64,000 nt of DNA from Olsenella sp. An290. GTDB lineage: Bacteria > Actinomycetota > Coriobacteriia > Coriobacteriales > Atopobiaceae. The DNA lies in contig NZ_NFIU01000001.1 in NCBI RefSeq assembly GCF_002159535.1, forward strand, positions 186,001 through 250,000. Direction: 5' to 3'. The position numbers were made by a program, and so were the translations under genes. This document shows positions 1-64,000 of the stretch, one piece after another (positions within the stretch are counted from its first letter, which is position 1; each line of letters begins with the position of its first letter). The notes under the pieces are model-generated. The model ran no database searches and was not told the origin of the DNA. It saw only the letters and a program-made list of their open reading frames with translations.

Positions 1-1
1 G

Positions 2-436
2 AGCGACTTCATCTACGGCGTCAACATGCTCTCCAACATGCGCCTGTGCTCCAACGTGCCCGCGCAGTCCATCGTTCAGACCGCTCTCGGCGGCTACCAG
101 AGCGTGGAGCGCTACGTGGAGCCGGGAGGGCGCATCTACGAGCAGCGCAACTTTGTCTACGAGGCGCTCAACGCCATCGACGGCATCACGGCGGTAAAGC
201 CCAAGGCGGCGTTCTACATCTTCCCCAAGATCGATGTGAAAAAGTTCAATATCACCGATGACGAGCAGTTTGCCCTCGACCTGCTGCACGAGAAGCATAT
301 CCTCGTGACGCGCGGCGGCGGCTTTAACTGGTCGGAGCCCGACCACTTCCGCATTGTCTACCTGCCCCGCATGGAGGTCCTGCGGGAATGCATGGAGGAT
401 CTGGCCGACTTCCTCGAGCACTATCGCCAGCGTTAG
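2..436 (+). CDS. alaA: AlaA-type alanine/glutamate-pyruvate aminotransferase, C-terminal part
   Basis: The first 144 codons in the window read as the C-terminal half of a PLP-dependent class I/II aminotransferase; the 5' part lies outside. Segments MRLCSNVPAQ, ALGGYQS, GGRIYEQR and FPKID, and the FNWSEPDHFRIV stretch, match what I know of the E. coli AlaA (YfbQ) C-terminal region, which interconverts pyruvate and alanine with glutamate as amino donor. The lysine that holds PLP would lie upstream. The stop codon overlaps the 5' arm of a terminator hairpin. Family assignment is secure; the AlaA name rests on remembered similarity. Confidence 0.85.
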   Translation, partial: SDFIYGVNMLSNMRLCSNVPAQSIVQTALGGYQSVERYVEPGGRIYEQRNFVYEALNAIDGITAVKPKAAFYIFPKIDVKKFNITDDEQFALDLLHEKHILVTRGGGFNWSEPDHFRIVYLPRMEVLRECMEDLADFLEHYRQR

Positions 437-478
437 GCCAAAGGCAAGGGCTCGGAGCCGCCCTTTGGCCGCGGTTTT
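436..478 (+). terminator. Intrinsic terminator of the aminotransferase gene
   Basis: An inverted repeat GGCCAAAGG / CCCTTTGGCC begins at the stop codon and is followed by GCGGTTTT. It would end transcription of the aminotransferase. Confidence 0.7.
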
Positions 479-574
479 AAATGTTAGGTACTTTTTCGGG
501 CGCCTCTCAAGTACTGCTTGGGAGGTGCCATTTTTCTACCTGCGCAAATAGGAGCCTATAAATGTTGGGTACTT
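479..574 (+). repeat. Short direct repeat flanking a second terminator-like hairpin
   Basis: AAATGTTAGGTACTT at 479-493 recurs as AAATGTTGGGTACTT at 560-574. Between them a hairpin (GGCGCCTCTCAAG at 499-511 pairing with the arm ending near 529) is followed by five T residues at 531-535. Two terminators in tandem, the second bracketed by a 14/15 direct repeat, fill this gap together with the region up to 675, where nothing else is visible. Confidence 0.5.
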
Positions 575-675
575 GCCCGGCGCTCAAAAAAGTGCACAAC
601 ACTCGCTGAGACAATGCGCGTCGGCCCCGAGGCGACCCCGGAAGCCCTTCCGCCCCCCCCGAGGCCGGCGAGGGC

Positions 676-1020
676 TCAGCCAAAGACTCGCTCCACGCGC
701 CATACGTCGTCAAAGCTGATGCGGGTGCGCACGACCGTGAGCTCGCGCGCCGCAAGGTCCACGCTCGTGACCAGGCCCTCCCGCGTAACATAGGCCCCGT
801 CGGCATAGTGCGTCACGCGCACGAGCTCCCGCGGCCGTATCCGCGCGAGCTCGGAGGAGATGCGTGCCGCGTCCTCCTCGGAGGGGTCGCGCCGCGGCTC
901 GACGACGCGCTCCTGCGCGCGCACGAGGTCGTAGTAGCCGGTGAGCGCCGCGAAGGGCATGAACTGCGCCGCGCGGTCTGCGTGGCGCCCTGACGGCGAG
1001 GATGCCCCGGGGCTACTCAT
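676..1020 (-). CDS. YolD-like protein partnered with Y-family polymerase
   Basis: A 114-residue protein with the YolD-like pattern: an N-terminal RAAQFMPFAALTGYYDL segment and a C-terminal beta-rich domain ending VWRVERVFG. In Firmicutes yolD-like genes sit beside UvrX/UmuC-type polymerases in SOS or phage loci; their biochemical role is not settled. The ATG at 1020 overlaps the polymerase stop (1013-1015), so the two are translationally coupled. A longer frame to 1122 runs inside the polymerase and was not used. Confidence 0.8.
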   Translation of the reverse strand: MSSPGASSPSGRHADRAAQFMPFAALTGYYDLVRAQERVVEPRRDPSEEDAARISSELARIRPRELVRVTHYADGAYVTREGLVTSVDLAARELTVVRTRISFDDVWRVERVFG

Positions 1021-2359
1021 GGTGCCCTCCCACCTGCCGGTTGCGCTCGCGCGCCGTTGCGCCGGGGCGCCAGCTGATACCCCGTACGAGGGCGTTTTTT
1101 CCAAAGCGCCGCTTGACCGCAATGGTTGCCTCGGCGAGGCGATGCTCGGCGGCCTCGGCCTCGGGGCTCGAGAAGAGGGTGAGCTCGGCGAGCTCCTCCG
1201 GCACGAGCCCGCCTACGGCAAGGTTGAGCCTCCTCACGCCGCGGTTGGGGTCCACGATCTCAGAGAAGAGGGAGAGGAAGGCGGCCGTGAGGGTCTCGCG
1301 CGAGTTGGTGGCCGCGCCGATGCCCCGGGAGGCGCTCGCCCCCTCGCCGTGGCGCCCGACGACGCGCGTTCCGTGCTCCCCCGTAAACGTTTCCGCCGGC
1401 ATCTCCGAGGAGCTCCGTTCCCCAAGCTCCTCCAGCGGCCCCCGCTCGCGCGCGTACCCCACAAAGAGCGAGACGTGGTTGCCGGCGAGCCCCTTCTCCA
1501 CGAGGTCGAGCGCGAGGGCGTCCACCATCTCGCGCAGGACCACCCGTGCCTCCTCGAACGCGTAGTCGCGCATGAGGACCTGCCCGGAGCACACCGAGCG
1601 CGCCTGCGGGCGGTACGCGTGAATCTCCGCCATCGTGCAGGGCTCGATGCCCCAGGCATGGTCTATGAGCAGCTCCGCATTGATGCCAAATTCCTCGTAG
1701 AGCGCCCGCTCGGGCAAGAGGGCCACCTCGCCCATGCACCGTGCTCCCATCGCCTCGAGCCGTCGCGCGATGCCGGGGCCGATCCCCCAGATGTCCGTGA
1801 TTGGCTGGTGCGGCCAGATCAGGCACTTGTAGCGCTCCTCGTCGAGCTCGCCAATGTTGTCTCGCGCGTGCTTGGCGGCGACGTCAAGCGCCACCTTTGC
1901 GAGGAAGAGGTTCGTGCCGACGCCCGCGGTGGCGCAGACGCCCGTCTCACGGCGCACCATCTCGATGAGCTCGACCGCAAGCTCGCGCGCGGTCTTTCCG
2001 TAGAGCGCGAGATAGGGCCCAACGTCGATGAAGACCTCGTCCACCGAGTAGACGTGGATGTCCTCGGGGGAGAAGTACCTGAGGTAGCTCGCGTAGATGC
2101 CGGCCGAGACCTCCATATAGCGACGCATGCGCGGCCGCGCCATCTCGTAGGTGATGCCGCGCGGAATCTCAAAGACGCGGCAGCGGTTGCGCACCCCCGC
2201 GGCCTTCATGGCAGGTGAGACGGCAAGGCAGATGGTCTTCTCGCCTCGTTTGGGGTCGGCCACCACGAGCCGGTGCTCGAAGGGGTCCTCCCCGCGGTCG
2301 ACGCACTCGACGGAGGCGTAGAAGCACTTGAGGTCGATGCAGAGATAGGAGCTCCCCAT
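1013..2359 (-). CDS. Y-family translesion DNA polymerase (UvrX/DinB/UmuC-like)
   Basis: A 448-residue error-prone polymerase that would copy past damaged bases. The palm shows CIDLKCFYASVE near residues 7-18 (metal-binding D9) and YSVDEVFIDV with D107/E108; the thumb has TAGVGTNLFLAKVA at 134-147 and a helix-hairpin-helix WGIGPGIARR at 181-190, followed by a little-finger domain. The start at 2359 is chosen because MGSSYLCIDL is the family N-terminus and a GGAAGGGA ribosome site precedes it; the open frame continues upstream only through non-coding hairpins. It overlaps the downstream YolD gene. A LexA-like box at 2450-2463 suggests SOS induction. Confidence 0.9.
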   Translation of the reverse strand: MGSSYLCIDLKCFYASVECVDRGEDPFEHRLVVADPKRGEKTICLAVSPAMKAAGVRNRCRVFEIPRGITYEMARPRMRRYMEVSAGIYASYLRYFSPEDIHVYSVDEVFIDVGPYLALYGKTARELAVELIEMVRRETGVCATAGVGTNLFLAKVALDVAAKHARDNIGELDEERYKCLIWPHQPITDIWGIGPGIARRLEAMGARCMGEVALLPERALYEEFGINAELLIDHAWGIEPCTMAEIHAYRPQARSVCSGQVLMRDYAFEEARVVLREMVDALALDLVEKGLAGNHVSLFVGYARERGPLEELGERSSSEMPAETFTGEHGTRVVGRHGEGASASRGIGAATNSRETLTAAFLSLFSEIVDPNRGVRRLNLAVGGLVPEELAELTLFSSPEAEAAEHRLAEATIAVKRRFGKNALVRGISWRPGATARERNRQVGGHHE

Positions 2360-2404
2360 GGTCCCTTCCAAACAGGCGTTCGTGTCATAGGACCATGATG
2401 CGCC

Positions 2405-2438
2405 GCGCCCCGGACACAAATTCACGCGTCCGGGGCGC
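2405..2438 (-). other. GC-rich hairpin in the 5' leader of the Y-polymerase gene
   Basis: Perfect 11-bp arms GCGCCCCGGAC / GTCCGGGGCGC with a 12-nt loop. On the minus strand it lies between the putative SOS box and the polymerase start and has no following T-run, so it is more likely a leader structure than a terminator. Confidence 0.55.
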
Positions 2439-2449
2439 TCACAATTTCG

Positions 2450-2463
2450 GCAACACTTGTTCG
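2450..2463 (-). promoter_or_regulatory. LexA/SOS box-like operator
   Basis: On the minus strand the sequence reads CGAACAAGTGTTGC, 12 of 14 positions matching the Gram-positive SOS consensus CGAACRNRYGTTYG as I remember it. It lies about 90 bases upstream of the Y-polymerase/YolD pair, a class of genes usually under LexA control. No lexA gene is in the window. Confidence 0.6.
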
Positions 2464-2480
2464 GTTTCATACGGGGTGGC

Positions 2481-2563
2481 GTGCGAGGGGCGTGCGAAGG
2501 GGACAGGCACTTTTGCACGCCCTGCGTGCAAAAGTGCCTGTCCCCTTCGCACGCCCCTCGCAC
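2481..2563. repeat. REPIN-like perfect palindrome, copy 1
   Basis: Two 40-nt arms (2481-2520 and 2524-2563) are exact reverse complements around a 3-nt loop CCT. The arm carries the word GGGGACAGGCACTTTTGCACGC, shared in diverged form (GGGACAG-CACTT) with the palindromes at 32175-32246 and 45984-46057. It fills the space between nrdB and the SOS box. No RAYT-type transposase gene is in the window. Confidence 0.85.
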
Positions 2564-2573
2564 GGCCTCGGGC

Positions 2574-3620
2574 CTAGAGGTCGTCGACGAGGGCGGTCGC
2601 CTTGGCGTAGGCGGTGCTCTTGGCCTCGAAGAAGTCGGTCTTCACCATGTTGGCGTTGCTGTACTGGGAGACCCAGGCCATCTCCGCCGGCTCGCGGTCG
2701 CACCCCTCGAAGAGCGTCCCAAAGCCGAGCGAGTGCCAGCGGAGGTTGCCAAGGTAGCGCACGTACTCCTCGACCATGTCGCCCGTAAGGCCCGAGATCT
2801 TGTCGCCGATCACGTAGCGCCCCCAGGCGATCTCCTGGCGCACGCCCTCCTCGAGCATCTCGCGCAGGACGTCAACGCGCTCGGGCGTGAAGAGCTGGGG
2901 CTCCTCGCGCTGGAGCTCCACGATCATGTTGCGGAAGAGCCACAGGTGCGTGTTCTCGTCGCGGTTGATGTAGCGGATCTCCTGGGCGCTGCCGGGCATC
3001 TTGCCGTTGCGCGCGAGGTTGTAGAAGAACATGAAGCCCGAGTAAAAGTACACGCCCTCGAGGATGAAGTTGGCCATCATGACCTTGAGCAGGGTAAAGG
3101 CGTCCTTGCGCTCCATGAACTCGTTGTAGCGCTCCCCGATGAAGGTGTTTCTCGCCAGCAGGCGCTCGTCGGTCTTCCACTGGTAGAGGATGTCGTTGCG
3201 CTTCTCGGGCGAGCAGATCGTGTCGAGCATGTAGGAGTAGCTCTGCGAGTGGACGCACTCCTGGAAGGCCTGGATGTGCAGGCACAGGTTGACCTCGTTG
3301 GCCGTGACGTACTCGCCCACGTTGGGCAGGTTGGCCGACTGGAGCGAGTCCAGGAACACGAGAAACGAGAGGATCTTGTCGTAGGCCGCGCGCTCCGCCT
3401 CGGAGAGCAGGGGATAGTCCTTCACGTCCTGGGAGAGGTTGATCTCCTCGGGGATCCAGAAGTTGTTCATCGCCTGGCGGTACCAGTCGGAGACCCAGGG
3501 GTAGCGCAGGTTGTTGAAGTCGTTGAGGTTGGTGGTGTTGCCGCCGATCATCCGGCGCAGCCGCACGTCCGTGTCCCCCTCGGGGTTGAACAGCGGCGTC
3601 CTTGTAAGCTTCTCGGTCAC
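2574..3620 (-). CDS. nrdB: Class I ribonucleotide reductase beta subunit
   Basis: A 348-residue R2 protein that houses the metal site and tyrosyl radical used by NrdA to make deoxyribonucleotides. Ligands expected of the family are visible: D91 (FLDSLQ), E121 and H124 (QECVHSQSY), E188 (ILEGVYFY), E222 and H225 (RDENTHL); Y128 in HSQSYSYM is at the radical-tyrosine position. The GTG start at 3620 has GGAGG seven bases upstream. It follows nrdA after 51 bases and is probably co-transcribed. Aerobic class I RNR in an otherwise anaerobic-looking genome suggests some oxygen tolerance. Confidence 0.95.
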   Translation of the reverse strand: MTEKLTRTPLFNPEGDTDVRLRRMIGGNTTNLNDFNNLRYPWVSDWYRQAMNNFWIPEEINLSQDVKDYPLLSEAERAAYDKILSFLVFLDSLQSANLPNVGEYVTANEVNLCLHIQAFQECVHSQSYSYMLDTICSPEKRNDILYQWKTDERLLARNTFIGERYNEFMERKDAFTLLKVMMANFILEGVYFYSGFMFFYNLARNGKMPGSAQEIRYINRDENTHLWLFRNMIVELQREEPQLFTPERVDVLREMLEEGVRQEIAWGRYVIGDKISGLTGDMVEEYVRYLGNLRWHSLGFGTLFEGCDREPAEMAWVSQYSNANMVKTDFFEAKSTAYAKATALVDDL

Positions 3621-3671
3621 GATGGCCTCCTGCGTCTGGAAACGGTTGTAAGGGTCCGGCTTGAGAGGCCG

Positions 3672-6203
3672 CTAGCTGCTGCAGCTCTCGCACTCCTCGA
3701 CCTCGAGCGACTTGCTGCGCACGTAGTAGATCGTCTTCACGCCCGCGCGCCACGCCTCGAGGTAGAGGTCGAGCACCTGGCGCATGGTGTAGTCGTTGGT
3801 GATGTAGAGGTTCACCGACTGCGCCTGGTCCACGTGGCGCTGGCGCACGCCTGCCGCGCGCACGCTCCAGCGCTGGTCCACGAGGTGGGCGGGCTTGTAG
3901 TACCAGTAGGTCTCGGGCGAGAGGTCGGGCGCCACGCGCGGCAGCATGGATCCCTTCTTCTCCTCGAGGAAGAAGCGGCGCATGACGGGGTCCACACCGG
4001 CCGTGGTGCCGGAGATGATGGAGGTCGAGCTCGTGGGCGCCACGGCGAGCAGGTAGGCGTTGCGCAGGCCGTGCTTGGCCACGCGCGCCGCGAGCTCGCG
4101 CCAGCGCTCGGACGCGTAGCCGCGCTTCTCGAAGAAGGCCCCCGTGGCCCAGTCGCTGCCGGGGAAGAGCGGGTAGGCGCCGCGCTCCTCGGCCAGGCGC
4201 TCCGAGGCGTCGATGGCGTGGTAGGCGATCCGCTCGAAGAGCTCGTCCGCAAAGGCGAGGTGCTCCTCGCTCTCCCAGCGGATGCCGCGTCGGGCGAGCA
4301 GGTGGTGGTAGCCCGAGACGCCGAGCCCCACCGAGCGGTAGCGACGGTTGGTGAGCCGGGCGTAGGGCAGGGCGTAGAAGTTGAGGTCGATTACGTTGTC
4401 AAGCGCGCGCACGGCGGTCTCCACCACCTCGGCGAGCACGGCGTCGTCCCCTACGGGGATGCGCCCCAGGGTGAGGCTCGCGAGGTTGCAGACCACAAAG
4501 TCCCCGGGACGGGTGGTCGTGACCACCACGGTCTCCCCGCCCTCCGTCACGACCTCGCGGCTGACCTCCTCTATGGCGGAGGTGTTCTGCGCGATCTCCG
4601 TGCAGAGGTTGGAGCAGTAGATGACGCCCGCGTGCGGGTTGGGGTTGGCGCGGTTCACGGCGTCGCGCATGAAGGCGAAGGGCGTGCCCGTCTCGACGGC
4701 GCTCCGGAGCACCAGGCGCACGACGTCTTTGATGGAGATGACGCGCTTCTTGATGCGGGGGTCGGCCACGCAGTCCCGGTAGCGGCGCTCCCACTCCTCG
4801 CCAAAGCTGTCCTCGAGCGCGTAGCCCTTGTGCGTGAGGACGTCGTGCGGGCACATGAGGTACCAGTCCTGGTCCAGGTCCTCCTCGGCCATCCGCCAGA
4901 AGAGGTCGGGCCAGCAGACGGCCGGGAAGACGTCGTGGGCCTTCATGCGCTCGTCGCCGTTGTTGGTGCGCAGCTGCAGGAACTCCGGCAGGTCGCGGTG
5001 CCAGGCGTCAAGGTAGACGGCCACGGCCCCCTGTCGCATGCCGAGCTGGTCCACGGCCACGGCGGTGTCGTTGATCACGCGGATCCAGCGGGTGGTGCCG
5101 CCCGCCACGCCGGAAAAGCCGCGGATGGAGCCGCCCTGCGCGCGGACCTTACCGAGGTACATGCCCATGCCGCCGCCGTACTTGGAGACCTGGGCAAAGT
5201 TGTCGATGCTGCGGTAGATGCCCGTGAGGCTGTCCGGGACGGTGTCGATGAAGCAGCTGGAGAGCTGGTGCTGGGGCTTGCGCGCGTTTCCCATCGTGGG
5301 CGTGGCCATGGTGAGGCGCAGGGTGGAGAGGGCGTCGTAGAAGCGGCGGACCCAGCCCATGCGGACCTCGGCGGGCTCCCCCATGGCAAGGTGCAGCGCG
5401 ATGCCGAGGAACATCTCCTGCGGGCTCTCCAGCGCCACGTGGTCGTGCGAGCGGATCACGTAGCGCTTGAGCAGGAGGTCGAGCCCGGCGTACGTGAAGA
5501 GGTCGTCGCGCTCCGGGCGGATGAGGGCGGCCGCGCGCTCAAGCTCTGCGGGGGCGTAGCGCTCGAGGATGTAGGCGCCGTAGAGCCCCTCGTCCGTGAG
5601 GTGGCGGACCTTGTCGGCAAAGCCGGAGATCCCGCGGCGCGCGCAGGCGTCCGCGATGGAGCGCCGCGCGGAGAGCGCGAGCAGCCGGCCGGCGACCATC
5701 TCCCAGCGGGGAGCCTCCTGGCTCGTGAGCTCCACGGCGGAGCGGACGAGCGCGGAGAGCCGCTCGTCGGGGATCATGCCGTCCTTGAGGAAGCCGCGCA
5801 GGCGGGCGAGAAGGGCGGGCAGCGCGTAGGCCTCGTCGGGATAGTCGCGCTGGACGCGGGAGAGGACGTCTGCGAGCTCCCCCGCGAGCCCGGCGTCCTC
5901 GCCCGCGACGGCGCGCACCACCTCCTCGCGCGCCGAGCGCAGCTCCGAGCGGCGGTGCCGGTAGAGGATGTAGCGCTTGGCGGCGTCGTAGTGCCCGCGC
6001 TCCATGAGTGCGCGCTCCACGAGGTCCTGGATCTCCTCCACGCGCGGCCGCTCGCCGAGCCGGCGCTCGACGGTCGCGAGCACGGCCTCGAGCTCGGCGC
6101 GGGGCGGGACGGCCTCGGTCTCGGCAAAGGCGCGCGCCACGGCGGAGACGATCTTCTCTCCGTCGTAGGGCTCGCGGCGACCGTCGCGTTTCTCGATGAT
6201 CAC
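3672..6203 (-). CDS. nrdA: Class I ribonucleotide reductase alpha subunit
   Basis: An 843-residue catalytic subunit reducing ribonucleoside diphosphates. An ATP-cone allosteric domain covers about residues 1-90. The active-site cysteines are C317 (QLSSCFID), thiyl-radical C534 in CSNLCTEI with E536, and the partner Cys of the FVVCNLASLTL segment; the C-terminal tail ends CESCSS with the C838/C841 relay pair that exchanges electrons with thioredoxin-like donors. GTG start with GGGAG upstream. Divergent from thpR; the AT-rich patch 6236-6262 probably holds the promoter. I looked for an NrdR box there and could not make a convincing one. Confidence 0.95.
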   Translation of the reverse strand: MIIEKRDGRREPYDGEKIVSAVARAFAETEAVPPRAELEAVLATVERRLGERPRVEEIQDLVERALMERGHYDAAKRYILYRHRRSELRSAREEVVRAVAGEDAGLAGELADVLSRVQRDYPDEAYALPALLARLRGFLKDGMIPDERLSALVRSAVELTSQEAPRWEMVAGRLLALSARRSIADACARRGISGFADKVRHLTDEGLYGAYILERYAPAELERAAALIRPERDDLFTYAGLDLLLKRYVIRSHDHVALESPQEMFLGIALHLAMGEPAEVRMGWVRRFYDALSTLRLTMATPTMGNARKPQHQLSSCFIDTVPDSLTGIYRSIDNFAQVSKYGGGMGMYLGKVRAQGGSIRGFSGVAGGTTRWIRVINDTAVAVDQLGMRQGAVAVYLDAWHRDLPEFLQLRTNNGDERMKAHDVFPAVCWPDLFWRMAEEDLDQDWYLMCPHDVLTHKGYALEDSFGEEWERRYRDCVADPRIKKRVISIKDVVRLVLRSAVETGTPFAFMRDAVNRANPNPHAGVIYCSNLCTEIAQNTSAIEEVSREVVTEGGETVVVTTTRPGDFVVCNLASLTLGRIPVGDDAVLAEVVETAVRALDNVIDLNFYALPYARLTNRRYRSVGLGVSGYHHLLARRGIRWESEEHLAFADELFERIAYHAIDASERLAEERGAYPLFPGSDWATGAFFEKRGYASERWRELAARVAKHGLRNAYLLAVAPTSSTSIISGTTAGVDPVMRRFFLEEKKGSMLPRVAPDLSPETYWYYKPAHLVDQRWSVRAAGVRQRHVDQAQSVNLYITNDYTMRQVLDLYLEAWRAGVKTIYYVRSKSLEVEECESCSS

Positions 6204-6335
6204 GGGGTCTCCCGTCTGTCGTCGTGGTTGGTGCGCCTAATGATAGTAAATAGGTGGCAATTTGGGGTGGACGGTTCGTGAACGCCCGGCGCGCCCGTGG
6301 TACGCTTCGCGCATGAGGGCGTGGAGAGGGGTCGC

Positions 6336-6863
6336 ATGAGGGCGTTTGTTGCGCTGGAGCTGCCGGGGCCGTTTGCCGACGAGGTGGCGGGGCTCGCGCG
6401 CCGCCTTGGGGACAGGTGCGCGGGGCGGTTCGTGCCTGCGGAGAACTACCACCTCACGCTGGCGTTTCTCGGCGAGGTGGGGGAGGCGCAGGCGCGTCGC
6501 GCCATGGAGGCGCTCGACGCGGCGTGCGCGGGCGCGGCCCCGGTGCGGCTTTGCGCCCGCGGCCTGGGGACCTTTGGCCGCGGGCGCGACGCCACGCTCT
6601 GGTTGGGGGTCGAGAAGGACGAGGGGCTGATGGCGCTCGCGCGTCGCGTGCGCGCCGAGCTCGCCGCCCGCGGGGTCGCCTATGACGAGAAGGGCTTCCT
6701 GCCGCACGTCACCCTGGCCCGGCACGCCCGCGTGCCCTCGGGGGACCTCGGGGGCCTTGCGCTCCCCCTGCCGGACGTGGCGCGCAGGGTCACGCTCCTT
6801 CGGAGCATCCTCGGGCCGGAGGGCGCCCGCTACAAGCCGCTCTATACCGTTGGGCTGTCCTAG
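6336..6863 (+). CDS. thpR: RNA 2',3'-cyclic phosphodiesterase (2'-5' RNA ligase family)
   Basis: A 175-residue two-histidine phosphoesterase with both HxTx motifs: H39LT in NYHLTLAFLG and H124VT in LPHVTLARH. The family opens 2',3'-cyclic phosphates at RNA ends; the biological substrate is uncertain. Start at 6336 is chosen over an upstream in-frame ATG because GAGAGGGG lies just before it and MRAFVALEL is the family N-terminus. Monocistronic between divergent nrdA and convergent recQ. Confidence 0.9.
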   Translation: MRAFVALELPGPFADEVAGLARRLGDRCAGRFVPAENYHLTLAFLGEVGEAQARRAMEALDAACAGAAPVRLCARGLGTFGRGRDATLWLGVEKDEGLMALARRVRAELAARGVAYDEKGFLPHVTLARHARVPSGDLGGLALPLPDVARRVTLLRSILGPEGARYKPLYTVGLS

Positions 6864-6895
6864 CGGCAGGCCGCCCGGCCCGTGCCCCCTGGGCC

Positions 6896-8785
6896 TCAGG
6901 CGTTGATCCGCGCGAGGAAGAGGTCGCCGTAGCGCTCGGCCTTCTTGGCGCCCACGCCGGAGACGCCGAGGAACTCCTCGAGCGTGCGCGGCCGCTTGGC
7001 GCACATGTCCACGAGCGTGGCGTTGGAGAAGATGAAGTACGACGGCACGCCCTGCTCGCGCGCGAGCTCGCCGCGCAGCTCCGTGAGCTCGGCGTAGAGA
7101 ATCTGCCCGACCTCGTCCAGCTCGGAGACGTCCGTGGCCGCACGGGTCTTCTCGGGCGCTGCCGGAACGCGCGCCGCCTTGGGCACGCCGCGCGCCACCT
7201 TGAGGACGAAGGGCCCGTCCCAGGGCGCCTCCCGGCGCAGGAACGCGCCAGACGAGCCCGTGAGCGCGATCGTGGGGTAGTCCCCGCCCGTCCGCGCGAG
7301 CACGCCGCGGAAGACCAGCTCGTCAATCAGCTCGCGCACCCGTGCGGCGGGGACGTCGGCCATGATGCCGTAGGTGGAGAGCGTGTCAAAGCCGCGCGAG
7401 AGGACCTTCTCGCCACGCGAGCCGCGCAGCACGTCCGCGATCATCGCCGCCCCGGCCGACCTCCCGCGCTGGGCGATGCGCGCCACGCAGCTCACCACCT
7501 TGAGGGCGTCGGTGGTGGCGTCCACCTCCTCGAAGTCCGTGAGGCAGTTTCCGCAGTTGCCGCAGTACGCCGGCGCCTCCTCGCCAAAGTAGCGCAGGAT
7601 GTGGGCGCGCAGGCACTCGGTGGTGGTGGCGTAGAAGACCATCTGGCGCAGGCGCTCGGCGTCGCGCTCCGCGAGCGCCTCGACCTGCTCGTCCGTGAGC
7701 CCCTCGCGCGGCTCGCTCCGCGAGAGCAGGAACTCCGCCGTGTGCACGTCGCCGGGGGAGTAGAGCAGGAGGCACTCCGCCCTGGTGCCGTCGCGCCCGG
7801 CGCGCCCCGCCTCCTGGTAGTAGTTCTCCAGCGAGAGGGGCAGGTTGTAGTGGACCACGTAGCTCACGTTGGACTTGTCGATCCCCATGCCAAAGGCGTT
7901 GGTGGCCACCATCACGCGGGCACGGTCGTAGAGGAAGTCGTCCTGGTTGCGCTCGCGCTCCTCGGGCGAGAGCCCGGCGTGGTAGCGCGTGGCGAGAAGC
8001 CCCTCGTCGCGCAGCTCGTCGCAGACCTCCTCCACGGCGCGCCGGCTCGAGCAGTAGACGATGCCGGAGCGCTCGGCGCGCTGCCGGCAGAAGGCCACGA
8101 GCGTGCGGTCCTTCTCGGCGCGTCCGCGGGGGCGGGAGACGGCAAAGGAGAGGTTGGGCCGGTCAAAGCTCGCTATGACCACGAAGGGGTCCACGAGCCC
8201 GAGCGCGCCCACGATGTCCCTGCGCACGGCGCGCGTGGCGGTGGCCGTGAGCGCCATCACGGGCGGGCGCGCCGGAAGCGCCCCCAGGAACTCGATGATC
8301 CGCTGGTAGCTGGGGCGGAAGTCGTTGCCCCACTGCGAGATGCAGTGCGCCTCGTCCACGGCGACGAGCGCCACGCCGCGCGCGGAGACCGTCTCCACGA
8401 AGGCCGGGTCGTCGAGGCGCTCCGGCGCCACGTAGACGAGCGCGAGCGCGCCGGAGGCGATGCCGTGGAGCACGTTCGCGCGCTCGCCGCCCGAGAGCGT
8501 CGAGTTGAGGTACGAGGCGGCGACGCCCGCCTGGCGCAGGGCCCCCACCTGGTCTGCCATGAGCGAGATGAGCGGCGACACCACGAGCGTGAGCCCGCCC
8601 GTCCGCGCGGCGAGGGCGAGCGCCGGCACCTGGTAGCAGATGGACTTGCCGGCCGAGGTGGGCATGACCGCCAGCACGTCGCGCCCACAGAGCGCGGCGT
8701 CCACGATCTCCGCCTGGTGAGGGCGGAAGCTCTGATAGCCAAAGGTCTCTCGCAGGATGTCCAGGGCGGTTGGCGGTGTGGTCAT
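6896..8785 (-). CDS. recQ: ATP-dependent DNA helicase RecQ
   Basis: A 629-residue 3'-5' helicase. Walker A MPTSAGKS (K47), DEAH box at 144-147 followed by the RecQ aromatic loop (CISQWGNDFRPSY), helicase C domain, a Zn-binding RQC segment with clustered cysteines (ECLRAHILRYF ... YCGNCGNC), and a C-terminal HRDC domain covering about the last 80 residues. All expected domains are present and length is usual. RBS GAGGAG precedes the ATG. Roles are recombination repair and fork restart. Confidence 0.95.
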   Translation of the reverse strand: MTTPPTALDILRETFGYQSFRPHQAEIVDAALCGRDVLAVMPTSAGKSICYQVPALALAARTGGLTLVVSPLISLMADQVGALRQAGVAASYLNSTLSGGERANVLHGIASGALALVYVAPERLDDPAFVETVSARGVALVAVDEAHCISQWGNDFRPSYQRIIEFLGALPARPPVMALTATATRAVRRDIVGALGLVDPFVVIASFDRPNLSFAVSRPRGRAEKDRTLVAFCRQRAERSGIVYCSSRRAVEEVCDELRDEGLLATRYHAGLSPEERERNQDDFLYDRARVMVATNAFGMGIDKSNVSYVVHYNLPLSLENYYQEAGRAGRDGTRAECLLLYSPGDVHTAEFLLSRSEPREGLTDEQVEALAERDAERLRQMVFYATTTECLRAHILRYFGEEAPAYCGNCGNCLTDFEEVDATTDALKVVSCVARIAQRGRSAGAAMIADVLRGSRGEKVLSRGFDTLSTYGIMADVPAARVRELIDELVFRGVLARTGGDYPTIALTGSSGAFLRREAPWDGPFVLKVARGVPKAARVPAAPEKTRAATDVSELDEVGQILYAELTELRGELAREQGVPSYFIFSNATLVDMCAKRPRTLEEFLGVSGVGAKKAERYGDLFLARINA

Positions 8786-8932
8786 GGGGCTCCTCGCGAC
8801 GCGTGCCTTAGGCCATGGTACGCCTTGGGCCGGACAGGCGCGCCAGGTGACCGCCCGCGACCCCTTACGCGGCGCTTACATCGCGCGCGTCCCTCCTCGA
8901 TAACCTGAAAAAGTTCAGACCAATTCATGGCA

Positions 8933-8952
8933 CGACCCCGAAAACGGGACGC
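8933..8952 (+). promoter_or_regulatory. Possible SigI-type self-regulated promoter element
   Basis: A GACCCCGAAAACGGGACG stretch about 50 bases before the sigma factor start resembles GACCCCGGTTTTGAGACGG ahead of the lipoprotein gene (from about 10598). SigI-family -35 elements are C-rich (ACCC). The match is weak and offered as a candidate only. Confidence 0.2.
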
Positions 8953-8983
8953 CTTGCGCGCACTCTATCGCCGAGGGGGGACG

Positions 8984-9724
8984 ATGAGACGGGACAAGGA
9001 CCTGACCGCCCGCGTGAGGGCCGCGAAGGGCGACGCGCGCGCCGCGGACGGCCTGGTGCGCGCCTATCTCCCGTTCATCAAGGCGGAGGCGGCCCGGTTT
9101 GTGGGCCATCCCGTGCGGGAGGGAGACGACGAGCTGGGGATTGCCATGTTTGCTTTCCACGAGGCGGTGCTTGCGTACGACGAGGCGCGCGGGGCGTTTC
9201 TGCCCCTCGCGGCCATGAGCGTCCGGAACCGGCTGATCGACTATCGGCGTCGGGAGCGCCGCCATGCCGAGGTGACCTCGCTCGACGAGCCGGGCCACGG
9301 GGGAGACGGCGAGGACGCCCGCCCGCTCGTGGAGCGGATTGCCTCCGAGCGCGACGAGATCTCCGAGCGCGAGGCGCGCCGGGCGAGCAGGGCGGAGATC
9401 GCCGAGTTTGCGGCCCAGCTCGAGGGGCTCGGCGTGAGCCTTTCGGACGTGGCCGAGAACAGCCCGCGCCAGCGGCGCACCCTGGAGGCGTGCCGGAGCG
9501 CGCTCGCGTACGCGCGCGGCCGGCAGGACCTGCTCGACCGGGTGGCCCAGACGGGAAAGCTGCCCATCGCGGAGCTCGCACGCGGGGCGGGCGTTGAGCG
9601 CAAGACGCTCGAGCGGCACCGGCGCTACCTCGTGGCGCTGCTCGTGGCCTACACCAACGGCTACGACATCATCCGGGGGCACCTCTGCAAGATCGTGGGG
9701 CCGACGGGAGGTGACGTGCGATGA
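8984..9724 (+). CDS. SigI-like RNA polymerase sigma factor
   Basis: A 246-residue sigma-70 family protein of the SigI type: region 2 is visible in LVRAYLPFIKAEAARFV ... DDELGIAMFAFHEAV ... AFLPLAAMSVRNRLIDYRRRERR, and a C-terminal helix-turn-helix in PIAELARGAGVERKTLERHRRYLVAL. Start at 8984 rather than 8927 because GAGGGGGGACG precedes it and the upstream ATG has no ribosome site. In Bacillus and clostridia SigI responds to heat or extracellular polysaccharide through a membrane RsgI. The next gene overlaps by four bases, which fits a sigma/anti-sigma pair. Confidence 0.8.
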   Translation: MRRDKDLTARVRAAKGDARAADGLVRAYLPFIKAEAARFVGHPVREGDDELGIAMFAFHEAVLAYDEARGAFLPLAAMSVRNRLIDYRRRERRHAEVTSLDEPGHGGDGEDARPLVERIASERDEISEREARRASRAEIAEFAAQLEGLGVSLSDVAENSPRQRRTLEACRSALAYARGRQDLLDRVAQTGKLPIAELARGAGVERKTLERHRRYLVALLVAYTNGYDIIRGHLCKIVGPTGGDVR

Positions 9725-10545
9725 GCTACCTCATCCTGGAGTGCGCCACGAGCTATGCCGTGGCGCTCGACGACGAGGGCCGCTTCGTGAGGGTCCCCAA
9801 CCTCGGCTACGAGGTGGGACAGGAGGTCGACGATGTCGTCATCTTTGAGGGGAGCCCGTTCGGGGAGGCCGACGTCGTTCCCTTCGAGGCGCGCCGGGCG
9901 AGAAGAACGCGCAGGCGCCGCGCAGCGCTCGTTGCCGCGGCGGCCTGCCTCGCCGTTGCCGTGGTGGCGGGCGCGGCCGTCTGGCAGCTGCCCGTGGGAA
10001 CGGTCTACATGAGCATCAACCCCGAGGTGAGCATCGAGGTCAACCGCCTTGACCGCGTGGTGGGGCTCGACGGCGAGAACAATGACGGCGATGCCCTCAT
10101 CGAGGGGTTCGCATACTACGGGCGGACGCTCGACGAGGTCTCGGACGACCTCGCGGACCGTGCCGAGGAGCGGGGCTATCTCGATGACGGCGGGACGATC
10201 GAGCTCACGGTGGAGTCCGACGACGAGGAGTGGAGGACTGCGACCGAAGACCGGCTGATCGTGGAGCTCGAGGTGCACCTTGACCATCGGGTGGTGGTGA
10301 CGGGCGCCGCCGGTGGCGAGGACGCCGCGCCCGCGCCTCAGGTCGAGCAGGTGACGCCCCCCGAGCCCCCGACTGAGATGACCGTGCCGCCTGCGTTCGA
10401 TGACGACGACCGGGGCGAGGCCGACGACGATGACGGGACCGACGACGATGACGGGACCGACGACGGGGACGACGATGACGACAGCTGGGATGACGACGAT
10501 GACGACAGCTGGGATGACGACGATGACGACGAAGATGACGACTAG
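9721..10545 (+). CDS. RsgI-like membrane anti-sigma factor with Asp-rich extracellular tail
   Basis: A 274-residue protein: a short cytoplasmic RsgI-type domain (about 1-55), basic stretch, one membrane helix (about 67-88), then an extracellular domain opening YMSINPEVSIEVNRL. The N100-P101 bond is where RsgI proteins are known to self-cleave. The last about 50 residues are almost entirely Asp with two DDSWDDDDD units. It overlaps the sigma gene by four bases, so it is expected to bind and restrain that sigma factor and release it on an outside signal. Clostridial RsgI tails are carbohydrate-binding or catalytic; here the tail is acidic, so the signal is unknown. Confidence 0.75.
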   Translation: MSYLILECATSYAVALDDEGRFVRVPNLGYEVGQEVDDVVIFEGSPFGEADVVPFEARRARRTRRRRAALVAAAACLAVAVVAGAAVWQLPVGTVYMSINPEVSIEVNRLDRVVGLDGENNDGDALIEGFAYYGRTLDEVSDDLADRAEERGYLDDGGTIELTVESDDEEWRTATEDRLIVELEVHLDHRVVVTGAAGGEDAAPAPQVEQVTPPEPPTEMTVPPAFDDDDRGEADDDDGTDDDDGTDDGDDDDDSWDDDDDDSWDDDDDDEDDD

Positions 10546-10556
10546 TCTGACCTGAC

Positions 10557-10570
10557 GTTCTTCTCGCCCG
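10557..10570. repeat. GTTCTTCTCGCCCG intergenic word
   Basis: Lies 12 bases after the anti-sigma gene stop. One of many copies of GTTCTTCTCG or its complement just outside genes in this window; see the finding on this word for the other positions. Confidence 0.6.
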
Positions 10571-10678
10571 GAGGGTTCCCGAAAAAATATTCTCGCGGAC
10601 CCCGGTTTTGAGACGGTGCCCACGCAACCTCTCACTGCAAGGCAAAGAAGAGGCTTTCCGACACCCAAGGAGGACACC

Positions 10679-11548
10679 ATGAAGACCACGAGCCTGAAGC
10701 GCATCCTCGCCACCGCCACGATGGGCGCCGCCCTTGCGGCAGTTCTCGCCGGATGCGGAACCACCCCCGCCGCGCCTGCCGGCCAGGCGACAGGTGGCGT
10801 CGGTGAGACCCCGGTATCCCAGGCCGCGGGGACGCTGCTTCTGAGCGTCAACCCCGAGATTGAGATTGAGTACGACGACGCCGGGCTCGTCACCGAGGTC
10901 GAGGGCGCGAACGACGAGGGGCGCGGCGTCGTGAGCGGGTATGCGGGCTACGAGGGCCGTGCGTGCCGCGAGGTCGTCTCCGAGCTCGTGGGCAAGATCT
11001 ACGAGGCCGGTCACTTCAACCAGACCGTCGACGGGCACGACCGCAACGTGGTGGTCAAGCTCGAGCAGGGATCGGGCTATCCGGGCGACGACTTCCTGCG
11101 CGGGATAGAGGATGACGTCCGCAGCACGGTGGGCGGCTTTGGCCTGGAGTCCGACGCGCTCGCCGTGGCCCCCGAGCAGCTGGATGACCGCGGCTACATC
11201 GGCCTGGACGCCGCAAAGGACATCGTCCTCTCGCAGCTGGGGCTTACTGAGGCCTCGTTCAACGACCACGAGTACGAGCTCGACGACGGCGTCTACGAGA
11301 TGGAGTTCACCTCCGGCGGCGTGGAGTACGAGTACGAGGTCGACGCCCGCACGGGCAAGGTCCTCGAGGCGGACATCGACGGCAACGACGACTGGGACGA
11401 CCGCGACGACTGGGACGACTGGCACGATGACCGCTACGACCGCGATGACGACTGGGACGACGCCGACGACCACGATGACGACTGGGACGACGATCGCGAT
11501 GACCGCGACGACTGGGACGACGACCTGGACGATCGCTATGACGACTAA
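10679..11548 (+). CDS. Lipoprotein with RsgI-like sensor domain, PepSY domain and Asp/Trp tail
   Basis: A 289-residue secreted lipoprotein: signal peptide with lipobox LAGC (C26), then LLLSVNPEIEIEYDDAG (N58-P59), which parallels the extracellular domain of the preceding anti-sigma factor, a PepSY-like domain at about 171-233 (DAAKDIVLSQLGL ... VYEMEF ... YEYEVDARTGKVLEADID), and a tail of repeated DDWDD/DDRDD units from about 236. An AAGGAGG site precedes the ATG. PepSY domains often inhibit or sense extracellular activities. Its shared NPE domain and adjacency suggest that it modulates the sigma/anti-sigma switch, possibly through cation binding by the tail; this is inference. Confidence 0.7.
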   Translation: MKTTSLKRILATATMGAALAAVLAGCGTTPAAPAGQATGGVGETPVSQAAGTLLLSVNPEIEIEYDDAGLVTEVEGANDEGRGVVSGYAGYEGRACREVVSELVGKIYEAGHFNQTVDGHDRNVVVKLEQGSGYPGDDFLRGIEDDVRSTVGGFGLESDALAVAPEQLDDRGYIGLDAAKDIVLSQLGLTEASFNDHEYELDDGVYEMEFTSGGVEYEYEVDARTGKVLEADIDGNDDWDDRDDWDDWHDDRYDRDDDWDDADDHDDDWDDDRDDRDDWDDDLDDRYDD

Positions 11549-11571
11549 CCTCTGACGGCAACGAAGCGCGC

Positions 11572-11591
11572 GGGCGCCCCTCGGGGCGCCC
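11572..11591 (+). terminator. GC hairpin after the lipoprotein gene
   Basis: Perfect GGGCGCCCC / GGGGCGCCC arms with a 2-nt loop, 24 bases after the stop. No T-run follows, so termination efficiency is uncertain. Confidence 0.5.
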
Positions 11592-11615
11592 GCCTCAGCT
11601 CGTGTCGGATGATTA

Positions 11616-11685
11616 ACGCGCACTCGTGCAGAGGTTCTTCTCGCTCAACTGGGGAAACGCAAGAAGAGCGTGCACGAGTGCGCGT
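11616..11685. repeat. Intergenic stem element, 15-bp perfect arms
   Basis: ACGCGCACTCGTGCA (11616-11630) is exactly complementary to 11671-11685. The loop contains GTTCTTCTCG at 11634-11643 and AAGAAGAGCG, which extend the pairing. Same architecture as the elements near 36.2, 44.2, 48.1, 53.5-53.9 and 62.1 kb. Confidence 0.75.
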
Positions 11686-11730
11686 GAATTGCGGGGCGGG
11701 TGGGCCGCACTGCCGCGCCGGCCGCGCTCC

Positions 11731-12477
11731 CTAGAACGCCACGCCCAGGGCGATAAGGGCCACGCAGCACGCGAGCGCGAGCCCGTCGCGCGCGGCGAGC
11801 GGGTAGCGCTTGTAGCTGCTCTCGCGCGTGCGAAGGTAGAAGCCGCGCTGCTCGGCGGCGAGCGCGGTGGCGTCGGTGCGACCGACGGAGCTCACGAGCA
11901 GGGGGACGCAGAGGGGCAGCATGAGCTGCAGCTTCCTGAAGGGGTTCTTGGTGTCGTACTGCACGCCGCGCGCGGTCTGCGCCTCCATGATGGCGTTCAT
12001 CTCCTGGGAGAACACGGGGACGAAGCGCAGCGCGGTGGTGAAGGTGAACGCGTAGCGGTAGGGGACGTGGAGCACCTCCACGCACGCGTTGGCGAGGTCG
12101 GTGAGCTTGGTCACCATGAGGACGAGCACGAGCGGCAGCGCCACGCCGAGCAGGCGCAGGCAGACCTTGGAGCCCGTGACCAGGCCGTCGGTGGTGACGA
12201 ACCCCCACACGGGCGTGCCGGTGCGCACAAAGACGAGCTGCAGCGCGAGCATCACCACGGCAAGCGGGACGAGGAGCTTGAGGAGGGGCACGAGCCTTCC
12301 CGCCACCCCCGCGTACGCCGCGAGCGCAAACGTGAGGGCGAGAAGCCCGAGGAGCATGACGTAGGTGTCCGCGAGGAAGGTGGCCGCGATGATGGCGGCG
12401 GCCAGCGCGAGCTTGGCCACGGGGTTGAGGCGGTGGAGGAGCGACTGCCCGGGGACGTAGTCGATGACGTTAATCAT
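11731..12477 (-). CDS. ecfT: ECF transporter transmembrane (T) component
   Basis: A 248-residue integral membrane protein with several helices and the two family signature segments that contact the ATPases: EAQTARGVQYD and ALAAEQRGFY. It couples ATP hydrolysis to tumbling of the S component. Its ATG overlaps the end of the upstream ATPase gene by eight bases, so the S-ATPase-T genes form one operon. Confidence 0.9.
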   Translation of the reverse strand: MINVIDYVPGQSLLHRLNPVAKLALAAAIIAATFLADTYVMLLGLLALTFALAAYAGVAGRLVPLLKLLVPLAVVMLALQLVFVRTGTPVWGFVTTDGLVTGSKVCLRLLGVALPLVLVLMVTKLTDLANACVEVLHVPYRYAFTFTTALRFVPVFSQEMNAIMEAQTARGVQYDTKNPFRKLQLMLPLCVPLLVSSVGRTDATALAAEQRGFYLRTRESSYKRYPLAARDGLALACCVALIALGVAF

Positions 12478-14248
12478 GGCTGACCAGCTCCTTCACGAGG
12501 TCGACGATGCCCGAGACCTGGCTCACGCCCGCAAACTCGCGCGAGACGTCGCGCGCGAGCATGGTCGAGAGGGCGATGATCTGCGGGGGCTCCACGCGGG
12601 CGCGGTCCATGAGCTCGACGTTCGCAAAGACCTCCGGGGTCTCGCCCTGCCCGAGGATGCGCCCGTCCGCCATGACCAGGAGCCGCTCGGCAAAGTCCGA
12701 GACGACCTCCATGTCGTGGCAGACCATGATGACGGCGCACCCCCGGTCGGCCATCTCGCGCACCGTCTCCATGACGGTCATGCACTCGCGATAGTCCAGG
12801 CCGCTCGTGGGCTCGTCAAGCAGGACGACCTCGGGCTCCATGACCACCACGGAGGCCAGGGCCACCATCTGCCGCTGCCCGCGCGAGAGCGAGAAGGGCG
12901 CCTCGTCGGGGGGCAGCCCAAAGCGCTCGGCCACCGCGCGCGCCCGGTGGCGCGCCACGTCCGTCGCGACGCCGGTGAGCTCGAGCCCAAAGGCGATCTC
13001 GTCGAGGACGGTGTCCTTGCAGATCTGTCGGTCGGGATTCTGGAAGAGCGTTGCCACGTGCGCCGCGATCGTGCTCGTCGGGGTGTCCGCCATGTCGAGC
13101 CCGGCCACGACGATCCGGCCGGACGACGGGCGCAGGAGGCCGTTCAGCAGCTTGGTGAGCGTGGTCTTGCCCGCGCCGTTCTGCCCGACGATCCCCACGA
13201 GCTCGCCGGGGTAGACGTCAAAGGTGAGGTCGGTCACGCGGGCGCCGCTTCCGGGATAGGTGAAGCAGACGTCGCGGAAGCTCACGCACGGCTCGGCATC
13301 CACGGCGCGCGGCCGGGGGCTCGGGGCGTGCGGCGACCCCGCGCGGAAGGGGGCGATGTTGGCGCCGCGACCGGTGCGGCCACGAACGAGCTCGGCCACA
13401 AGCCCGGCCGCCTCGTCGACGCTCAGGCACGGAGGGGTGGGCGGGAGTATGCCGTGCTGGACAAGGCTGTTGGAGACGCGCGCCACGCGCGGGCTGTCCA
13501 CGCCAAGGCGCCTCAGCTCGTCACCATGGGAGAACACCTCGCGCGGAGTCCCGTCGAGCTCGAGCCGCCCGTCGCCCATGACGAGGATGCGGTCGGAGAA
13601 CTCCGAGAGCAGCGCCACCTTCTGCTCGATGACCACAATGGTGATCCCCTCCTCCCGGTTGAGACGGCGCAGCGTCTCAAAGACGAGGGTCGAGGACGCC
13701 GGGTCGAGCGCCGCGGTGGGCTCGTCGAGCACGAGCACGCGCGGCCGCATGGCGAGGATGGCCGCAATGGCCACCTTCTGCTTCTGCCCGCCGGAAAGGG
13801 TCGCGATCTCGCGGTCGCGCAGGGACGCGATGCCGCAGGCCTCGAGCGCCGCCGACACGCGCCCCTCAATGAGGGCGTGGTCCACGCCAAAGTTCTCCAG
13901 GCCAAAGAGCAGCTCGTCCTCCACGACGGAGGCGACCATCTGGGAGTCGATGTCCTGCGCCACGCTGCCCACGACACGAGAGATGTCCGTGAGCGTGGCG
14001 TTGCAGGTGTCGACGCCGTCCACGAGCGTGGTGCCAAAGAGCGAGCCGCGATAGTGGTGGGGGATGGCGCCGCTCATGAGCGCGGCGAGGGTCGACTTTC
14101 CCGCGCCCGAGGGGCCGATCACGCCGACGAATTCCCCCTCGCAAACGGAAAGGGAGACGTGGTCGAGGGCTCGCTCGCCCTCGTCCGCGCCGCCCGCGTA
14201 GGAGAAGGAGACGTCGTCAAGACAGATAATCGTCGATCCGGATGCCAT
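12470..14248 (-). CDS. ECF transporter ATPase, two nucleotide-binding domains fused
   Basis: 592 residues with two complete ABC modules. Module 1: Walker A GPSGAGKS, signature LSGGQKQK, Walker B VLVLDEP. Module 2: Walker A GQNGAGKT, variant signature LSRGQRQ, Walker B VVLLDEP with a conserved switch His in VCHDME. Classical ECF systems use two separate proteins (EcfA1/EcfA2); here they are one chain. It energises the adjacent S and T components. Confidence 0.9.
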   Translation of the reverse strand: MASGSTIICLDDVSFSYAGGADEGERALDHVSLSVCEGEFVGVIGPSGAGKSTLAALMSGAIPHHYRGSLFGTTLVDGVDTCNATLTDISRVVGSVAQDIDSQMVASVVEDELLFGLENFGVDHALIEGRVSAALEACGIASLRDREIATLSGGQKQKVAIAAILAMRPRVLVLDEPTAALDPASSTLVFETLRRLNREEGITIVVIEQKVALLSEFSDRILVMGDGRLELDGTPREVFSHGDELRRLGVDSPRVARVSNSLVQHGILPPTPPCLSVDEAAGLVAELVRGRTGRGANIAPFRAGSPHAPSPRPRAVDAEPCVSFRDVCFTYPGSGARVTDLTFDVYPGELVGIVGQNGAGKTTLTKLLNGLLRPSSGRIVVAGLDMADTPTSTIAAHVATLFQNPDRQICKDTVLDEIAFGLELTGVATDVARHRARAVAERFGLPPDEAPFSLSRGQRQMVALASVVVMEPEVVLLDEPTSGLDYRECMTVMETVREMADRGCAVIMVCHDMEVVSDFAERLLVMADGRILGQGETPEVFANVELMDRARVEPPQIIALSTMLARDVSREFAGVSQVSGIVDLVKELVSHD

Positions 14249-14307
14249 GGGTGCCTTTCCGATGACCGCGCCCGGTGCGGGCGCGGCGCGTGCCTGGTCA
14301 AAAGTGA

Positions 14308-14334
14308 GGGCGCGCCGTCCACGTCGGCGCGCCC
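14308..14334 (-). terminator. Hairpin between S-component and ATPase genes
   Basis: Perfect GGGCGCGCCG / CGGCGCGCCC arms in the 102-bp gap. On the minus strand it is followed by TCACTTTTG, so it may partly terminate transcription and favour expression of the S component. Confidence 0.45.
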
Positions 14335-14350
14335 CCTATGGTAGCGCTTG

Positions 14351-14914
14351 CTAGTCGGCGAGCTTGAGCGCCTTTCGGATGGGGAGGTAGAGCGCCTGGA
14401 CGAGCACGGCGTTGAAGACGCCCGTGAGCAGGACCACGGGCAGCATCGCGGCCGCGAGCTCGCCGGCGGCGCCCACCATCGCGATCTTGATGAGCATGAA
14501 GATGACGCCCGAGACCACGGTGGTCACAAAGGAGCCGATGAGCGGGATGGCCTTCTTGGCGGGGCTCTTCATGCCGGCGCGCACGATGAGCGCCATGAGC
14601 ACGGCGGCCACGCCCTCGGCCGCAAAGTCGATGAAGGGGGAGGTGGTGGTGATCTGGATGACCGCCGCGGAGATGAGGCCGATCACGAGGGCCTGCCCCA
14701 CGTTGGGACGCACCACAAGGATCGTGAGGCAGAAGGCGGAGATGATGAACTCGGGGCTGATGAGGCCGCCGGAGATGCCGGAGATCGCCTTGCCGACGGT
14801 GAAGTTGAGGATGAAGCCCGCGGCAAGAAGAACGGCAAGGAGAACGAGGGACTGGACGTCGAGCTTGCCGTGGTCGGGGGCGGCGACGGTGCGGGCGGCG
14901 GAGTTCTGGGACAT
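14351..14914 (-). CDS. ECF transporter substrate-binding (S) component, probably tryptophan (TrpP-like)
   Basis: A 187-residue protein with about five to six membrane helices. The segment SPEFIISAFCLTILVVRPNVG ... LISAAVIQITTTSPFIDF resembles what I remember of TrpP-type S components (membrane protein with a TTxxP motif). The leader upstream encodes three consecutive Trp codons and an attenuator, which independently points to tryptophan or a derivative as substrate. RBS AAAGGAA precedes the ATG. Substrate is inferred, not shown. Confidence 0.65.
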   Translation of the reverse strand: MSQNSAARTVAAPDHGKLDVQSLVLLAVLLAAGFILNFTVGKAISGISGGLISPEFIISAFCLTILVVRPNVGQALVIGLISAAVIQITTTSPFIDFAAEGVAAVLMALIVRAGMKSPAKKAIPLIGSFVTTVVSGVIFMLIKIAMVGAAGELAAAMLPVVLLTGVFNAVLVQALYLPIRKALKLAD

Positions 14915-14972
14915 GAGGGTTCCTTTCGTGAGGGTGGGGTGTTCGTGGTGGTGCGGCGTGCCGGGTCAACAG

Positions 14973-15000
14973 AAAAGGGCTCCCGGTCATCCGGGAGCCC
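14973..15000 (-). terminator. Attenuator terminator of the Trp leader
   Basis: On the minus strand GGGCTCCCGG, a 4-nt loop and CCGGGAGCCC are followed by TTTTCTGTT. It lies 32 bases beyond the leader-peptide stop and about 60 bases before the S-component start, where a transcription attenuator is expected. Confidence 0.8.
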
Positions 15001-15031
15001 TGTCAGCGCGAAGAGATATGGCGCGTGAGAC

Positions 15032-15115
15032 TCACCATCGACCGAGCGAGGAGAAGCTGCGCCACCACCAGTTCTGGGACGTGCGTGCGTTGCGGGTGAC
15101 GACGATGCGGCTCAT
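15032..15115 (-). CDS. Tryptophan-rich leader peptide
   Basis: A 27-codon frame starting MSRIVVTRNARTSQN, then three consecutive TGG codons (15062-15070) and a final TGG (15035-15037) before TGA. GAGAGGAG lies just upstream of the ATG. With the terminator at 14973-15000 this is the layout of a trp-type attenuator: ribosomes stalled at the Trp run when Trp-tRNA is scarce would allow read-through into the transporter genes. The candidate antiterminator pairing was not worked out. Confidence 0.8.
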   Translation of the reverse strand: MSRIVVTRNARTSQNWWWRSFSSLGRW

Positions 15116-15157
15116 CTTCTGGCGCTCCTCTCTTGGTTGGGTGACGATGATGGGGAC

Positions 15158-15186
15158 ACCATACCGCCCGCCCCCGTCCGGCGCAA
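15158..15186 (-). promoter_or_regulatory. Promoter of the Trp-attenuated ECF operon
   Basis: On the minus strand TTGCGC (15181-15186) and TATGGT (15158-15163) are separated by exactly 17 bases, about 40 bases upstream of the leader peptide. Confidence 0.5.
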
Positions 15187-15255
15187 GAGTGTTTTCCCGT
15201 CCGAAACAATGCCCCATCGGCGTTGGAAGTGATTGCGGCCTGCGGATTGGGGCAT

Positions 15256-15275
15256 AATGTTGACCGGTTAACATT
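15256..15275 (+). promoter_or_regulatory. MarR operator over its own promoter
   Basis: AATGTTGACCGGTTAACATT is palindromic at 18 of 20 positions and overlaps a TAATGT -10-like hexamer (15255-15260) upstream of the marR gene. MarR proteins usually bind such sites in their own promoters. The divergent ECF promoter is 70 bases away and could also be affected. Confidence 0.65.
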
Positions 15276-15321
15276 CTCCGAGGTCGTGAGGCCGAGGGGC
15301 AGAGCCAGGGGGAGGGGAGAC

Positions 15322-15771
15322 GTGACCGAGAAGCGCTTCGAGGACTTCGTGGGCATCATCGGTGCCCTCAACAAGGAGATTCAGCGCATCAAGACGGCCG
15401 AGGCCCGGCGCCTGGGCTTCCGCGGGGCCGACGTCATGTGTCTCTACTACCTGGTAAAGCACCCCGAGGGCCTTACGGCCGCCGAGCTCGCTCGCATGGT
15501 CGACGTGAGCCGCTCGGCCATGTCGCGCACCCTCTCCCACCTGGCCGAGGACGGCCTCGTCGAGGTGGGGGACTCCGATGACGAGGCCTCCCGCTACCGC
15601 GCCCCCATCCGCCTGACGGAGCGCGGTCGCGAGGCGGCCCGCCCGCTCGACGAGATCATTCACCGAGTGCTCGACGAAGCCGGCAGCGAGCTCGACGTCC
15701 GCGAGCGCCTGCGGATGTACGATTCCCTCAACCACATCCTTGACCGGCTCAGGTCCATCTCGCGCGACTAG
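15322..15771 (+). CDS. MarR family transcriptional regulator
   Basis: 149 residues with a winged helix: GLTAAELARMVDVSRSAMSRTLSHLAEDGLVEVGDSDDEASRYRAPIRLT. GTG start at 15322 with GGGGAGGGGAGA upstream; the longer frame to 15223 crosses the operator and promoter and was not used. The ligand is unknown. It precedes degV by 30 bases and may be co-transcribed with it. Confidence 0.85.
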   Translation: MTEKRFEDFVGIIGALNKEIQRIKTAEARRLGFRGADVMCLYYLVKHPEGLTAAELARMVDVSRSAMSRTLSHLAEDGLVEVGDSDDEASRYRAPIRLTERGREAARPLDEIIHRVLDEAGSELDVRERLRMYDSLNHILDRLRSISRD

Positions 15772-15801
15772 ACCGCCGGTCGGACGCTGAAAGGAAGGCC
15801 C

Positions 15802-16644
15802 ATGCCCGTTCGCATCATCACCGACTCCGGCCTCGACGTCCCCGAGGCATGCTACGAGCGCCTCACGGTGCTGCCCCTGGGCATCACCTTTGGGACGAAG
15901 ACCTACGCCGACGGCGTCGACCTCACCAACGAGCGCTTCTACGAGCTGCTCATCGAGGGCGACGAGCTCCCCAAGACGAGCCAGGTCACCCCGTTCGCGT
16001 ACGAGCAGGTCTTCGAGCGCGTGCGCGAGGCGGGGGAGGAGGCCGTGGTGATCACGCTATCCTCCAAGCTCTCCGGCACCCACCAGAGCGCCGTGACGGC
16101 GGCGGCCGACTACCCGGAGATTCACGTGGTCGACGGCAAGAACGTCACCATCGGGCAGGGCGTCCTCGTGCTCTACGCGCTCCGCCTTGCAGACGAGGGC
16201 CTCTCCGCGGCCCAGATCGCCGCGCAGCTCGAGGAGGCGCGCGAGCGCGTCTGCGTTGTCGGGCTGCTCGACACGCTCGAGTACCTGCGCCGCGGCGGGC
16301 GCATCCCCAAGAGCGTGGGGGCGATCGGCGAGCTCCTCTCCATCAAGCCCGTGGTGGGCATTGTCGACGGCGAGGTCGTGATGCTCGGCAAGGCCCGCGG
16401 CTCCAAGAACGGCCGCAACCAGCTGCACCAGCAGGTCGAGAAGCACGGCATCGACTTCGACATGCCGGTGCTCCTGGGCTATGCGGGCCTCTCCGACAAG
16501 CTGCTCATGAAGTACCTGGACGACAACCGCGCCATCTGGGAGGGCAAGGTGGACGAGAAGGACCTCCCGATCTGCTCGGTCGGCGCGACCATTGGCACCC
16601 ACGTGGGCCCGGGTGCCATCGCCCTCGCGTTCTTCTGTAAATAG
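15802..16644 (+). CDS. DegV family fatty-acid-binding protein
   Basis: A 280-residue DegV protein: RIITDSGLD at the N-terminus, PKTSQVTPFAYEQVF, SSKLSGTHQSA, GLLDTLEYLRRGGRI and GAT(I)GTHVGPGA near the C-terminus are all family hallmarks. Family members bind a fatty acid; some (FakB) present it to the kinase FakA for phosphorylation and phospholipid synthesis. No fakA is present here. Two GC hairpins follow the stop. Confidence 0.85.
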   Translation: MPVRIITDSGLDVPEACYERLTVLPLGITFGTKTYADGVDLTNERFYELLIEGDELPKTSQVTPFAYEQVFERVREAGEEAVVITLSSKLSGTHQSAVTAAADYPEIHVVDGKNVTIGQGVLVLYALRLADEGLSAAQIAAQLEEARERVCVVGLLDTLEYLRRGGRIPKSVGAIGELLSIKPVVGIVDGEVVMLGKARGSKNGRNQLHQQVEKHGIDFDMPVLLGYAGLSDKLLMKYLDDNRAIWEGKVDEKDLPICSVGATIGTHVGPGAIALAFFCK

Positions 16645-16652
16645 GTAAACGG

Positions 16653-16728
16653 GGCCGCGGGGACGGGTTCGCCCCCGCGGCCTCGGTCAAGGAGCGGGGG
16701 CGGGGCGCTCGTGCGGCGCCCCGCCCCC
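16653..16728. terminator. Two tandem GC hairpins between convergent degV and kinase genes
   Basis: GGCCGCGGGG / CCCCGCGGCC (16653-16682) and GGGGGCGGGGCGC / its complement (16696-16728). They probably act bidirectionally between the convergent genes, though neither has a strong T-run. Confidence 0.55.
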
Positions 16729-16760
16729 GTCGTCGGAAGCAGCTGTGACGTGCCGTGCGT

Positions 16761-17696
16761 CTACGCGACGCGCTCCACCGTGGTGCCGGAGCGGAGCTCC
16801 TCGGCGACGGCCATGTCAAAGTGGCCGGTGGAGGCGGAGAGGCAGTTGGCGCTCGCGCAGCTCATGGCATAGGCAAGCTGCTCCTCGACCGCCATGCCGC
16901 GCGCCATGGCCACGGCGAAGGCGCCCACCATCGTGTCGCCGGAGCCCACGGGGTTCACGACCTCGATCTTGGGCGCGCGGCCGCGGAAGACGCCCTCGTC
17001 GCAGGCCATCACGGAGCCGTCGCCGCCCAGGGAGACCACGACCTTCTCGATTCCACGGCTCTCGTGCACCTCGCGCGCGGCGGCCACGATCTCGTCGATG
17101 GACTCGGGCTTTCGGCCAAGAATCGCGCAGATCTCGTCCGTGTTGGGCTTCACCATGGTGGGGCGGGCGTCGAGGCTGTTCACGAGGAGCGCGCCGGAGG
17201 TGTCCAGGATGGCGGGCTTGCCGGCCTCGCGCACGATGGCGACGAGCTCGCGATAGATGTCGTCGCCCGCGCCCGCGGGGGCAGACCCGTTGAAGGTGAC
17301 CACGTCGGCGCGCGCCGCAATGTCAGCCACCTTCTCGCGCATGGCGGCGACCTCCTCGGGGCTCACGGGCCGCCCGGGCTCAAGGAACTCGGTCGAGCGG
17401 CCGTCGGGCTCGAGCACGTTCACGCAGCAGCGCGTCTCGGAGACGGCGTGAACAAAGTCATGCTCGATGCCGTCCGCGTCGAGCAGCTCGCAGAGGAGCC
17501 GGCCGTTGTTGCCGCCCACAAAGCCCGTTGCCACGATCTTCTCCCCGCAGGTCGCAACCGCGCGCGCGGCGTTGAGACCCTTGCCTCCCGCGTTGTCGAT
17601 GCACGTGGCGACGCGCATGACCGAGCCGGTCTCGAGCGGGCACGAAAGCTGGTACGCCTTGTCAATGGAGGTGTTGAGCGTGACGGTGGCGATCAT
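16761..17696 (-). CDS. PfkB family 1-phosphofructokinase / tagatose-6-phosphate kinase
   Basis: 311 residues with PfkB motifs: GGKGLNAARAVATCG near residue 37 and the ATP/catalytic loop NPVGSGDTMVGAFA near 245. Family members phosphorylate fructose-1-P or tagatose-6-P. Divergence from the beta-galactosidase/PTS operon favours a LacC-like role in handling the tagatose-6-P expected from galactosamine-6-P deamination, but FruK cannot be excluded from sequence alone. Confidence 0.8.
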   Translation of the reverse strand: MIATVTLNTSIDKAYQLSCPLETGSVMRVATCIDNAGGKGLNAARAVATCGEKIVATGFVGGNNGRLLCELLDADGIEHDFVHAVSETRCCVNVLEPDGRSTEFLEPGRPVSPEEVAAMREKVADIAARADVVTFNGSAPAGAGDDIYRELVAIVREAGKPAILDTSGALLVNSLDARPTMVKPNTDEICAILGRKPESIDEIVAAAREVHESRGIEKVVVSLGGDGSVMACDEGVFRGRAPKIEVVNPVGSGDTMVGAFAVAMARGMAVEEQLAYAMSCASANCLSASTGHFDMAVAEELRSGTTVERVA

Positions 17697-17819
17697 GGCG
17701 TCTCCTTTTGAGGGTCGGGTGGGCTACTCTGCCATCTTATCGTCCGAAGGGCGGTTGGGGTAGGGGCGCGGCCTCCCCCTCCGCGCGTTTCTAAATCCAT
17801 TCTGAAAACTTACTGATAG

Positions 17820-17835
17820 AGTTGTTACTACCAGT
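17820..17835. promoter_or_regulatory. Candidate GntR (NagR/DasR-type) operator upstream of the glycan operon
   Basis: AGTTGTTACTACCAGT matches 10 of 16 positions of the DasR/NagR-type consensus ACTGGTCTAGACCAGT, with a good right half-site ACCAGT. It lies in the 370-bp AT-rich divergent region 17697-18066, which otherwise holds no gene. A better copy is at 22937-22952. Confidence 0.4.
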
Positions 17836-17983
17836 TAATGCTGCGTACATTTGTTAGAAAAAGCGATAAAAGCGCTAAAAATATGCCCTCTGAGCTGGTT
17901 AAACGTCATTCTGCCGCTCATGGCTCAAAATCGACCGTTCAGGGCTCTCTCCATAGAGTGTCGATATTTGTGGCGAAGACGTG

Positions 17984-17989
17984 TATAGT
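17984..17989 (+). promoter_or_regulatory. -10 element of the GH35-PTS operon promoter
   Basis: TATAGT about 80 bases before the GH35 start, in the AT-rich divergent region. The -35 region at the right distance is weak, as expected for a regulated promoter. Confidence 0.35.
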
Positions 17990-18066
17990 GGCTACTGTGC
18001 GCTTTTTGCCGCCAGGCACCGAAAGAAGTACCGAGTTCCTAGTTGGATTTGGACGCGAGGAGAGGC

Positions 18067-19863
18067 ATGCACACGTTTGAGATTCGCGACCAGTTCATGC
18101 TGGATGGGGAGCCGTTCAGGATTCTGTCCGGCTCTATTCACTATTTCCGCGTCCATCCGTCCGACTGGCACCACTCTCTCTACAACCTCAAGGCCATGGG
18201 CTTCAACACGGTTGAGACCTATGTCCCGTGGAACCTGCACGAGCCGCGCCCCGGCGAGTTCAATTTCGAGGGCATCTGCGACCTCACCCGCTTCCTTGAC
18301 GAGGCGGCCGAGCTCGGCCTCTGGATCATCGTGCGCCCGTCGCCGTTCATCTGCGCCGAGTGGGAGTGGGGCGGCCTTCCCGCCTGGCTCCTCGCGGACC
18401 GCTCCCTGCGCCCGCGCTCGCGCGATCCCAAGTTCCTCGCGCGCGTTGCCTCTTACTATGATGCGCTCATGCCGCTCCTGGTGGAGCGTCAGGTCACGCA
18501 CGGCGGCAACATCCTCATGATGCAGGTGGAGAACGAGTACGGCTCCTACTGCGAGGACAAGGAGTACCTGCGCTCCATCCGCGACCTCATGCTCGAGCGC
18601 GGCGTTGACGTTCCGCTCTGCACCTCCGACGGCCCGTGGCGCGGGTGCCTCCGCGCCGGCACCCTCATCGATGACGACGTCTTCGTCACCGGCAACTTTG
18701 GCTCGCGCGCGGGTGAGAACTTCGCCCAGCTCAAGGCCTTCCATGAGGAGCACGGCAAGAGGTGGCCCCTCATGTGCATGGAGTTCTGGGACGGCTGGTT
18801 CAACCGCTGGGGCGAGAACGTCATCACCCGCGACGCCCAGGACCTCGCCGACTCCGTCCGCGAGCTCCTCGAGCTCGGTGGCTCCATCAACCTATACATG
18901 TTCCACGGCGGCACCAACTTCGGCTTCATGAACGGGTGCTCCGCGCGTCACACGCATGACCTCCACCAGGTCACCTCCTATGACTACGACGCCCCGCTCA
19001 ACGAGGAGGGCAACCCCACCGAGAAGTGGTACAAGCTCCGTGACGTGGTGCGCGACCTCTTCCCGGACGCCTGGACGGCCGAGCCCCTCATCAAGGATGC
19101 CGTGGCCCTCGAGGGGGTTGCGCTCAAGGAGCGCGCGGGCCTCTTCGAGAACCTCGACCGTCTCGCCGAGCCGGTGAGCTCGCTCTATCCCCAGCCCATG
19201 GAGGACATGGGCCAGTCCTACGGCTACACCCTCTATCGCTCCTCCATCGAGCGTGACACGCTCGAGCCCGAGCGCATCCGCGTGGTGGACGGCCGTGACC
19301 GCGCCCAGGTCTTCGTCAACGGGGAGCTCGTGGCCACGCAGTACCAGGAGCACATCGGCGAGGACATCCGCTATGCCCTCCCCCAGGAGAACAACCAGCT
19401 TGACGTCCTTGTCGAGAACATGGGCCGCGTGAACTACGGCCACAAGTTCCTCGCGGACACGCAGCACAAGGGCATCCGGACCGGCGTGGCCGTTGACCTC
19501 CACTTTATCCTGGGGTGGGAGGCCTATTGCCTTCCCATGGATGACGTCGCTAAGATTGACTACTCCGCCGGCTGGAGCGAGGGCACGCCCTCGTTCTCCC
19601 GCTTCGAGTTCACGCTCGACGAGCCGGCCGACACCTATCTGGACACTACGGGCTTTGGCAAGGGCGTCGCGTTTGTGAACGGCGTCAACGTGGGGCGCTA
19701 CTGGGAGATCGGCCCGATCTCCACGCTCTACGTTCCGCACGGCCTCACGCGCGCCGGCGCGAACGAGCTCGTTCTGTTTGAAACGGAGGGACGTGTCGGA
19801 GACACCATCTCCCTGCGCTCCGAGCCCCTCATCAGGCATCTCGACAAAGAAGGAGTTGAGTAG
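18067..19863 (+). CDS. bgaC: GH35 beta-galactosidase (BgaC/GnbG type)
   Basis: 598 residues with no signal peptide, so cytoplasmic. GH35 signatures: GSIHYFRVHP near 22-31, QVENEYGSY near 153-161 holding the acid/base Glu, and nucleophile E239 in CMEFWDGWF; two C-terminal jelly-roll domains follow. In pneumococcus BgaC acts on Gal-beta-1,3-GlcNAc and in Lactobacillus casei GnbG acts on phosphorylated galacto-N-biose; the PTS genes directly downstream favour a phosphorylated or imported disaccharide substrate. The ATG at 18067 has GAGGAGAGG upstream; the frame extends eight codons further to a start without a ribosome site. PTS IIB begins two bases after the stop. Confidence 0.9.
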   Translation: MHTFEIRDQFMLDGEPFRILSGSIHYFRVHPSDWHHSLYNLKAMGFNTVETYVPWNLHEPRPGEFNFEGICDLTRFLDEAAELGLWIIVRPSPFICAEWEWGGLPAWLLADRSLRPRSRDPKFLARVASYYDALMPLLVERQVTHGGNILMMQVENEYGSYCEDKEYLRSIRDLMLERGVDVPLCTSDGPWRGCLRAGTLIDDDVFVTGNFGSRAGENFAQLKAFHEEHGKRWPLMCMEFWDGWFNRWGENVITRDAQDLADSVRELLELGGSINLYMFHGGTNFGFMNGCSARHTHDLHQVTSYDYDAPLNEEGNPTEKWYKLRDVVRDLFPDAWTAEPLIKDAVALEGVALKERAGLFENLDRLAEPVSSLYPQPMEDMGQSYGYTLYRSSIERDTLEPERIRVVDGRDRAQVFVNGELVATQYQEHIGEDIRYALPQENNQLDVLVENMGRVNYGHKFLADTQHKGIRTGVAVDLHFILGWEAYCLPMDDVAKIDYSAGWSEGTPSFSRFEFTLDEPADTYLDTTGFGKGVAFVNGVNVGRYWEIGPISTLYVPHGLTRAGANELVLFETEGRVGDTISLRSEPLIRHLDKEGVE

Positions 19864-19865
19864 AC

Positions 19866-20330
19866 ATGATCGTTGGAGCCCGCGTTGACTTTCGTCTGAT
19901 CCACGGCCAGGTCGGCAACCTCTGGGCCAACGCCCGTCAGGTGAGCCGCTTCATGGTCGTCGATGACGACGTTGCCACCGATGACACCCAGAAGCAGGTC
20001 CTGCGCATGGCCACGCCTGCCACCTGCAAGCTTTCCGTCCTGCCCGTCGATAAGGCTGCCGCCAACATCGTCGCCGGCAAGTACGACACCCAGCGCCTGT
20101 TCATCGTTGCCAAGAAGCCCGAGGTCTACGCCCGCCTGGTTAAGGCCGGCGTGAAGATCGACGAGCTCATCCTGGGCAACATGACCACGATGAACAGCGT
20201 CAAGAAGTACGGCCTCAACCTCAACTGCGATCAGGGCGACCTCGACGCCTTCGCCGAGCTCGAGAAGCTGGGCGTCAAGATGGTCGTTCAGCTGACCCCG
20301 CAGAACAACCCGGAGCCCTTCAAGCTCTAA
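19866..20330 (+). CDS. PTS mannose-family IIB component
   Basis: 154 residues; RVDFRLIHGQVGNLW at the N-terminus places the phosphorylated histidine at H13, as in other mannose/sorbose-family IIB proteins. It takes phosphate from IIA and hands it to the sugar entering through IIC/IID. It starts two bases after the GH35 stop, so the enzyme and transporter are co-translated. The likely sugar is galacto-N-biose or GalNAc by comparison with gnb and bgaC loci. Confidence 0.9.
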   Translation: MIVGARVDFRLIHGQVGNLWANARQVSRFMVVDDDVATDDTQKQVLRMATPATCKLSVLPVDKAAANIVAGKYDTQRLFIVAKKPEVYARLVKAGVKIDELILGNMTTMNSVKKYGLNLNCDQGDLDAFAELEKLGVKMVVQLTPQNNPEPFKL

Positions 20331-20334
20331 GTGG

Positions 20335-20375
20335 CGCTACGCCGTGAGGGGAGATGCACGGCACCATATAGCGTA
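20335..20375 (+). other. Intercistronic stem-loop between IIB and IIC
   Basis: Nested pairings CGCTA/TAGCG and GCCGTG/CACGGC lie in the 91-bp gap. No T-run, so possibly an mRNA processing or stability element. Confidence 0.3.
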
Positions 20376-20421
20376 GGTATGTACGGTAACGTTCGAGTAA
20401 GTTAGAAGGAGGAAAAGAACC

Positions 20422-21327
20422 ATGATTCAGTGGTGGCAGATTCTTCTGCTCACGCTCTACGCGGCCTTCCAGATCATGGACGAGCTGCACTGGTACTCCA
20501 GCGCCGGCTCCGCCGTGTTCTCTGGCTTCTTCACGGGCCTCGTCATGGGCGACATGGCAACTGGTCTTTTCATCGGTGGTAGCATGCAGCTCACCATCCT
20601 CGGCGTCGGCACCTTCGGCGGCGCCTCCCGCATCGACGCCAACTCCGGCACCCTCGTTGCTACGGCCTTCGCCGTCAGCCAGGGCATGGACCCGGAGCAG
20701 GCGCTCGCCGCACTCGGCGTGCCTGTGGCCGCCATCCTCGTCTACACCGACATCCTTGGCCGCTTCGCCAACACCTTCTGGGGTCACGCGTGCGACGCCG
20801 ATGTCGAGAAGATGAACTGGAACGCCTACAACGTTCACTACTGGATGGGCGCTGTTTCTTGGTGCCTCTCCCGTGCCCTCCCGGTCTTCCTGGCCCTGGC
20901 CTTCGGCCAGCCGGTCGTTGAGGCCATCACCACCGCCCTCAACGGCGACTTCAAGTGGCTCGGCGACGGCCTCACGGTTGCTGGTGGCATGCTGCCCGCC
21001 GTCGGCTTCGCCATCCTGCTTCGCTACCTCCCGGTCAAGAAGCACATTGCCTACCTGATCCTCGGCTTCGTGATCGCCGCCCTCCTCGGCACCGCCTTCA
21101 CGAGCATCGTCACCCTCGGTGGCGACGCCGCCAACCTCGCTGCTGGCCTCAACGGCCTGCTTGGTGAGGACGCTGCGGTTGCCGTTGGTGGTGGCTACAA
21201 GAGCCTGTCGATGCTGACGATCGCCCTCATCGGCTTCGCTCTTGCCTACATCTACTATCAGCAGCACCAGAACGCGCCTGTCGCTGTCTCTGCTGGCACG
21301 GAGGGAGATGACGACGATGAGCTCTAA
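20422..21327 (+). CDS. PTS mannose-family IIC component
   Basis: 301-residue membrane permease with about eight hydrophobic segments; GLVMGDMATGLFIGGSMQL and GGASRIDANSGTL are typical of IIC proteins of this family. With IID it forms the sugar channel. It ends in an acidic EGDDDDEL tail overlapping the IID start by 11 bases. RBS AAGGAGGAAA precedes the ATG. Confidence 0.9.
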   Translation: MIQWWQILLLTLYAAFQIMDELHWYSSAGSAVFSGFFTGLVMGDMATGLFIGGSMQLTILGVGTFGGASRIDANSGTLVATAFAVSQGMDPEQALAALGVPVAAILVYTDILGRFANTFWGHACDADVEKMNWNAYNVHYWMGAVSWCLSRALPVFLALAFGQPVVEAITTALNGDFKWLGDGLTVAGGMLPAVGFAILLRYLPVKKHIAYLILGFVIAALLGTAFTSIVTLGGDAANLAAGLNGLLGEDAAVAVGGGYKSLSMLTIALIGFALAYIYYQQHQNAPVAVSAGTEGDDDDEL

Positions 21328-22135
21328 GACTGGCTACAAGCTTACCAAGGCTGACTTCCAGCAGATTAACCGTCGTAACCTGGTCGGCTTCCAGGCTGGC
21401 TGGAACTACGAGCGCATGCAGCACTCCGGTTACCTCTGGATCATCCTTCCGCAGCTTCGCAAGATCTACGGGGACAACACCGAGGAGCTGAAGCAGGCCT
21501 GCCGTACCCAGTGCTCGCCGTTCTTCAACACCTCCAACTTCCTCAACACGATCATCACGGGCATCGACCTGGCCATCGAGGAGACTGACGGCATCGCCGG
21601 CATGGAGACCGTCGCTTCCCTGAAGACCGGCCTCATGGGCCCGCTCGCCTCCATCGGCGACTCCATCTTCGGCTCGCTCCTGCCGACCATCTTCGGCGCT
21701 CTTGCCGCCAACATGGCCATGCAGGGCAACCCGCTCGGCATCTTCATCTGGATTGCCGTCAACATCGTGGTCGACTGGTTCCGCTGCAAGCAGACCTACA
21801 TCGCCTACGATCAGGGCATGAAGCTCGTCACGACCATGTCTGACAAGCTCAACGCCATCACCGACGCCGCCACCGTCATGGGCGTCTTCATGGTTGGTGC
21901 CCTCATCTCCACCAACGTCGGCATCGTGTTCAGCTGGGTCCCCGAGATCGGTGGCGTTACCGTCAACATCCAGGACATCCTGAACAACATCTGCCCGAAG
22001 CTCGTGCCCGCCGCTCTTGTCGGCTTCGTGTACTGGCTCCTCGGCAAGAAGGGCATGACCTCGACCAAGGCGATCTTCATCGTCCTCGTCATCGGCATTG
22101 TCCTTGGTGCCTTCGGCATCATCATGAAGGGCTAG
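21317..22135 (+). CDS. PTS mannose-family IID component
   Basis: 272 residues: LTKADFQQINRRNLVGFQAGWNYERMQHSGY is the family N-terminus, followed by GPLASIGDSIFGSLLPTIFGALAANMA and C-terminal membrane helices. The ATG at 21317 is preferred over 21308 because GGAGGGAG is then nine bases upstream. Partner of IIC. Confidence 0.9.
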   Translation: MSSKTGYKLTKADFQQINRRNLVGFQAGWNYERMQHSGYLWIILPQLRKIYGDNTEELKQACRTQCSPFFNTSNFLNTIITGIDLAIEETDGIAGMETVASLKTGLMGPLASIGDSIFGSLLPTIFGALAANMAMQGNPLGIFIWIAVNIVVDWFRCKQTYIAYDQGMKLVTTMSDKLNAITDAATVMGVFMVGALISTNVGIVFSWVPEIGGVTVNIQDILNNICPKLVPAALVGFVYWLLGKKGMTSTKAIFIVLVIGIVLGAFGIIMKG

Positions 22136-22152
22136 GCCTGAGTGATTCTCAA

Positions 22153-22178
22153 GCGGTGCCCGGTCTCCCGGGCACCGC
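22153..22178 (+). terminator. Hairpin directly after IID
   Basis: GCGGTGCCCGG / CCGGGCACCGC, 11-bp perfect arms and a TCTC loop, 18 bases after the IID stop; no strong T-run. Confidence 0.5.
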
Positions 22179-22203
22179 ACCTAGTCTTCGTGACATCAGT
22201 GAG

Positions 22204-22270
22204 CGGGCGCGCATCTCACGACCGGCCTCGTGCCTAGGTCCAATCTCCCGAGATGCGCGCCCGTTCTTCT
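22204..22270 (+). terminator. Long hairpin with T-rich tail before the unknown gene
   Basis: 14-bp perfect arms CGGGCGCGCATCTC (22204-22217) and its complement (22250-22263), followed by TTCTTCTAT. It looks able to terminate or attenuate transcription between IID and the following gene. Confidence 0.6.
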
Positions 22271-22286
22271 ATAGAAAGGCAGCGTC

Positions 22287-22904
22287 TTGGAACCCGGGGT
22301 TATCGTTTTTATCGTCATCATCTGCGTCTACGCGCTGGGCAGCGAGCTGTTCAGACGCTACTACGAGGCCAAGTACGAGGGCTTCTTCAACACGGGCCAC
22401 TATGGTGAGGCGCTGGCCGCCCTTGACAAGATCCCCGCGCGCGTGACCATGTCCACCTATCGCCAGTACTATCTGCGGTTCGCGTGCTATCAGGCGATGG
22501 ACGACGAGGAAATGGCAACCCGCATGATCGAGCTGCTCGTTCGCATGCGCAACTCCGCCAGGCGCCAGGCAACGCTTTTGCCCGTTGCCTTCAACTACTT
22601 CACGCAGATTGGAAACAAGGAGCGTGCCAAGGAGCTCCTGTCAGACCTCAAGGCCTGCAAGGCGGCTGACAAGGCGACCATCACGGACTGCCAGCTGACC
22701 TACGACATCGTCTTTGGCAAGCGCTACGACTACATCGATCAAATGGAGAAGATGCTCGACAAGGCTGCCCCGAGCCTTCAGGGCAAGCTCTGCTTCCTTT
22801 TGTGGAAGCAGTACGCCAACAAGGGGAGCAAGACCCACGCAAAGCAATACAAGCGTCGCTACGAAGAGCTGACTAATTCGTCGAAATCGCAGGGTGAGCG
22901 CTAA
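22287..22904 (+). CDS. Unknown membrane-anchored helical-repeat protein inside the PTS operon
   Basis: Not recognised. A 205-residue protein from a TTG start with AAAGG upstream; no ATG is available until residue 55. Residues 1-20 form one membrane helix (VIVFIVIICVYALGSELF), followed by a basic/aromatic stretch and TPR-like helical pairs (HYGEALAALDKIP, YRQYYLRFACYQAMDD, QIGNKERAKELLSDL, LWKQYANKGSKTHAKQYKRRYEEL). The topology suggests a cytoplasmic helical domain tethered to the membrane. It sits between IID and IIA behind hairpins, so it could scaffold or regulate the PTS; no function is claimed. Confidence 0.7.
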   Translation: MEPGVIVFIVIICVYALGSELFRRYYEAKYEGFFNTGHYGEALAALDKIPARVTMSTYRQYYLRFACYQAMDDEEMATRMIELLVRMRNSARRQATLLPVAFNYFTQIGNKERAKELLSDLKACKAADKATITDCQLTYDIVFGKRYDYIDQMEKMLDKAAPSLQGKLCFLLWKQYANKGSKTHAKQYKRRYEELTNSSKSQGER

Positions 22905-22922
22905 GCTCACCTTAGGAATAGC

Positions 22923-22928
22923 TATACT
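22923..22928 (+). promoter_or_regulatory. -10 element of an internal promoter for IIA-gntR-agaS
   Basis: TATACT about 80 bases before the IIA start, with the 22937-22952 operator directly over the expected transcription start. The matching -35 is poor. Confidence 0.4.
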
Positions 22929-22936
22929 GCTGGTAA

Positions 22937-22952
22937 TCTGGTATCAACCAGT
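22937..22952. promoter_or_regulatory. GntR-type operator (dre-like palindrome)
   Basis: TCTGGTATCAACCAGT matches 12 of 16 positions of the DasR/NagR-family site ACTGGTCTAGACCAGT, with perfect CTGGT/ACCAG arms. The regulator encoded 545 bases downstream (23497) is a HutC-type GntR protein, so autoregulation is likely. Confidence 0.65.
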
Positions 22953-23004
22953 TGTCGTTTGGGTCTTCCGAGTGCGCTCGGAAGATGTCGAAGGGAGAAC
23001 CAAA

Positions 23005-23433
23005 ATGATCGGCTTCATCCTCACCGGCCACGGCCACTTCTCCAACGGTCTCAAGAGCGCTGTCGACATGGTCGCCGGCCCGCAGCAGTCGTTCGAGATC
23101 GTCCCCTTCGAGGAGGCCGCCGCGGGCGAGTACGCCTCCAAGCTCCGTGACGCCATCACTGCCATGCGCGGCGAGTGCGACGGCGTCCTCGTCTTTGTCG
23201 ACCTCGTGGGCGGCACCCCGTTCAACCAGTCCATGATGGTTTCCAACGACGTCGACAACGTTGCCGTGGTGGCTGGCACCAACCTGCCCATGCTCATCGA
23301 CATCGTCATGGCTCGCTCCGACAGCTCCACCCTCTCCGACCTCGTTGCCGAGGCCGTCGAGGTGGGCAAGGAGGGCGTCTGCCACATGTCCCTCCAGGGT
23401 GGCTCCTCCGACGACGAGGACGACGAGATGTAA
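23005..23433 (+). CDS. PTS mannose-family IIA component
   Basis: 142 residues starting MIGFILTGHGHFSNGL; H9 in TGHG aligns with the phosphorylated histidine of mannose-family IIA. It accepts phosphate from HPr. AAGGGAG precedes the ATG; the frame open to 22894 crosses the promoter and operator and was not used. IIA is separated from IIB/C/D by the unknown gene and has its own putative promoter. Ends in an acidic DDEDDEM tail. Confidence 0.9.
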   Translation: MIGFILTGHGHFSNGLKSAVDMVAGPQQSFEIVPFEEAAAGEYASKLRDAITAMRGECDGVLVFVDLVGGTPFNQSMMVSNDVDNVAVVAGTNLPMLIDIVMARSDSSTLSDLVAEAVEVGKEGVCHMSLQGGSSDDEDDEM

Positions 23434-23496
23434 GGCCCCTTCATCTTCTGAAGGGACTAAGGGCGCGATGGCGCTCGGAGAGCGAGGGGAGGCGAA

Positions 23497-24228
23497 GTGA
23501 CGCCCAGGGGTAGGAAGCAGCCGCTGTACGACCAGCTGGTTGACATCCTGACTGAGAAGATCGAGCAGGAGTACCGCCCGGGCGACCTGCTGCCCTCGGA
23601 GCGTGAGCTCTCCGAGCGCTATGGCCTCTCGCGCACGACGGTAAGGCTGGCCCTGCAGGAGCTCGAGCAGCTTGGCATGGTCGTTCGCCAGCACGGGAGG
23701 GGGACGTTCGTGGCCGACCGCTCGGCCCAGACCACCAACCTCCTCCAGGTCTACAGCTTTACCGACCAGATGCGCTCCATGGGTCGTGACCCCAAGACCA
23801 CGATTCTCGAGTTCACGGAGCTTGACGCAGACAAGAAGCTCGCCGAGCGGATGGGCGTGCGACTGGGGGACCGCCTCTTTAAGCTCAAGCGCCTGCGCAC
23901 CGCCGACGGCATTCCCATGATGGTCGAGCTGAGCTATCTTCCCGTGCGGAAGTTCCTCACGCTCAAGCGCCCCCTGCTCGACAGCATGCCGCTCTACGAG
24001 ATTATGGAGAACGTCTACAACGAGAAGATTCGCGTGGCCGAGGAGGAGTTCTTCGCAAGCGTGGCCAGGCCCTCCGACGCACACCTCCTCGACATTGCAG
24101 AGAACGCGCCCGTGCTCGACCTCGTGCGCACGACGTACAACATGAGCAACGAGATCATCGAGTACACGCTCTCGGTCGCGCGAGCCGATCAGTTCAAGTA
24201 CAAGGTGCTTCACCAGCGCCTGCCCTAG
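23497..24228 (+). CDS. GntR/HutC-type regulator with UTRA ligand domain
   Basis: 243 residues: winged helix at about 1-75 (PLYDQLVDILTEKIEQ ... LLPSERELSERYGLSRTTVRLALQELEQLGMVVRQHGRGTFV) and a UTRA effector domain (LFKLKRLRTADGIPMMVELSYLP ... IIEYTLSVARADQFKYKV). NagR/DasR relatives bind amino-sugar phosphates. GTG start at 23497 after a GAGGGGAGG site. The two dre-like sites at 17820 and 22937 are the probable targets. Confidence 0.85.
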   Translation: MTPRGRKQPLYDQLVDILTEKIEQEYRPGDLLPSERELSERYGLSRTTVRLALQELEQLGMVVRQHGRGTFVADRSAQTTNLLQVYSFTDQMRSMGRDPKTTILEFTELDADKKLAERMGVRLGDRLFKLKRLRTADGIPMMVELSYLPVRKFLTLKRPLLDSMPLYEIMENVYNEKIRVAEEEFFASVARPSDAHLLDIAENAPVLDLVRTTYNMSNEIIEYTLSVARADQFKYKVLHQRLP

Positions 24229-24290
24229 CCTTGGTACGAAGGTGCGGTCGGGCCTCTGGCTCGGCCGCAGGGGAAGAAAGGAAACCGCCC

Positions 24291-25457
24291 ATGTTCGAGA
24301 AGTCCACCGAAGAGCTCAAGGCGCTCGGCGCGGACATCACCACCGCAGAGATCAAGCAGCAGCCCGAGCTCTGGCTCGACACCCTCAAGATCTACCAGGA
24401 CAACCTCGAGGCCATCGAGAAGTTCCTCGCCGACGCCCGTGGCATGGGCGAGGGTCGCCTCTCCGTCGTCTTCACCGGTGCCGGCACCTCCGACTACGTT
24501 GGCGACACCGCGGCCCCCTACCTGCGCCACGCCGGCGACACCTCCCTCTACGACTTCAAGCCGATCGCGACGACCGACATCGTCTCCGCGCCGTGCGACT
24601 TCCTCAACCCCGACGAGCCCACCGTGCTCGTGTCCTTTGCGCGCTCGGGCAACAGCCCCGAGTCCCTTGCCGCGGTGCAGGTTGCCAAGACCTTCGTGAA
24701 GAACGTCAAGTTCCTCAACATCACCTGCGCCCCCGAGGGCAAGCTCGCCGTTGAGTCCGCCGATGATCCGGACGCCCTCACGCTTCTCATCCCGCGCGCC
24801 AACGACAAGGGCTTCGCCATGACCGGCTCCTACAGCTGCATGACGCTGCTCACCACCCTCATCTTTGACGCCGCCACGATCGAGCAGAAGACCGCCTGGG
24901 TCGAGCAGATTGCCAAGATGGGCGAGGACGTCGTGGCCCGCGAGGCCGAGATCGCGGCCTTCCTTGCCGGCGACTTCAACCGCGTGACCTACCTCGGCTC
25001 CGGCTCCTTCGTTGGCCTTGCCCAGGAGAGCCAGCTCAAGATCCTCGAGCTCGCCCACGGCCTCGTCGCCACCTCCTGGGACAGCTCCATGGGCTATCGT
25101 CACGGGCCCAAGTCCTTCGTTGACGACAAGACCCTCGTCTTCGTCTTCATGAACAACGACGCCTACACCCGCCAGTACGACCTCGACATCCTGAACGAGA
25201 TCAACGGCGACAAGATCGCGCAGAAGACCATCGCTGTCCAGCAGGACCTTGCGCCCGTCTTCGAGGGCGAGTCCTTCACCTTCGCCGGCTTTGACGCTCT
25301 GCCCGAGGGCTACCTCGCGCTTCCGTTCATCATGGTCGCCCAGGTGGTCTCGCTGCTGAACTCCGTGCGCGTGGGCAACACGCCGGACACCCCCAGCCCC
25401 ACCGGCACCGTCAACCGCGTGGTCAAGGGCGTGACCATCCACCCCTTCGAGGTCTAG
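24291..25457 (+). CDS. agaS: SIS-domain sugar isomerase/deaminase AgaS-like
   Basis: 388 residues with two SIS domains (VVFTGAGTSDYVGDTAAPYL; VLVSFARSGNSPESLAAVQ; VTYLGSGSFVGLAQESQLKILEL). AgaS-type enzymes deaminate and isomerise galactosamine-6-phosphate to tagatose-6-phosphate; GlmS-like isomerases are relatives but carry an added amidotransferase domain absent here. AAGAAAGGAAA precedes the ATG. Placed after gntR and before nagA, as in gnb/aga clusters. Confidence 0.85.
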   Translation: MFEKSTEELKALGADITTAEIKQQPELWLDTLKIYQDNLEAIEKFLADARGMGEGRLSVVFTGAGTSDYVGDTAAPYLRHAGDTSLYDFKPIATTDIVSAPCDFLNPDEPTVLVSFARSGNSPESLAAVQVAKTFVKNVKFLNITCAPEGKLAVESADDPDALTLLIPRANDKGFAMTGSYSCMTLLTTLIFDAATIEQKTAWVEQIAKMGEDVVAREAEIAAFLAGDFNRVTYLGSGSFVGLAQESQLKILELAHGLVATSWDSSMGYRHGPKSFVDDKTLVFVFMNNDAYTRQYDLDILNEINGDKIAQKTIAVQQDLAPVFEGESFTFAGFDALPEGYLALPFIMVAQVVSLLNSVRVGNTPDTPSPTGTVNRVVKGVTIHPFEV

Positions 25458-25459
25458 GG

Positions 25460-25472
25460 GTTCTTCTCGCCC
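25460..25472. repeat. GTTCTTCTCGCCC intergenic word
   Basis: Begins three bases after the agaS stop. Same word as at 10557, 42808, 48041 and 53440. Confidence 0.6.
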
Positions 25473-25494
25473 AAGCGGCCTTATACGTAGCGCC

Positions 25495-25533
25495 ACGGTG
25501 CCCGTCTGCATGTGTGATGCGGGCGGGCACCGT
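25495..25533 (+). other. Intercistronic hairpin between agaS and nagA
   Basis: ACGGTGCCCG / CGGGCACCGT arms around a 19-nt loop. No T-run follows, so it is more likely a processing or stability element. Confidence 0.45.
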
Positions 25534-25613
25534 CTCATAGGGGGCGTCGCTGGGTACGTACGGAACAGGCACGCAAGCGCCGGGGTTTCCCGGCTGGAAG
25601 TAAGGAGAGATTC

Positions 25614-26780
25614 ATGAGCACCTTTGCCATCAAGGCCGACAGGTTCGTGCTTCCGGGCGCGACGATGCAGGGCGGCTACCTCACGGTGACGGACGGCGTC
25701 TTTGGCGCCTGGACGGCCGAGGCTCCGGACTGCGAGATTCGCGACTACACCGGGTGCATCGTGGGGCCCGGCCTCGTTGACACGCACATCCACGGCTTCT
25801 TCAACCACGCGACCAGCGACCGCAACGCCGAGGGCATCAACGTCTCGAGCGTCGAGCTGGCCCGTCGCGGCACCACCGCCTGGCTGCCCACGACCTTCAC
25901 CGAGTCTGTCGAGGACATCGCCGCCTCCTGCGAGGCCATCGCCCAGGCGGACGAGAGCCGCGGGGAGGACTTTGTCGGCGCGCGCATTGCGGGCATCTAC
26001 CTTGAGGGCCCGTTCTTCACGATGAAGCACGTCGGCGCCCAGAACCCGAAGTTCCTCATCGACCCGAGCGTCGAGGTCTTCGAGCAGTGGCAGGAGAAGG
26101 CCGGCGGTCGTATCGTGAAGAGCGCGCTCGCCCCCGAGCGCGACGGTGCCTGCCCGTACTGCGCGGCCCTCGCCGCCATGGGCGTCGTGACCGCCATTGG
26201 CCACTCCGATGCGACCTACGACGAGGCCATTGCCGCCGTGAACGCGGGTGCGAGCTGCTTTGTCCACACCTACAACGGTCAGCGCGGCCTGCACCACCGC
26301 GACCCGGGCGTGGTTGGTTGCGCCATGACCTCCCAGAACACCTACGCCGAGATCATCTGCGACGGCCGTCATGTGGTCCCCGCGGCCATCAAGGCGCTCG
26401 TCGACGCCAAGGGCTGGGAGCACACGGTCCTCATTACGGACTGCCTGGGCTGCGGCGGCATGCCCGAGGGCGAGTACATGTCCGGCGGCATGCCCGTGGT
26501 GATGAAGGGCGGCCTCTGCTACCTGCGCAACGATGACGGCACCACCGGCTCGATCGCCGGCTCCGTGCTCACGCTCGCGGAGGGCGTGAAGAACGTCGTC
26601 GACTGGCAGATCGTCACGGACGAGCAGGCCATCCGCATGGCAACGGAGGTGGCCGCCCGCTCGGCGCACGTCGAGGACCAGGTGGGCCTCATCCTTCCGG
26701 GCCGTCCCGCGGACCTGACCATCTTCCACGCGGACATGACGCTTGCCGGCACCTTTGTGGGGGGCACGCTCGTCGAGTAG
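25614..26780 (+). CDS. nagA: N-acetylhexosamine-6-phosphate deacetylase
   Basis: 388-residue amidohydrolase with DTHIHG (metal-binding HxH), YLEGPF, AIGHSDATYDE, FVHTYNGQRGLHHRDPG, the catalytic region LITDCLGCGG and a C-terminal LPGRPADLTIF strand. It removes acetate from GlcNAc-6-P or GalNAc-6-P; the neighbouring AgaS and GH35 genes favour GalNAc-6-P here. AAGGAG precedes the ATG. Confidence 0.9.
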   Translation: MSTFAIKADRFVLPGATMQGGYLTVTDGVFGAWTAEAPDCEIRDYTGCIVGPGLVDTHIHGFFNHATSDRNAEGINVSSVELARRGTTAWLPTTFTESVEDIAASCEAIAQADESRGEDFVGARIAGIYLEGPFFTMKHVGAQNPKFLIDPSVEVFEQWQEKAGGRIVKSALAPERDGACPYCAALAAMGVVTAIGHSDATYDEAIAAVNAGASCFVHTYNGQRGLHHRDPGVVGCAMTSQNTYAEIICDGRHVVPAAIKALVDAKGWEHTVLITDCLGCGGMPEGEYMSGGMPVVMKGGLCYLRNDDGTTGSIAGSVLTLAEGVKNVVDWQIVTDEQAIRMATEVAARSAHVEDQVGLILPGRPADLTIFHADMTLAGTFVGGTLVE

Positions 26781-26803
26781 CGGGCTTTTTCTCGCGCAGG
26801 GGA

Positions 26804-26836
26804 GGGGTCGGACGCAGGTCGTTCGACCCCTTTTTT
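26804..26836 (+). terminator. Intrinsic terminator after nagA
   Basis: GGGGTCGGAC pairs with the arm ending CGACCCC, followed by six T residues. It separates nagA from the sialidase gene, which then needs its own promoter; the AT-rich stretch 26950-26990 (CTATATTTTAAAAG) is the best place for it. Confidence 0.75.
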
Positions 26837-27022
26837 GCAGGTCTTGCTTCGCGCGTGGCCCGTGTGGCTTGTGGGAGCATCCGCTCGCAAAATAATCTGC
26901 CCGCTCGCCGATTGCAGAACGGGTGCGGACGCTCGAGACAATCCGGATTCCTATATTTTAAAAGTTCTGAAAATGTGGGGTTTCTGTCAAAAAAGTGACC
27001 TCGACGTTGAAAGGGGAGATGC

Positions 27023-30000
27023 ATGAGGAGACGCCTGAAGGGAGTGGTTGCGTTTGCGATGGCGACCCTGATCGCCATGGGCGTGTCGGTTCCGACGGCC
27101 TACGCCGAGTACGCCGGCAAGAAGCCGGAGAACGGCACGACGCAGGAGCAGCCCTTCGCACCCGGCACGGGCGGGAGCACCAACTTCCGCATCCCGGGCA
27201 TCGTCACGCTTGACGATGGCACCATTGTGGCCGCGACGGACGCGCGCTGGAACCACGCGGGTGACGGAGCCGGCCTCGACACCATCGTGAGCGTGTCGAA
27301 GAACGGAGGCGCCGACTGGACCTACACCTTCGCCAACTACCTCGGCGACAACGGCAACACGTACAACAACCAGTCGACGTCCTTTATCGACCCGGCGATC
27401 GCCACGGACGGCACGACGGTCTACCTGGTCGCGGACCTCTTCCCCGCGGGCATCGCCCTCAACACCTCCGTCTCCTCCCCGGTTGCGGGCAAGACCGGCT
27501 TCACGGAGGACGGCTCCGGTCTTCTGCTTCGTGTGAACGGTCACGAGACGATTGACCGCAACTATGGCGCGACGGTCGCCGCCAAGGCCTATGACTACTA
27601 CCTTGACCTTGAGACGTACACGATCCACAAGGTCTCCGACGATTCCGTGGTCGAGGGCTACACGGTCGACCCTTACTTCAACGTCACCGATCCCGAGGGC
27701 AACGAGACCAACCTCTTCTGCGCGGACGCCCCGTTCCAGGTCTATCCGACCGACTACCTCTATCTGACCACCTCCACCGACGGCCTCACCTGGTCCGAGC
27801 CGACGCTCATCAATGCCAAGAAGGCAAACGAGCAGACGCTCCTTGCGGGCCCGGGCAACGGCGTCGTGCTCGATGACGGCACCGTCGTCTTCAGCGTCTA
27901 CGAGTTCACGTCCGGCAAGCAGGAGGCGGGCATCATCTGGTCCACCGATGGCGGCGAGACCTGGCATCGCTCCGCTCCTGTGACCTCCTACGACGGTGGG
28001 CACTGGTCGAGCGAGGCGACGGCGGTCCAGATTGACGACACGACCATCCGCCAGTTCTACCGCGACGGCTTCACCACGCTCTACTACACGGACTACACCA
28101 AGGGGGAGGACGGCACCTGGGTTCCCGGAGAGGCCGTGAACACGGGCCTGACCAAGCGGAACAACAACCAGCTCTCCGCCATCAAGTACAGCGAGCAGAT
28201 CGACGGCAGGGACGTCATCATCGTCTCCACCGCGTCCAACCCCGGCGACCGCAGGGGCGGCAAGCTCTACGTGGGCTTTGTGAACAATGATGCCGAGCAC
28301 ACGATGGACTGGCAGTACGGCTACGCCGTGAACGACTTCGACGACTACTACGCGTACTCCTGCCTCACCGAGCTCAAGGACGGCTCCATCGGCCTGCTCT
28401 ACGAGAAGGCCTCTGCCGCCGAGACCTTCGTGACCATTCCGTTTGACGACCTCATTTCCGATAAGGCCAACCTCGACTACGACCAGCGCTCGGTCGAGCT
28501 CGACGAGGGGGAGAGCGTCACGGTCAACGACCCCTCCGGAGACTACTCCGACACTGACACGAGCTCTCTGAACACCAAGATTGCGACGGTGGAGGTCAAG
28601 GCCGGCGCGCTCAACGCGACCTCTGCGAAGGTCGGCAGCGCCGCGGGCGTCTACGAGGGCTCTTCCGTTGGCCTGGACGACTGCCTCTTCACGTTCACCG
28701 CCGAGGGCGATAACTACATCGTGAGCGGCACGGACGCCGACGGCAACCCCGTCTACCTCGATCCGGGCCAGGGCAGCGCCGGCTACCCGGTCAAGACGAC
28801 GAACGCCCACCAGATCACGGTCTCCGCGGGCGCCGAGGCCGACACCGTCTACCTGCGCGACACCGCTGGCTCCTACCTCTTCTTCTACAAGAACTCCCTG
28901 CAGTTTGACCGCGTGAACGCCCTCTCGCAGGAGTCCTGGAAGAGCTACTGCTCCGCCCTGCTCTACCGTCCCGCCGTGGAGGACGAGGCCTCGAGCGAGG
29001 AGATTCCCGGCTACGTCAAGGTGACCGACTTCGACAACCTTGGCGGCGGCGAGTACCTCATCGCCTTCAAGGCTGACAACGGCAACTACTACCTGCTCTA
29101 TCCCAGCGCCTCCACGGCACACAAGTCCGCTCAGGGCGCGCAGGTTGTCCCCGGCGGCCCCTCGACCGACATCGTCTTCACGGGCGTTGCCCCTGGCAAC
29201 ACGGGCGTGCTCGTCGGCAACACCTACTACGACGTGACCGTCAACAAGGTGTATGACTTTGTCCCCACCGAGGACGTCTCGGTCACGGTGAGCAGCGAGG
29301 TCACCAACGTGACCGCCACCGAGGGCCCCGCCTCGTATGCGAACGACGAGAACGAGAGCACCTTCTGGCACTCCTCGTATACCGCTGCCGGCAGTGCCGA
29401 GGACCTCTGGATCATGCTTGACCTTGGCGAGCAGACCGCCATCGAGGGCCTGCACTACCTCCCGCGCCAGAGCGGCGAGAACGGGACCGTGACCGAGGGC
29501 CGCGTGCAGTACAGCGCTGACGGCGAGAACTGGACGACCGTCGCCGAGGTCTCCTGGCCTGACTACTTTGACAAGTCCTGGCGCATCGTCGAGTTTGAGC
29601 CGGTGACGGCCCGGTACGTCCGCCTGCAGGCCGTGCACACCTACTCGAACAGCGACCCCCAGCACGACGGCTTCATGTCCGCGGCCGAGGTTCGCGTGGT
29701 GAGGTCCGACGAGGTCGTCCCCGTGCCCGAGACGCACACGGCCACGTTTGATGCCAATGGCGGCACCGTCGACGTTTCCTCCATCGAGGTTACGCAGGGC
29801 GAGGCCTACGGCGAGCTGCCCGTGCCCGTCCGCGAGGGCCACGAGTTCCTGGGCTGGTTCCTCGGCGACGACGAGGTGACCTCCGCCACCGTCTTCGGCG
29901 GCACCGGCGACGTGACGCTCGTCGCCAGGTGGGAGCCCATGTCCTTCTCCGCCGCGCTCGACGCCAACGGCGGCGCCGTCGACCCCTCCTCCGTCGAGGT

Positions 30001-30487
30001 CACCTACGGCGAGGCCTACGGCGAGCTGCCCGTGCCCGTCCGCGAGGGCCACGAGTTCCTGGGCTGGTTCCTCGGCGACGACGAGGTGACCTCCGCCACC
30101 GTCTTCGGCGGCACCGGCGACGTGACGCTCGTCGCCAGGTGGGAGAAGAACGAGACCGTGGACCCGGATCAGCCCGGAACCGAGGACCCGGACAAGCCTG
30201 GCACCGAGGATCCCGACCAGCCCGGCACGACCGATCCTGACAAGCCCGGCACCGAGGACCCGGACAAGCCTGGCACGACCGATCCGGACCAGAAGCCCGG
30301 CTCCGACGTCAAGCCTGGCACCGGTTCTGACACCAAGCCTGGTACCGGCACCAGCAAGCCCTCCGGCACCCAGAGCGTGCCCGAGACGGGCGATCCGCTC
30401 TCGCCGACCTCTGTGGTTGCCTACGTTGTCGTGGGCGGCGCCATCCTTGTGGGCGCGGGCATCGTGCTCCGTCGCATGAGGGGCTAG
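27023..30487 (+). CDS. Cell-wall-anchored GH33 sialidase with CBM32 and Listeria-Bacteroides repeats
   Basis: 1154 residues. Signal peptide to about residue 29 (PTAYA). GH33 propeller: FRIPGIV near 54-60 and Asp-boxes SKNGGADWT, STDGLTWSE and STDGGETWH. A CBM32/F5-8C-like domain (about 750-890; ASYANDENESTFWHSSY ... VTARYVRLQAVHTYS) precedes two Flg_new/InlB-B type repeats (ATFDANGG ... EFLGWFLGDDEV ... VTLVARWE), a DPDKPGTE-type Pro/Asp spacer and a VPETG sorting signal with membrane helix and RRMRG. It should release terminal sialic acid from mucins on the cell surface. RBS GGGGAG. Confidence 0.9.
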   Translation: MRRRLKGVVAFAMATLIAMGVSVPTAYAEYAGKKPENGTTQEQPFAPGTGGSTNFRIPGIVTLDDGTIVAATDARWNHAGDGAGLDTIVSVSKNGGADWTYTFANYLGDNGNTYNNQSTSFIDPAIATDGTTVYLVADLFPAGIALNTSVSSPVAGKTGFTEDGSGLLLRVNGHETIDRNYGATVAAKAYDYYLDLETYTIHKVSDDSVVEGYTVDPYFNVTDPEGNETNLFCADAPFQVYPTDYLYLTTSTDGLTWSEPTLINAKKANEQTLLAGPGNGVVLDDGTVVFSVYEFTSGKQEAGIIWSTDGGETWHRSAPVTSYDGGHWSSEATAVQIDDTTIRQFYRDGFTTLYYTDYTKGEDGTWVPGEAVNTGLTKRNNNQLSAIKYSEQIDGRDVIIVSTASNPGDRRGGKLYVGFVNNDAEHTMDWQYGYAVNDFDDYYAYSCLTELKDGSIGLLYEKASAAETFVTIPFDDLISDKANLDYDQRSVELDEGESVTVNDPSGDYSDTDTSSLNTKIATVEVKAGALNATSAKVGSAAGVYEGSSVGLDDCLFTFTAEGDNYIVSGTDADGNPVYLDPGQGSAGYPVKTTNAHQITVSAGAEADTVYLRDTAGSYLFFYKNSLQFDRVNALSQESWKSYCSALLYRPAVEDEASSEEIPGYVKVTDFDNLGGGEYLIAFKADNGNYYLLYPSASTAHKSAQGAQVVPGGPSTDIVFTGVAPGNTGVLVGNTYYDVTVNKVYDFVPTEDVSVTVSSEVTNVTATEGPASYANDENESTFWHSSYTAAGSAEDLWIMLDLGEQTAIEGLHYLPRQSGENGTVTEGRVQYSADGENWTTVAEVSWPDYFDKSWRIVEFEPVTARYVRLQAVHTYSNSDPQHDGFMSAAEVRVVRSDEVVPVPETHTATFDANGGTVDVSSIEVTQGEAYGELPVPVREGHEFLGWFLGDDEVTSATVFGGTGDVTLVARWEPMSFSAALDANGGAVDPSSVEVTYGEAYGELPVPVREGHEFLGWFLGDDEVTSATVFGGTGDVTLVARWEKNETVDPDQPGTEDPDKPGTEDPDQPGTTDPDKPGTEDPDKPGTTDPDQKPGSDVKPGTGSDTKPGTGTSKPSGTQSVPETGDPLSPTSVVAYVVVGGAILVGAGIVLRRMRG
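29799..29935 (+). repeat. 137-bp exact direct repeat, copy 1
   Basis: Identical to 30009-30145 at every base (period 210 bp, 70 codons). Encodes the shared part of the two Flg_new-type repeats in the sialidase. Confidence 0.9.
30009..30145 (+). repeat. 137-bp exact direct repeat, copy 2
   Basis: Second copy of the repeat at 29799-29935. Lack of synonymous differences indicates recent duplication or gene conversion. Confidence 0.9.
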
Positions 30488-30507
30488 GCGTAACACGCCC
30501 TTTTGCC

Positions 30508-30546
30508 GGGCGGGGTCGGACGTCGTTCCGACCCCGCCCGTTTTTT
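30508..30546 (+). terminator. Strong intrinsic terminator of the sialidase gene
   Basis: GGGCGGGGTCGGA / TCCGACCCCGCCC with a 6-nt loop, then GTTTTTT. Confidence 0.9.
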
Positions 30547-30681
30547 GTGCCGCGGTGGTCCGGCGACTCGCGGTGCAACCGTCTCTCCCGATGTGTCCCT
30601 AACGGTTTTGTCACGTTGTCGCGCGGCGGCTATCCCACCGTCAACCTTGGGTATGATGCTCACAAGCAGAGGGGAGGGCGT

Positions 30682-32013
30682 ATGCTGGGGCGCGGGGCAA
30701 GGAGGAGCAAGAGACGAAGGCCCCGGCGCCGCGGGGTTCTTCTCGCCCTGCTTGTGACCATTGCGCTGGCAGACACCGCCACGCTTGCCGGCGCCGCGGT
30801 GCTGCACGCCCGGCGCCTCGAGCGCGTCACCGGCACCAACGCCGTTACCGCCCCCACCGTTTCCTCGGAGAGGCGAACGGGCTCCTTTGGAGCGACCCTC
30901 GAGTATGCGGCGCTCTTCTCGCACGACGGTCATCGCGTAACGTCTGATGTGGCCTGGGATGACGCGTGGTTCTTCCAGGACCCGACGGTCTACAACCACG
31001 AGCTCGCGCACACCTGCGCCGTGCTCTCCGCCATCGCCAACGCCGAGAGCGCCTACTACCAGCAGGGCTCAACCGCCCCCGCCTTTGCGGAGCACGCCTT
31101 TGCCGAGCTGGGCTTTGACGAGGTCTGCACGGCGTCCTACCGCTATCGAAGCGAGGTTCTTGACGAGGTCATCGGCGTTCTGGACGGCACTGACGTGGTG
31201 GCCTACACGCTGGCAACCAAGCGCGTGCGCAACCCAGAGACGGGCGCCGAGAAGGAGCTCTTTGTCGTGGTGGTGCGCGGCTCGTACGGCTCGGAGTGGC
31301 TCTCCAACATAAAGATCGAGGGCGCCTCGGGCGTGGCCGGCGCGGAGGGGGATGGGGATCACCTCGGCTTCACGCTGGCCGCCAACGAGATCGTGGCCGA
31401 CCTCGAGGAGCGGGCCGCCGCCCTGGCCCCGGACGTCGAGCGCGCCTACCTCTTCTGCGGGCATAGCAGGGGAGGTGCCGTGGCCAACCTCCTGGCGAGC
31501 TATTCCGATGACATGGCGGACGGGAGCCGGGCGCTGGCCACGGCGGGCGACGTGCGCGCCTACACGTTTGCCACGCCCAACTGCACCTCGTCCGAGACGG
31601 CGCGCGACGCCTCCTACGACAACATCTTCAACCTGCTCAACCCGTCCGACCTTGTTCCCCAGCTGCCGCTCTCCTCGTGGGGCTATGCGCGCTACGGTCG
31701 CGACGTCTGGCTTCCCGGTGCGGGGGACGCCGCGCTTGACGCTCGCTGGGACGCCGTCTGCGCCTCCTATGAGGCGACGATGGGCACCGCGTGCCCCTCC
31801 GACCCAGAGGACCGCGCGGCAGTGTCCGCCTTTGTGCGGGACATCGGCGAGCGCGTCTCTGACTTTGACGAGCTCGTCTCCCCCGGGGGCCTCCTGGAGC
31901 TTGCGGGGGCGTGCATGAGGATTGACCTGCCACGCCTGCTGGCCAGCCACTACCCCAACACCTATATCGCCTGGCTTGACGCCACCACGGAGGATGACCT
32001 CGCGTTTGGTTAG
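30682..32013 (+). CDS. Membrane-anchored or secreted class 3 lipase-like alpha/beta hydrolase
   Basis: 443 residues. A very basic N-terminus followed by a hydrophobic helix (about 18-40) suggests a signal anchor. The nucleophile elbow is CGHSRGGAVANLL with S262; VVVRGSYGSEWLSN supplies an oxyanion-type segment, and NLLNPSDLVPQLPLSSWGY is typical of lipase_3 proteins near the acid residue. Substrate unknown. AGGGGAGGG precedes the ATG at 30682; the frame open to 30547 was not used. Confidence 0.75.
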   Translation: MLGRGARRSKRRRPRRRGVLLALLVTIALADTATLAGAAVLHARRLERVTGTNAVTAPTVSSERRTGSFGATLEYAALFSHDGHRVTSDVAWDDAWFFQDPTVYNHELAHTCAVLSAIANAESAYYQQGSTAPAFAEHAFAELGFDEVCTASYRYRSEVLDEVIGVLDGTDVVAYTLATKRVRNPETGAEKELFVVVVRGSYGSEWLSNIKIEGASGVAGAEGDGDHLGFTLAANEIVADLEERAAALAPDVERAYLFCGHSRGGAVANLLASYSDDMADGSRALATAGDVRAYTFATPNCTSSETARDASYDNIFNLLNPSDLVPQLPLSSWGYARYGRDVWLPGAGDAALDARWDAVCASYEATMGTACPSDPEDRAAVSAFVRDIGERVSDFDELVSPGGLLELAGACMRIDLPRLLASHYPNTYIAWLDATTEDDLAFG

Positions 32014-32049
32014 TCCGGCCCCCGTATCTGTGCTACCATGTCACGCTAG

Positions 32050-32385
32050 GCGATGACGGAGAGGTCTGGGCGTCGCGTTGCCAGCGGACAGAGATGGGGG
32101 TCACCGGCTGAGAGCCCCCTCCAAGGCAGAGGCCCGGAGTTCACTCCACCAGCTGCGACCTGAACGGTCGTGCGGCGTGCGGAAGGGACAGTCACTTTTG
32201 CACGCTTGGGAGGTCACGTGCAAAAGTGACTGTCCCTTCCGCACGCTCAGTAGGGAAGCCGGGGGTCCCACGGCACGGGGCAAGAAGAGGGGGCGCGCGG
32301 GGGAGAAAACCCGTGGCGCCAACCGAGGTGGTACCGCGGATCTTCCGTCCTTGGGCAGCAGACACACTGCCAAAGGGCGGTTTTT
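32050..32385 (+). promoter_or_regulatory. Phe T-box leader of pheS, interrupted by a REPIN-like palindrome
   Basis: The antiterminator T-box AGGTGGTACCGCG is at 32326-32338, followed by a terminator (CCGTCCTTGGGCAG at 32345-32358, its partner ending at 32380, then TTTTT). Upstream stem I shows an ACAGAGATGG S-turn-like segment, GGCTGAGAG distal-loop-like bases and a plausible specifier TTC at 32140-32142 followed by A, matching tRNA-Phe. Uncharged tRNA-Phe would stabilise the antiterminator and switch on pheS-pheT. A 72-nt palindrome sits between stem I and the T-box. Specifier choice is inferred. Confidence 0.85.
32175..32246. repeat. REPIN-like palindrome, copy 2, inside the T-box leader
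   Basis: 30-nt arms (32175-32204 and 32217-32246) are exact reverse complements around a 12-nt loop. Core GGAAGGGACAGTCACTTTTG is shared with copies at 2.5 and 46 kb. Confidence 0.85.
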
Positions 32386-32407
32386 CGTTAGAGAAGGGAT
32401 GTACGCA

Positions 32408-33475
32408 ATGGCAATGTCCGACGACCTCAAGGCCATTGAGGCCCAGGTAGCGGAGGGGCTCACCGCGGCCGAGAGCATGGAGGCCCTCGAGGCCCTGCGC
32501 GTGAGCGTGCTCGGCAAGAAGGGCTCGCTCACCCAGATCATGCGCTCGATGGGCAGCCTCGCCCCCGAGGAGCGCCCCGTCATGGGCCAGCTCGCCAACA
32601 CGGTGCGCGGCAACGTGGACGCCGCGATCAAGGCGCGCCGCGAGGAGCTCTCCGCCGAGCTCCTGGAGCGCAAGATGGCTGCGGACGCCGTGGACGTCAC
32701 GCTGCCGGGACGGCGCCTCTCCCAGGGCACCCAGCACCTGATCAGCCAGATCCGCGAGGAGGTCGAGGACATCTTCTGCGGGCTCGGCTACACCGTCGAG
32801 GACGGCCCCTACGTGGAGACCACCTGGTACAACTTCACCGCGCTCAACGCCCCCGAGGACCACCCCAGCCGCTCGGCCAAGGACACCTTCTACGTGGTCG
32901 ACAACGCCCCCGAGGGCAAGGAGTCCCACGTCCTGGGCGAGTCCGACGTGCTGCTGCGCACCCAGACCTCGGGCGTGCAGGTGCACGTGATGGAGAGCAA
33001 GAAGCCGCCCATCTACATGATCTGCCCGGGCACGGTCTTCCGCCCCGACACCGCCGACGCCAACCACCTGCCGCAGTTCACGCAGGTCGAGGGCCTTGTC
33101 GTGGACGAGGGCATCACCTTCGGCGACTTCAAGGGCACCATGGACTACTTCCTGCGCGAGATCTTCGGCAAAGATCGCGCCACCCGCTACCGCCCGCACT
33201 TCTTCCCCTTCACCGAGCCCTCCTGCGAGGTCGACGTCTCCTGCGGCGTCTGCGGCGGCACGGGCTGCCGCTTCTGCAAGGGCACCGGCTGGCTTGAGAT
33301 TATGGGTGCCGGCATGGTCGACCCCAACGTCTTCGAGTACTGCGACATCGACCCCGAGAAGTACACCGGCTTCGCCTTTGGCATGGGCGTCGAGCGCATC
33401 GCGTGCCTGCGCTACGACCTGCCGGACCTGCGCATGCTCATGACCGGCGACATGCGCTTCCTCCGTCAGTTCTGA
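32408..33475 (+). CDS. pheS: Phenylalanine-tRNA ligase alpha subunit
   Basis: 355 residues: N-terminal coiled region, then class II motifs GTQHLISQIREEVEDIF, FRPDTADANHLPQFTQVEG (motif 2), and FGMGVERIACLRYDLPDLR (motif 3). Charges tRNA-Phe as alpha2beta2 with PheT. Three in-frame ATGs lie at 32399, 32408 and 32414; 32408 has AGAAGGG nine bases upstream. Regulated by the T-box. pheT follows after 164 bases. Confidence 0.95.
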   Translation: MAMSDDLKAIEAQVAEGLTAAESMEALEALRVSVLGKKGSLTQIMRSMGSLAPEERPVMGQLANTVRGNVDAAIKARREELSAELLERKMAADAVDVTLPGRRLSQGTQHLISQIREEVEDIFCGLGYTVEDGPYVETTWYNFTALNAPEDHPSRSAKDTFYVVDNAPEGKESHVLGESDVLLRTQTSGVQVHVMESKKPPIYMICPGTVFRPDTADANHLPQFTQVEGLVVDEGITFGDFKGTMDYFLREIFGKDRATRYRPHFFPFTEPSCEVDVSCGVCGGTGCRFCKGTGWLEIMGAGMVDPNVFEYCDIDPEKYTGFAFGMGVERIACLRYDLPDLRMLMTGDMRFLRQF

Positions 33476-33488
33476 GGCTTCCCCGGGC

Positions 33489-33563
33489 GCCCGATCTTGG
33501 CGCTCAAGCCTTCGGCCGCCGCACGTCAGGCGTGCGGCCTCGGCTTTCGCGCCAATCTCGGGC
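33489..33563 (+). other. Long stem-loop between pheS and pheT
   Basis: Outer arms GCCCGATCTTGGCGC (33489-33503) and GCGCCAATCTCGGGC (33549-33563) pair with two mismatches and enclose an inner AAGCC...GGCTT / GCCGCACG...CGTGCGGC stem. No T-run, so probably an mRNA stability or processing element that sets subunit ratio. Confidence 0.6.
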
Positions 33564-33639
33564 ATCAGGGAAACCCTCAGACCGGACCCGAAAGAGTTTC
33601 TCGGTAGTTTTGCACTGATCGCGCGAAAAGGAGAAGAAC

Positions 33640-36108
33640 ATGCGCGTCTCATATGAGTGGCTCAAGAGCATGGTCGACGTGCCGGCGGACCCCGCCGAGC
33701 TCGTGGCCGCGCTCACCCGCACCGGCACCGAGGTCGAGGGCGTGGAGAAGGTCGGCGCCAACCTCGAGCACGTGGTCACGGCCCAGGTCGTGAGCAAGAA
33801 GCCCCATCCCGACTCCGACCACATGTGGCTCTGCCAGGTCAGCGTTGGCGACAAGAACGTGGACGAGAACGGCAACCCCGTCCCCCTGCAGATCGTCTGC
33901 GGCGCCCAGAACTTCAACGAGGGCGATCACATCGTCTGCGCCATGATCGGCGCGGTTTTGCCTGGCGACTTCAAGATCAAGAAGAGCAAGCTGCGCGGCG
34001 TGGAGTCCTGTGGCATGAACTGCTCGGCCCGCGAGCTGGGCCTGGGCTCCGACCATGAGGGCATCATGATCCTGCCCGAGGACGCGCCGGTGGGCATGGA
34101 CCTCACCGACTACCTCGGCATGTCCGACACCGTGATCGACTGCGAGATCACGCCCAACCGCCCCGACTGCCTCTCCATGACCGGCTTTGCCACCGAGGTG
34201 GCAGCCATCCTTGACGAGGAGACCCACATCGAGCTCCCGCACGTGAAGGCCGAGTCCGGCCCGGACGCCGCCGAGCTCGTGGACGTGACGATCGACGACC
34301 CCGAGCTCTGCAGCCGCTACACCGCGCGCGTGGTCCGGGGCGTCAAGATCGGCCCGTCGCCCGAGTGGCTCGCCCAGCGCGTGGCCGCTGCGGGCGGGCG
34401 CTCGATCAACAACGTCGTGGACGTGACCAACTACGTGATGTACCTCACGGGCCAGCCGCTCCACGCCTTCGACCTGGGCGCGCTTTCCGAGCGTGACGGG
34501 CGCCGCCACATCGTGGTCCGCGCCGCGAAGGACGGCGAGAAGCTCGTGACGCTCGACGGTCAGGAGCGCACGCTCACCTCCGACATGGCCGTCATCACCG
34601 ACGACGGGCACACGCCCATCGCCCTTGCGGGCGTCATGGGCGGCCTTGACTCGGAGATCACCGAGGGGACCGTCGACGTTCTTCTCGAGAGCGCGAACTT
34701 CTCGAGCGGCCACACCTCGCGCACCAGCCGCAACCTCGACCTCATGAGCGAGGCCTCCATCCGCTACGAGCGCAAGGTTGACGGCACCAACTGCGCCAAC
34801 GTGGCCGAGATCGCCGCCGCGCTCTTTGAGGAGTGCTGCGGGGCAGAGGTCTGCCCGGGCATCGTGGACGTCTATCCCGGCAAGGAGGCCGACGCCCCGG
34901 CGCGCATCGAGTTTCGCCCGTACCGCGCCCGCGCGCTTGCCGGCGCCCCCATCACCAACTCGTTCATCACCTCGCGCCTCGAGCGCCTCGGCTGCACCGT
35001 CGAGAAGAGCGACGTCGCGCACTACGTGGTGACCGCGCCCACCAACCGTCCCGACCTCACGCGCGAGGTCGACCTCATCGAGGAGGTCGTGCGCCTCTGG
35101 GGCGAGGGCGACATCGAGCCCACCATCCCCGCCGCCAAGAACCACGCCGGCGGCCTCACGCCCGAGCAGCGCCGCGTGCGCAAGATCGGCCAGGTCCTGC
35201 GCGCCTGCGGCCTCTCCGAGACCTCCACGTACTGCTTCGCCGCGCCGGACGACCTCTCGCGCCTGGGCATTCCGGAGACCGGGCGCGGCGTGCCCGTGAA
35301 GATCCTCCGCCCGCTCGTGGCCGAGCAGTCCGAGATGCGTCGCGACATGCTGCCGGGGCTTCTGCGGTCCGTGGCCTACAACCTCGACCACGGCGTCCCC
35401 AACGTGGCGCTCTACGAGATCGGCCGCGTCTTCTTTGGCCACGAGCACAGGAGCCAGCCCGACGAGCCGAGCTTCGTCTGCGGTGTCCTCTGCGGTAAGC
35501 GCGCGGACGATGCCTGGAACCAGCGCTTTGACGAGTACGACTTCTTCGATGCCAAGGGCGTGGTCGAGGAGCTGCTCGACGCCCTGCGCGTGTCCAAGGT
35601 CCGCTTCAAGGTGGCCGACCCCGAGCAGTATCCCTGGCTCCAGCCCGGCCGGGCGGCCGAGGTCGTGGCCGGCGGCGGGCAGGTCGTGGGCTGGGTGGGC
35701 AACGTCCACCCGCGCGGCCTCAAGGCGATGGGCATCGAGGCGCCCGTGGTCGCCTTTGAGCTCTCGCAGGCGGCGCTCCTGCGCCTGGCGGTCGACCAGC
35801 TGCCGTACCAGGACGTCCCGACGCTGCCGGGCGTGGACGTGGACCTGGCCATCGTCGTTGACGAGTCCGTGACGGCCGAGACCCTCATGCAGCGCATCTC
35901 GTCCGCCGGCGGCAAGCTCCTCTCCGACGTGCGCCTCTTCGACGTCTACCGCGACGACGAGCGCGTGGGCAAGGGCAAGAAGTCCATGGCCTTCTCGCTC
36001 ACCTACCGCGCGGCCGACCGCACCCTCACCTCCGAGGAGGTCGAGAAGGCGCACGCCAAGCTCGTGACCAAGGTCTGCAAATCCACGGGCGGCGAGGTCC
36101 GCTCCTAG
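33640..36108 (+). CDS. pheT: Phenylalanine-tRNA ligase beta subunit
   Basis: 822 residues with the full set of domains: N-terminal OB-fold tRNA-binding domain (VVSKKPHPDSDHMWLCQVSVG), B3/B4 editing domain (GGRSINNVVDVTNYVMYLTGQPLHAFD), B5 (EVDLIEEVVRLWG), and a C-terminal ferredoxin-like anticodon-binding domain (LPYQDVPTLPGVDVDLAIVVDESV). Usual length. AAAAGGAGAAG precedes the ATG. Confidence 0.95.
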   Translation: MRVSYEWLKSMVDVPADPAELVAALTRTGTEVEGVEKVGANLEHVVTAQVVSKKPHPDSDHMWLCQVSVGDKNVDENGNPVPLQIVCGAQNFNEGDHIVCAMIGAVLPGDFKIKKSKLRGVESCGMNCSARELGLGSDHEGIMILPEDAPVGMDLTDYLGMSDTVIDCEITPNRPDCLSMTGFATEVAAILDEETHIELPHVKAESGPDAAELVDVTIDDPELCSRYTARVVRGVKIGPSPEWLAQRVAAAGGRSINNVVDVTNYVMYLTGQPLHAFDLGALSERDGRRHIVVRAAKDGEKLVTLDGQERTLTSDMAVITDDGHTPIALAGVMGGLDSEITEGTVDVLLESANFSSGHTSRTSRNLDLMSEASIRYERKVDGTNCANVAEIAAALFEECCGAEVCPGIVDVYPGKEADAPARIEFRPYRARALAGAPITNSFITSRLERLGCTVEKSDVAHYVVTAPTNRPDLTREVDLIEEVVRLWGEGDIEPTIPAAKNHAGGLTPEQRRVRKIGQVLRACGLSETSTYCFAAPDDLSRLGIPETGRGVPVKILRPLVAEQSEMRRDMLPGLLRSVAYNLDHGVPNVALYEIGRVFFGHEHRSQPDEPSFVCGVLCGKRADDAWNQRFDEYDFFDAKGVVEELLDALRVSKVRFKVADPEQYPWLQPGRAAEVVAGGGQVVGWVGNVHPRGLKAMGIEAPVVAFELSQAALLRLAVDQLPYQDVPTLPGVDVDLAIVVDESVTAETLMQRISSAGGKLLSDVRLFDVYRDDERVGKGKKSMAFSLTYRAADRTLTSEEVEKAHAKLVTKVCKSTGGEVRS

Positions 36109-36167
36109 CGGGAGGCCCTTTGCGGCGTACGTTCGGTGCGCCGAGGCCGCGTTTCCAAGAAGCTCGT

Positions 36168-36206
36168 CCAGTGCGCGCCGGATTGCCGGGTCCGTGCGCG
36201 CACTGG
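36168..36206. repeat. Inverted repeat downstream of pheT
   Basis: CCAGTGCGCGC and GCGCGCACTGG, 11-bp perfect arms around a 17-nt loop. The core AGTGCGCGC recurs in the adjacent hairpin at 36239-36270 and in the 11.6-kb element. Confidence 0.6.
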
Positions 36207-36228
36207 GCGATTCTTTTGACCATACGGA

Positions 36229-36274
36229 CGAGAAGAACGTCGAGTGCGCGCTGGCGGGCGCGCACTCGACGCGT
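36229..36274 (+). terminator. Hairpin with CGAGAAGAAC head, likely pheT terminator
   Basis: CGAGAAGAAC (36229-36238) directly precedes a 13-bp perfect hairpin GTCGAGTGCGCGC / GCGCGCACTCGAC (36239-36270), followed by GCGTTTTG. Probably ends the pheST transcript. Confidence 0.6.
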
Positions 36275-36366
36275 TTTGTGGAGCCGGGCGGGGATGGCGG
36301 AGCCAGCCGTCACCCTCGCCCGGCCGTCCCTGCCGCGCGGCCGCGGTGTTTGCTAGCATGGTTGGT

Positions 36367-37029
36367 ATGCCGAGCTGGAACATACATACCGCGCACGTCG
36401 AGCGGCTCCTCCGGGAGGAGGGGGCCCGCGCCCTGGGCATCCGTGACGAGAACGCGTTTCTCATGGGCAACCTGGCCCCGGACATCTACGTGGGGTACAT
36501 GGTGCCAGACACCACCTACCGCATCGACTACAAGCTCACCCACCAGGCGCTGCGCGAGCACATCCCGCTGCCCAGCTACGACGAGTTCTGGAACTTCTAC
36601 GTGGTGCGCCAGGAGCACGTGAGCGACCTCACGCTGGGCGCCTGGGCGCATCTGGTCGCCGACCACGTCTACAACGCCCATACGCGCCGCTATCTCGAGC
36701 ACATCGGCGTGGCGCCCGGGGAGCGCGCCCGTGTGGGCAAGCAAGCCGACTTCGCGCTCTTTGGCCGCACGCTCGACATCTCGCTCAAGCCCCGCGTGGA
36801 CGAGGCGCTCGTGGAGGCCTGCGCCGCCTTCCCGCCGTACACGATCCTGGAGCGCGACGTGCGCGCCGCGGCGGCGGCGGCGAGCCGCATCGTGGACGAG
36901 AACCGCGCGAAGCACGTGGAGGGCGAGCCTGCCTACCAGCTTCTCTCCGCCGCGTTCTTTGAGACCGCGCGCGACGAGGCGCACGCGACGATCGTGCGCG
37001 GCCTGCGCGCGTACGCCTCCCGCGCGTAG
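36367..37029 (+). CDS. Zinc-dependent phospholipase C-like protein
   Basis: 220 residues resembling the zinc-dependent phospholipase C/S1-P1 fold (PF00882-type): MPSWNIHTAHVERLL, FLMGNLAPDIYVGYM, YKLTHQALREHI, VRQEHVSDLTLGAWAHLVADHVYN provide the His/Asp metal ligands. Many family members in this phylum have no tested substrate. No signal peptide, so an intracellular role is possible. Two ATGs (36358, 36367) are possible and neither has a clear ribosome site; a TAGCAT -10-like hexamer just upstream could give a near-leaderless transcript. Confidence 0.65.
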   Translation: MPSWNIHTAHVERLLREEGARALGIRDENAFLMGNLAPDIYVGYMVPDTTYRIDYKLTHQALREHIPLPSYDEFWNFYVVRQEHVSDLTLGAWAHLVADHVYNAHTRRYLEHIGVAPGERARVGKQADFALFGRTLDISLKPRVDEALVEACAAFPPYTILERDVRAAAAAASRIVDENRAKHVEGEPAYQLLSAAFFETARDEAHATIVRGLRAYASRA

Positions 37030-37043
37030 CCGCGCGCCGGGGC

Positions 37044-37054
37044 GTCCTTCTCGC
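37044..37054. repeat. GTCCTTCTCGC intergenic word
   Basis: Variant of GTTCTTCTCG, 15 bases after the preceding stop. Confidence 0.45.
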
Positions 37055-37259
37055 GAGAGGGGCCGCCGCGGCCCGCGAGGCCGCCGCACTGAGCGGGGGC
37101 GCCCCCCTGCGGTGCGGGTCACGCCCGCTCCGTCTGCCGCCCGTCGCGTCCCTTCCGCGTAGACCCCGCCCCTGAGGCCCTTGCGACCGACTAGAATCAT
37201 ACGTAGCGTGTGTTGTCGGCGCGGGCTGGCCCGCGCCTCGAGAAATGGGGGAGAACGAC

Positions 37260-38981
37260 ATGGACGCAGCCATCCGCGACGCGGTCGAGCTCTGGAAGGA
37301 CAACGTGACCGAGCCCGACCTTGTGGTCGAGCTTGCCGAGCTCATGCAGCCCGGCAACGAGGACAAGCTCTTCGACGCCTTCTACCGTGACCTCGCCTTC
37401 GGCACCGCCGGCCTGCGCGGCACGCTCGGCGTGGGCACCAACCGCATGAACGTCTACGTGGTCGCGCAGGCCACCCAGGGCGTGGCGGACTACCTGAACG
37501 CCCACTACGAGAACCCCACGCTCGCGCTCGCGCGCGACTCGCGCAACAAGGGCGAGGACTTCCAGCGCGTGGCGGCGGGCGTCCTTGCCGCCAACGGCAT
37601 CCACGTCTACGTGTACCCGCGCATCGAGCCCGTCCCCACGCTGTCCTTTGCGGTGCGCCACCTCGGCACCTCCGCGGGCATCGTGCTCACGGCCTCCCAC
37701 AACCCGGCGCCCTACAACGGCTACAAGGTCTACAACGACAACGGCGGCCAGATCACCGACGAGGCCGCGGCGGAGATCTCCGCGAACATCGCCAAGGTCG
37801 ACCCGTTCAACGTGCGCATCATGGACTTCGAGGAGGGCATCGAGCGGGGCCTCATCGAGTGGACGCCGGAGGAGGTCCTGGACGCCTTCATCGAGAGCAT
37901 CAAGAAGGTCTCCGTGCCCGGCTTCAAGGCCTCCGAGGACTACTCCGTGGTCTACACGCCGCTCAACGGCACGGGCATGGAGCTCGTGACCCGCATCCTC
38001 AAGGAGCTGGGCGTCGACAAGGTCTCCGTGGTGCCCGAGCAGGCCAACCCGGACGGCAACTTCCCCACGTGCACCTACCCCAACCCCGAGTTCCGCGCGG
38101 CGCTCGACCTGGCGCTCAAGCTCGCCGAGGAGGTCAAGCCCAACCTCGTCGTGGCCACCGACCCGGATGCCGACCGCATGGGCACCGCCATCCCGCACGA
38201 CGGCGACTACGTGCTGCTCTCCGGTAACGAGATGGGCGTCCTGCTCATGGACTGGCTCGCCACGATGGCCGCCGAGCGCGGCGAGGACGTGGCCCGCAAG
38301 GTGGCCGTCTCCACGATCGTCTCCTCCTCGATGCCCGACGCGCTCGCGCGCGACTGGGGCTTTGAGATGAGGCGCGTGCTCACAGGCTTCAAGTACATCG
38401 GCGACCAGATCGACCAGCTCAAGGACGAGGGCGAGGAGGACCGCTTCCTCATGGGCTTCGAGGAGTCCTACGGCTACCTCGTGGGCACGCACGCCCGCGA
38501 CAAGGACGCCATCGTCGCCACGATGCTCTGCGTCGAGATGGCCTCCTACTACGCCGAGAAGGGCATGGACCTCTACGAGGCCATGGATGCCCTCTACCAG
38601 AAGTACGGCTACTACCTCAACGGCACCGTCAACGCGAGCTTCCCGGGCGCGGCGGGCGCCGACAAGATGGCCGCCATCATGGCCGGCCTGCGCGAGAACC
38701 CGCCCGCGGAGATCGCCGGCTACAAGGTGACCGGCATGACCGACTACGCCACCGGCCCCGAGATGCCGCGCGTCTCGGGTCTCCAGAAGGAGGCCGCGCA
38801 GACGCTGCCGCCTGCCAACGTCATCGAGTTCCGTCTGGAGGACGACAACAAGGTCATCTTCCGTCCGTCCGGTACCGAGCCCAAGGTGAAGGCGTACCTC
38901 TTCTCCAAGGGTGCCACGCGCGCCGAGTCCGAGGCCGTCCGCGACAAGCTCCAGGCCGCGGCCGAGAAGATCCTCTCGTAG
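37260..38981 (+). CDS. Alpha-D-phosphohexomutase (phosphoglucomutase/phosphomannomutase)
   Basis: 573 residues with all mutase loops: catalytic Ser in TASHNPAPYNGYK, metal loop DPDADRMG, sugar-binding GFEESYGY and phosphate-binding RPSGTEPKVK. PGM2-like length suggests glucose-1-P/glucose-6-P interconversion, with PMM or phosphopentomutase activity possible. The ATG at 37260 is used because GGGGGAG lies seven bases upstream; 37245 is an alternative. Confidence 0.9.
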   Translation: MDAAIRDAVELWKDNVTEPDLVVELAELMQPGNEDKLFDAFYRDLAFGTAGLRGTLGVGTNRMNVYVVAQATQGVADYLNAHYENPTLALARDSRNKGEDFQRVAAGVLAANGIHVYVYPRIEPVPTLSFAVRHLGTSAGIVLTASHNPAPYNGYKVYNDNGGQITDEAAAEISANIAKVDPFNVRIMDFEEGIERGLIEWTPEEVLDAFIESIKKVSVPGFKASEDYSVVYTPLNGTGMELVTRILKELGVDKVSVVPEQANPDGNFPTCTYPNPEFRAALDLALKLAEEVKPNLVVATDPDADRMGTAIPHDGDYVLLSGNEMGVLLMDWLATMAAERGEDVARKVAVSTIVSSSMPDALARDWGFEMRRVLTGFKYIGDQIDQLKDEGEEDRFLMGFEESYGYLVGTHARDKDAIVATMLCVEMASYYAEKGMDLYEAMDALYQKYGYYLNGTVNASFPGAAGADKMAAIMAGLRENPPAEIAGYKVTGMTDYATGPEMPRVSGLQKEAAQTLPPANVIEFRLEDDNKVIFRPSGTEPKVKAYLFSKGATRAESEAVRDKLQAAAEKILS

Positions 38982-39000
38982 GACGGTTTTTGCAGGAGAA

Positions 39001-39070
39001 GGCCCCGCCGACTTCCCCAGCAGGTTTTCCGCAGAGCGCGGTCCTGCGAGGAAGTCGGCGGGGCCTGTTT
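39001..39070. terminator. Bidirectional terminator with long arms
   Basis: GGCCCCGCCGACTTCC (39001-39016) pairs perfectly with 39050-39065; TGTTTT follows on the plus strand and AAAA-rich sequence precedes it for the other. It separates the convergent mutase and C39-like genes. Confidence 0.75.
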
Positions 39071-39117
39071 TATCGGCCGATCAGCCGGCGATGACAGGGC
39101 GATGCCCCGCCGGGCTC

Positions 39118-40218
39118 CTACTCGGCGTCGCCCGACGAGCCGAGGGTGAGGGCGTAGAGGTTGTCGCAGGCGGAGGCGATGGTGCCGGGGGCCCACGGGC
39201 GCGCGCTCACGTCGGGGGAGGTGGGGTCGTAGACGTCCACGCTGCCGTCCCCGTTCTCGCCCACGATGACGATCCAGTGCGCGCTCTCGGTGAGGGTGTC
39301 GGCCTTGGCCTCGGCGAGGATGTAGATGCCGCTGTCGAGCACCGCGGGGATGTTGTCCGCGTTGGAGGCATAGACCTTGCAGGAGAGCCCCAGGTCGCCC
39401 GCGTGGTCCTCGAGGTAGCTGCCGTCCATGTGGGCGTCTCCGCCCGTGAGCTCCGCCTCGGTCACGGCCGCGGCGATGTCGGCGGGGGACTGATCGGTCT
39501 TGCCCGTGAGGCCCATGTAGACCATGGAGAGCGCGGTGGGCCCGGAGCCGGTGAGGGCGAGCGGCCCCTCCGCGTAGTCGACGGCGCCCCAGCGAGCGTC
39601 CCAGCACCAGAGCTGGGGGACCGTCCCCTGCGTCACGGCCTCGCCGTAGGGCTGGGCAGTCTTGTCCAGGGTGGGGTAGGACGCCACAAAGCCCACCGCG
39701 TCGGGGACCCTGAGGGCAAGCTCGAGGAGCCCCTCGTCCTTGTACTGGCTCGCGTTGGCGGCAATGGTGGCAAACTGCTCGTTCTGGTTGAGGCGCTCGG
39801 CAAGCCGCTTGGTGAGGTCCTCGCTGACGCCGGCGGCCACGCGGGCGTCGACCTCGTTGACCTCGCCCTGGGCGGGCTCGCTCGCGGAGCAGCCCCTCAC
39901 GCAGCTCGAAACTCCCACGACAAGAAGAACCACGAGCACAAGGGCGAGCGCCCCCAGAATGATCAGGCGCCGGTCAACTCCTCGCCCGCCGCCGCGACCG
40001 CCCTGAAAGCTGAGGGGGCGGGTCTGGATGGGACGTCCCCCGCGCGACCTGCCGCCGCGCCCGCCGCGCAGGTTGCCGCCGCGGCTCCGGGTTCCCGTTG
40101 GCCCATGATAGACGGTCTGACGCGGAACGCGTGCCTGTCCCCCCACATATTGGCGAGAAGAGCCGGGGTGTGAGGGAAGAGACGGCCGCGAGCGCCGGTC
40201 AAGGTCGTGATTCGTCAT
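39118..40218 (-). CDS. Membrane-anchored C39-like protein with Ser in place of catalytic Cys
   Basis: 366 residues: a disordered Arg/Gly-rich cytoplasmic N-terminus (about 1-83), one membrane helix (84-103), and an extracellular papain-like C39_2-type domain (about 200-340) with WDARWG, LTGSGPTALSMV, H314 in SAHWIVIVG and D331 in VYDP. Active relatives have GCGPT; here the residue is S225 (codon TCC). It is therefore probably a non-proteolytic binding domain. ATG at 40218 has ACGGAG upstream. Function unknown, envelope-associated. Confidence 0.7.
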   Translation of the reverse strand: MTNHDLDRRSRPSLPSHPGSSRQYVGGQARVPRQTVYHGPTGTRSRGGNLRGGRGGRSRGGRPIQTRPLSFQGGRGGGRGVDRRLIILGALALVLVVLLVVGVSSCVRGCSASEPAQGEVNEVDARVAAGVSEDLTKRLAERLNQNEQFATIAANASQYKDEGLLELALRVPDAVGFVASYPTLDKTAQPYGEAVTQGTVPQLWCWDARWGAVDYAEGPLALTGSGPTALSMVYMGLTGKTDQSPADIAAAVTEAELTGGDAHMDGSYLEDHAGDLGLSCKVYASNADNIPAVLDSGIYILAEAKADTLTESAHWIVIVGENGDGSVDVYDPTSPDVSARPWAPGTIASACDNLYALTLGSSGDAE

Positions 40219-40395
40219 ATGAGCCACTCCGTGAACGTGTGTTGCAACAGAGAAGAGTCCTTATCGCATGATACGGCACGCATGCTGCGAAACCCTTTCC
40301 CTATGAATGTAATATCGGGGAGCGGTAGGTATCAAAACCTGTCAATCAATCATTGAGGGCTAAAGCGGTGCCGCAAAAAGGGCCCCGGGGGGCAC

Positions 40396-40428
40396 AAAAA
40401 ACGGGCGACCGGAGGTCCGGCCGCCCGT
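40396..40428 (-). terminator. Intrinsic terminator of the PBP gene
   Basis: On the minus strand a hairpin ACGGGCGGCCGGA / TCCGGTCGCCCGT (one mismatch) is followed by TTTTTTG. Confidence 0.8.
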
Positions 40429-40456
40429 CAAAGGTGCTCTGTTCGCCCTGCCGCCT

Positions 40457-42700
40457 CTAGGGGTAGCGTCGGCTGCGGGTCGGCGTCACCGGGTCGGGGT
40501 CCGGGACCGAGGGGTCGGGGTCGGGCTCCGTGGGCTCTTCCGGCGTGGTGGGCTCCGTGGGCTCCGTCGGCGTGGTGGGCTCTTCCGGCGTGGTGGGGAC
40601 CGTGGGCTCCGTCGGCGTGGAGGGCTCTTCCGGCGTGGTGGGGACCGTGGGCTCCGTCGGCGTGTAGGTGGGCTGCTCGACGACGTTCTGGCTGGTGTCG
40701 TCCTGGTTGGAGTTCTGGTTGGAACCCTGGTTGGAGCTGCCGTTGTAGCTGCCCGCGGCAAACTTCCAGGTGCTGTTGGACTTGTAAGTGGCGTCGTGGT
40801 CGGAGGTCGGGAACTCGGCGCGCTCCGTACCGGCGAGCACCGTGTTCATGTACTCCGTCCAGATGGGCTGGGCGGTGTTGGCGGTGGTGGCGTAGGAGCC
40901 GTAGAGGTACAGCGGCGTGGAACCCTCGATGTTGCCCACCCACACGGCGGTGGTGAGCTGCGGGGAGCCTCCGCAGAACCAGAGGTCGGCGGCGTTTTCG
41001 GCGGTACCGGTCTTGGCGGCGATGGGCTGGCTGGCGGTGTAGTGCGGCTTGGCGTAGTTGGTGGTGTAGCCGGCGTTGAAGACCCCCTCGAGGACCTCGA
41101 TGGCGTCGCAGGCCACGGCGGAGTCGATGACCTGCTCGGCGTCGTCCTGGTGCTCGTAGACCACGTTGCCGTTGCGGTCCTCGATCTTGGTGATGGCGAT
41201 GGGGTTGCGGTGCACGCCGCCCGAGAGGATGGTGGAGTAGCCCTCCGCCATCTCGAGCGGGGTGACCGGGGAGGTGCCCAGCGTGGAGGCCGGGAAGGGC
41301 TCGATCGTGGAGTCAATGCCCACGAGCTTGGCCGTCTCGATGAGCTTGTCGACGCCGATGGCCGTGATGACCTGCGCGTAGCCCGTGTTGGAGGAGACCT
41401 CGGTGGCGCGCGCCAGGGTGACGGTGCCGTACTGCGAGTTGTAGATGTTGCTGACGGGCCACGTGCCAATGGTGAGCGGGGAGTTGCAGTTGATGAGGGT
41501 CGAGGGGCTCATGCCGTCGAGCATGGCCGCGAGGAGCGTGAAGGCCTTGAACGTGGAGCCCGCCTGGCGCCGAGCGATGGCGGTGTTGACCTGGGACTCG
41601 CCGGCCTCGGCGTTGTTGCCGTAGTGCTGGCCGCCCACCATGGCCACGATGTGGCCGTTGGAGTTGTCAATGGAGACGAGCGCGGCGTTGACCTTGGGGT
41701 CGTTGAAGAGCGTGGTGACGTGCTGGGAGGCCTCCTCGGCGGCCTGCTGGTAGGCGGGGACGAGGGTGGTGTAGACCTTGAGGCCGCCCTGCATGACGGT
41801 GTCGGAGGAGAAGTCCTGGAGTAGGAGGTCCTTCACGTAGTCCGTGAAGTAGGGGTAGGTGCCCTGGGAGTCGGCGAGCTCGCCGGGGTTGAGGGTGATC
41901 TCCTCGGCGCAGGTGGCGTCGTACTCCTCCTGGGTTATGTGGCCGGCCTCGAGCATGCGGCGCAGCACGAGGTTGCGGCGCTCCTTGCAGCCCTCGGGGT
42001 TGACGAAGGGGTCGTAGTAGTTGGGGGAGTTGGGAAGGCCCGCCAGGATGGCGGACTCGCCGAGCGTGAGGTCGCTCGCGTGCTTGTTGAAGTAGGTGAT
42101 GCTCGCCGCCTCGATGCCGTAGGCCCCGTTGCCGTAGTAGATGGTGTTGAGGTACATGTTGAGGATCTGCTCCTTCGTGTACTCCTTCTCCATCTGGATG
42201 GCGATGTAGGCCTCGCGCACTTTGCGCTTGAGGGACTGCTCGAACTGCTCGTCGGACAGGACCGTGTTGCGCACGAGCTGCTGCGTGATCGTGGAGCCGC
42301 CGCCCGCGTCCCCGGAGCCCGTGATCTGGCCCACGACGGCGCGCAGGATGCCCTGCGGGTCGACGCCGTTGTGCTCGTAGAAGCGCTTGTCCTCGGTGTC
42401 CACCACGCCCAGCTTGACGTAGTCGGAAATCTGGTCGAGCGTGACCGAGCGGCGGTTCTGGAGGTAGTAGGCGGCGATCTCGTTGCCGTCCGCGTCGTAG
42501 ACGCGCGTGGGCTCGGCGACGAGGTAGGCGTCGGCCGAGGTGTAGTCGGGCAGGTCCTGGAGCCAGGTGCTCACCACCCCGCCCAGGGAAAGCGCAAGGG
42601 CGACGATGAGCAGCGCGATGAAGCCAAACGCTCCGGCCAGGCCAAAGCCTGCGATGTGCGTCTGGGAGTGCTTTCGAGCGCGGCGGGTTCTGATCCCCAT
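40457..42700 (-). CDS. Class A penicillin-binding protein (bifunctional transglycosylase/transpeptidase)
   Basis: 747 residues. Membrane helix at about 17-40; glycosyltransferase domain with catalytic E103 (DTEDKRFYEHNGVDP) and GGGSTITQQLVRN; transpeptidase with S382-x-x-K385 (GSTFKAF), S436-S-N438 and K563-TG. The C-terminal about 70 residues are a Thr/Pro/Glu repeat (PTEPTVPTTPEEP) ending RSRRYP. Polymerises and cross-links peptidoglycan outside the cell. GGAGGAG precedes the ATG. Confidence 0.95.
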   Translation of the reverse strand: MGIRTRRARKHSQTHIAGFGLAGAFGFIALLIVALALSLGGVVSTWLQDLPDYTSADAYLVAEPTRVYDADGNEIAAYYLQNRRSVTLDQISDYVKLGVVDTEDKRFYEHNGVDPQGILRAVVGQITGSGDAGGGSTITQQLVRNTVLSDEQFEQSLKRKVREAYIAIQMEKEYTKEQILNMYLNTIYYGNGAYGIEAASITYFNKHASDLTLGESAILAGLPNSPNYYDPFVNPEGCKERRNLVLRRMLEAGHITQEEYDATCAEEITLNPGELADSQGTYPYFTDYVKDLLLQDFSSDTVMQGGLKVYTTLVPAYQQAAEEASQHVTTLFNDPKVNAALVSIDNSNGHIVAMVGGQHYGNNAEAGESQVNTAIARRQAGSTFKAFTLLAAMLDGMSPSTLINCNSPLTIGTWPVSNIYNSQYGTVTLARATEVSSNTGYAQVITAIGVDKLIETAKLVGIDSTIEPFPASTLGTSPVTPLEMAEGYSTILSGGVHRNPIAITKIEDRNGNVVYEHQDDAEQVIDSAVACDAIEVLEGVFNAGYTTNYAKPHYTASQPIAAKTGTAENAADLWFCGGSPQLTTAVWVGNIEGSTPLYLYGSYATTANTAQPIWTEYMNTVLAGTERAEFPTSDHDATYKSNSTWKFAAGSYNGSSNQGSNQNSNQDDTSQNVVEQPTYTPTEPTVPTTPEEPSTPTEPTVPTTPEEPTTPTEPTEPTTPEEPTEPDPDPSVPDPDPVTPTRSRRYP

Positions 42701-42741
42701 CTACTCCTCCTGTCTGGGAGATCGGTCCACAACTGTCCAAC

Positions 42742-42747
42742 ATTATA
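42742..42747 (-). promoter_or_regulatory. -10 element of the PBP gene promoter
   Basis: A perfect TATAAT on the minus strand, about 42 bases upstream of the PBP start. The -35 region is not consensus. Confidence 0.5.
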
Positions 42748-42807
42748 GTTGGTACCGGGAATGCGTTCCCAGACGGAGCATCGCCGTGTTGAGACCGTGG
42801 ACGCGAG

Positions 42808-42821
42808 GTTCTTCTCGCCCG
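42808..42821. repeat. GTTCTTCTCGCCCG intergenic word
   Basis: In the divergent region between the PBP gene and tyrS. Identical 14-mer to 10557-10570. Confidence 0.6.
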
Positions 42822-42941
42822 GCGCCCGCGGCGCCGCGGACGACGGAAAGGACCACGTTTTCCGCCCCTTTTTCGCGGCCCTGCGGTATGCTGATGTGTC
42901 ATGTGGGCGCCCTGCGCGGCGTTTGGATACGCGAAGACCCT

Positions 42942-44174
42942 ATGGAGGACAGAGATTTGCTGCCAGTCGACGAACAGCTCAAGGTGATCACGTCCGGGAC
43001 GATGCAGATCGTGCCGCTCGACGAGCTCAAGAAGAAGCTCGAGAAGGGCGAGCCCCTGAACATCAAGCTGGGTGTCGACCCCACCTCCCCGGACCTGCAC
43101 CTGGGCCACGCGGTGCCGCTGCGCAAGATGCGCCAGTTCCAGGACCTCGGCCACAACGTGACGCTCATCATCGGAAACGGCACGGCGCTCATCGGCGACC
43201 CGTCCGGCCGTGACTCCACCCGCCCGCCCCTCACCGAGGAGCAGGTCGAGGCCAACGCCCAGACCTACGTCGAGCAGGCCATGAAGGTGCTCGACCCTGA
43301 GAAGACCACGGTCCTGCACAACGGCGAGTGGCTCAAGGGCCTGAACCTCGCCGAGATGCTCAAGATCATGAGCCAGTTCAACGTGGCCCGCATCCTCGAG
43401 CGCGAGGACTTCCACAACCGCTACACCGAGGGCAAGTCCATCGGTCTGCACGAGTTCATCTACCCGGTGCTCCAGGCCTACGACTCCGTGGTCATCAAGG
43501 CCGACCTCGAGATGGGCGGCAACGACCAGATCTTCAACCTCCTCGCCGGCCGCGACCTCATGCGCGCCATGGGCATGGAGCCGCAGGTGGCCCTCACGAT
43601 GCCGCTTCTGGTGGGCACCGACGGCCACAAGAAGATGTCCAAGAGCTACGGCAACTACGTGGGCCTCACCGACGAGCCGGCCGACATGTACGGCAAGGTC
43701 ATGTCCATCACCGACGAGCTGGTGCCGCTCTACTGGCGCCTGTGCTCCACGGCCGACATGGACAAGCTCGACGCCATCGACGCCGCCTTCGCGGACGGCT
43801 CCGCCGACCCGTACGCGCTCAAGCGCGAGCTTGCCGCCAACATCGTGGACCTCTACCACGGCGAGGGCGCCGGCGCCGCGGCGAGCGCCGCCTTTGACGC
43901 GCAGTTCAAGCGCGCCGAGGCGCCCGAGGACATGCCGGAGTTCTCCCTCTCCGTGGCCGAGGTCAACGACGAGGGCAAGGTCTACCTGGGCAAGCTCCTC
44001 GTGGAGGTGGGCATCGCCAAGTCCGCCGGCGAGGCGCGCCGCCTCGTGGACGGCGGCGGCGTCAAGATCAACGGCGAGGCCGTGGCCCCCAAGTGCTACA
44101 ACGTCGAGGCGTCGCTCTTCTCGGCGGGCACGACGGTCCAGTCCGGCAAGAAGCGCTGGGCGCGCCTGGTGTAG
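42942..44174 (+). CDS. tyrS: Tyrosine-tRNA ligase
   Basis: 410 residues, class I synthetase of the TyrRS2 type. HLGH (HIGH) at 53-56, KMSKS at 231-235, and an S4 RNA-binding domain at about 345-405 (GKLLVEVGIAKSAGEARRLVDGGGVKING). Attaches Tyr to tRNA-Tyr. Start is uncertain: ATG at 42942 has no good ribosome site, whereas a TTG at 42957 has GGAGG eight bases upstream. No T-box was found upstream. Confidence 0.93.
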   Translation: MEDRDLLPVDEQLKVITSGTMQIVPLDELKKKLEKGEPLNIKLGVDPTSPDLHLGHAVPLRKMRQFQDLGHNVTLIIGNGTALIGDPSGRDSTRPPLTEEQVEANAQTYVEQAMKVLDPEKTTVLHNGEWLKGLNLAEMLKIMSQFNVARILEREDFHNRYTEGKSIGLHEFIYPVLQAYDSVVIKADLEMGGNDQIFNLLAGRDLMRAMGMEPQVALTMPLLVGTDGHKKMSKSYGNYVGLTDEPADMYGKVMSITDELVPLYWRLCSTADMDKLDAIDAAFADGSADPYALKRELAANIVDLYHGEGAGAAASAAFDAQFKRAEAPEDMPEFSLSVAEVNDEGKVYLGKLLVEVGIAKSAGEARRLVDGGGVKINGEAVAPKCYNVEASLFSAGTTVQSGKKRWARLV

Positions 44175-44215
44175 GGACGCGTCCTGCGCCCTTCCTGCCA
44201 GCACAACGTCATGAG

Positions 44216-44280
44216 CACGCACAGTTCCGTAACTACCTTTCCCATCTGCGGATGTATGAAGTGAAACGGAGCTGTGCGTG
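44216..44280. repeat. Intergenic stem element after tyrS
   Basis: CACGCACAGTTCCGT and ACGGAGCTGTGCGTG (one G-T wobble) enclose a 35-nt loop with CATCTGCGGATGTATG. Same architecture as the 48.1-kb element, whose loop has TATCCGCAGGTAAAA. Confidence 0.65.
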
Positions 44281-44313
44281 TTGTTCTGTAAGGACGGAGG
44301 AGACGGTAAGGCC

Positions 44314-46848
44314 ATGACAAGAAGGACCACGTTCCTTGAGGCCCACGGCGTGCCGGAGCTGCTGGCGCCCGCGGGCGGGCCGGAGCCGTTCAACGCGGCG
44401 CTCGCGGCCGGCGCCGACGCCATCTACTGCGGCCTGGGCAACGACTTCAACGCCCGGCGCGGTGCCAGGAACTTTGACGAGGAGAGCTTCGCCGCCGCGT
44501 GCCGTCGGGCGCACCTGGCCGACGCTCGCGTCTACGTGACCGTGAACGTGGCCGTGTCCACCGAGGAGCTGCCGCGCGTGCTGGGGCTCGTGCGGAGCGC
44601 GTGGCTGCTCGGGGCCGACGCCTTCATCATCCAGGACTGGGGCCTTCTGGCGGAGGTCCGCCGCCGGTGGCCGCAGATAGAGACCCACGTCTCCACGCAG
44701 GCCAACGTGCAGGACGCCCGCGGCGTGGCGTGGTGTCGCGACGTCTGGGGGGCGGACCGCGTGACGCTCTCGCGCGAGCTCTCCCTGGCCGAGATCTCTC
44801 GCATCGCCGAGGAGGGCGTGGAGCTGGAGTGCTTCGGGCACGGGGCGCTCTGCTTCTGCTACTCGGGCGTGTGCCTCATGAGCTCGCTTTCCGGCGGGCG
44901 CTCGGCCAACCGCGGCCTCTGCGCGCAGCCGTGCCGGCTGCCCTACGACCTCGTGGACGAGGACGGCCGCGTGATGGAGATTCCCGGCGTGGCCACGCAG
45001 GGGCTCGTCGAGAAGAACCGCGGGGTCGGCGGCACCCGCCTGCTCTGCCCCAAGGACTACTGCACCGTCGACCATCTCGCCGAGATGCGCGACGCGGGCG
45101 TGGGCTCGGTCAAGGTCGAGGGCCGCATGAAGGCGCCCGACTACGTCTTCTCCGTGATCTCTGCCTACCGCGACGCGATCGACGCGCTTGCCGCGGGCGC
45201 GGACGACCCGGCCGCCGAGGCCGCGCGCCACCGCCGGCTCAAGCGCGCCTTCAACCGCGACTTCACGGACAGCTACCTCTGGGGGCGCTCCGACAACGAC
45301 ATGATGAGCTACGAGCGCTCCAACAACCGCGGGGAGCTTGTGGGTGAGGTCGTGGGGTCGCGCGCGCTCGAGGACGCCGTCGTGCGCCGCGGGGGCGGGC
45401 GCGGCGGTCGCGAGCGGCTGCGTCGGCACACCCGCGCCGACGTCGACGTGCGGCTTGACGCGCCGGTGGGGGAGGGCGACCTCCTGGAGCTGCGCCCCGC
45501 CGACGACCCCACGCAGTTCCTCACCGTCCACGCGCCCGCCGACGCCGCCGCGGGCGAGACGATCTGCTGTCGCGCGGCGCGCCCGATGCCCGCGGGCTCG
45601 CTCGTGCGCGTGATCCGCTCGCAGCGGGCGCTCGACGAGGCGGCGCGCGTGGCGGACCGGGACGTGGTCCGGCGACGGGCCGTGCACGTGCGCGTGACCG
45701 CGCGGCTCGGGGCGCCGTTCGCCGTGGAGCTCACGTGCGCCGATGGCGCCACGACGGCGCGGGCGGAGGGCTTTGTCGTGGAGGCGGCGCGGACCCGCGC
45801 CGTCTCGGAGGCCGACCTCGTGGAGCACGTGGGCCGCATGGGCCAGAGCGCCTTTGAGCCCGTGAGCTTCTCGGTTGAGCTGGACCCGGGCTGCGGCATG
45901 TCCTTCTCGGCCGTGCACCAGGTACGTGCCGAGGCCTGCTCCCGTCTTGAGGAGGCGCTGCTCGCCCCGTACGCGAGCAGGGAGGCGTGCAAAGGGGACA
46001 GTCACTTCTGCACGCCCGTGCCGGCGCGTGCAGAAGTGACTGTCCCCCCTGCACGCCCGTGCGTGTGCGCGCTCGTGGTGACGCCGGCCTGCGCCGAGGC
46101 GGCGCTCGCGGCGGGCGCCGAGCGCGTCTACGCGCCCGCCGACGCGCTCGCGCGCGGCGCGTGGCCCGCCTGCGTCATCCCCTGGCTCGACGAGGTCTGC
46201 CGCGAGGCGGACCACGACCGGCTCGACCCCTGGGTGCGCCTGGGCGAGCCCGTGGCCGTGGGCAACGTCTCCGAGCTCGCGCTCGCCGCCGAGCGAGGCG
46301 CGCTGGCCGAGGTCCGCTCCTGCGTCCCGGTGCACAACGAGGCCTGCCTCGGCGCCCTTGCGGACGCGGGCGCGGCCGGCGTCTGGCTCTCGCCCGAGCT
46401 CACGCTCGAGGAGGTCTGCGCCCTCGCGCGCGCGTCCCGCGTTCCGGTGGGCCTTGCCGTCTTTGGCCGCGAGCGCGTCATGACGAGCGAGCACTGCGTC
46501 CTGCAGGCGCTCGGCCGCTGCCGGCACGACTGCGCCCGGTGCCCCGAGCGCGCCCGGCGGCTTTCCCTGCGCGACATCGACGGCCGCGACCTGCCCGTCC
46601 GCACGGACATAAACGGTCGCTCGCGCATCTGGTCGGCCCACCCGCTTGACGCGACGCCGCAGACGGCCGAGCTCGTGGCGGCCGGCGTGGAGCGTCTGCT
46701 CGTGGACGGCGAGCTCATGGACGAGGGCGAGGTCACCTTTGCGGTGGAGCGCGCCGTCCGTGCCCTCGCGGCCGCCCGCGCCGGCCGGCGCCCGGCCCAG
46801 CGCGTCGCCGGCGCGACCTCCGGTCATCTTTTCGCGGGCATTGGGTAA
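44314..46848 (+). CDS. U32 family peptidase-like protein (RlhA/YrrO-like), carrying an in-frame palindrome
   Basis: 844 residues. N-terminal U32 domain: PELLAPAGGPEPFNAALAAGADAIYCGL and ECFGHGALCFCYSGVCLMSSLSGGRSANRGLCAQPCRLPYDL with the Cys cluster expected to bind Fe-S; C-terminal DUF3656-like region. The E. coli relative RlhA hydroxylates 23S rRNA; others are called collagenases. Residues about 557-581 (CKGDSHFCTP ... AEVTVPPARP) are the translation of a REPIN-like palindrome at 45984-46057 that leaves the frame open. Start at 44314 follows GGAGGAGACGGTAAGG. Confidence 0.8.
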   Translation: MTRRTTFLEAHGVPELLAPAGGPEPFNAALAAGADAIYCGLGNDFNARRGARNFDEESFAAACRRAHLADARVYVTVNVAVSTEELPRVLGLVRSAWLLGADAFIIQDWGLLAEVRRRWPQIETHVSTQANVQDARGVAWCRDVWGADRVTLSRELSLAEISRIAEEGVELECFGHGALCFCYSGVCLMSSLSGGRSANRGLCAQPCRLPYDLVDEDGRVMEIPGVATQGLVEKNRGVGGTRLLCPKDYCTVDHLAEMRDAGVGSVKVEGRMKAPDYVFSVISAYRDAIDALAAGADDPAAEAARHRRLKRAFNRDFTDSYLWGRSDNDMMSYERSNNRGELVGEVVGSRALEDAVVRRGGGRGGRERLRRHTRADVDVRLDAPVGEGDLLELRPADDPTQFLTVHAPADAAAGETICCRAARPMPAGSLVRVIRSQRALDEAARVADRDVVRRRAVHVRVTARLGAPFAVELTCADGATTARAEGFVVEAARTRAVSEADLVEHVGRMGQSAFEPVSFSVELDPGCGMSFSAVHQVRAEACSRLEEALLAPYASREACKGDSHFCTPVPARAEVTVPPARPCVCALVVTPACAEAALAAGAERVYAPADALARGAWPACVIPWLDEVCREADHDRLDPWVRLGEPVAVGNVSELALAAERGALAEVRSCVPVHNEACLGALADAGAAGVWLSPELTLEEVCALARASRVPVGLAVFGRERVMTSEHCVLQALGRCRHDCARCPERARRLSLRDIDGRDLPVRTDINGRSRIWSAHPLDATPQTAELVAAGVERLLVDGELMDEGEVTFAVERAVRALAAARAGRRPAQRVAGATSGHLFAGIG
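45984..46057. repeat. REPIN-like palindrome, copy 3, inside the U32 coding region
   Basis: 32-nt arms (45984-46015 and 46026-46057) pair at 30 of 32 positions around a 10-nt loop. Core GGGGACAGTCACTTCTGCAC matches copies 1 and 2. Confidence 0.85.
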
Positions 46849-46917
46849 CATGTTCTGCGGACACATCCCAGCTCGCGGGTCCCTCCGGCCCGCGCGCCCC
46901 TGAAGAAAGGACCTCCC

Positions 46918-47154
46918 ATGGCCGTTGACCGCGCACTTCTCGACGCAACCCTCGACGTCATCCGCCAGAGCCTCCAGGCCGACGGCGGCGACGTGGCCCT
47001 CATCGACGTCACCGACGACGGTGTGGTCACCCTGGAGATGCAGGGCGCCTGCGCCGGCTGCCCGCTCTCCTCGCTCGACATGTCCGAGGGCATCGAGCGC
47101 ATCCTCATGGAGCACGTGCCCGGCGTGACGCGCGTCCAGCCCGCCGCCTTCTAG
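46918..47154 (+). CDS. NifU C-terminal domain protein, Fe-S cluster carrier
   Basis: 78 residues consisting only of the NifU C-terminal domain: LQADGGDVALIDV and GACAGCPLSS with C45-x-x-C48, which bridges a labile [4Fe-4S] cluster in dimers. It could supply clusters to the upstream U32 protein or others. AAGAAAGGACC precedes the ATG. Confidence 0.9.
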   Translation: MAVDRALLDATLDVIRQSLQADGGDVALIDVTDDGVVTLEMQGACAGCPLSSLDMSEGIERILMEHVPGVTRVQPAAF

Positions 47155-47155
47155 A

Positions 47156-47169
47156 CGGGCGAGAAGAAC
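47156..47169. repeat. CGGGCGAGAAGAAC word between the nifU-like gene and lgt
   Basis: Reverse complement of the GTTCTTCTCGCCCG word. It starts two bases after the nifU-like stop and ends at the lgt GTG, so its GAGAAG may also serve as the ribosome site. Confidence 0.6.
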
Positions 47170-47997
47170 GTGTTCCTGAACGAGCTCTACCACGCCCTCG
47201 ACCCGGTGGCCTTCTCGCTGGGGCCGTTCACGGTGCGCTGGTACGCCCTGGCCTACCTGGCCGGCTTTGTCCTTGCGGGCGTGGTGATGTGGCGCACGCA
47301 GCGCCGCTGGAGGCTCGGCCTTTCCGTCGACGACGTCTTCTCCATCATGATGGGGATCGTCTTTGGCATCATCGTCGGCGCGCGCCTGTTCTACGTGCTC
47401 TTCTACGGGGCGGGCTACTACCTTGAGAACCCGCTCGAGATCATCATGCTGAGCCACGGGGGCATGAGCTTTCACGGGGGCCTGGTGGGCGCCGTGGTGG
47501 GCGGGTCGCTCGTGTGCCGCCACTACGGGATCTCCGTGGCGTCCGTGTGCGACCTCGGCGTCATCGGCGCGCCGCTCGGCCTGTTCTTTGGCCGCTGCGC
47601 CAACTTTGTGAACGGAGAGCTCTGGGGCAAGGAGACGGACCTCCCCTGGGGCGTCATGTTTGAGACGGGCGGCGCGGTCTACCGCCATCCCTCGCAGCTC
47701 TACGAGGCCGTCCTCGAGGGTCTTGTGATCTTTGCGGTGCTCTATGCGCTCTCGCGCCGCGTGCCGCCGCGCCCGCAGGGCACCTTCACGGGCTGGTTCC
47801 TCACGCTCTACGGTGTCTTTCGCTTCCTAATCGAGTTTGTCCGCGTGCCGGACGCCCAGCTCGGCTACCTCTTCGGTCCCATCACGATGGGCCAGCTGCT
47901 GAGCCTGCCGCTCGTGCTTCTGGGCGTGGGAATCCTGGTGGCCGCCCATCGCCTGGGCCGGCCCCAGCGGGGTTACCTGGACGGCCCGCGCGCGTAG
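47170..47997 (+). CDS. lgt: Prolipoprotein diacylglyceryl transferase
   Basis: 275 residues, about seven membrane helices. GGMSFHGGLVGAVVGG (catalytic His region) and FGRCANFVNGELWGKETDLPWGVMF are the Lgt signature. It transfers diacylglycerol from phosphatidylglycerol to lipobox cysteines such as that of the lipoprotein at 10.7 kb. GTG start; the upstream GAGAAG is the only ribosome-site candidate. Confidence 0.95.
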   Translation: MFLNELYHALDPVAFSLGPFTVRWYALAYLAGFVLAGVVMWRTQRRWRLGLSVDDVFSIMMGIVFGIIVGARLFYVLFYGAGYYLENPLEIIMLSHGGMSFHGGLVGAVVGGSLVCRHYGISVASVCDLGVIGAPLGLFFGRCANFVNGELWGKETDLPWGVMFETGGAVYRHPSQLYEAVLEGLVIFAVLYALSRRVPPRPQGTFTGWFLTLYGVFRFLIEFVRVPDAQLGYLFGPITMGQLLSLPLVLLGVGILVAAHRLGRPQRGYLDGPRA

Positions 47998-48040
47998 CCG
48001 GCCTGGCCGCGCGCGGTCTGGGGCCGCGGGCTTCTCGTCC

Positions 48041-48120
48041 GTTCTTCTCGTCTGGCGCCCGCGTCCCTCTCACCCGGTACCTGCGGCCTTCTTGTTCGGT
48101 GTCGTCGTTCTTCTCGTCCG
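48041..48120. repeat. Cluster of GTTCTTCTCG words downstream of lgt
   Basis: CTTCTCGTCC (48031-48040), GTTCTTCTCG (48041-48050) and GTTCTTCTCGTCCG (48107-48120) lie in the non-coding stretch after lgt. The 370-bp gap 47998-48367 holds these, the stem element at 48126-48210 and the operator at 48290-48312. Confidence 0.6.
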
Positions 48121-48125
48121 GCACC

Positions 48126-48210
48126 GTCGATTAACGCACAAAATCTGACACAGTTTTTTATATCCGCAGGTAAAAATAACGCACATGTCAGATTTTGTGC
48201 GTTAATCGAC
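48126..48210. repeat. Intergenic stem element, 25-bp perfect arms
   Basis: 48126-48150 (GTCGATTAACGCACAAAATC...) is the exact reverse complement of 48186-48210. The 35-nt loop is AT-rich and contains TATCCGCAGGTAAAA. A GTTCTTCTCG word lies seven bases upstream. Confidence 0.85.
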
Positions 48211-48289
48211 GGCGTCGCGCTGCCCGGACGCCGGGACCGCACTGCCCGAACGCCGCGCTGCCCGGCCGGCCCATCTCTCAGGCCTGTGT

Positions 48290-48312
48290 TTTTTAGACAC
48301 GTTGTCTAAAAA
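48290..48312. promoter_or_regulatory. Palindromic operator upstream of the activase-tetR operon
   Basis: TTTTTAGACA-CGT-TGTCTAAAAA, 10-bp perfect arms with a 3-bp centre, 56 bases before the activase start. Size and symmetry suit a TetR dimer. The distal gene of the operon encodes such a regulator, so autorepression is expected. TTGTCT inside it may be the -35. Confidence 0.75.
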
Positions 48313-48367
48313 CCGGCGCGCGAGTTGCTAGAGTACCTCTGTCAGAAACGAGCGAAGGCAGGTGCGC

Positions 48368-51300
48368 ATGGCAGAGGCGAGAAGAACCCTTTCGGTCGGC
48401 ATCGACATCGGGTCCACGACGGTGAAGGTGGTCGCGCTCGCCGATGACGGCGCCACGGTCTTCTCGCGCTACGTGCGCCACGGGGCGCGGCAGGCGCGCA
48501 CGGTCGCCTCCGTCCTCACCGAGCTCGGGCAGGCCTTTCCGGGCGCCGTTTTCCGGGCGGCTCTCACCGGCTCGGGCGCGTCCACCCTGGCCGACGCCCT
48601 CGACCTGCCCTACGTGCAGGAGGTCGTGGCCAACTCCATCGCCGTCCGCGCGCTCTTCCCGGAGGCGCGCACGGCCATCGAGCTCGGTGGCCAGGACGCC
48701 AAGATCATCTTCTTCGAGCCCGACCCGCGCACGGGCGAGCTCACGGTCTCCAACATGCGCATGAACGGCTCGTGCGCGGGCGGCACGGGCGCCTTCCTGG
48801 ACGAGATCGCCTCGCTGCTCAAGGTGGCGCCGGAAGGCTACGACGCGCTTGCCGCCGCCGGCACCACGGTCTACGACATCTCCGGCCGCTGCGGCGTCTA
48901 CGCCAAGACGGACATCCAGCCCCTCATCAACCAGGGCGTCTCCCGCGAGGACATCGCGCTCTCGTCGCTGCACGCCGTCGCCAAGCAGACGATCGGCGGC
49001 CTCGCGCAGGGCCTCGACGTGGTGGCCCCCGTGGTCTTTGAGGGAGGCCCGCTCACGTTTGACCCCACGCTCGTGCGCGTGTTCTCCGAGCGGCTCGGGC
49101 TCGCCCCGGACGAGGCCATCGTCCCGGAGCACGCCGAGACCATCATGGCACGCGGGACCGCGCTCGCCGTGGGGCAGCTCTTCGCCGACCGTCCGGCGGA
49201 CCTCGACGTGCCCCGTGCCGTCGCCGTCCTCCAGGAGCTCGACGGCCGCCCGGCGGAGCGGGAGGCGCCGGCGCCGCCGTTCTTCTCGTCCGCCGAGGAG
49301 CGCTGGGACTTCGAGCGCCGCCACGCCGCGCCAGAGGACCCGACCCCGGCCGCGCCCGTCGACGGTCGGCTCCAGGTCTACCTGGGAATCGACTCGGGCA
49401 GCACCACCACCAAGTTTGCCCTCGTTGACGCGACGGGCGCCCTCGTGGACTCCTTCTACGCCTCCAACGAGGGTGCGCCGCTTGACGTGGCGGCCCGCGC
49501 CCTGCGTGAGCTCGCGCGCCGCCACCGCGCGGCGGGCCACGAGCTCGAGGTCCTGGGCGTGGGGACGACGGGCTACGGCGAGCTCATGTTTGCCAAGGCC
49601 TTTGGCGCGGACCATCACGTGGTGGAGACCGTCGCGCATGCCCGCGCGGTCCGCGACCTCGTGCCCGACGCCACCTTCGTGCTAGACATCGGCGGGCAGG
49701 ACATGAAGGCCATCTGGCTCGACAACGGGGTCATCACCAACGTCGTGGTCAACGAGGCCTGCTCCTCCGGCTGCGGCTCGTTCCTCGAGACCTTTGCGCG
49801 GACGCTCGGCATCCCCGTGGAGGGGATCGCCGAGGCGGCCTTCCGCTCGAGCGCGCCCGCTCACCTGGGCAGCCGCTGCACCGTCTTCATGACGAGCTCC
49901 ATCGTGACCGAGCAGCGCAACGGCAAGTCCCCGGACGACATCATGGCCGGTCTCTGCCGCTCGATCATCGAGAACGTGTTCACCAAGGTCGTCCGCGTGC
50001 CGAGCATGGACGCGCTGGGCGAGAAGATCGTGGTGCAGGGTGGCACCTTCCTGAACGACGCCGTGCTGCGCGCCTTTGAGCAGCGCGTGGGCCGTCCCGT
50101 CACGCGCTCCCCGCACGCCGGCCTCATGGGGGCCATCGGCGTGGCCCAGCTCGTGCGCGAGCGCGCCGAGGAGGGCATGCGCGCCACCGGCTGCCGCCCG
50201 CGCACGGCCTTCGTGGGGTTTGACGCCCTGCGAGAGTTCTCGTACGAGACCGAGACGGGCCTTACCTGCCCCTTCTGCCAGAACCACTGCAGTCGCACCC
50301 GGATCGTGTTCTCCAGCGGGGAGTCCTTCGTCACGGGCAACCGCTGCCCGCGCGGCGAGGTCGTGGGCGACCCGCGCGACGAGGGCGTCCGCGCGCAGGA
50401 GCGCAAGGTCCGCGAGCGCACCGCCCGCGTGCCCAACCTCTTTGCGGAGCGCGAGCGGCTGCTCTTCCGCGAGTACCCCGTGGAGCCCGTGCGCGACCTC
50501 GGGGACAAGGCGCCCGTGATCGGCCTGCCGCGCGTGCTGGCGCTCTGGGAGTGGGCGCCGTTCTGGACCACCCTCGTGCGCGCCGTGGGCTACCGCGCGC
50601 ACCTCTCGCGGCGCAGCACGCGCGCGATCTACGAGCGGGGGCTTCCGGCCGTGACCTCGGACACGGTGTGCTTCCCGGCCAAGCTCGTCCACGGCCACCT
50701 GCGCGACCTGGCGGACGCCGGCGTGGACCGCATCCTCATGCCCTCGATCACCACGGTCCCCTCGGACAACGCCGCGCCCACGAGCCAGTCCATGTGCGCC
50801 GTGGTCAAGGGCTACCCGCTCGTGGTGAGAAACTCCGACAACCCGGAGCGTCGCTGGGGCATCCCCTTTGACGCGCCGCTCTTCCACTGGTACAGCAAGA
50901 AGGACCGCGAGGGGCAGCTCATGGACTGGCTGCGCGCGTGGGCGGGCGTCACGCGCGTGCAGGCCCGCTCGGCGATTCGGCAGGCCGCGGCGGCCCAGCG
51001 TGCCTTCCGCGAGGAGCTGGAGCGCCGCGGGCGCGAGGTCCTCGAGCAGGTGGGTCGCGACGGCGGCTACGCGGTGGCGCTGGCCTCGCGCCCGTACCAG
51101 AACGACGCGCTCGTGAACCACGACCTGCCGGGCCTCTTCGTGCGGATGGGCGTACCCGTGCTCACGGCGGACGCGGTGCCGGGCGTGCACGACGTGGACC
51201 TCTCGGCCAGCCGCATCGACGTGGTGAACAACTTCCACGAGCGGATGCTCGGCTCGGCCGTGATCGCCGCGCGCGACCCGCGCCTGGAGTACGTGCAGCT

Positions 51301-52804
51301 CGTGAGCTTTGGCTGCGGCCACGACGCCTACCTCTCGGACGAGATCGTCCGTCTCATGCACGAGGTGGGGGAGAAGGCCCCGCTGATCCTCAAGCTGGAC
51401 GAGTCCGACGCCACGGGCCCGCTTGGCATCCGCGTGCGCTCGTTCGTGGAGACGGTGCGCGAGCGCCGGGCGGCGGCGCGGGCGGCCGGCGGCGCGGCGG
51501 ACCCGCGCCCGCTCTCGGACCCCTATCCAGTTAAGTTTGAGCGCGGGGACGAGAAGGTCTATGAGGTGATCGTCCCCAACACCAGCCACGCGTTCTCGCG
51601 CCTCATGGCGGCCGTGGTGAGCCGCCAGGGCCTGCGCGCCGTGCCGCTGGAGATCGGGCGCGAGGAGGCCATCCGCCTCGGCAAGCGCTACGTGCACAAC
51701 GACATCTGCTTCCCTGCGCAGATCGTGATCGGCGAGATCCTGGCCGAGCTCGAGCGCGGCGGGCACGACCCTGACCGCACCGCGGTCATGATGGCCAAGT
51801 ACGTGGGCGACTGCCGTCTCACGCACTATGGCGCGCTGCTGCGCAAGGCGCTCGACGACGCGGGCTACCCGCAGGTCCCCATCATCACCAACGACGGCGC
51901 GGACTCCCATGACCTGCACCCGGGCTTTCGGCTGGGGGTTCCTGCCTCCACGAACTTCGTCCTCGGCATTGCCATGGTGGACGTCTACGAGGCGCTGCTG
52001 CGCAAGGTGCGCCCGTACGAGACCGAGCCGGGCGCCGCGGACGCCGCCTTCGAGCGGGCCATGGACGGGCTCATCGAGGGCATCTCTGCGCACGGCGCCC
52101 GTGGCGCGCTCGACGCCTTCCCGCGGGGCCTCGAGGCGCTCTCGGCAGTGCCGCACGACCGCTCCCACCTGCGGCCGCGCGTTCTTATCGTCGGCGAGTA
52201 CCTGCTCAACTTCCACCCCGGGGCCAACCACGAGATCGAGCGCTACCTCGAGGCCAACGGCCTGGAGGTCGTGGAGGCGCGCATGGCCGACGTCATCCGC
52301 AAGAGCTACTCCTACAAGCACGCGCAGGCCCGCGAGTACCATGTGGACATCCCCGGGCGCGAGCGCGCCTGGAACGCGCTGGCGGACCGGATCTTCTCGA
52401 CCGCCCTTGCCCTGGTCGACCGCGTGGCGCGGGACTTTCCGCTCTACGAGCGCCCCGCGAGCATGGCCCAGCTGGCCGAGAAGAGCGACCCGATCATCCC
52501 GCACACCTTCGACGCGGGCGAGGGCATCCTCATCCCGGCGGAGATTCTGGAGCAGGCCGCGCGCGGCGTGCGCAACTTCGTGATCCTGCAGCCCTTTGGG
52601 TGCCTGCCCAACCACGTGGTGGGCCGCGGCATCATCAAGCGTGTGAAGGAGCTCTACCCGGACGCGCAGGTGCTGCCGCTGGACTACGACCCGGACGTGA
52701 GCCAGGCCAACATCGAGAACCGCCTGCAGATGCTCGTCATGGACGCGCGCCCGGACGTCCCGGCGGACGAGGCCGCGGGCGCGGCGCCTAAGGGGGAGCG
52801 GTGA
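48368..52804 (+). CDS. Giant acyl-CoA dehydratase activase (BcrA/BadF/HgdC-type ATPase, duplicated, with DUF2229 regions)
   Basis: 1478 residues. Two ASKHA ATPase domains in tandem: VGIDIGSTTVKVVAL ... LGGQDAKII ... CAGGTGAFLDEIA, then YLGIDSGSTTTKFAL ... DIGGQDMKAIW ... CSSGCGSFLETFA. A Cys-rich segment CPFCQNHCSRTRIVF ... RCPRGE and DUF2229/HgdB-like regions follow. Small activases (HgdC) use ATP to push an electron into 2-hydroxyacyl-CoA dehydratases; these giant fusions are common in anaerobes but poorly characterised. No separate dehydratase gene is nearby. ATG at 48368; the GTG six bases earlier is an alternative. The stop overlaps the tetR start. Confidence 0.85.
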   Translation: MAEARRTLSVGIDIGSTTVKVVALADDGATVFSRYVRHGARQARTVASVLTELGQAFPGAVFRAALTGSGASTLADALDLPYVQEVVANSIAVRALFPEARTAIELGGQDAKIIFFEPDPRTGELTVSNMRMNGSCAGGTGAFLDEIASLLKVAPEGYDALAAAGTTVYDISGRCGVYAKTDIQPLINQGVSREDIALSSLHAVAKQTIGGLAQGLDVVAPVVFEGGPLTFDPTLVRVFSERLGLAPDEAIVPEHAETIMARGTALAVGQLFADRPADLDVPRAVAVLQELDGRPAEREAPAPPFFSSAEERWDFERRHAAPEDPTPAAPVDGRLQVYLGIDSGSTTTKFALVDATGALVDSFYASNEGAPLDVAARALRELARRHRAAGHELEVLGVGTTGYGELMFAKAFGADHHVVETVAHARAVRDLVPDATFVLDIGGQDMKAIWLDNGVITNVVVNEACSSGCGSFLETFARTLGIPVEGIAEAAFRSSAPAHLGSRCTVFMTSSIVTEQRNGKSPDDIMAGLCRSIIENVFTKVVRVPSMDALGEKIVVQGGTFLNDAVLRAFEQRVGRPVTRSPHAGLMGAIGVAQLVRERAEEGMRATGCRPRTAFVGFDALREFSYETETGLTCPFCQNHCSRTRIVFSSGESFVTGNRCPRGEVVGDPRDEGVRAQERKVRERTARVPNLFAERERLLFREYPVEPVRDLGDKAPVIGLPRVLALWEWAPFWTTLVRAVGYRAHLSRRSTRAIYERGLPAVTSDTVCFPAKLVHGHLRDLADAGVDRILMPSITTVPSDNAAPTSQSMCAVVKGYPLVVRNSDNPERRWGIPFDAPLFHWYSKKDREGQLMDWLRAWAGVTRVQARSAIRQAAAAQRAFREELERRGREVLEQVGRDGGYAVALASRPYQNDALVNHDLPGLFVRMGVPVLTADAVPGVHDVDLSASRIDVVNNFHERMLGSAVIAARDPRLEYVQLVSFGCGHDAYLSDEIVRLMHEVGEKAPLILKLDESDATGPLGIRVRSFVETVRERRAAARAAGGAADPRPLSDPYPVKFERGDEKVYEVIVPNTSHAFSRLMAAVVSRQGLRAVPLEIGREEAIRLGKRYVHNDICFPAQIVIGEILAELERGGHDPDRTAVMMAKYVGDCRLTHYGALLRKALDDAGYPQVPIITNDGADSHDLHPGFRLGVPASTNFVLGIAMVDVYEALLRKVRPYETEPGAADAAFERAMDGLIEGISAHGARGALDAFPRGLEALSAVPHDRSHLRPRVLIVGEYLLNFHPGANHEIERYLEANGLEVVEARMADVIRKSYSYKHAQAREYHVDIPGRERAWNALADRIFSTALALVDRVARDFPLYERPASMAQLAEKSDPIIPHTFDAGEGILIPAEILEQAARGVRNFVILQPFGCLPNHVVGRGIIKRVKELYPDAQVLPLDYDPDVSQANIENRLQMLVMDARPDVPADEAAGAAPKGER

Positions 52805-53403
52805 GCGCACGCACGGCCGAGCGTATGAAGGCGAGGCTCGCGGACGCCCTCTGGGACTGTCTTGCCGAGCTTCCGGTGGGGGAGATCTCCGTGGGCGACG
52901 TCATCGAGGCGGCCGGCGTGAGCAGGGGCTCGTTCTACTACCACTTTGACGACCTCGACGAGCTCCTTGCCTGGGCCATCCGACAGGAGGTCATGAACTC
53001 GGACCGCAAGGGCCACTCCTTCGCCCTCCTCCTCGCGCGCGCGGAGCCCTCCGGGAACGCGCTTGTGCAGCGCGCCATCGCGCGCGTGTGCCTGCTGCTG
53101 GACAAGGGTGGAATGAGCCCCGTCTTTGACGTGGCGCTCGACGCGATGCGCGAGGTCTGGGTTGCCGTGCTGGAGCCCGAGGGCGGGCGGCTTCCCGACG
53201 GGGTCGTCGCCCAGCTCGAGTATGCGGTGGGCGGAAGCGTGGGGATGCTCGCGCGCGCCAGCCGCTCGACCGAGGCCAAGCTGCGCGCGTCCTCCGCGTT
53301 CATCCGGGCCTGCAACCGGACCCTCGTGGAGCGCATCGCCGACGAGCTTGGTGTGAGCGCGGCCGAGCTGGTCGCGCGCCTCGAGCACGTCGGCGGCGCA
53401 TAG
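52801..53403 (+). CDS. TetR family regulator coupled to the activase
   Basis: 200 residues: helix-turn-helix ISVGDVIEAAGVSRGSFYYHFDDLDELLAWAI near the N-terminus and a helical ligand domain. The GTG start overlaps the activase stop (GTGA), so both proteins are made from one message. The likely site is the palindrome at 48290-48312. Ligand unknown. Confidence 0.85.
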   Translation: MSARTAERMKARLADALWDCLAELPVGEISVGDVIEAAGVSRGSFYYHFDDLDELLAWAIRQEVMNSDRKGHSFALLLARAEPSGNALVQRAIARVCLLLDKGGMSPVFDVALDAMREVWVAVLEPEGGRLPDGVVAQLEYAVGGSVGMLARASRSTEAKLRASSAFIRACNRTLVERIADELGVSAAELVARLEHVGGA

Positions 53404-53439
53404 CGCGGGCGGCAGCCGGCGGGCGCGCGTCGGGCGGTG

Positions 53440-53453
53440 GTTCTTCTCGCCCG
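53440..53453. repeat. GTTCTTCTCGCCCG intergenic word
   Basis: 37 bases after the tetR stop; identical to the words at 10557 and 42808. Confidence 0.6.
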
Positions 53454-53523
53454 CGGGCGCGCGGGCCGTTCGTCACGTCGTCTCCGGTGCCGCTGTCCCG
53501 CCCTGCCGCCCGGTGCCCCGACG

Positions 53524-53943
53524 GGTTACGTACACTCCGGCCGGTTACGTACAGGAAAAGGCGTCCTTCTCGATAGGGTGTTTTGCATTTCTGCAGGTAG
53601 ATGACGTACGGCCGAGTGTACGTATCCAGCCAAAGTGTACGTAACCGGAAAACGTGTACGTAACCGAGTGGGGATGTATGTATCCGGGAGGACGATTGCC
53701 GGGCCGGGACCAGGATCAGCCGAGAAGGACTTTCATGTCGTCAATCGGCCTCGTCCCTCATCTGGTTGCGTACATTTCCGACGGTTACGCACACTCCGGA
53801 CGGTTACGTACACGCTTTCTGGTTACGTACACCCAACAGCAACCCGTCTACCTGCTGGAATGCAAGATGTCGCTCCGATGAGGGTGCTTTTTCGTGTACG
53901 TAACCGCTCAGAGTGTACGTAACCACCCGGAGTGTGCGTAACC
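53524..53943. repeat. Array of thirteen GGTTACGTACAC 12-mers forming two large palindromes
   Basis: Forward copies start at 53524, 53543; inverted copies at 53616, 53635, 53654, 53674; forward at 53764, 53783, 53802, 53821; inverted at 53894, 53913, 53932. Spacing inside each run is 19 bp (once 20). Seven copies are exact; the rest differ by one to three bases. Each forward-inverted pair of runs encloses a loop of about 60 nt; the two loops share TTGCAT and GCAGGTAGA words in opposite orientation. The surrounding gap 53404-54032 contains no convincing gene. Confidence 0.85.
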
Positions 53944-54032
53944 GCGGGGAAGGGGCGGCCTCCGGCCCCGGACCTCCGGCCCCCTGGCCCTCGGCCCGCG
54001 GCACCGGGTCCTTCTCGCCTGACGCGCGGCTG

Positions 54033-55238
54033 CTAGCTGCGGGCGGAGTCCTCGGGCGTGATCGTCATGGACTGGAAGCGGTTGGCCATGTAGTCGTTGC
54101 CGTAGTGCTCGGCGTAGAACTCCTCTACCGGGGAGCTCGGCGGCAGGCCGCACTCGCGCTGGTACCAGCACTCGAGGGACTGCAGCGTCATGACGGCGTT
54201 GACCAGCATGAGCGTGGCGCAGAGCGCGGTCACCGAGTAGCGCGCCTGCCAGGGGATGAGGTTGATGAGCTTGAGCAGCCACGGCAGGCAGAACTTGATC
54301 CAGACAAAGCCCAGCACGCCCCACATGCACATGAAGAGCGTGCTCGTGCGACCGCCCATGAGCGCGGCCACCGGGTCCGGGAAGAGGCCGAGGATCGTGG
54401 AGCCCGAGTAGTCCCAGGCCACGGCGCCAAAGCCCACCTGCATGAACCAGGAGACCGCCGCCTCGAAGAGCCCGCCGATCACGGCGGACACGAGGAAGAT
54501 CACGACCGGGTTGGCCCGGTAGAAGCGGTTGAGCGCCACCGTCATGAGCACGGCGCCCACACCGTAGATGGGCGAGAAGGGCCCGTAGAGGAGCCCCGCG
54601 CGGTCCTGGTAGACGCCCGGGTCCACCACGACCATGTGCCAGATGACCTCCAGGACGAGCCCCAGCACGCTGCAGACCACGAAGACCCAGAACAGGTTGA
54701 AGAAGTCCAGCTCGATGAAGCCGCGGTCGCCCTTGGCGCGCCCGAGCGTGCCGTCCTCGGCGTCCTCCTCGAGCTCCATGTCGCGCAGCTTGCGCTGGAG
54801 CCGGCGCTCCGAGATGAGCGTGGGGTCTATGGTGGCGGAGATCACCACGAGGACGAGTAGCCGCACGCCGTCGTAGACGAGGTTCTCGCCAAAGCCGTTG
54901 AGCATGATCTCCAGTAGGAGGTTGGTGATGCCCACGCCGATGAGGCCGTAGGCGATCTGTGCCACGTGCCGGCGGCGGTTCTTGAGCACGAGCACGCCAA
55001 AGAAGACGTAGCCCACCGCGCCGAGGGCGAGGAAGACGACCTGCGCTATGGTGAGTGACATCGTGAGCGTGACGTCGTGGTGCTCGCGGAAGAGGCTGGC
55101 GCCGTACTGGGCGAGCGGCACCGCGATGAGAGCCATTAGCGCGAGCACGGCGACGGCGGTGACGAGGCAGTAGATGCCGTAGAGCTTGAGGGCTATGGAT
55201 ATGCGGCGATTCTCGGCGGGTGCTTCGGGGTTTTCCAT
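54033..55238 (-). CDS. Putative ABC transporter permease, CmpB-like multi-pass membrane protein
   Basis: 401 residues with roughly nine or ten hydrophobic segments. The segment FWVFVVCSVLGLVLEVIWHMVV ... RAGLLYGPFSPIYGVGAVLMTVAL is the hallmark of the ABC_trans_CmpB family (PF06541-type), whose transport role is unproven. An acidic/basic loop (ERRLQRKLRDMELEEDAEDG) links two membrane halves. GAAGGAG precedes the ATG at 55238. It lies 54 bases after the HTH-membrane gene and may be its target. Confidence 0.75.
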   Translation of the reverse strand: MENPEAPAENRRISIALKLYGIYCLVTAVAVLALMALIAVPLAQYGASLFREHHDVTLTMSLTIAQVVFLALGAVGYVFFGVLVLKNRRRHVAQIAYGLIGVGITNLLLEIMLNGFGENLVYDGVRLLVLVVISATIDPTLISERRLQRKLRDMELEEDAEDGTLGRAKGDRGFIELDFFNLFWVFVVCSVLGLVLEVIWHMVVVDPGVYQDRAGLLYGPFSPIYGVGAVLMTVALNRFYRANPVVIFLVSAVIGGLFEAAVSWFMQVGFGAVAWDYSGSTILGLFPDPVAALMGGRTSTLFMCMWGVLGFVWIKFCLPWLLKLINLIPWQARYSVTALCATLMLVNAVMTLQSLECWYQRECGLPPSSPVEEFYAEHYGNDYMANRFQSMTITPEDSARS

Positions 55239-55292
55239 GGGGGCTCCTTCACGGGGCGGCAGTGGGTTCATCGTACCCCGTTTGCGGACGCG

Positions 55293-55922
55293 CTATCCGG
55301 TGAGCGCATCCACGAGCCACATGCCCCCGTAGCCGAAGAACCATCCCGCCGCGGCGCCAATGAGCACCCAGCCTGCGGTGCGCACGACCTTCATCCAGCG
55401 GGGGATGAGCCGCTCGCGCCGGCCGCGCTCGGTGTCGCGGTCAACCGGCTTGCCGTTCCAGAAGGAGATGATCTCCTGATAGGTGACGAGGTCGTGCTCT
55501 TTCTTGATGCGGTCGGCCCACGCGGAGGCAAACATGACGATTCCCCAGAGCACAGCCGCGAGTGCCACGGTGGGGAGCGTCTGCATGACGGAAAGGTCCC
55601 AGACGGTCATCTGGTAGGTCCACCAGACCAGGGCGAGCAGCATGAGCACGATGAATCCCGTCATCGTGTAGCTCAGGTGCTTGAGCAGCTGCATGTCCTT
55701 CTCGACAGCTTCCTTCATGGTGTCCACGTCTCCTCTCACGAGCTCGTCGATGGTCGTGCCAAAGACGCCCGCAAGGAGCAGCAGGCTCTGGACGTCGGGG
55801 TAGGTCTTGTCGTTCTCCCAGGAGCTGATCGTCTGGCGGCTCACGTAGATGCGGCCCGCCAGCTCGTCCTGCGAGAGCTTCAGCTGCGCGCGATGCTCCT
55901 TGATGCGGCTCCCGAGCTCCAT
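55293..55922 (-). CDS. XRE-type helix-turn-helix protein with C-terminal membrane helices
   Basis: 209 residues: HTH_3 domain at about 1-60 (ELGSRIKEHRAQLKLSQDELAGRIYVSRQTISSWENDKTYPD) then hydrophobic segments TMTGFIVLMLLALVWWTY, TVALAAVLWGIVMFASAW and VLIGAAAGWFFGYGGMW. Probably a membrane-tethered regulator. GGAGGGAGG precedes the ATG at 55922. Same strand as the CmpB-like gene, likely an operon. Confidence 0.8.
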   Translation of the reverse strand: MELGSRIKEHRAQLKLSQDELAGRIYVSRQTISSWENDKTYPDVQSLLLLAGVFGTTIDELVRGDVDTMKEAVEKDMQLLKHLSYTMTGFIVLMLLALVWWTYQMTVWDLSVMQTLPTVALAAVLWGIVMFASAWADRIKKEHDLVTYQEIISFWNGKPVDRDTERGRRERLIPRWMKVVRTAGWVLIGAAAGWFFGYGGMWLVDALTG

Positions 55923-56033
55923 GTCTGCCTCCCTCCGACTTTGGCGCGACCCCTGTCGAGAAGAACGTGACGGTTCGGGCGGAATCGTACCATCAAAGGT
56001 GGACGACATCGCGGCGCGGGCGGCGGCCCGGGG

Positions 56034-56053
56034 CTGTCAAAAGGTCTTGACAG
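56034..56053. promoter_or_regulatory. CTGTCAA palindrome upstream of the HTH-membrane gene
   Basis: CTGTCAA-AAGGTC-TTGACAG, a perfect 7-bp inverted repeat about 110 bases upstream of 55922. Possible operator. The rest of the 350-bp gap 55923-56272 has copies of the CGAGAAG word at 55957 and 56260 and nothing else I can support. Confidence 0.4.
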
Positions 56054-56272
56054 TGGCGCTGAGCTGGGGTTCTTGAGAATGAAACCCGTTCGGCGAGGCG
56101 CCTGGGACACCTCCCGATTTCTCGGACGTCGGTGTCGGCCCGCTCGAGGGCGCATGCTGCGTCCGCGAGAATCTGCGCGCTCCTGTCTCGCCGCTGCGAA
56201 GGTTCCAGGCTCGTGGCCGCCACCCATGAGGATGGCGCCAAGTGTAGCGGGGCGCAGGGCGAGAAGAGCCTC

Positions 56273-57451
56273 CTACTGGAAGAGTGGCACCCTTCCCAGC
56301 AGAAAGTCCTCTACGGGAAACTCGTCTGAGCCGACAACGAGCGCGTAGGTCCCCGGATACCTCTGAACGAACTCACCAAGTCCCTTGAGGCTCTTGACGC
56401 GCCCGCTCTTCACCTCGATGGCGGTCCTTTTTCTGCCTTGCGTCACAACGAAGTCCACCTCGGCCGATCCCTCTCTCCACCAGTTGACCGAGAAATGCTC
56501 GGTCTTCGACCGGGCGAGGAGGTAGGTGCCGACCGCGGTCTCCACGAGGTGGCCGCGGCGGTCGCCGTCCTCGAGCAGCCTCGCTCGACTCTCTCCCGAG
56601 GAGACCACCATAAGAGATGTGTCGTGCACGAGCAGCCTCGGCGAGCTGCCGCGCTCTTTGAGAATCTTCTCGCCATACTTCCTGAGGCCGCTCATAAGTC
56701 CTGCATGCGAGAGAAGCTCCAGATAGCGTGCGATGGTGTCTGTGTTGCCCCGATCGTCGAGCTGGCCCAGAAGCTTGCGATAAGAGATTTCCTGGGCAGA
56801 ATACGTGGCGCCCACCTCAAATAGCGCCCGGAGAAGGGCGGGCTTGCGAACCGTCTCCATCTCGAGGATGTCCTGCGTCAGCGTTGGCTCGATGATGGCA
56901 TCGCGCACATAGGCGCTCCACCGGGGCTCGTCATCGCGGAGCTGCACCGCTCCGGGATATCCGCCAAAATAGAGGTACTCGTCCAGCGTGCAGCCAAAGG
57001 CCTCTCGGCATTCGCCGTAGGACCACTGCGTTGAGGGAATGAGCTCGTAGCGACCCTTGAGGGACTCGGACATGCCCTGCTTGAGGGTGAGCGTAGAGGA
57101 GCCTGTCAGAACCACCTTTACATTGTGCCCGCGTCGCGTGTCCTCATCCCACAGGTGCTTCACTGTTGCAGACCAGTCGGGGACCTTCTGGACCTCATCG
57201 AGCGAGAGGATGGCCTCGCCCTCGTCTGTCGCGACCTCACGAGCGGACTGCCAGACTTCCTCAAGTCTGCGAGACCGTCGGTCCCGTGGCCGATCGAAGG
57301 CGAACTCAACCTGGGGTGCCTCTACGTGAGAGAGAGCCTGGTTTACGGCGGTGCTTTTGCCCGTCTGCCGCGAACCTACCACGATTTGGATGAAGCGTCG
57401 CGGTTCGCCAAGGCGGCCCGCCAACAAGCCCACGCAAGCTCGCTCGTACAT
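56273..57451 (-). CDS. AAA ATPase with DUF4143 domain
   Basis: 392 residues: Walker A VGSRQTGKST near residue 30, Walker B AILSLDEVQK, sensor segment VVLTGSSTLTLKQGMSESLKGR, then a DUF4143 nuclease-fold-like C-terminus (HLVETAVGTYLLARSKTEHFSVNWWREGSAEVDFVV ... TAIEVKSGR). Such proteins are frequent, mobile and of unknown function; some are suspected in toxin or defence roles. Lower G+C codon choice than the neighbours suggests transfer. AAGGGG precedes the ATG. Inverted repeats upstream (57497-57572) may control it. Confidence 0.85.
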   Translation of the reverse strand: MYERACVGLLAGRLGEPRRFIQIVVGSRQTGKSTAVNQALSHVEAPQVEFAFDRPRDRRSRRLEEVWQSAREVATDEGEAILSLDEVQKVPDWSATVKHLWDEDTRRGHNVKVVLTGSSTLTLKQGMSESLKGRYELIPSTQWSYGECREAFGCTLDEYLYFGGYPGAVQLRDDEPRWSAYVRDAIIEPTLTQDILEMETVRKPALLRALFEVGATYSAQEISYRKLLGQLDDRGNTDTIARYLELLSHAGLMSGLRKYGEKILKERGSSPRLLVHDTSLMVVSSGESRARLLEDGDRRGHLVETAVGTYLLARSKTEHFSVNWWREGSAEVDFVVTQGRKRTAIEVKSGRVKSLKGLGEFVQRYPGTYALVVGSDEFPVEDFLLGRVPLFQ

Positions 57452-57496
57452 GAGACCCCCTTTCCAATGTCCCCATTATCTCGATGTATTGAGAAT

Positions 57497-57572
57497 AACC
57501 TATCAATTTCTCGTTATTGTTATTTTGATAGGATAACCTATCAAAATCAAGAAAAGGCAATTTTGATAGGTT
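57497..57572. promoter_or_regulatory. Four TTGATAGG/CCTATCAA operator-like copies upstream of the DUF4143 gene
   Basis: AACCTATCAA (57497-57506), TTTTGATAGG (57523-57532), AACCTATCAAAA (57535-57546) and TTTTGATAGGTT (57561-57572) alternate in orientation; the middle two form a perfect palindrome TTTTGATAGG-ATAA... They lie 46-121 bases upstream of the ATPase start in an AT-rich patch. Confidence 0.6.
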
Positions 57573-57625
57573 ACCTGACGATTGGGCCCTGTTGCTGGTC
57601 GCGAGGAGTTGAGATCGGCATGAGC

Positions 57626-58819
57626 TTAGCGAGGCGCCTTTTTGCGTGAAAGGTGCTCCACCGCCTCGGCGATCTCCTGGTAGCGGGGGTCGTCTCCGGC
57701 GAGGTCGCGCCATTCGGGGGAGGTCACCCGCTCGGCAGTCTGCTGGCGCAGGGTGCGGCGCAGGTCGTCCAGCTGCCGCACCTTGTGCTCGGCCCAGGCC
57801 TCGCCGGCTCGGGCGGGGTCGAGGCGCACGGCCATACGGTCCCAGAGCGGGGAGTCGGACGGGTCCGTGCCCGTCGGGCCGGCCGCCACGGCGTCGACCG
57901 CCCGCGCAAGCGCAGCGAGTGCCTCGTCCTTCTCGCCCGCGCGACGCAGGGTCTCTGCCACCTCAAAGGCAATCGTGGCCGAGAAGAACGGGTTCACCGC
58001 GCCCATGCCGAGCGCCGCAAAGACCGCCTCGGCGGCGTCGCCTGCCGCCCGTGCGAAGGCAGCGTCATCCCGCATGCCCACCTCCTGCACGAGCGACGAG
58101 AGCACGAAGTTCGCCGCGCGCAGGCGCTCCGCCTGCAGGAGGTCGAGCGCATCGTCATCTCGCCCGAGCTTGCGGTAGGCCGAGGCAAGGAGCATCGTCG
58201 GGGCGCCCGCGTCCTGGCGGCGCACGAGCGGCTCCAGGAGCGCAGCAGCCTCCTCGTGCCGCTCTGCCTGAAAGAGCGTCGTGGCCTTCTGCTGCTGTGC
58301 GAGGTAGAGGGTCGCGGGGTCCGTTGCCACCTCGAGCACGCGGTCGAGCAGGGCGAGCGCCTCGTCCGTGAGCGCGCTGGCGTCCGGCAGGGCGTCCGCC
58401 GCACCGTCCTTCTCGCCTGCCGGCGTGAACGGCGTGACCATGCCGGCCGCCCACACCGTGAGGAGCGACGCCAGCATGAGGAGGAGGTTCACGTCCGAGT
58501 AGTGCTCGGCGGCAAGTTCGTGCAGCCGGTCGTGCGCGGCGGCGAGGTCCTTCTCGCCCAGCGCATAAACCTCGGCGTAGAGCGCGGCGGACTCCTCTTG
58601 GGTGAGCTCGTCGCGCCAGTCAAAGAGCTCGTCCAAAGAAAGCGAGAAGTACGCGGCGATGCGCGGCAGGAGGCTCACGTCCGGAAGGCTCTGGCAGAGC
58701 TCCCACTTGCTCACGGCGGCCTTCGAGACGCCCAGGTGGGCGGCCAGCGCCTCCTGCGTGACGCCCTTGCGACGGCGCTCCCGCGCGATGGTGCGCCCGA
58801 TGTTGATGATTTCGCTCAT
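57626..58819 (-). CDS. XRE-type regulator with TPR-like C-terminus
   Basis: 397 residues: HTH at 1-65 (GRTIARERRRKGVTQEALAAHLGVSKAAVSKWELCQSLPDVSLLPRIAAYF), then helical repeats (ALALLDRVLEVATDPATLYLAQQQKATTLFQAERHEEAAALLEPL; AYRKLGRDDDALDLLQ; VAETLRRAGEKDEALAALARAVD). The layout resembles peptide-responsive or stress regulators (PlcR/Rgg-like), but the signal is unknown. GAGAGG precedes the ATG at 58819. The DNA contains three CTTCTCGCC words encoding GEKD. Confidence 0.8.
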   Translation of the reverse strand: MSEIINIGRTIARERRRKGVTQEALAAHLGVSKAAVSKWELCQSLPDVSLLPRIAAYFSLSLDELFDWRDELTQEESAALYAEVYALGEKDLAAAHDRLHELAAEHYSDVNLLLMLASLLTVWAAGMVTPFTPAGEKDGAADALPDASALTDEALALLDRVLEVATDPATLYLAQQQKATTLFQAERHEEAAALLEPLVRRQDAGAPTMLLASAYRKLGRDDDALDLLQAERLRAANFVLSSLVQEVGMRDDAAFARAAGDAAEAVFAALGMGAVNPFFSATIAFEVAETLRRAGEKDEALAALARAVDAVAAGPTGTDPSDSPLWDRMAVRLDPARAGEAWAEHKVRQLDDLRRTLRQQTAERVTSPEWRDLAGDDPRYQEIAEAVEHLSRKKAPR

Positions 58820-58988
58820 GATGTTCCTCTCGACGAGACGGACGGGCGGCGGCCGGCTGCCGTCTCCAGTATGCGGTCGAGCGGGAGTGGAATCAAAGGA
58901 GCGCTGGTTGACGTTTTGCACGCGGGGTCAACGGCCGCTCGACGCGAGGGCTCAAAAAAGACGGCCCAAACGGAATCGGCTGTGCTAG

Positions 58989-59137
58989 AAACCCCGGCAA
59001 GACAGCAAGCGCCCGATTTCCTTTTGGAGCGCATCAAGCACAACAGCAATCAAAGACCACATCAGTAGCCCGCCGGGGTTTATCCATTGTGTAGTAGGCC
59101 TGCGTTACACAAACGCGGGCCTACTTTTTTTGTGTAA
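58989..59137 (+). promoter_or_regulatory. Riboswitch-like structured leader with attenuator
   Basis: A long-range perfect stem AAACCCCGGC (58989-58998) / GCCGGGGTTT (59072-59081) encloses about 70 nt including GCGC/GCGC pairing. It is followed by a terminator GTAGGCC.GCGTT / AACGC.GGCCTAC (59094-59124) and T7 (59125-59131), 18 bases before the start of the next gene. TTACACAA in the terminator loop (59105-59112) can pair with TTGTGTA (59087-59093) or TTGTGTAA next to the ribosome site (59130-59137). No known riboswitch class was recognised. The gap 58820-59148 holds no other feature. Confidence 0.5.
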
Positions 59138-59148
59138 GGAGGAAGAAC

Positions 59149-59850
59149 ATGCTGCTCTTACTTGGCACCACCCTGACCGCAAGCTTCTTTGACAGCCTGA
59201 ACCCGTCCGCCATCGCGCAGCAGATGCTGCTCCAGGCCATGGTGAAGAGAAAACGCCACATCTGGTTCTTCATCCTTGGCATTGGGACGGCAAACCTGCT
59301 GATGGGCCTGGCCATCTACTACGGGATCGCCACGTGGGCGTCTAAGCTGCTCGCGCAGATCGCTGGCTCCTACCCGCTGCAGGTGTATGGCGCGGCGGCG
59401 GTGGGCGGCGTGGCCCTGCTGGTTGCCGGGCTGCGGCTCGTTCTTGCGACAAGGCGCAGCAACGCCGAGAAGGGCGAGGCCGGGTGCGAGGAGGCCGGCG
59501 AGGCAAAGGCTCCCGCCCAGCTCTCGCCCGTGTCGCTCTTCATTATGGGGGCGGCGTTTTGCATGGTGGGGCTGACGAGTGCCTTCCCGTACTTCGGCTT
59601 CCTGACGCTCCTGACGAGCTACGACCCGGTGTTCCCGGCGGCGATGCTGCTCATTGGGGTCTACAACTTCATGTACGTGCTGCCCCTCATCCTGCTCTAC
59701 TTTGGCTACAACCGCCTGCAGGGGACGACGGCCATCATCAAGCTGGAGAGCGTGCTGGAGAAGGTGCCGTCCTACATCGTCCCGGTGGTGGTGAGCCTGG
59801 TGGGAGCCCTGCTGGTCTACTACGGCGCGACGTCGCTGCTTTCCGTCTAG
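59149..59850 (+). CDS. Small multi-pass membrane exporter-like protein (GAP/LysE-like)
   Basis: 233 residues with about six membrane helices: LGTTLTASFFDSLNPSAIAQQMLL at the start, a charged cytoplasmic loop rich in Glu/Ala at about 104-120, and VFPAAMLLIGVYNFMYVLPLILLYF. The topology and the NPSA motif suggest the LysE/GAP (Sap-like) superfamily; substrate unknown. AAGGAGG precedes the ATG. Expression is probably set by the upstream leader. Confidence 0.6.
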   Translation: MLLLLGTTLTASFFDSLNPSAIAQQMLLQAMVKRKRHIWFFILGIGTANLLMGLAIYYGIATWASKLLAQIAGSYPLQVYGAAAVGGVALLVAGLRLVLATRRSNAEKGEAGCEEAGEAKAPAQLSPVSLFIMGAAFCMVGLTSAFPYFGFLTLLTSYDPVFPAAMLLIGVYNFMYVLPLILLYFGYNRLQGTTAIIKLESVLEKVPSYIVPVVVSLVGALLVYYGATSLLSV

Positions 59851-59875
59851 GGCACAACAGCTCAGGAGGTGTCTC

Positions 59876-60503
59876 ATGAATAGAATCGTTACCATCAGCC
59901 GGGAGTTCGGGAGCGGAGGCCGCGAGGTCGGCCGGCGCCTGGCGGAGGCGATGGGGGTCGCGTACTACGACCAAGAGATCGTTGCCGCCCTCATGCGGCG
60001 CTCAAAGGTCGCCGAGGAATACGTCCGCTACATGGAGGAGCAGCGCCCGCTGCCGCTGCTTCCCATCACGACCGCGCGCACGTTTGGTCTGCCAACGAAC
60101 CGGGCCGTCACGGAGAACCTGAACTTCTACCTGCAGGAAAGCCGGGTCATACAGGAGGTCGCGGAGGCGTCCGACTGCGTGATCGTGGGGAGGTGCGCGG
60201 ACTACGTGCTGCGCGACCTGAGCCCGGTGCGTCTGTTCGTCTACGCGGACATGGAGCACAAGATCGCCCGCTGCCAGGAGAAGGGCGACGACGCGGAGGG
60301 GCTCACGGTTCCCGAGCTGCGCAGGAAGATCGTGTCCGTGGACAAGAGGCGCGCGGTACTACCAGTTCTACACCAGCCAGCTCCTGGGGAGGAAGGAGCA
60401 CTACGACCTGTGCGTCAACACGTCGCGCCACGCCCAGGTCAAGGACCTCATTCCCAGCCTGGCGGTGCTGGTCGAGCGGTATGCCGAGGGTGGCGGCTGC
60501 TAG
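59876..60503 (+). pseudogene. Cytidylate-kinase-like gene with a +1 frameshift
   Basis: The frame starts ITISREFGSGGREVGRRLAEAMGVAYYDQEIV, typical of the cytidylate kinase-like family (P-loop GSGGREVG). At about 60350-60356 an extra G in GCGCGCGGTAC shifts the frame; reading one base on restores YYQFYTSQLLGRKEHYDLCVNTSRHAQVK ... and a natural TAG at 60501-60503. Uncorrected, the frame runs to 60535 with unrelated sequence. It is either a recent mutation or an assembly error. It follows the exporter-like gene by 25 bases. Confidence 0.75.
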
Positions 60504-60537
60504 CGAATGGAGACAGCTCAAGCAGGTCTGCCTGAGG

Positions 60538-60555
60538 CATAATGCCGTTAACGGC
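60538..60555 (+). promoter_or_regulatory. CATAAT -10 and GCCGTTAACGGC palindrome before the AlkD-like gene
   Basis: CATAAT (60538-60543) directly precedes a perfect 12-bp palindrome at 60544-60555, about 30 bases before the gene. The palindrome would cover the transcription start. Confidence 0.35.
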
Positions 60556-60584
60556 TTCGACGAACCAGGCGAGGGGAGGAGCCC

Positions 60585-61289
60585 ATGAACCACGTGACCG
60601 ACCGCATTCGGCACGAGCTCGAGGCGCTCGCCGACCCCACGTACCGCGACTTCCAGGCGAAGCTCGTGCCGACCGTTGACCCCGCGCGCATCCTTGGCGT
60701 GCGCACACCGGCGCTGCGCGCCTACGCCCGGCAGCTCGTCCGCGAACGCTCTGCCGACGCGCGTGTCTTTCTCGCCGCGCTTCCCCATGAGACCTACGAC
60801 GAGAACAACCTGCATGGCGAGCTCATTGGCCGCGTCGCCAAGACGCCCGCAGAGGCGTTCGGACTGCTCGACGCGTTCCTGCCGCACGTCGACAACTGGG
60901 CGACCTGCGATCTCATTCGCGTTCCCGCCTTCAAGCGCGACCTGTCGGCAGTGCTCGAGCGCATCCGCAGCTGGATCGCCGCGGAGCCGGAGTACGTGGT
61001 GCGCTTTGGAGTGGTCCAGCTCATGGCGCTCTTCCTGGACGACGCGTTCGAGCCCGAGCACCTCGAGCTCGTGGCCGCCATCGGCCGTCCCGAGTACTAC
61101 GTCAACATGGCGCGTGCCTGGTACTTCTCGTTTGCCCTGATCAAGCAGCCTGCGGCGACGATGCCTCTCTTTGAGCGGCGGCCCTGTGCCCTCGACGCTT
61201 GGACGCACAACAAGGCGCTCCAGAAGGCGCGCGAGAGCCGCCGCATCACCCCGGAGCGGAAGGCGTACCTGCAGTCGCTCAAGGTGTGA
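60585..61289 (+). CDS. DNA alkylation repair protein (AlkD-like HEAT repeat glycosylase)
   Basis: 234 residues, all-helical: ILGVRTPALRAYARQLV, ALPHETYDENNLHGELIG, LPHVDNWATCDLIR and a basic C-terminus ALQKARESRRITPERKAYL are characteristic of the AlkC/AlkD superfamily, which excise alkylated bases. GAGGGGAGG precedes the ATG. Confidence 0.85.
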   Translation: MNHVTDRIRHELEALADPTYRDFQAKLVPTVDPARILGVRTPALRAYARQLVRERSADARVFLAALPHETYDENNLHGELIGRVAKTPAEAFGLLDAFLPHVDNWATCDLIRVPAFKRDLSAVLERIRSWIAAEPEYVVRFGVVQLMALFLDDAFEPEHLELVAAIGRPEYYVNMARAWYFSFALIKQPAATMPLFERRPCALDAWTHNKALQKARESRRITPERKAYLQSLKV

Positions 61290-61338
61290 GCATCCCAGTG
61301 GACCAAGTGACGGCGTCATTCCCAAAGTCGTGACGTTT

Positions 61339-61369
61339 TTGTGACCCGCCCCCGGCGGCATGGAATAAT
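61339..61369 (+). promoter_or_regulatory. Promoter upstream of the attenuated membrane-protein gene
   Basis: TTGTGA (61339-61344) and AATAAT (61364-61369) spaced 19 bases; the start would lie about 85 bases before the coding region, leaving room for the attenuator. Confidence 0.35.
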
Positions 61370-61400
61370 GCTCTTATCAATCAAGCGCGTATAACGGTTC

Positions 61401-61434
61401 AGCGCGGGGCATGCAGGTGCCTCGCGCTTTTTTT
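61401..61434 (+). terminator. Attenuator-like terminator in the leader of the DUF2798-like gene
   Basis: AGCGCGGGGC / GCCTCGCGCT (one G-T pair, 8-nt loop), then seven T residues, 27 bases before the TTG start. An upstream AAGCGCG (61383-61389) could compete for pairing. There is no upstream plus-strand gene close enough to need it other than the AlkD-like gene, so it may serve as that gene's terminator or as an attenuator. Confidence 0.6.
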
Positions 61435-61460
61435 GCGCGCGCGTCGAAAGGAGTCCGGTT

Positions 61461-61961
61461 TTGCAGTATTACATGCGCCTTCCCCGTGGCAAGCGCGAGT
61501 TCTGCCTCTTCATGGCTGTTATCTCAGTGATTTCGGTCAACATCATCGCGCCCGTCATCACCTGCTTTGAGATGGGCTTCTCGCTGGACACGTGGGTGGC
61601 CGCCCTGCGCGTCATGCCCCTCATCTGGCTCGCCGTCATCGCATGCGTACTCATCACCTACTACCCGGCGGAATGGGTGACGGCGCGCTTCCTTGAGAAG
61701 GATGACTCCTACAATGCGCACATCCTCGTGAACATCCTGGCCACGGTGTGCATGATGTCGGTCATCCTCACCGTCGTGGCGCCCTGGATCGCCTCCGGCC
61801 AGGTCTCGATGGAGCCCGTCGAGCACTTCTTCTTCCGCTGGCCGCGCAACTTCGCCGTGTCGTTTGCCGTCGAGGCGCTCGTGGCGCAGCCCATCGCCCG
61901 CGCTGTGATGAACCGGCTGCACCTCGCGCTCGATGCGCGGCGCGAGCCAGCAGTGGCGTAG
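61461..61961 (+). CDS. DUF2798-like small membrane protein
   Basis: 166 residues with four membrane helices (LFMAVISVISVNIIAPVITCFEMGF, WVAALRVMPLIWLAVIACVLITYY, NILATVCMMSVILTVVAPWI, FAVSFAVEALVAQPIARAVM); the repeated alternation resembles DUF2798 proteins. Function unknown. TTG start at 61461 has AAAGGAG seven bases upstream; an ATG four codons in is the alternative. Confidence 0.65.
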   Translation: MQYYMRLPRGKREFCLFMAVISVISVNIIAPVITCFEMGFSLDTWVAALRVMPLIWLAVIACVLITYYPAEWVTARFLEKDDSYNAHILVNILATVCMMSVILTVVAPWIASGQVSMEPVEHFFFRWPRNFAVSFAVEALVAQPIARAVMNRLHLALDARREPAVA

Positions 61962-62108
61962 CAAGAGCGCCCTTTATGGACTGCGGCATGCCAAGCCGCT
62001 TCCATGCAACAGCTACGCAGGCGGCGGTGCCAACACGGCATCGAATGACTTCGCAGAACTTGACGCACGGAGCCGCCCATGGCGTGCAGGTCGTCCGCCG
62101 GCATCTCG

Positions 62109-62243
62109 GGTATGTACACCTCCTCGTAAGGGTATGTACACTTCCCAATCTGGTCGTTCTTCTCGCACAAGGCACTGACCTGCGGTTTTGCGAGAAGAAC
62201 CATCCGGCGGGGTGTACATACCCGGAAGGAGGGTGTACATACC
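62109..62243. repeat. Palindromic element of paired GGTATGTACAC repeats around a CGAGAAGAAC hairpin
   Basis: Forward GGTATGTACAC at 62109 and 62131; inverted GTGTACATACC at 62212 and 62233. Inside, GTTCTTCTCGCA (62156-62167) and its exact complement TGCGAGAAGAAC (62189-62200) form an inner stem whose loop contains GACCTGCGG (complement CCGCAGGTC). It occupies the 330-bp gap 61962-62291, where no gene is visible. Confidence 0.8.
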
Positions 62244-62291
62244 CTCAAAAGACGGGCGCGCCCGCAGGGGGGGCAGCGCGCAGGCGCCGCG

Positions 62292-63119
62292 TCACGCGCA
62301 CGCGTGGACCGCGTCGCGCAGGAACTGCGTGGCGCCCGGCGCCGCCTTCTCGTAGTAGGTGCGGAACCGCTCGTCGGAGACGTAGCCGTCGGCCAGGCCC
62401 TTGTGGGCCTCAGGAGTGTAGGTGCCCTCCGGCCAGTACATGCGCAGCCAGTGGCCGTGCATCGCCACGAGCTTGCGCGCCTCCGGGCCTGCCGGATTGC
62501 CCGCCTCCATCGCGCGGCGCAGCTGCTCCTTGATAGCGAGCTCGAGCTCGTCGGCCTGCAGGTGCGCCGCCTCGCCCATTGCCACGTACTTCTCGTTGGC
62601 GGCGTCTGCCGCCTCGTTGCCGTAGGCCGCGCGGACCTCCGTGCCGTAGGCCTCCTCGTTCTCCCCTACCTCGCGCCAGCGCTTGAGATGCGGCAGCAGC
62701 GTGGCCATGAGGGAGACCGCCTCGTCGAGGGAGACGCCGAGGGCCTTGGCCTCCATGGGGGCCGTGGCCTCGATGAACTCGTCCATCGTCATGCCCTTGG
62801 CGGTGAAGTCGCCGTGGTCGTAGCAGTACTTGCAGAAGTCCGCGTTCCGGGAGCCGTCCGCCTCGGTGCCGTGCAGCTCCTCGTCGGGGATGGGCATGCT
62901 GCAGCACTGGCAGTAGTAGCTCATGGGCATGTCGAAGAAGCGCTCGAGCGGCACGCCAAAGGTGACGCAGATGAGCTTCACCATGTCGATCCCGGGGGTT
63001 GTCTCGCCCGCCTCCCAGCGGCTCACGGCCTGCCGCGTCACGTAGAGCCTGTGTGCCATCTCCTCCTGCGTGAGGTCCGCCTCTTTGCGGATGGCGGCGA
63101 TGGTGTCCTTCATGGGCAT
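62292..63119 (-). CDS. HTH regulator with zinc ribbon and TipAS ligand-binding domain
   Basis: 275 residues in three parts: XRE-type HTH (about 1-62; AIRKEADLTQEEMAHRLYVTRQAVSRWEAGETTPGIDMVKLI), a four-Cys zinc ribbon (YYCQCCSMPIPDEELHGTEADG ... FCKYCYDHG) and a C-terminal TipAS-like domain (MHGHWLRMYWPEGTYTPEAHKGLADGYVSDERFRTYYEKAAPGATQFLRDAV). TipAS binds thiopeptide or other amphipathic drugs in MerR proteins; attachment to an XRE-type HTH suggests a drug-responsive regulator. AGGAGG precedes the ATG at 63119. Confidence 0.8.
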   Translation of the reverse strand: MPMKDTIAAIRKEADLTQEEMAHRLYVTRQAVSRWEAGETTPGIDMVKLICVTFGVPLERFFDMPMSYYCQCCSMPIPDEELHGTEADGSRNADFCKYCYDHGDFTAKGMTMDEFIEATAPMEAKALGVSLDEAVSLMATLLPHLKRWREVGENEEAYGTEVRAAYGNEAADAANEKYVAMGEAAHLQADELELAIKEQLRRAMEAGNPAGPEARKLVAMHGHWLRMYWPEGTYTPEAHKGLADGYVSDERFRTYYEKAAPGATQFLRDAVHACA

Positions 63120-63236
63120 AGGGTCCCTCCTTGCTCGGGTCTCTCGGTAGGGCAATTGTCACCGGGCGGGCGACGCCGCACAAGAAACGGGCTGTTGCGC
63201 GACTCCGGCTTTCTCGCTCTCTTGTGAGGATGGGGC

Positions 63237-64000
63237 CTATCTCCAGCTTTCTAGTGAAGGATTCCATACTTTACCGTCGGCAGAGCCGTCGAGCACCGGG
63301 TCGAACAGGGCAGTGGCGAGCGTGGCGGCAGCAGCGATGTCCTCAATGTCAGAGGCAAGGGGAACACTCATGCACAACTTCTTGAATCTGGTTCCTCCCA
63401 TGCCAGACCACTCCGCAGGAATCTCAAAATGATCGGGCAAGGGCATTCTTCTTGCAAGGCATTCCAGCTTTATACGCCGAGATAGCTTCGTGCCGTCAAT
63501 CGTGCTGCTTCGGGCGTATACCACAACATCAGCCAAATCCTTCTGTCTCGAAGAGGGCCTACCACAGTGTCGCTCCATGATGCCGCAGAACTTATCGGCG
63601 AGAGAGCTCTCCGCGGTACATACGCGGTAGGAGCATATTGGAAGGTCTCGCACAGCAATTCGGTCGGCTGGAGTAACGGTGTCGAAATCCTCTTGGGGGA
63701 TGGTGTCAATCACAAGGTCAATAGAAATATCCTGAAGACTCTTGTTTCCCAACCGGACGTGGAATCTCACGTTCATGCCAGAGCGATACTCGTCCTCCGC
63801 CTTGATGAGACTCATTCCGGCAAATGAGAACGTGACGAAGTCCTCCAGATTAAGGGCAGCCAGGTGCTTCAGATCATCAACGGCTTCCTCGAGATTGTTG
63901 CCAGTCGATAGGAGGTCTATGTCACGCGTCGCACGAGCGTCAGTCGTACGCGCGAGCACGCTCAGACCTCCTTTGAGCAGAAAGTGAGAGCCAGGGTCAC
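63237..64000 (-). CDS. AbiEii-type nucleotidyltransferase, 5'-truncated by the window end
   Basis: The frame continues past 64000: codons before the internal GTG at 63959 read DPGSHFLLKGGLSVLARTTDARATRDIDLLS, the GG...DxD signature of AbiEii/AbiGii nucleotidyltransferases. Later parts (SLADKFCGIMERHCGRPSSRQKDLADVVVYA) also fit. AbiEii proteins act as toxins in type IV toxin-antitoxin and phage-abortive systems, usually after an AbiEi antitoxin gene, which would lie beyond the window. More AT-rich than its surroundings, suggesting transfer. A start at 63959 was rejected. Confidence 0.8.
   Translation of the reverse strand, partial: DPGSHFLLKGGLSVLARTTDARATRDIDLLSTGNNLEEAVDDLKHLAALNLEDFVTFSFAGMSLIKAEDEYRSGMNVRFHVRLGNKSLQDISIDLVIDTIPQEDFDTVTPADRIAVRDLPICSYRVCTAESSLADKFCGIMERHCGRPSSRQKDLADVVVYARSSTIDGTKLSRRIKLECLARRMPLPDHFEIPAEWSGMGGTRFKKLCMSVPLASDIEDIAAAATLATALFDPVLDGSADGKVWNPSLESWR

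Follow-up and report, generated by a model that had tools for sequence, protein, structure and literature searches.

A few Gram-negative bacteria use DNA tags to import DNA of their own kind, and why such sequence-specific uptake evolved is debated; to our knowledge, it is known in two Gram-negative families only. Among the words known to recur throughout bacterial genomes, Chi and KOPS are polar, HIP1 is palindromic, REP-type elements are long, and uptake sequences are asymmetric and strand-neutral. Inverted pairs, associated with terminators, are common for DNA uptake sequences (DUS). Sequence-specific uptake has been described as limited to the Neisseria and Haemophilus groups, with nearly every other competent species importing DNA of any sequence (PMC12040237, 2025). 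The DUS of the Neisseriaceae, which is read by the minor pilin ComP, is a non-palindromic word of 10–12 bp with thousands of copies about 0.4–1.1 kb apart, located on both strands, in and between genes, with an invariant core and dialect positions across genera (PMC3630211, PMC7371117); its density has been given as one per 400–1100 bp (PMC7371117). The USS of the Pasteurellaceae is likewise short and over-represented, its core being fixed and its flanking consensus weaker (general knowledge and, in part, PMC12616744). Micrococcus luteus, an actinobacterium, has tad and comEA/EC without comG, and its transformation needs Tad (PMC4322843; the arrangement also in PMC6370729). The motif described below resembles the neisserial DUS in length, asymmetry, copy number, spacing, placement and dialect structure, whereas its sequence is unrelated and its host belongs to the monoderm Actinomycetota. 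It shares with the USS the short over-represented word, the fixed core and the weaker flanks, but differs from it in sequence, in its flank (CCH, as against AT-rich in the USS) and in its host, since USS hosts are Gram-negative.

The window, that is, the whole stretch of 64,000 nucleotides analysed (bases 186001–250000 of contig 1; 67% GC), belongs to a draft genome of 2.15 Mb in 42 contigs that may be a metagenome assembly. Genes were called with a home-made simple codon-usage finder, and a detailed sample covered 775 kb of the genome in stretches (36%), its first part being 377 kb. The word GTTCTTCTCG was present in 19 exact copies on both strands of the window, compared with 0.17 expected from dinucleotide shuffles. 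Genome-wide, 549 exact copies were counted (284 and 265 on the two strands), against 13 (5 and 8) of the reversed word used as a control. Between genes of the 377-kb sample there were 49 copies for 0.7 expected under an order-3 Markov model of intergenic DNA, an approximately 70-fold excess, and words differing from GTTCTTCTCG by one base had 0–13 intergenic copies each, tolerance being found mainly at positions 2–3. An earlier note on this DNA had listed twelve exact copies and five one-base variants, all of which were present, and its view that the excess is far above chance was borne out, with a frequency far beyond the Markov expectation and copies extending outside the window. The list was incomplete by seven copies (Table 1). 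The description of the copies as nearly all intergenic was true of 13 of the 19 by our gene calls, and it partly reflects the reader's selection, because six of the seven missed copies lie in genes. The frequent extension by CCCG was confirmed: GTTCTTCTCGCCCG occurred 77 times genome-wide, and the reversed control never did.

Table 1. Copies of the exact word and of the wider motif in the window, and motif-free stretches. The rows for GNNCTTCTCG are part of its 74 window copies.
Feature	Position	Strand	Context
exact GTTCTTCTCG	9899..9908	-	inside gene 9721-10545; missed in earlier note
exact GTTCTTCTCG	10557..10566	+	intergenic, 11 bp past stop of gene 9721-10545; CCCG extension
exact GTTCTTCTCG	11634..11643	+	intergenic, between inverted-repeat arms GCGCACTCGTGCA / TGCACGAGTGCGC
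exact GTTCTTCTCG	25460..25469	+	intergenic, 2 bp past stop of gene 24291-25457
exact GTTCTTCTCG	30736..30745	+	8 bp before called start of gene 30754-32013; inside if GTG start 30547 is used; missed in earlier note
exact GTTCTTCTCG	34678..34687	+	inside pheT (33640-36108); missed in earlier note
exact GTTCTTCTCG	36229..36238	-	intergenic, adjoins GC-rich hairpin
exact GTTCTTCTCG	42808..42817	+	intergenic, divergent genes either side
exact GTTCTTCTCG	45009..45018	-	inside called gene 44350-46848; missed in earlier note
exact GTTCTTCTCG	47160..47169	-	between called genes 46918-47154 and 47170-47997
exact GTTCTTCTCG	48041..48050	+	intergenic, 43 bp past stop of gene 47170-47997
exact GTTCTTCTCG	48107..48116	+	intergenic
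exact GTTCTTCTCG	48378..48387	-	start of called gene 48368-52804; missed in earlier note
exact GTTCTTCTCG	49279..49288	+	inside gene 48368-52804; missed in earlier note
exact GTTCTTCTCG	53440..53449	+	intergenic, 36 bp past stop of gene 52825-53403
exact GTTCTTCTCG	55957..55966	-	intergenic, 34 bp upstream of gene 55293-55922 (-)
exact GTTCTTCTCG	57980..57989	-	inside gene 57626-58819; missed in earlier note
exact GTTCTTCTCG	62156..62165	+	left arm of inverted pair between convergent genes
exact GTTCTTCTCG	62191..62200	-	right arm of inverted pair with 62156 copy
GNNCTTCTCG as GGTCTTCTCG	2234..2243	+	
GNNCTTCTCG as GTCCTTCTCG	6611..6620	-	
GNNCTTCTCG as GTCCTTCTCG	8108..8117	+	
GNNCTTCTCG as GTCCTTCTCG	16554..16563	-	
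GNNCTTCTCG as GCTCTTCTCG	30912..30921	+	
GNNCTTCTCG as GCTCTTCTCG	35001..35010	-	
GNNCTTCTCG as GTCCTTCTCG	37044..37053	+	variant in earlier note
GNNCTTCTCG as GCTCTTCTCG	40154..40163	-	
GNNCTTCTCG as GCTCTTCTCG	44114..44123	+	
GNNCTTCTCG as GTCCTTCTCG	45900..45909	+	
GNNCTTCTCG as GCTCTTCTCG	52477..52486	-	
GNNCTTCTCG as GTCCTTCTCG	53563..53572	+	variant in earlier note
GNNCTTCTCG as GTCCTTCTCG	53721..53730	-	variant in earlier note
GNNCTTCTCG as GTCCTTCTCG	54008..54017	+	variant in earlier note
GNNCTTCTCG as GTCCTTCTCG	55695..55704	+	
GNNCTTCTCG as GCTCTTCTCG	56260..56269	-	variant in earlier note
GNNCTTCTCG as GTCCTTCTCG	57926..57935	+	
GNNCTTCTCG as GTCCTTCTCG	58406..58415	+	
GNNCTTCTCG as GTCCTTCTCG	58547..58556	+	
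motif-free stretch, 7.2 kb, 62% GC	17050..24295	.	GH35 beta-galactosidase gene (18067-19863) within same-strand gene run
tRNA-flanked island	L147:17484-20000 + L148:1-6535 (G000:C12:177484-186535)		tyrosine integrase, fused methylase/specificity restriction protein, Abi_2 and FRG-domain genes

The exact word was part of a wider motif. In coding DNA, CTTCTCG preceded by G at position -3 occurred 760 times, compared with 364 expected from synonymous-codon shuffles within genes, and CTTCTCG with A, C or T at -3 occurred 127 times for 190 expected. Because CTTCTCG exceeded the synonymous-codon null only with G at -3, the motif was defined as GNNCTTCTCG. The variable pair was preferentially TT or TC, followed by C, C and not-G (flank CCH), and the extended form gives the Thermophilibacter consensus 5'-GTTCTTCTCGCCH-3'. 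GNNCTTCTCG has 74 copies in the window and 2,562 genome-wide, roughly one every 0.8 kb; it is a short non-palindromic word present far above chance, as uptake sequences are. Most of its copies lie in coding DNA, where the density was 1.2 per kb, as compared with 1.5 in tandem and divergent gaps and 2.97 in convergent gaps (775 kb). The coding copies occupied every frame in both orientations. Sense copies numbered 321 for 68 expected under the same null, almost five-fold, and antisense copies 439 for 296; one sense frame demands CTT, which makes up 9% of leucine codons. The synonymous shuffle ignores codon-pair context and some other words exceed its null about 2-fold. Taken by itself, the coding excess in high-GC genomes is therefore not compelling, and the argument is carried by the intergenic excess and by a genus of 50% GC described next.

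The PheT protein of the window matched those of Thermophilibacter provencensis, T. gallinarum, T. mediterraneus and Olsenella-named relatives at 86–93%, and the host is probably a Thermophilibacter-type member of the Atopobiaceae (Actinomycetota). The loci gathered by this PheT match are homologous rather than independent. All 30 same-genus relatives contained exact GTTCTTCTCG, in about 100–700 copies each. As an index tolerant of composition, although uncorrected for codon usage, the count of GNNCTTCTCG was divided by that of CNNCTTCTCG. This ratio was 8–13 in Thermophilibacter, 13–21 in the sister genus g14, 7 in g30, 4.6–5.4 in g23 and g26, 2.5–3.9 in g3, g17, g24 and g61, and 1.3–1.6 in g15 and g19, so that the motif is common to much of the Atopobiaceae. 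It was about 1.6–2.2 in g47, a large genus of a neighbouring family (probably Collinsella), 0.7–1.6 in family f2 and mostly 1–3 in other families of the class. In the g14 genome G139 (50% GC), coding GNNCTTCTCG numbered 181 for 30 expected from synonymous codons, a six-fold excess, and words containing CTTCTCG topped all over-represented 8-mers of its coding DNA. Collinsella loci of similar composition had no coding excess (23 for 25 expected). In the motif the G at -3 and CTTCTCG were fixed, and the NN pair and the flanks varied by genus, the pair being TT/TC in Thermophilibacter, GC/GG in genome G026 and CT in G059. The lineage shifts at these positions resemble the dialects of uptake sequences, as does the combination of coding and intergenic copies with an invariant core. 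Outside the window's family, one genus of the same neighbouring family (g69 of family f10, genome G191) also had a high ratio, 5.8, and the Coriobacteriaceae/Collinsella-named loci L086, L088 and L089 held 10 intergenic copies in 7 kb. Such occurrences could mean that the motif was acquired through exchange, or that it arose earlier and was later lost.

Copies within genes were compared among 23 relatives. Rare-codon sense copies were kept in 83% of same-amino-acid comparisons, compared with 38% for one-base variants, whereas antisense copies, which use the commonest codons, were retained like their variants (78% and 79%). The result is supportive rather than strong, because it comes from 15 alignment columns in related genomes. 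Within the 775 kb, the longest run without a copy was a 9-kb island of 58% GC adjoining a tRNA gene, which from its gene content appears to be a defence-type integrative element. Its low motif density may be a further likeness to the neisserial DUS. Genes with atypical codon usage had no lower motif density, and density showed no trend with codon typicality; depletion in acquired DNA is thus seen in one island.

A check for competence genes showed that the genome carries a comEA–comEC operon (ComEA with HHH_3 and SLBB domains), dprA, and a tad cluster with T2SSE, a T2SSF pair (the only T2SSF matches of the genome), TadE-like and SAF/RcpC-like genes. The competence machinery expected of a host that uses uptake sequences is thus present, although its presence neither supports nor refutes uptake, because ComEC and T2SSF/Tad-type proteins were found in nearly every relative, whether it has the motif or not. 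The gene set is like that of M. luteus, the actinobacterium with Tad/Flp-dependent transformation (PMC4322843), in its tad genes, comEA and comEC; that report mentions no uptake sequence. Compared with neisserial DUS, the pilus genes here are Tad-type instead of those of a type IVa pilus with ComP.

We consider GNNCTTCTCG to be a putative DNA uptake sequence (DUS/USS)-like element, with a probability of roughly 55%, because it fits uptake sequences in every tested property except a clear inverted-pair preference and a general depletion in atypical genes. Among the three candidates that the earlier note had named, this one fits best, the motif being strand-symmetric, Poisson-spaced (CV 1.0–1.1), family-wide and dialect-like; for the uptake itself, its receptor and the competence of these bacteria, the step from sequence to function is ours. 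A sequence-specific receptor of a competence pilus, probably belonging to the Tad/Flp pilus or else ComEA acting behind that pilus, would bind motif-bearing double-stranded DNA. Once drawn in, this DNA would be transferred via ComEA and ComEC and would recombine with DprA assisting. Motif-bearing alleles would be imported more often, and the motif would build up wherever it is harmless. The broader proposal, on which we are evenly divided, is that the Atopobiaceae, as monoderm Gram-positive bacteria, evolved an uptake sequence of their own, whose dialects differ by genus and whose reader is the Tad/Flp pilus or ComEA, independently of the Neisseriaceae and Pasteurellaceae. Literature searches returned nothing on DNA uptake or transformation in these bacteria, and open-licence papers contained no report of an uptake sequence in a Coriobacteria-type group; a text search for the word itself gave mostly unrelated eukaryotic papers, probably because of primers. 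If right, the reading would be new, since this group has no such report in those papers and uptake is stated to be sequence-independent in almost every competent species outside Neisseria and Haemophilus (PMC12040237).

Next after a DUS-like function ranks a HIP1-like role, in which the iterated word would be kept by an orphan DNA methyltransferase, by repair bias or by a nucleoid-associated protein binding GNNCTTCTCG; we regard this as rather unlikely. HIP1 of cyanobacteria (GCGATCGC) is likewise highly iterated and conserved in its clade, its function is unsettled, and a methyltransferase link has been proposed (PMC4390886); moreover, the distribution of GNNCTTCTCG would also fit binding by another protein. 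However, HIP1 is an 8-bp palindrome and the present motif an asymmetric word of 10–13 bp. The A needed at -4 was found in only 6 of 76 intergenic copies, perfect palindromes numbered 0 in the 775 kb of this genome (G000) and 5 in G139, and no methyltransferase was tied to GNNCTTCTCG. A half-site of the palindrome CGAGAAGNNCTTCTCG was rejected as a candidate, the second arm not being preferred in Thermophilibacter. Inverted pairs of GNNCTTCTCG were not favoured in Thermophilibacter, a difference from DUS, with no such preference in G000 or G006. In G139, 13 inverted and 3 direct pairs within 60 bp were found, which is suggestive.

The strand distribution of the motif bears on Chi and chromosome-organisation motifs, also proposed in the earlier note. 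In three complete genomes of relatives, analysed in 20-kb stretches with replichores inferred from gene direction, leading- and lagging-strand counts of GNNCTTCTCG were even (152/167, 344/367 and 81/73). The motif thus occurs on both strands without replication-strand polarity, as expected of uptake sequences, and Chi and chromosome-orientation functions are disfavoured because of these equal counts, Chi being polarised to the leading strand (PMC8022716). A Chi-type site without strand polarity, controlling an AddAB-like helicase-nuclease, is improbable in our view. The motif is, like Chi, a short word enriched in conserved DNA, with frequent copies in conserved coding DNA and none in the acquired island, and two adjacent PDDEXK_1 nuclease-domain genes on contig C40, which are AddA/AddB-like, occur here and in nearly all relatives. 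Nevertheless, such a pair is also found in lineages without the motif, and the strong intergenic excess is not expected of Chi. KOPS or another chromosome-orientation motif was rejected, polarity from origin to terminus being absent from the three complete genomes.

A terminator, an RNA 3'-end processing signal or another RNA-level element, the third candidate of the earlier note, is very doubtful. The proximity to stop codons (about 40 bases) noted for many copies holds for those at 10557, 25460, 47160 and 53440, that at 48041 lying just beyond, but exact GTTCTTCTCG in the 775 kb was no closer to stops than expected from random placement in the same gaps (22 copies within 50 bp, 21.1 ± 2.9 expected), and the emphasis on gene ends was misplaced, as was that on intergenic placement, given that coding DNA holds most motif copies. 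For GNNCTTCTCG a modest preference was observed (62 copies within 50 bp, 46 ± 4.5 expected; 775 kb), together with the mild preference for convergent gaps and a slight bias to the same strand near stops (60:38 for same and opposite), and some intergenic copies form terminator-like hairpins. Several findings speak against the RNA-level reading: copies are found in both orientations, most are in coding DNA and in all frames, and the exact word lies at chance distance from stops. Two other candidates were rejected: a Shine-Dalgarno or promoter element, as GTTCTTCTCG pointed towards starts about as often as away from them, and a gene-end signal, which was ruled out by the orientation and placement test.

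That this word is the core of a small dispersed repeat or of a mobile element (REP, MITE) is scarcely credible and already contradicted: some intergenic copies, such as those at 11634 and 62156/62191, do sit in longer inverted repeats, but flanks beyond about 13 bp differ between copies with nothing shared past CCH, coding copies arise with synonymous codon choice, and gaps at orthologous positions either contain the word or lack it, with no inserted block in common. Intergenic copies turn over fast, orthologous gaps in relatives mostly lacking the word or having it elsewhere. Least probable is a side effect of base composition and codon usage (in high-GC genes GAG AAG NNC is common). Codon usage alone predicts two thirds of the antisense copies (296 of the 439), and other words reach about 2-fold over the shuffle null, but this reading is already contradicted by the intergenic data, the sense excess, the six-fold excess in the 50% GC genus and its lack in Collinsella loci.

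If experiments confirm an uptake role for GNNCTTCTCG, it would be the first such case in Gram-positive bacteria, and a third, independent case, in gut bacteria and with a different pilus. Direct tests would then become possible of what the receptor is and how self-specific transformation evolved, hard-to-engineer commensals would be predicted to be transformable once the motif is added to DNA, and the motif could serve as a marker for recent horizontal acquisitions in these genomes. Even without an uptake role, a word at about one copy per kb across much of a family needs explaining.

Several other repeats were observed. Seven copies of TTACGTACAC in both orientations lie within 400 bp of a convergent-gene gap (53526–53922), forming a clustered inverted-repeat array; 13 copies were found in the 775 kb, all intergenic. 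At 62109–62243, five GGTATGTACA-type words flank the 62156/62191 pair, so that the gap between these convergent genes holds one long, nested inverted repeat. The hairpin words GTGACTGTCCC / GGGACAGTCAC recur at 32195–32226 and 46005–46036 and in L018, L024–L026 and L028 (19 in 775 kb), and relatives have orthologous gaps filled by GGGGACAGTCCCC-type hairpins, for example after the gene ending at 25457. These hairpin words look like REP-type or small mobile hairpins. Apart from repeats, positions 27023–30487 encode a predicted protein of 1,154 aa that combines BNR (sialidase-like) repeats with an F5/8 type C domain and a pair of Listeria-Bacteroides repeats. The word ATTAAYGCRCANAATCTG, a possible regulator or promoter box, is present in opposite orientations at 48130 and 48206; its seven copies in the 775 kb are always intergenic and often just after GTTCTTCTCG.

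Follow-up and report, generated by a model that had tools for sequence, protein, structure and literature searches.

The DNA analysed here (the window) is a stretch of 64,000 nucleotides of Olsenella sp. An290, in which the gene pheS, encoding the alpha chain of PheRS according to its Pfam domains (PheRS core and N-terminal domain), is preceded by a T-box leader that carries a palindrome dimer. The features of this region, together with two further dimers of the same family, are collected in Table 1. Directly upstream of the leader lies an ORF for a class 3 lipase (30547-32013). The stretch 27023-30487 is occupied by a large BNR-repeat (sialidase-like) ORF with an F5/8 type C domain and two Listeria-Bacteroides repeats, the C-terminus of which looks by eye like that of a sortase-anchored surface protein.

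Table 1. Coordinates of the pheS leader, its palindrome dimer and related elements (positions in the window unless otherwise given).
Feature	Position	Strand	Basis or remark
pheS T-box leader, stem I to terminator	32049..32389	+	motifs, coordinates, RF00230; ends approximate
Specifier loop GGAGTTCACTCC, TTC (Phe) at 32140-32142	32136..32147	+	sequence; specifier reading putative
Stem II 5' strand ACCT-GAA, S-turn GAA at 32162-32164	32158..32164	+	RF00230 stem II consensus; conserved in relatives
Flank GGTCGTGCG	32166..32174	+	predicted pairing with GCGACC, competing with stem II
REPIN-like dimer of a TIR/REP-type palindrome	32175..32246	.	inverted repeat, genome-wide family
Left arm of the dimer	32175..32204	+	inverted repeat
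Right arm of the dimer	32217..32246	-	inverted repeat
Stem II 3' strand AGTA-GGG (S-turn; AGTA at 32249-32252)	32249..32255	+	sequence, relatives
Stem IIA/B-like element	32258..32281	+	sequence; putative assignment
T-box sequence AGGTGGTACCGCGG (antiterminator)	32326..32339	+	sequence
Exact GGTGGTACCGCG match	G000:C1:218327		supports the T-box sequence of the pheS leader
Terminator hairpin and T-run	32345..32385	+	sequence
pheS	32408..33475	+	Pfam tRNA-synt_2d 315 bits, Phe_tRNA-synt_N 89.7 bits
Second dimer of the pheS-leader repeat family	2490..2554	.	core matches, dimer reading
Third dimer of the pheS-leader repeat family	45985..46056	.	in peptidase U32 ORF

Ahead of the aminoacyl-tRNA synthetase gene pheS, the leader has a T-box sequence and a terminator that competes with it, as is characteristic of a T-box, and both S-turn strands of stem II (GAA and AGUA) are recognizable in it by sequence, with their folding being unfavourable in the model used below. 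The Rfam model RF00230 matched the window leader over its positions 154-216 with 25.7 bits, which does not reach the gathering score of 93 bits. In a relative without the repeat (L046), the full model was matched, with only 24.1 bits. Since a repeat-free leader also scores this low, RF00230 is weak for the clade, and the low score is not merely an effect of the insert; because the gathering score was not reached, the T-box assignment rests on motifs and position. A search of the own genome with GGTGGTACCGCG gave 14 + 11 matches versus 57 + 48 for the reversed control; 14 of these 25 matches were re-found by script and, by eye, the sole T-box among these 14 was that of pheS.

The alignment of RF00230 to L046 gives the stem II consensus as CCC-GAA...AGUA-GGG. 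The corresponding strands of the window are CCT-GAA, with its last base at 32164, and AGTA-GGG, with its first at 32249; the 84 nt between them therefore constitute the terminal loop of stem II. The dimer, consisting of two arms of 30 nt that are 100% complementary and separated by a 12-nt spacer, is located in this loop, above the S-turn. The earlier note on this DNA, which had described a 30-bp perfect palindrome in a variable linker of the T-box, was thus right about the palindrome and about its lying inside a leader that has its T-box motifs; the free linker has to be given up, since the GAA and AGUA strands bracket the element as a stem II loop. In its specifier, S-turn strands, IIA/B-like element, T-box sequence and terminator the leader resembles class I T-boxes with a stem II, from which it differs in that the 84-nt loop is largely a mobile repeat, whereas the RF00230 consensus loop has a few nucleotides. 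Two other identities of the palindrome were rejected: an intrinsic terminator, as no T-run follows either arm in the sequence, and a miRNA, as the Rfam matches (mir-548 and others) were all far below gathering and are to be expected of any long perfect hairpin.

The repeat family and its class

The core GGGACAGTCACTTTTGCAC, searched for with up to 3 mismatches, gave 6 matches in the window, forming three inverted pairs, with 0 expected from 100 shuffles; in the own genome, the core gave 63 + 62 arm matches and the reversed control 0. The dimer at 45985-46056 is in frame within the peptidase U32 ORF (44278-46848) and is translated as ACKGDSHFCTPVPARAEVTVPPARP. From 15 dimers (those in the window and at loci L001-L032) we obtained the unit consensus GCGTGCAAAGGGGACAGTCACTTTTGCACGC, which contains GGGGACAG. 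Where both arms of a dimer depart from this consensus, the change was identical in the two arms in 21 of 21 cases, compared with a mean of 4.9 and a maximum of 13 in 1000 arm-shuffled controls; departures in one arm only were found at 12 positions. As the arms are matched across the whole genome, paired arm changes are no evidence of selection by the T-box, and compensatory changes were discarded as proof of RNA selection or T-box function.

Two inverted palindromes with a short spacer, present in many copies in a genome that also has a RAYT-like Y1 gene, are traits that this family shares with REPINs and with the GTAG REPs that accompany RAYTs. The name REPIN-like, given to the palindrome in the earlier note, is appropriate. 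However, GTAG or GTGG at the hairpin foot, a defining feature of GTAG REPs, was found at 0 of the 30 feet of the 15 dimers, so the name does not hold for the GTAG type, and the element fits TIR/TIRYT instead.

According to the accessible parts of the respective papers, TIR repeats (TIRtrons/TIRYT) carry the motif GGGGWSAS and flank TIRYT genes (Di Nocera et al. 2013, PMC3733652), and TIRYT corresponds to subclass 2.1 of TnpA-Y1 (PMC6006769). The family core GGGGACAG fits this motif, the pheS copy in the window (AGGGACAG) being one base off; in addition, the palindromes flank Y1 genes and occur as singles, dimers and groups. Two differences should be mentioned: the examples in the published text accessible to us are from outside Atopobiaceae, with none in a riboswitch, and here the repeat reaches high numbers, as the core AAGGGACWGTCCCTT was detected in 28 of the 31 genomes of the genus with up to 105 sites in one genome (control 0-2).

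Genes for Y1 transposases were found in 28 of the 31 genomes; the own genome carries two (Y1_Tnp, with the products P0001 and P0002). The gene of P0001 (L001:1462-2286) has palindromes of the pheS-leader family on both sides, at 1384 and at 2288-2296, which is the arrangement typical of TIRYT. Similarly, CTTGAC palindromes lie on either side of a Y1 gene of G001, and TGATAC palindromes accompany a Y1 gene of G011. Both Y1 proteins of the own genome scored just below the cut-off of 80 bits of NCBIfam REP_Tyr_transpos (77.5 and 79.8 bits), and a search for a C-terminal HTH gave weak matches in P0001 (E 0.05-1.5) and none in P0002. On sequence grounds, the repeat family appears to fit the TIR/TIRYT class, with the architecture of a REPIN. 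In G001, G016 and G017, a further family (TGTxAATTGGGGACAGTCCCCAATTxACA) is very abundant, often as dimers about 40 nt apart, and flanks Y1 genes.

No report of a REP, REPIN or TIR repeat inside a T-box was found in the accessible texts of the open PMC literature. The nearest report that we found concerns the BOX elements of S. pneumoniae, a MITE which, in the available part of that paper, carries potential T-box motifs (PMC10969869); the relation is the reverse of ours, as the BOX repeat contains a T-box-like motif and here the T-box contains the repeat. What we describe appears to be a new combination of known parts.

The stem II loop in related leaders

Among the 31 genomes of the genus, 30 have a readable pheS leader (in G026 the contig starts inside pheS), and the nearest named relatives of the own genome belong to Thermophilibacter/Olsenella, with 94% pheS identity. 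The stem II loop of these 30 leaders holds a dimer in 5 cases, a single palindrome in 12, a decayed palindrome in 3 (G009, G010 and G012) and no repeat in 10; by script, 17 loops were assigned to the core, 3 to the decayed and 9 to the repeat-free state, and the loop of G005 was judged repeat-free by eye. At least seven repeat types are represented. The alleles without a repeat present a different, short hairpin of non-repeat sequence in the loop, and in many relatives the stem II loop measures no more than 23-38 nt. Nearly every leader, within the genus and beyond it, has a stem at the place of stem II. The search was extended to 71 named loci, 44 of them outside the genus, of which 39 had a T-box motif within 480 nt of pheS; in these 39 leaders from other genera the repeat core, tested as exact GGGACAG/CTGTCCC only, was found in stem II in 0 cases, and two loci had the core about 300 nt further upstream. 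The leader L040 (G020) has an 88-nt stem II loop with a long insert that is outside the GGGACAG family.

The comparison of sister leaders had been proposed in the earlier note as the means to distinguish an insertion from an intrinsic T-box part, the latter being indicated by the same stem at the same place with compensatory changes. The hairpins are indeed at the same place, but they belong to several mobile families; since these occupy an intrinsic stem in sister species, the choice between insertion and intrinsic part fails as an either/or test.

In five genomes, the type in the pheS loop was compared with the types elsewhere in the same genome (the search also covered G012, G019, G022, G025 and G030, which are not among the matches listed). 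Among the matches listed, the CTTGAC type is common in G001 and the TGATAC type in G011 and G016, in each case the type of the pheS loop, and the TGATGA type of the G017 pheS loop was found elsewhere as well. In G003, too, the palindrome of the pheS loop is of a type that has other copies in the genome: the 18 fetched sites outside pheS are mostly ATGATACGAAGGGACWGTCCCTTCGTATCAT and the pheS loop has ATGATACGAAGGGACTGTCCCTTTGTCTCAT.

With respect to the dimers, four of the five leaders (the own one, L035, L048 and L089) have the flank GGTCGTGCG in common and similar loops, which points to one origin or to transfer, and not to separate insertions. The dimer of L033 is preceded by GGCGC, as in the repeat-free alleles, and has a different loop; from its sequence, it looks like a separate event. 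An exact pair of empty and filled sites with a target duplication was not found among the genus leaders compared.

The turnover of the loop was evaluated on a tree of 42 rows of pheS-pheT DNA, 18 of whose 39 inner branches are open. On this tree, the eight loop states require at least 14 changes, the least possible being 7. The presence or absence of a repeat requires 6 changes, and the 20 carriers alone require 9 changes of type. On an earlier quick tree of 39 rows (without G005, G021 and G028), 12 type changes and 5 presence changes were needed. The two tree runs placed L033, L035 and the window differently.

Repeats near pheS and in the ileS leader

In the 26 named loci of the genus, 0 repeats were found in the 2 kb upstream of pheS outside the loop and 13 of 26 loci had one in the loop, as counted by strict matching and with three loops lacking an anchor. 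The neighbourhood of pheS in 25 genomes, 968 kb in total, contained 46 repeat loci; the stem II site was the most shared of them (14 genomes), followed by a site shared by 7 genomes, which also holds several repeat types.

A second recurrent site was observed in the leader of ileS, which was located through RF00230; there the repeat lies between the T-box terminator and the ribosome-binding site (G000:C12, L184 and L210-L239). Of 28 readable leaders, 13 carried it according to the script and 16 by eye (17 including a decayed one), and several types were found. The stem II of ileS was free of repeats in all 28 readable leaders, which led us to reject the idea that repeats generally target the stem II of T-boxes. 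Since other shared intergenic sites and the ileS leader show turnover as well, the observations contain nothing peculiar to T-box stem II: the replacement of repeats at fixed sites occurs generally in the genus, and in the neighbourhood of pheS the stem II of this gene is the site most often occupied.

The types at pheS and ileS, assigned by hand, agree in 8 of 14 genomes, an agreement reached in 0 of 100,000 permutations in a calculation uncorrected for kinship. Furthermore, G022 has an unusual GGGGTCTGTCCCC core at both pheS and ileS.

Predicted folding and competing explanations

Folding was predicted with a thermodynamic model without terms for the S-turn, the pseudoknot or the tRNA. In the window leader, the nucleotides of the insert are predicted to pair inside the insert with a value of 0.900 and outside it with 0.0009, which bears out the self-contained folding claimed in the earlier note. 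The pairing of the remaining leader overlaps that of the insert-free leader by 0.824, compared with a mean of 0.634 for 30 shuffled inserts (sd 0.091, max 0.843), at least one of which preserved the remaining fold equally well (0.843 vs 0.824). When stem II was forced to form, the 12 leaders with a single palindrome had a mean cost of 0.09 kcal/mol (0.0 in 11 of them, 1.1 in one); the cost was 0.0 in the three leaders with decayed palindromes, 0.0-3.2 kcal/mol (mean 1.28) in nine repeat-free leaders and 1.8-8.3 kcal/mol in the five dimer leaders. The highest value, 8.3 kcal/mol, is that of the window leader, likely because its flank GGTCGTGCG pairs with GCGACC before GAA. In this model, single palindromes look like good distal parts of stem II and the window's own leader looks like a doubtful case.

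In our view, the element at 32175-32246 is probably a mobile but non-autonomous dimer of palindromes of the TIR/TIRYT class, which has a core of the GGGGACAG kind and occupies the loop of pheS stem II. The most likely explanation for the whole is a mobile repeat at a recurrently occupied site of the T-box, tolerated there as the distal part of stem II. A transposase activity of the Y1 type would bring in the palindrome or its relatives. The accessible part of one paper states that the S-turn of stem II contacts the codon-anticodon duplex and that stem II is variable among T-boxes (PMC7583486). The loop could accept palindromes if the S-turn contact does not depend on its outer end, because the S-turn below would do the tRNA work and the end of the loop would merely close the helix. 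Single palindromes would then serve as a ready-made distal stem II, and one family may succeed another over time, either through fresh insertions or through sequence copied from family members elsewhere in the genome. In the window leader, the dimer is predicted to fold alone, and its flank may compete with stem II.

That the hairpin is an intrinsic stem II of the T-box that came to resemble a repeat by convergence seems scarcely credible. Such an origin would suit the presence of a stem at this place in nearly all leaders, beyond the genus too, and the published variability of stem II, but the same arm sequence is found 63 + 62 times in the genome and different species have their own repeat types in the loop. 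As far as the sequences go, an intrinsic origin is refuted for the sequence itself, and the slot alone is intrinsic. We also find it unlikely that the pattern derives from a single ancient insertion in the ancestor of the genus, followed by vertical descent with losses and by hairpin-templated repair that kept the arms matched, with no re-insertion or copying. The few changes of presence and absence (only 6), the small distance of a few bases between types such as TGATAC, TGATGA and CTTGAC, the genome-wide homogenisation of the arms and the flank and loop common to four dimers would all be in agreement with it. Against this speak the agreement of types between pheS and ileS (with the permutation result given above, uncorrected for kinship), the unusual core of G022 at both genes and the 9 changes of type that the carriers alone require.

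If a mobile repeat occupies the loop, its consequences for pheS have to be considered. It is possible, though we are inclined to doubt it, that the dimer altered or damaged the regulation of pheS, either because the pairing of GGTCGTGCG with GCGACC hides the GAA of the S-turn or because RNase III, an enzyme that cuts long duplexes, cleaves the 30-bp stem. The forced stem II cost of the dimers, and of the window in particular, in comparison with single-palindrome and repeat-free leaders, is in line with such damage; however, this cost comes from a model without S-turn, pseudoknot and tRNA, the remaining T-box motifs are all present in the window leader, and the flanking T-box sequence is kept in 5 of 5 dimer leaders. 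Another proposal, that the extra 72-94 nt act as a transcription timer or pause, giving the tRNA a longer time to bind before the terminator forms, appears improbable to us: the insert does lie between stem I and the antiterminator with a self-contained fold, but many relatives manage with the short loops of 23-38 nt described above.

Returning to the reading of a mobile repeat tolerated as distal stem II, we tentatively propose, with a good deal of reserve, that this distal part is a docking slot, refilled repeatedly by the current palindrome family of each lineage while the shape of the RNA is kept. If this is true, selfish DNA supplies, renews and exchanges the sequence of a riboswitch part, and docks in the leaders of aminoacyl-tRNA synthetase genes would account for some unexplained T-box insertions. 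The data suggest that parts of riboswitches can be made, and remade, out of mobile repeats. The palindromes of the stem II loop reveal, down to the single base and across 30 related leaders, one source of T-box diversity, and they show how selfish repeats of this kind can maintain themselves within the leader of a gene for an aminoacyl-tRNA synthetase. Moreover, as these leaders form a natural set that differs largely in the stem II loop, the need for the distal stem II in tRNA sensing can be tested with them.

Finally, the 10-mer CGAGAAGAAC, often as GGCGAGAAGAACG, was observed 19 times in the window (for instance at 9899, 25460, 47160 and 62191), against an expectation of 1.3 under an order-3 Markov model (20 draws, maximum 4). 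It is also present in the stem II loops of repeat-free pheS leaders and in those of many ileS leaders, and could be an uptake- or Chi-like word.

Follow-up and report, generated by a model that had tools for sequence, protein, structure and literature searches.

A dispersed palindromic element of an Olsenella-like genome and the nuclease-like gene that its copies bracket

The best-described chromosomal gene that lives with a large palindrome family bracketing it belongs to the REPIN–RAYT pair. Short palindromic non-coding elements with repeated units towards their ends also occur among MITEs and IS elements with multiple terminal repeats, such as IS21, and the R64 shufflon with its recombinase Rci is a case of DNA inversion with 19-bp sfx repeats. 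RAYT genes have been described as lying, without exception, between two inverted REPs (PMC2817692), and a REPIN as a doublet of REPs that forms a hairpin (PMC3116915). Here we describe a repeat block whose elements are dispersed through an Olsenella-like genome and its congeners, and compare it with each of these systems. In layout it comes closest to REPIN–RAYT, and the protein that it accompanies appears to be of a different enzyme type.

The block spans 420 bp (53524–53943) of the window, the 64-kb stretch of DNA analysed in full, and consists of two back-to-back palindromes, 53524–53685 and 53764–53943, built from 13 near-identical 12-mers. The original prediction had read these as two forward, four inverted, four forward and three inverted units, and every site was found as described. 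The 19-bp spacing given for the runs holds generally, with the exception of unit 53674, which follows at 20 bp. Seven of the 13 units are exact copies of GGTTACGTACAC; unit 53764 has two mismatches to it and unit 53674 has three. Allowing two mismatches, GGTTACGTACAC matches 18 times in the window where 1.5 matches are expected; this number is far beyond chance and was not attained in any of 100 shuffles. The two central loops, held to be related in opposite orientation, do agree when so compared (61 bp each, 53555–53615 and 53833–53893). A CRISPR array was rightly set aside: the units have two opposing orientations and 7-bp linkers, as against direct repeats in one orientation with unique spacers. 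Three features had gone unremarked, namely that the innermost repeats are exactly 73 bp apart in both elements, that 16 further copies exist in the genome, and that a sister-type element lies in the same window at 62108–62244. The features are as follows.

53524–53685, no strand: element A, with two forward units, a 61-bp core and four inverted units, the last degenerate
53524–53554, plus strand: forward arm of element A, units 53524–53535 and 53543–53554 at a 19-bp step
53555–53615, minus strand: core A, 61 bp, with the conserved motif (TCTACCTGC...) on the minus strand
53616–53685, minus strand: inverted arm of element A, units starting at 53616, 53635 and 53654 and the degenerate unit 53674–53685 (three mismatches)
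53764–53943, no strand: element B, with four forward units, a 61-bp core and three inverted units
53764–53832, plus strand: forward arm of element B, units starting at 53764, 53783, 53802 and 53821
53833–53893, plus strand: core B, 61 bp, with the conserved motif on the plus strand, opposite to core A
53894–53943, minus strand: inverted arm of element B, units starting at 53894, 53913 and 53932
62108–62244, no strand: sister-type element, with two GGGTATGTACAC units, a core containing the nested inverted repeat GTTCTTCTCGC...GCGAGAAGAAC, and two inverted units

Elements A and B belong to a family of at least 18 copies on 11 contigs of this genome (G000; 2.15 Mb in 42 contigs, 97% complete), 16 of them beyond the two in the window. 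The starts of the last forward and first inverted units are exactly 73 bp apart in all 18 elements, and the arms hold 2–7 units per side, repeated every 19 bp. Across the 18 copies the 61-bp core has zero indels and a mean pairwise identity of 55%, compared with 22% to the reverse complement. Core conservation is confined to discrete blocks (CAagcc.TcTACCTGC.gAAAtg.Aaaacgcc, CgagaAGgaC and ttTtTC). Mismatches of the units to their consensus increase with distance from the core, from 0.4 at positions 1 and 2 to 1.2 at position 3 and 4.1 at position 4, reaching background by position 6; conservation is thus centred on the core and not on the outer ends. Copies are intergenic and lie between housekeeping genes in every relative orientation, some within operons (for example, in the gap between rpmA and obgE) and others between divergent genes.

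In being short, non-coding and palindromic, with units repeated near the ends, these elements resemble MITEs and IS elements such as IS21. They differ in their outer ends: conservation is lowest in the outermost units, whose number is also variable, unlike transposon ends, no IS was found with these ends and no target-site duplication was seen. IS21 was considered as a parent and rejected, as G000 holds only a sub-cut-off IS21-type match.

A search of ~85,000 species for the exact array gave two other carriers, Olsenella profusa An794 and an Atopobiaceae metagenome-assembled genome, neither of which has an IS at the array; G000 is accordingly placed in an Olsenella-like genus. The sister element recurs in tens of copies in congeners, where two GGGTATGTACAC units at a 22-bp step are followed by 81–82 bp and two inverted units; a catalogue of one variety contains 121 elements from seven congeners. 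Related cores are found in congeners between arms of different unit sequences. A pattern for the core alone detected copies in 25 of the 31 genomes, with a maximum of 38 in one genome (reversed-pattern control, 0), a count that excludes the G000 cores, which are too diverged for the pattern. Viral contigs contained neither the array nor a relative of the partner protein described below, and the open-access literature yielded no description of such repeats or of the gene–repeat pair. A small peptide encoded in the core was rejected, since the 81- and 82-bp classes, read by eye, are mutually out of frame.

To follow individual copies, we compared 82 orthologous pairs between species, for which both flanks were required to match. 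Core orientation was the same in 72 pairs, inverted in 8 (4 loci) and ambiguous in 2. The core was nearer to a same-genome paralog than to its ortholog in 27 of the 82 pairs, and three loci have different cores inside flanks that are 91–98% identical. Inverted and replaced cores within matching flanks indicate that cores flip and move between loci, and that the flanks, and largely the arms, stay put. The elements themselves are kept at orthologous loci across species, and two aligned sites without the neighbour's element showed no clear target duplication. Inverted repeats enclosing a segment that occurs either way round are reminiscent of the shufflon. Here, however, what flips is non-coding DNA, cores are exchanged between loci as well, and no tyrosine recombinase seems to be consistently associated with the elements: G000 encodes six, one an integrase gene 437 bp from an array, and the rest >20 kb away or on array-free contigs.

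The claim that no gene explains the block is correct within the window. Genome-wide, we identified a candidate partner gene on the minus strand (L019:4573–5529; G000:C9:4576–5520), bracketed by two G000 arrays. Its closest relatives, 54–62% identical, come from 18 other genomes, two of which carry a second copy, giving a clade of 21 genes for uncharacterised proteins. Every one of the 21 lies between palindromic elements, whose arms vary from species to species. A script given each locus's own unit, and searching for elements on each side within 900 bp, recovered 20 of the 21, a figure that is descriptive only because the units came from those very loci; the 21st, L249, has degenerate arms and was read by eye. 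The controls gave 0 of 546 locus-by-arm combinations (13 arm units at 42 loci, comprising 16 distant paralogs and 26 Y1 transposase loci). A unit-free test based on inverted 8-mers common to both flanks was positive for 18 of 21 genes and for 1.3% of random places.

In gene orientation, the 5′ element ends 189–347 bp from the gene and the 3′ element starts 19–124 bp from it, except in G005, in which the 3′ copy is missing and the next element is 669 bp away. The clade genes occupy nine distinct neighbourhoods and are bracketed in all of them, which indicates that gene and elements were held together while their position changed. Some genomes lack the gene and yet keep copies of the element (nine in G008), and gene presence shows a modest link with core number (P 0.017). 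Beside the partner gene of G018, a small HicB-type gene and an adjacent small open reading frame lie between two elements (L120 8660–9224), possibly as a toxin–antitoxin pair.

No curated family scored above cut-off for the member shown. Weak, sub-cut-off Pfam matches to REase_MTES_1575 occur in 18 of the 21 members (best E 7.8e-4) and weak matches to DUF559 in 5 of 21; no relative was found in the PDB, and NCBIfam and PADLOC returned nothing informative. Across 19 divergent members there is no variation at E180, D225, E236, S239 and H243, which fall in the pattern SPxE...D...ExD/N-S...H (E236-x-D/N); this pattern resembles that of the EDxHD and PD-(D/E)XK nucleases reviewed in PMC3943268. Together, the residue pattern and the weak Pfam matches support a putative nuclease but fall short of proof. 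The wider protein family is present in 31 of 31 congeners, with ~10 members per genome in the genus, and 116 of the 150 genomes examined from the order have a match. Family presence alone is thus not the link to the elements; the bracketing of the partner clade is.

As judged from sequence comparison, arms track the protein subclade, even for two copies in one genome. G025 and G003 each encode two paralogs with different arms, and the second paralog of both is closest to the G002 protein (72%), with similar arms (GGTATGCGCAA vs GGTTATGCGCA). Protein distance and unit distance are correlated with a Mantel rho of 0.51 (P 0.0002), or 0.43 with near relatives collapsed, values that still include shared ancestry.

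We consider it probable that the locus represents a pair of neighbouring copies of a palindromic element, non-coding and dispersed through the genome, with a bracketed nuclease-like partner that acts in trans. From the observed association and core exchange, we infer that the protein would be the cause, by way of binding, cutting and repair-driven copying or transposition. It would recognise the units of the arms, most likely as a whole array, and nick or cut the element, whereupon repair from another copy would spread, swap and invert cores and homogenise the units within a genome. The gene with its two elements would constitute an autonomous cassette, and copies such as the window locus would be non-autonomous derivatives (satellites). 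Among the three readings offered by the original prediction, the mobile palindrome is the best fit, considering the 18 dispersed copies, the genus-wide family, the exchanged and inverted cores and the bracketed gene, but we saw no case of transposition in which ends or a target-site duplication could be defined. The second reading, multi-site protein binding, could plausibly belong to the mechanism of such a palindrome.

The arrays might instead serve regulation or chromosome architecture, bound by the partner or by another DNA-binding protein, in which case bracketing would reflect autoregulation and the dispersed copies a regulon or architectural sites. The indel-free 73-bp spacing, together with conserved blocks in a core of 55% identity, argues for selection on a binding site. 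Also in its favour, the units decay away from the core and copies are retained at orthologous loci. We nevertheless regard this as unlikely: the copies adjoin unrelated housekeeping genes in all orientations, loci that stay fixed show replaced and inverted cores, the bracketed gene moves to other neighbourhoods along with both elements, and an element 3′ of the gene would be unusual for an operator.

Inversion and exchange could also arise from RecA-mediated gene conversion without the partner protein. Selfish or neutral palindromes would then be kept solely by RecA-dependent repair of the host (hairpin cleavage, then gene conversion), with the gene incidental. Long palindromes are breakable and can be repaired from other copies, and such repair is expected to invert and exchange cores. 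An explanation on these lines seems very unlikely to us, as it accounts neither for the bracketing of all 21 genes of one clade with stereotyped spacing nor for arms that track the protein subclade within one genome.

The likeness to REPIN–RAYT raises a further alternative. In common with that system (PMC2817692, PMC3116915), the elements are dispersed, intergenic inverted repeats of ~70–180 bp; the gene lies between cognate repeats on both sides (21/21 here); the repeats are specific to the gene subclade; and a genome can hold several paralogous gene–repeat pairs. REPIN-like or MITE elements mobilised by a transposase from another part of the genome, whether Y1 (RAYT) or of another type, would share this overall organisation, and 28 of the 31 genomes have Y1 genes, with two in G000. 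Set against this, no Y1 locus has these arms or cores beside the gene, no IS21 match exceeds the cut-off and the elements have no fixed conserved outer ends, so that we rate mobilisation of this kind as highly improbable. The differences from REPIN–RAYT extend to the enzyme, which seems from its residues to follow an EDxHD or PD-(D/E)XK nuclease pattern and not that of a Y1 (HUH) tyrosine transposase; Y1_Tnp found no match in the partner family. The arms are tandem arrays of 12-bp units, unlike a single short REP, and seem not to begin with the GTAG or CGTC head of a REP (GTAG is present inside the core, in GCAGGTAGA, and not as an arm head); the element also has a conserved asymmetric core that inverts and is exchanged. 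On account of the enzyme, we describe the gene–palindrome pair as REPIN–RAYT-like in layout and not as a member of REPIN–RAYT.

Least probable of all is the structured RNA or attenuator, the third reading of the original prediction, for which either strand of the palindrome could form a very stable hairpin (z −9.95) and some copies lie inside operons, but against which stand a core without a conserved fold, linkers that do not pair in register (0.498 vs 0.475 between elements), no Rfam match for the element and copies that also lie between divergent genes.

Returning to the element with a nuclease-like partner, homing endonucleases of the EDxHD and PD-(D/E)XK types (PMC3943268, PMC6083498) offer a likeness in enzyme: the E..D..ExD..H residues resemble the nuclease core, and repair-driven copying is the mode of spread proposed here. 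Neither an intron nor an intein is involved, however; the gene lies between two repeat copies and not inside its own cut site, and many dispersed non-coding copies occur without a gene. Tentatively, and with some doubt, we suggest that these may form a class of mobile or homing palindromes unrelated to REPIN–RAYT, in which an EDxHD/PD-(D/E)XK-like nuclease would recognise species-specific arrays, cut them, and spread, flip and homogenise cores by repair. If this is indeed another case, seemingly independent and with an enzyme of another type, such a lifestyle would have arisen more than once. The system allows arm sequence, protein sequence and core exchange to be compared across 20 species; it names a protein group as the candidate and poses a direct question, that of species-specific mutual recognition between protein and arms.

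Similar arrangements were noticed around more distant homologs, as leads and not as systematic counts. Paralogs that are ~40% identical lie between short single hairpins whose arms are species-specific, in 9 of 9 cases by eye (L260, L261, L262, L263, L264, L265, L267, L268 and L269); a script gave the same for 9 of 21 distant paralogs. Homologs L287, L295 and L303, from another family of the order, are each enclosed by long palindromes, unrelated in sequence; most others inspected have none, and L285, L294 and L302, on short contigs with overlapping flanks, were left uncounted. Such related gene–palindrome pairs suggest that the system may be widespread in Coriobacteriales.

Several smaller observations concern individual elements. 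A further core subfamily, starting CACTTCTCG, is present in several congeners (G005:C4, C16 and C33; G008:C17; G009:C1 and C6). A different palindromic insertion of ~135 bp, with GTGACAATTAGGACAGG repeats, lies directly 3′ of a stop codon at L127 7828–7976 and is missing from two close relatives (L128 8831–8844 and L129 10334–10347). In the window, the sister-type element at 62108–62244 is followed by a minus-strand gene (62292–63155) whose DNA is 91% identical to an element-adjoining gene in congener G009; the other flank gives just 60–69% matches to congeners. The gene may have arrived horizontally along with the element. Finally, GGTYCTTCTCGC, which is part of the element core and also stands solitary next to many arrays, occurs nine times in the window against 0.04 expected, seven times on the plus strand (positions 11633, 25459, 30735, 42807, 48377, 53439, 54007, 58546 and 62190 on both strands together).

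Follow-up and report, generated by a model that had tools for sequence, protein, structure and literature searches.

Upstream of an exporter gene in Olsenella sp. An290 lies a leader with the look of a transcriptional switch, and the question it raises is whether its RNA founds a new riboswitch class or belongs to one already known. The locus falls within a 64,000-nucleotide stretch of the genome (hereafter the window), for which a first-pass annotation had proposed a riboswitch-like transcription switch of an unmatched class ahead of a LysE-type exporter gene. Our analysis suggests that this leader belongs to the guanidine-IV family and acts as a transcriptional ON riboswitch whose expression platform has been rebuilt, a reading to which we assign a probability of roughly 0.78. 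The conserved structure, homology, and bistability of the leader are borne out by computation.

The conserved element occupies positions 59062-59131, ahead of the exporter gene, and the 181-nt leader folds more stably than shuffled sequences (z -3.2). The encoded protein is indeed a LysE-superfamily (Pfam SfLAP) membrane protein; its match to PF11139 (E 8e-8) falls just under the cutoff, which homologs at L012, L018, L020, and L021 exceed. The terminator annotated before the start codon was recovered by a terminator scan, with its end 17 rather than 18 bases from the ATG. The locus closest to the window is that of Olsenella uli An733. As a side observation, a Cytidylate_kin2-like gene accompanies the SfLAP exporter on its downstream side, a pairing conserved at L004, L007, L008, L010, and L016. 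In the window, the Cytidylate_kin2 gene 3′ of the exporter (59876-60535) is frameshifted, with a break near 60350 and homology resuming in another frame past residue 160, and the copy at L003 is intact; the frameshift reflects either a sequencing error or a pseudogene.

Table 1. Features of the Olsenella leader, in window coordinates, and of tandem leaders at other loci
Feature	Position	Strand	Basis or remark
P1 hairpin AGCCC[GCCG]GGGUU	59067..59080	+	4/5 pairs with two-sided changes, 19 relatives
P1 loop GCCG			Corresponds to guanidine-IV P1 loop (RCCG)
P2 aptamer/antiterminator hairpin UUGUGUAG[UAGGCCUGCG]UUACACAA	59087..59112	+	95% of cells paired, 19 relatives
P2 loop	59095-59104		Corresponds to guanidine-IV L2
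Putative loop-loop (kissing) pairing, GCC with GGC	59072-59074 with 59097-59099	+	Sequence complementarity
UUACACAA and its possible partners	59105-59112; upstream UUGUGUAG 59087-59094; downstream UUGUGUAA 59130-59137
Intrinsic terminator and U-tract	59094-59124 and 59125-59131	+	Terminator scan; mutually exclusive with P2
Shine-Dalgarno AAGGAGG	59136..59142	+	Sequence
SfLAP/LysE-superfamily membrane exporter gene, 233 aa	59149..59850	+	Pfam PF11139
Candidate extended -10 TGCTAGAAA	58983..58991	+	By eye; TGCTAGAAT in L003
10-bp long-range stem AAACCCCGGC/GCCGGGGTTT	58989-58998 and 59072-59081	+	Competes with P1; lineage-specific
Tandem leaders	L005 (999-1280), L008, L009, L010, L012, L014, L028, L069, L072

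Exporter relatives were taken from 28 other loci, mostly in Clostridia, and 14 leaders, the window's included, contain a common block of ~72 bases, here called type 1. A covariance model of this block (R1) located type 1 in 3 of the 246 Coriobacteriia genomes searched (two Olsenella, one of them the window's, and a more distant genome) and further copies in several Clostridia; weak R1 matches at L070 and L075-L077, which lay inside unrelated sequence or were without the loops, were taken as chance. A search of 291 genomes for the exact pattern CACCGG..CCGTAGGTCTTAGTGG, which proved too strict, returned nothing, and neither type 1 nor the exporter was found in plasmids, phages, or viral contigs. 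Type 1 stands upstream of two unrelated exporters, SfLAP and MATE, the latter at L069, L072, L073, and L074 (Pfam confirms the MATE assignment at L072 and L073). The 19 distinct sequences on which the alignment statistics rest share a P1 hairpin, with the loop GCCG in the window and in 18 of the 19, a P2 hairpin with the loop UAGGCCNGCG, and a GCC/GGC loop-loop complementarity (18 of 19).

Comparison of sequences indicates that the aptamer is most likely of the guanidine-IV (GGAM-1/mepA) kind, through which guanidine switches on an efflux pump, and no new class, because a second covariance model (R2), built from ordinary guanidine-IV-like leaders with no type-1 sequence in its training, finds both the window and other type-1 elements. 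Specifically, the sole R2 match in the 64 kb is at 59063-59137 (27.8 bits, E 2.8e-5, these E-values being rough), and 13 type-1 elements are matched at E<=0.01. With R2, the window element reaches 28 bits, below the 37-88 bits of ordinary elements; these R1 in turn either detects poorly or misses. The R2 training elements were initially chosen for motif resemblance to type 1, a concern mostly answered by later independent matches, since these precede known guanidine-IV genes. R2 also detects elements preceding SugE in a second family of the order to which the window's genome belongs; we take this family to be Eggerthellaceae, the home of Raoultibacter timonensis. An element from R. timonensis binds guanidine (PMC7736828). 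In one Clostridia family, R2 matches 44 of 150 genomes, with MATE, SugE, PnuC, a PNPOx-like gene, and SfLAP as targets, a list that includes the SugE/MATE/PnuC transporter set of Lenkeit 2020.

The loops themselves carry the same signature. Ordinary elements consist of a hairpin followed by a terminator, with loops ACCG/UAGGUCUUAG or GCCG/UAGGCC, and occur in other exporter leaders. In the 46 examined, which precede SugE, MATE, PnuC, and other genes, the P1 loop is invariably RCCG, and the L2 sequence A-G-G-Y-C, with a G five bases past the Y, is invariant in these 46 as it is in the 19 type-1 sequences. The loop bases of ordinary elements fall, with equal spacing, on the positions published as essential in L. 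lactis (G62, G66, U67, and G72; PMC7736828) and C. botulinum (A29, C30, G71, U72, and G77; PMC11611296). In the latter, the loop pairs A29-U72 and C30-G71 were probed, and an A29G/U72C double mutant regains the kissing loop (PMC11611296). The window has this G29-C72 state in C. botulinum numbering. Speaking against the assignment, the L. lactis work found U72 to be 97% conserved (PMC7736828), but the G-C state that places a C there is the commonest first loop-loop pair among the natural ordinary elements, in which this pair covaries (G-C 31, A-U 14, and G-U 1 of 46). Type 1 thus shares with guanidine-IV the P1 loop RCCG, the L2 motif UAGGYC...G, loop-loop pairing, terminator control, and exporter targets. 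This homology removes the annotated status of a new, unmatched class. In Rfam 15, no family exceeded the gathering threshold for the window leader and relaxed thresholds gave nothing credible, and many clear guanidine-IV-type loci (L004-L028) were likewise unmatched at gathering scores, which suggests that Rfam 15 has no effective guanidine-IV model; hence the leader looked unmatched. A candidate decayed guanidine-IV element upstream in the window was rejected, its similarity not exceeding that of shuffles and no second R2 match being present, and stricter R2 filters yielded no second element in the genome.

Type 1 also occurs beside ordinary elements. Nine leaders carry an ordinary guanidine-IV element with type 1 following it in tandem (Table 1), a PNPOx remnant being visible in that of L005, and at L016, L019, L073, and L074 an ordinary element, a PNPOx-like gene, type 1, and the exporter follow in that order. 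At L062 (G107, ~1400-2300, minus strand), in a Coriobacteriia genome, the exporter is missing behind an otherwise complete set of ordinary element, PNPOx-like gene, and type 1, the start codon abutting antisense MFS-gene sequence in what appears to be an insertion/deletion scar. At L084-L098, from another family within the order of the window's genome, guanidine-IV-type elements precede a gene family whose products start M(K)QFVTEESFWELFP; we know of no earlier description of this family as a guanidine target.

The tandem arrangement bears on the alternative that survives best, namely that type 1 keeps the fold and the switch and has a natural ligand other than guanidine, as a Gd4v-like specificity variant for a related cation or amine. 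Gd4v, as set out in the text of PMC9788692, is a guanidine-IV scaffold with a changed ligand, is gut-enriched, and also precedes MATE genes; its two hairpins, pseudoknot, and terminator have counterparts in type 1, which likewise occurs in gut bacteria. In addition, the L2 of type 1 is distinctive (NGCG), and the tandem placement of type 1 with ordinary elements makes a second signal conceivable. According to the same text, however, G is never found at position D1 of transaminase-linked Gd4v RNAs, all of which carry one more hairpin. Type 1 has G at positions 62, 66, and 72 in 17, 19, and 19 of the 19 sequences, any of which, placing D1 from that text, could be D1, and the window has G at all of them. 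No extra hairpin is present in L2; in the predicted folds, the short 3′ arm of P2 makes up the terminator loop. Since G occupies every candidate D1 and the D2 hairpin is absent, type 1 sides with guanidine-IV over Gd4v as so described, and it also has target genes in common with guanidine-IV. We therefore regard a changed ligand as unlikely. The further idea that leaders with both elements are two-input gates, responding to guanidine and, through a type 1 of changed ligand, to a second related gut compound, is more doubtful and is offered as speculation.

The preferred reading, a guanidine-IV-type aptamer controlling termination, is also supported by the pattern of conservation in type 1. The first-pass annotation had named covariation in homologous leaders as a check, and two-sided changes occur in 4/5 P1 pairs and in 3 terminator pairs (n = 19), above slid controls. 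P2 is nearly invariant and shows little covariation, which therefore neither supports nor refutes this hairpin; its support comes from kept complementarity, matched by <=0.3% of shuffles in 16 of the 19 sequences, and from the siting of its 3′ arm within the loop of the terminator, a place with no other obvious reason for sequence conservation. The other three (L014, L018, and L019) have a mismatch beside the P2 loop, where the shuffle test stops. Ribosome-mediated (leader peptide) attenuation or protein-mediated antitermination in place of a metabolite aptamer would fit the terminator/antiterminator design, which is typical of attenuation, and a Thr-leader family gave a weak Rfam match (E 0.27, far below the gathering score); but the type-1 block has compensatory hairpin changes, linkers of variable length, and no conserved reading frame, and shares homology with an aptamer established by experiment, making such control very improbable. 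A plain terminator of an upstream transcript with chance complementarity is scarcely credible, for although a strong terminator alone accounts for the hairpin, the P1, L2, and terminator-loop sequences are conserved across two phyla and the P2 complementarity is rare in shuffles.

The novelty lies in the expression platform: P2 stands apart as an antiterminator, and a competing terminator captures its strands. The P2 stem UUGUGUAG/UUACACAA holds L2, whereas the terminator arises by pairing of L2 itself with a second strand, ACGCNGGCCUA. The P2 loop strand is therefore also a terminator strand, and the conserved L2 bases serve twice, as binding loop and in the terminator, with the essential G72 kept as the last G of NGCG. 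In known guanidine-IV riboswitches, by contrast, the aptamer loop L2 caps the terminator stem. Because P2 and the terminator share strands and are mutually exclusive, with P2 not forming the top of the terminator stem, type 1 has a variant architecture; we found no report of a separate P2 in the open-licence literature. Mutually exclusive antiterminators and terminators are also the hallmark of classical terminator/antiterminator riboswitches, but their aptamers are unrelated to type 1 and the resemblance is one of convergent mechanism, not membership.

Predicted folds substantiate the annotated switch around UUACACAA. In these predictions, all 19 sequences form P1 and P2 if the RNA ends before the terminator 3′ arm and the terminator if it is complete, L018 then losing P1 as well. 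The window behaves likewise, with predicted end states of -28.8 kcal/mol for the terminator and -11.8 for P1 plus P2, a gap of 17 kcal/mol. Its P2 is predicted to be favored to ~59116 if the RNA starts near 59060 or has the long-range arm, only partly (0.3-0.45) with a start at 58999, and to be lost by 59118-59120. The annotated ability of UUACACAA to pair with either flank is present in the window, the downstream copy being confined to Olsenella. During transcription, P1 (loop GCCG) would form first and then P2 (loop UAGGCCUGCG). We infer that guanidine or a close analogue binds and locks the two loops together; the locked P2 would keep UUACACAA and the loop strand, blocking the terminator and allowing read-through into the exporter gene. 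Without ligand, the emerging ACGCGGGCCUAC would invade P2, the terminator would form, and transcription would stop.

The long-range stem that the annotation had taken as the enclosing core fares differently. Its 10 bp are perfect in the window, and 10 bp were reached for AAACCCCGGC/GCCGGGGUUU in 2/300 shuffles, but the stem is not conserved: it is lineage-specific, falling to 7 bp in the other Olsenella and 4-6 bp in relatives from other genera, near chance level outside Olsenella genomes. It is thus probably not the aptamer; the key features, the P1 hairpin and the complementarity of its loop to the terminator/antiterminator loop, had been missed. If transcribed, the stem is predicted to abolish P1, and it may lie outside the transcript. 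A consensus promoter scan gave no sigma-70 site, and the candidate extended -10, judged from its sequence, would possibly start the RNA at ~58998, just past the 5′ arm. The stem is either absent from the RNA or a local brake.

Tandem guanidine-IV-type elements are seen here, whereas a survey of tandem riboswitches listed guanidine-IV among the classes not found in tandem (PMC9481103). Known guanidine-IV targets are SugE, MATE, and PnuC (Lenkeit 2020), in contrast to the SfLAP exporter of the window. We found no SfLAP target of guanidine-IV in the open-licence literature, and this SfLAP/LysE-superfamily protein, from a family for which no prior link to guanidine was found, joins the candidate guanidine exporters; the candidate is useful because the window's Olsenella genome has no SugE-family match. 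Moreover, one aptamer appears on two expression platforms, embedded in the terminator or acting through a separate antiterminator, and type 1 is thus a natural comparison for how guanidine-IV, with an aptamer contained in the terminator itself, activates genes.
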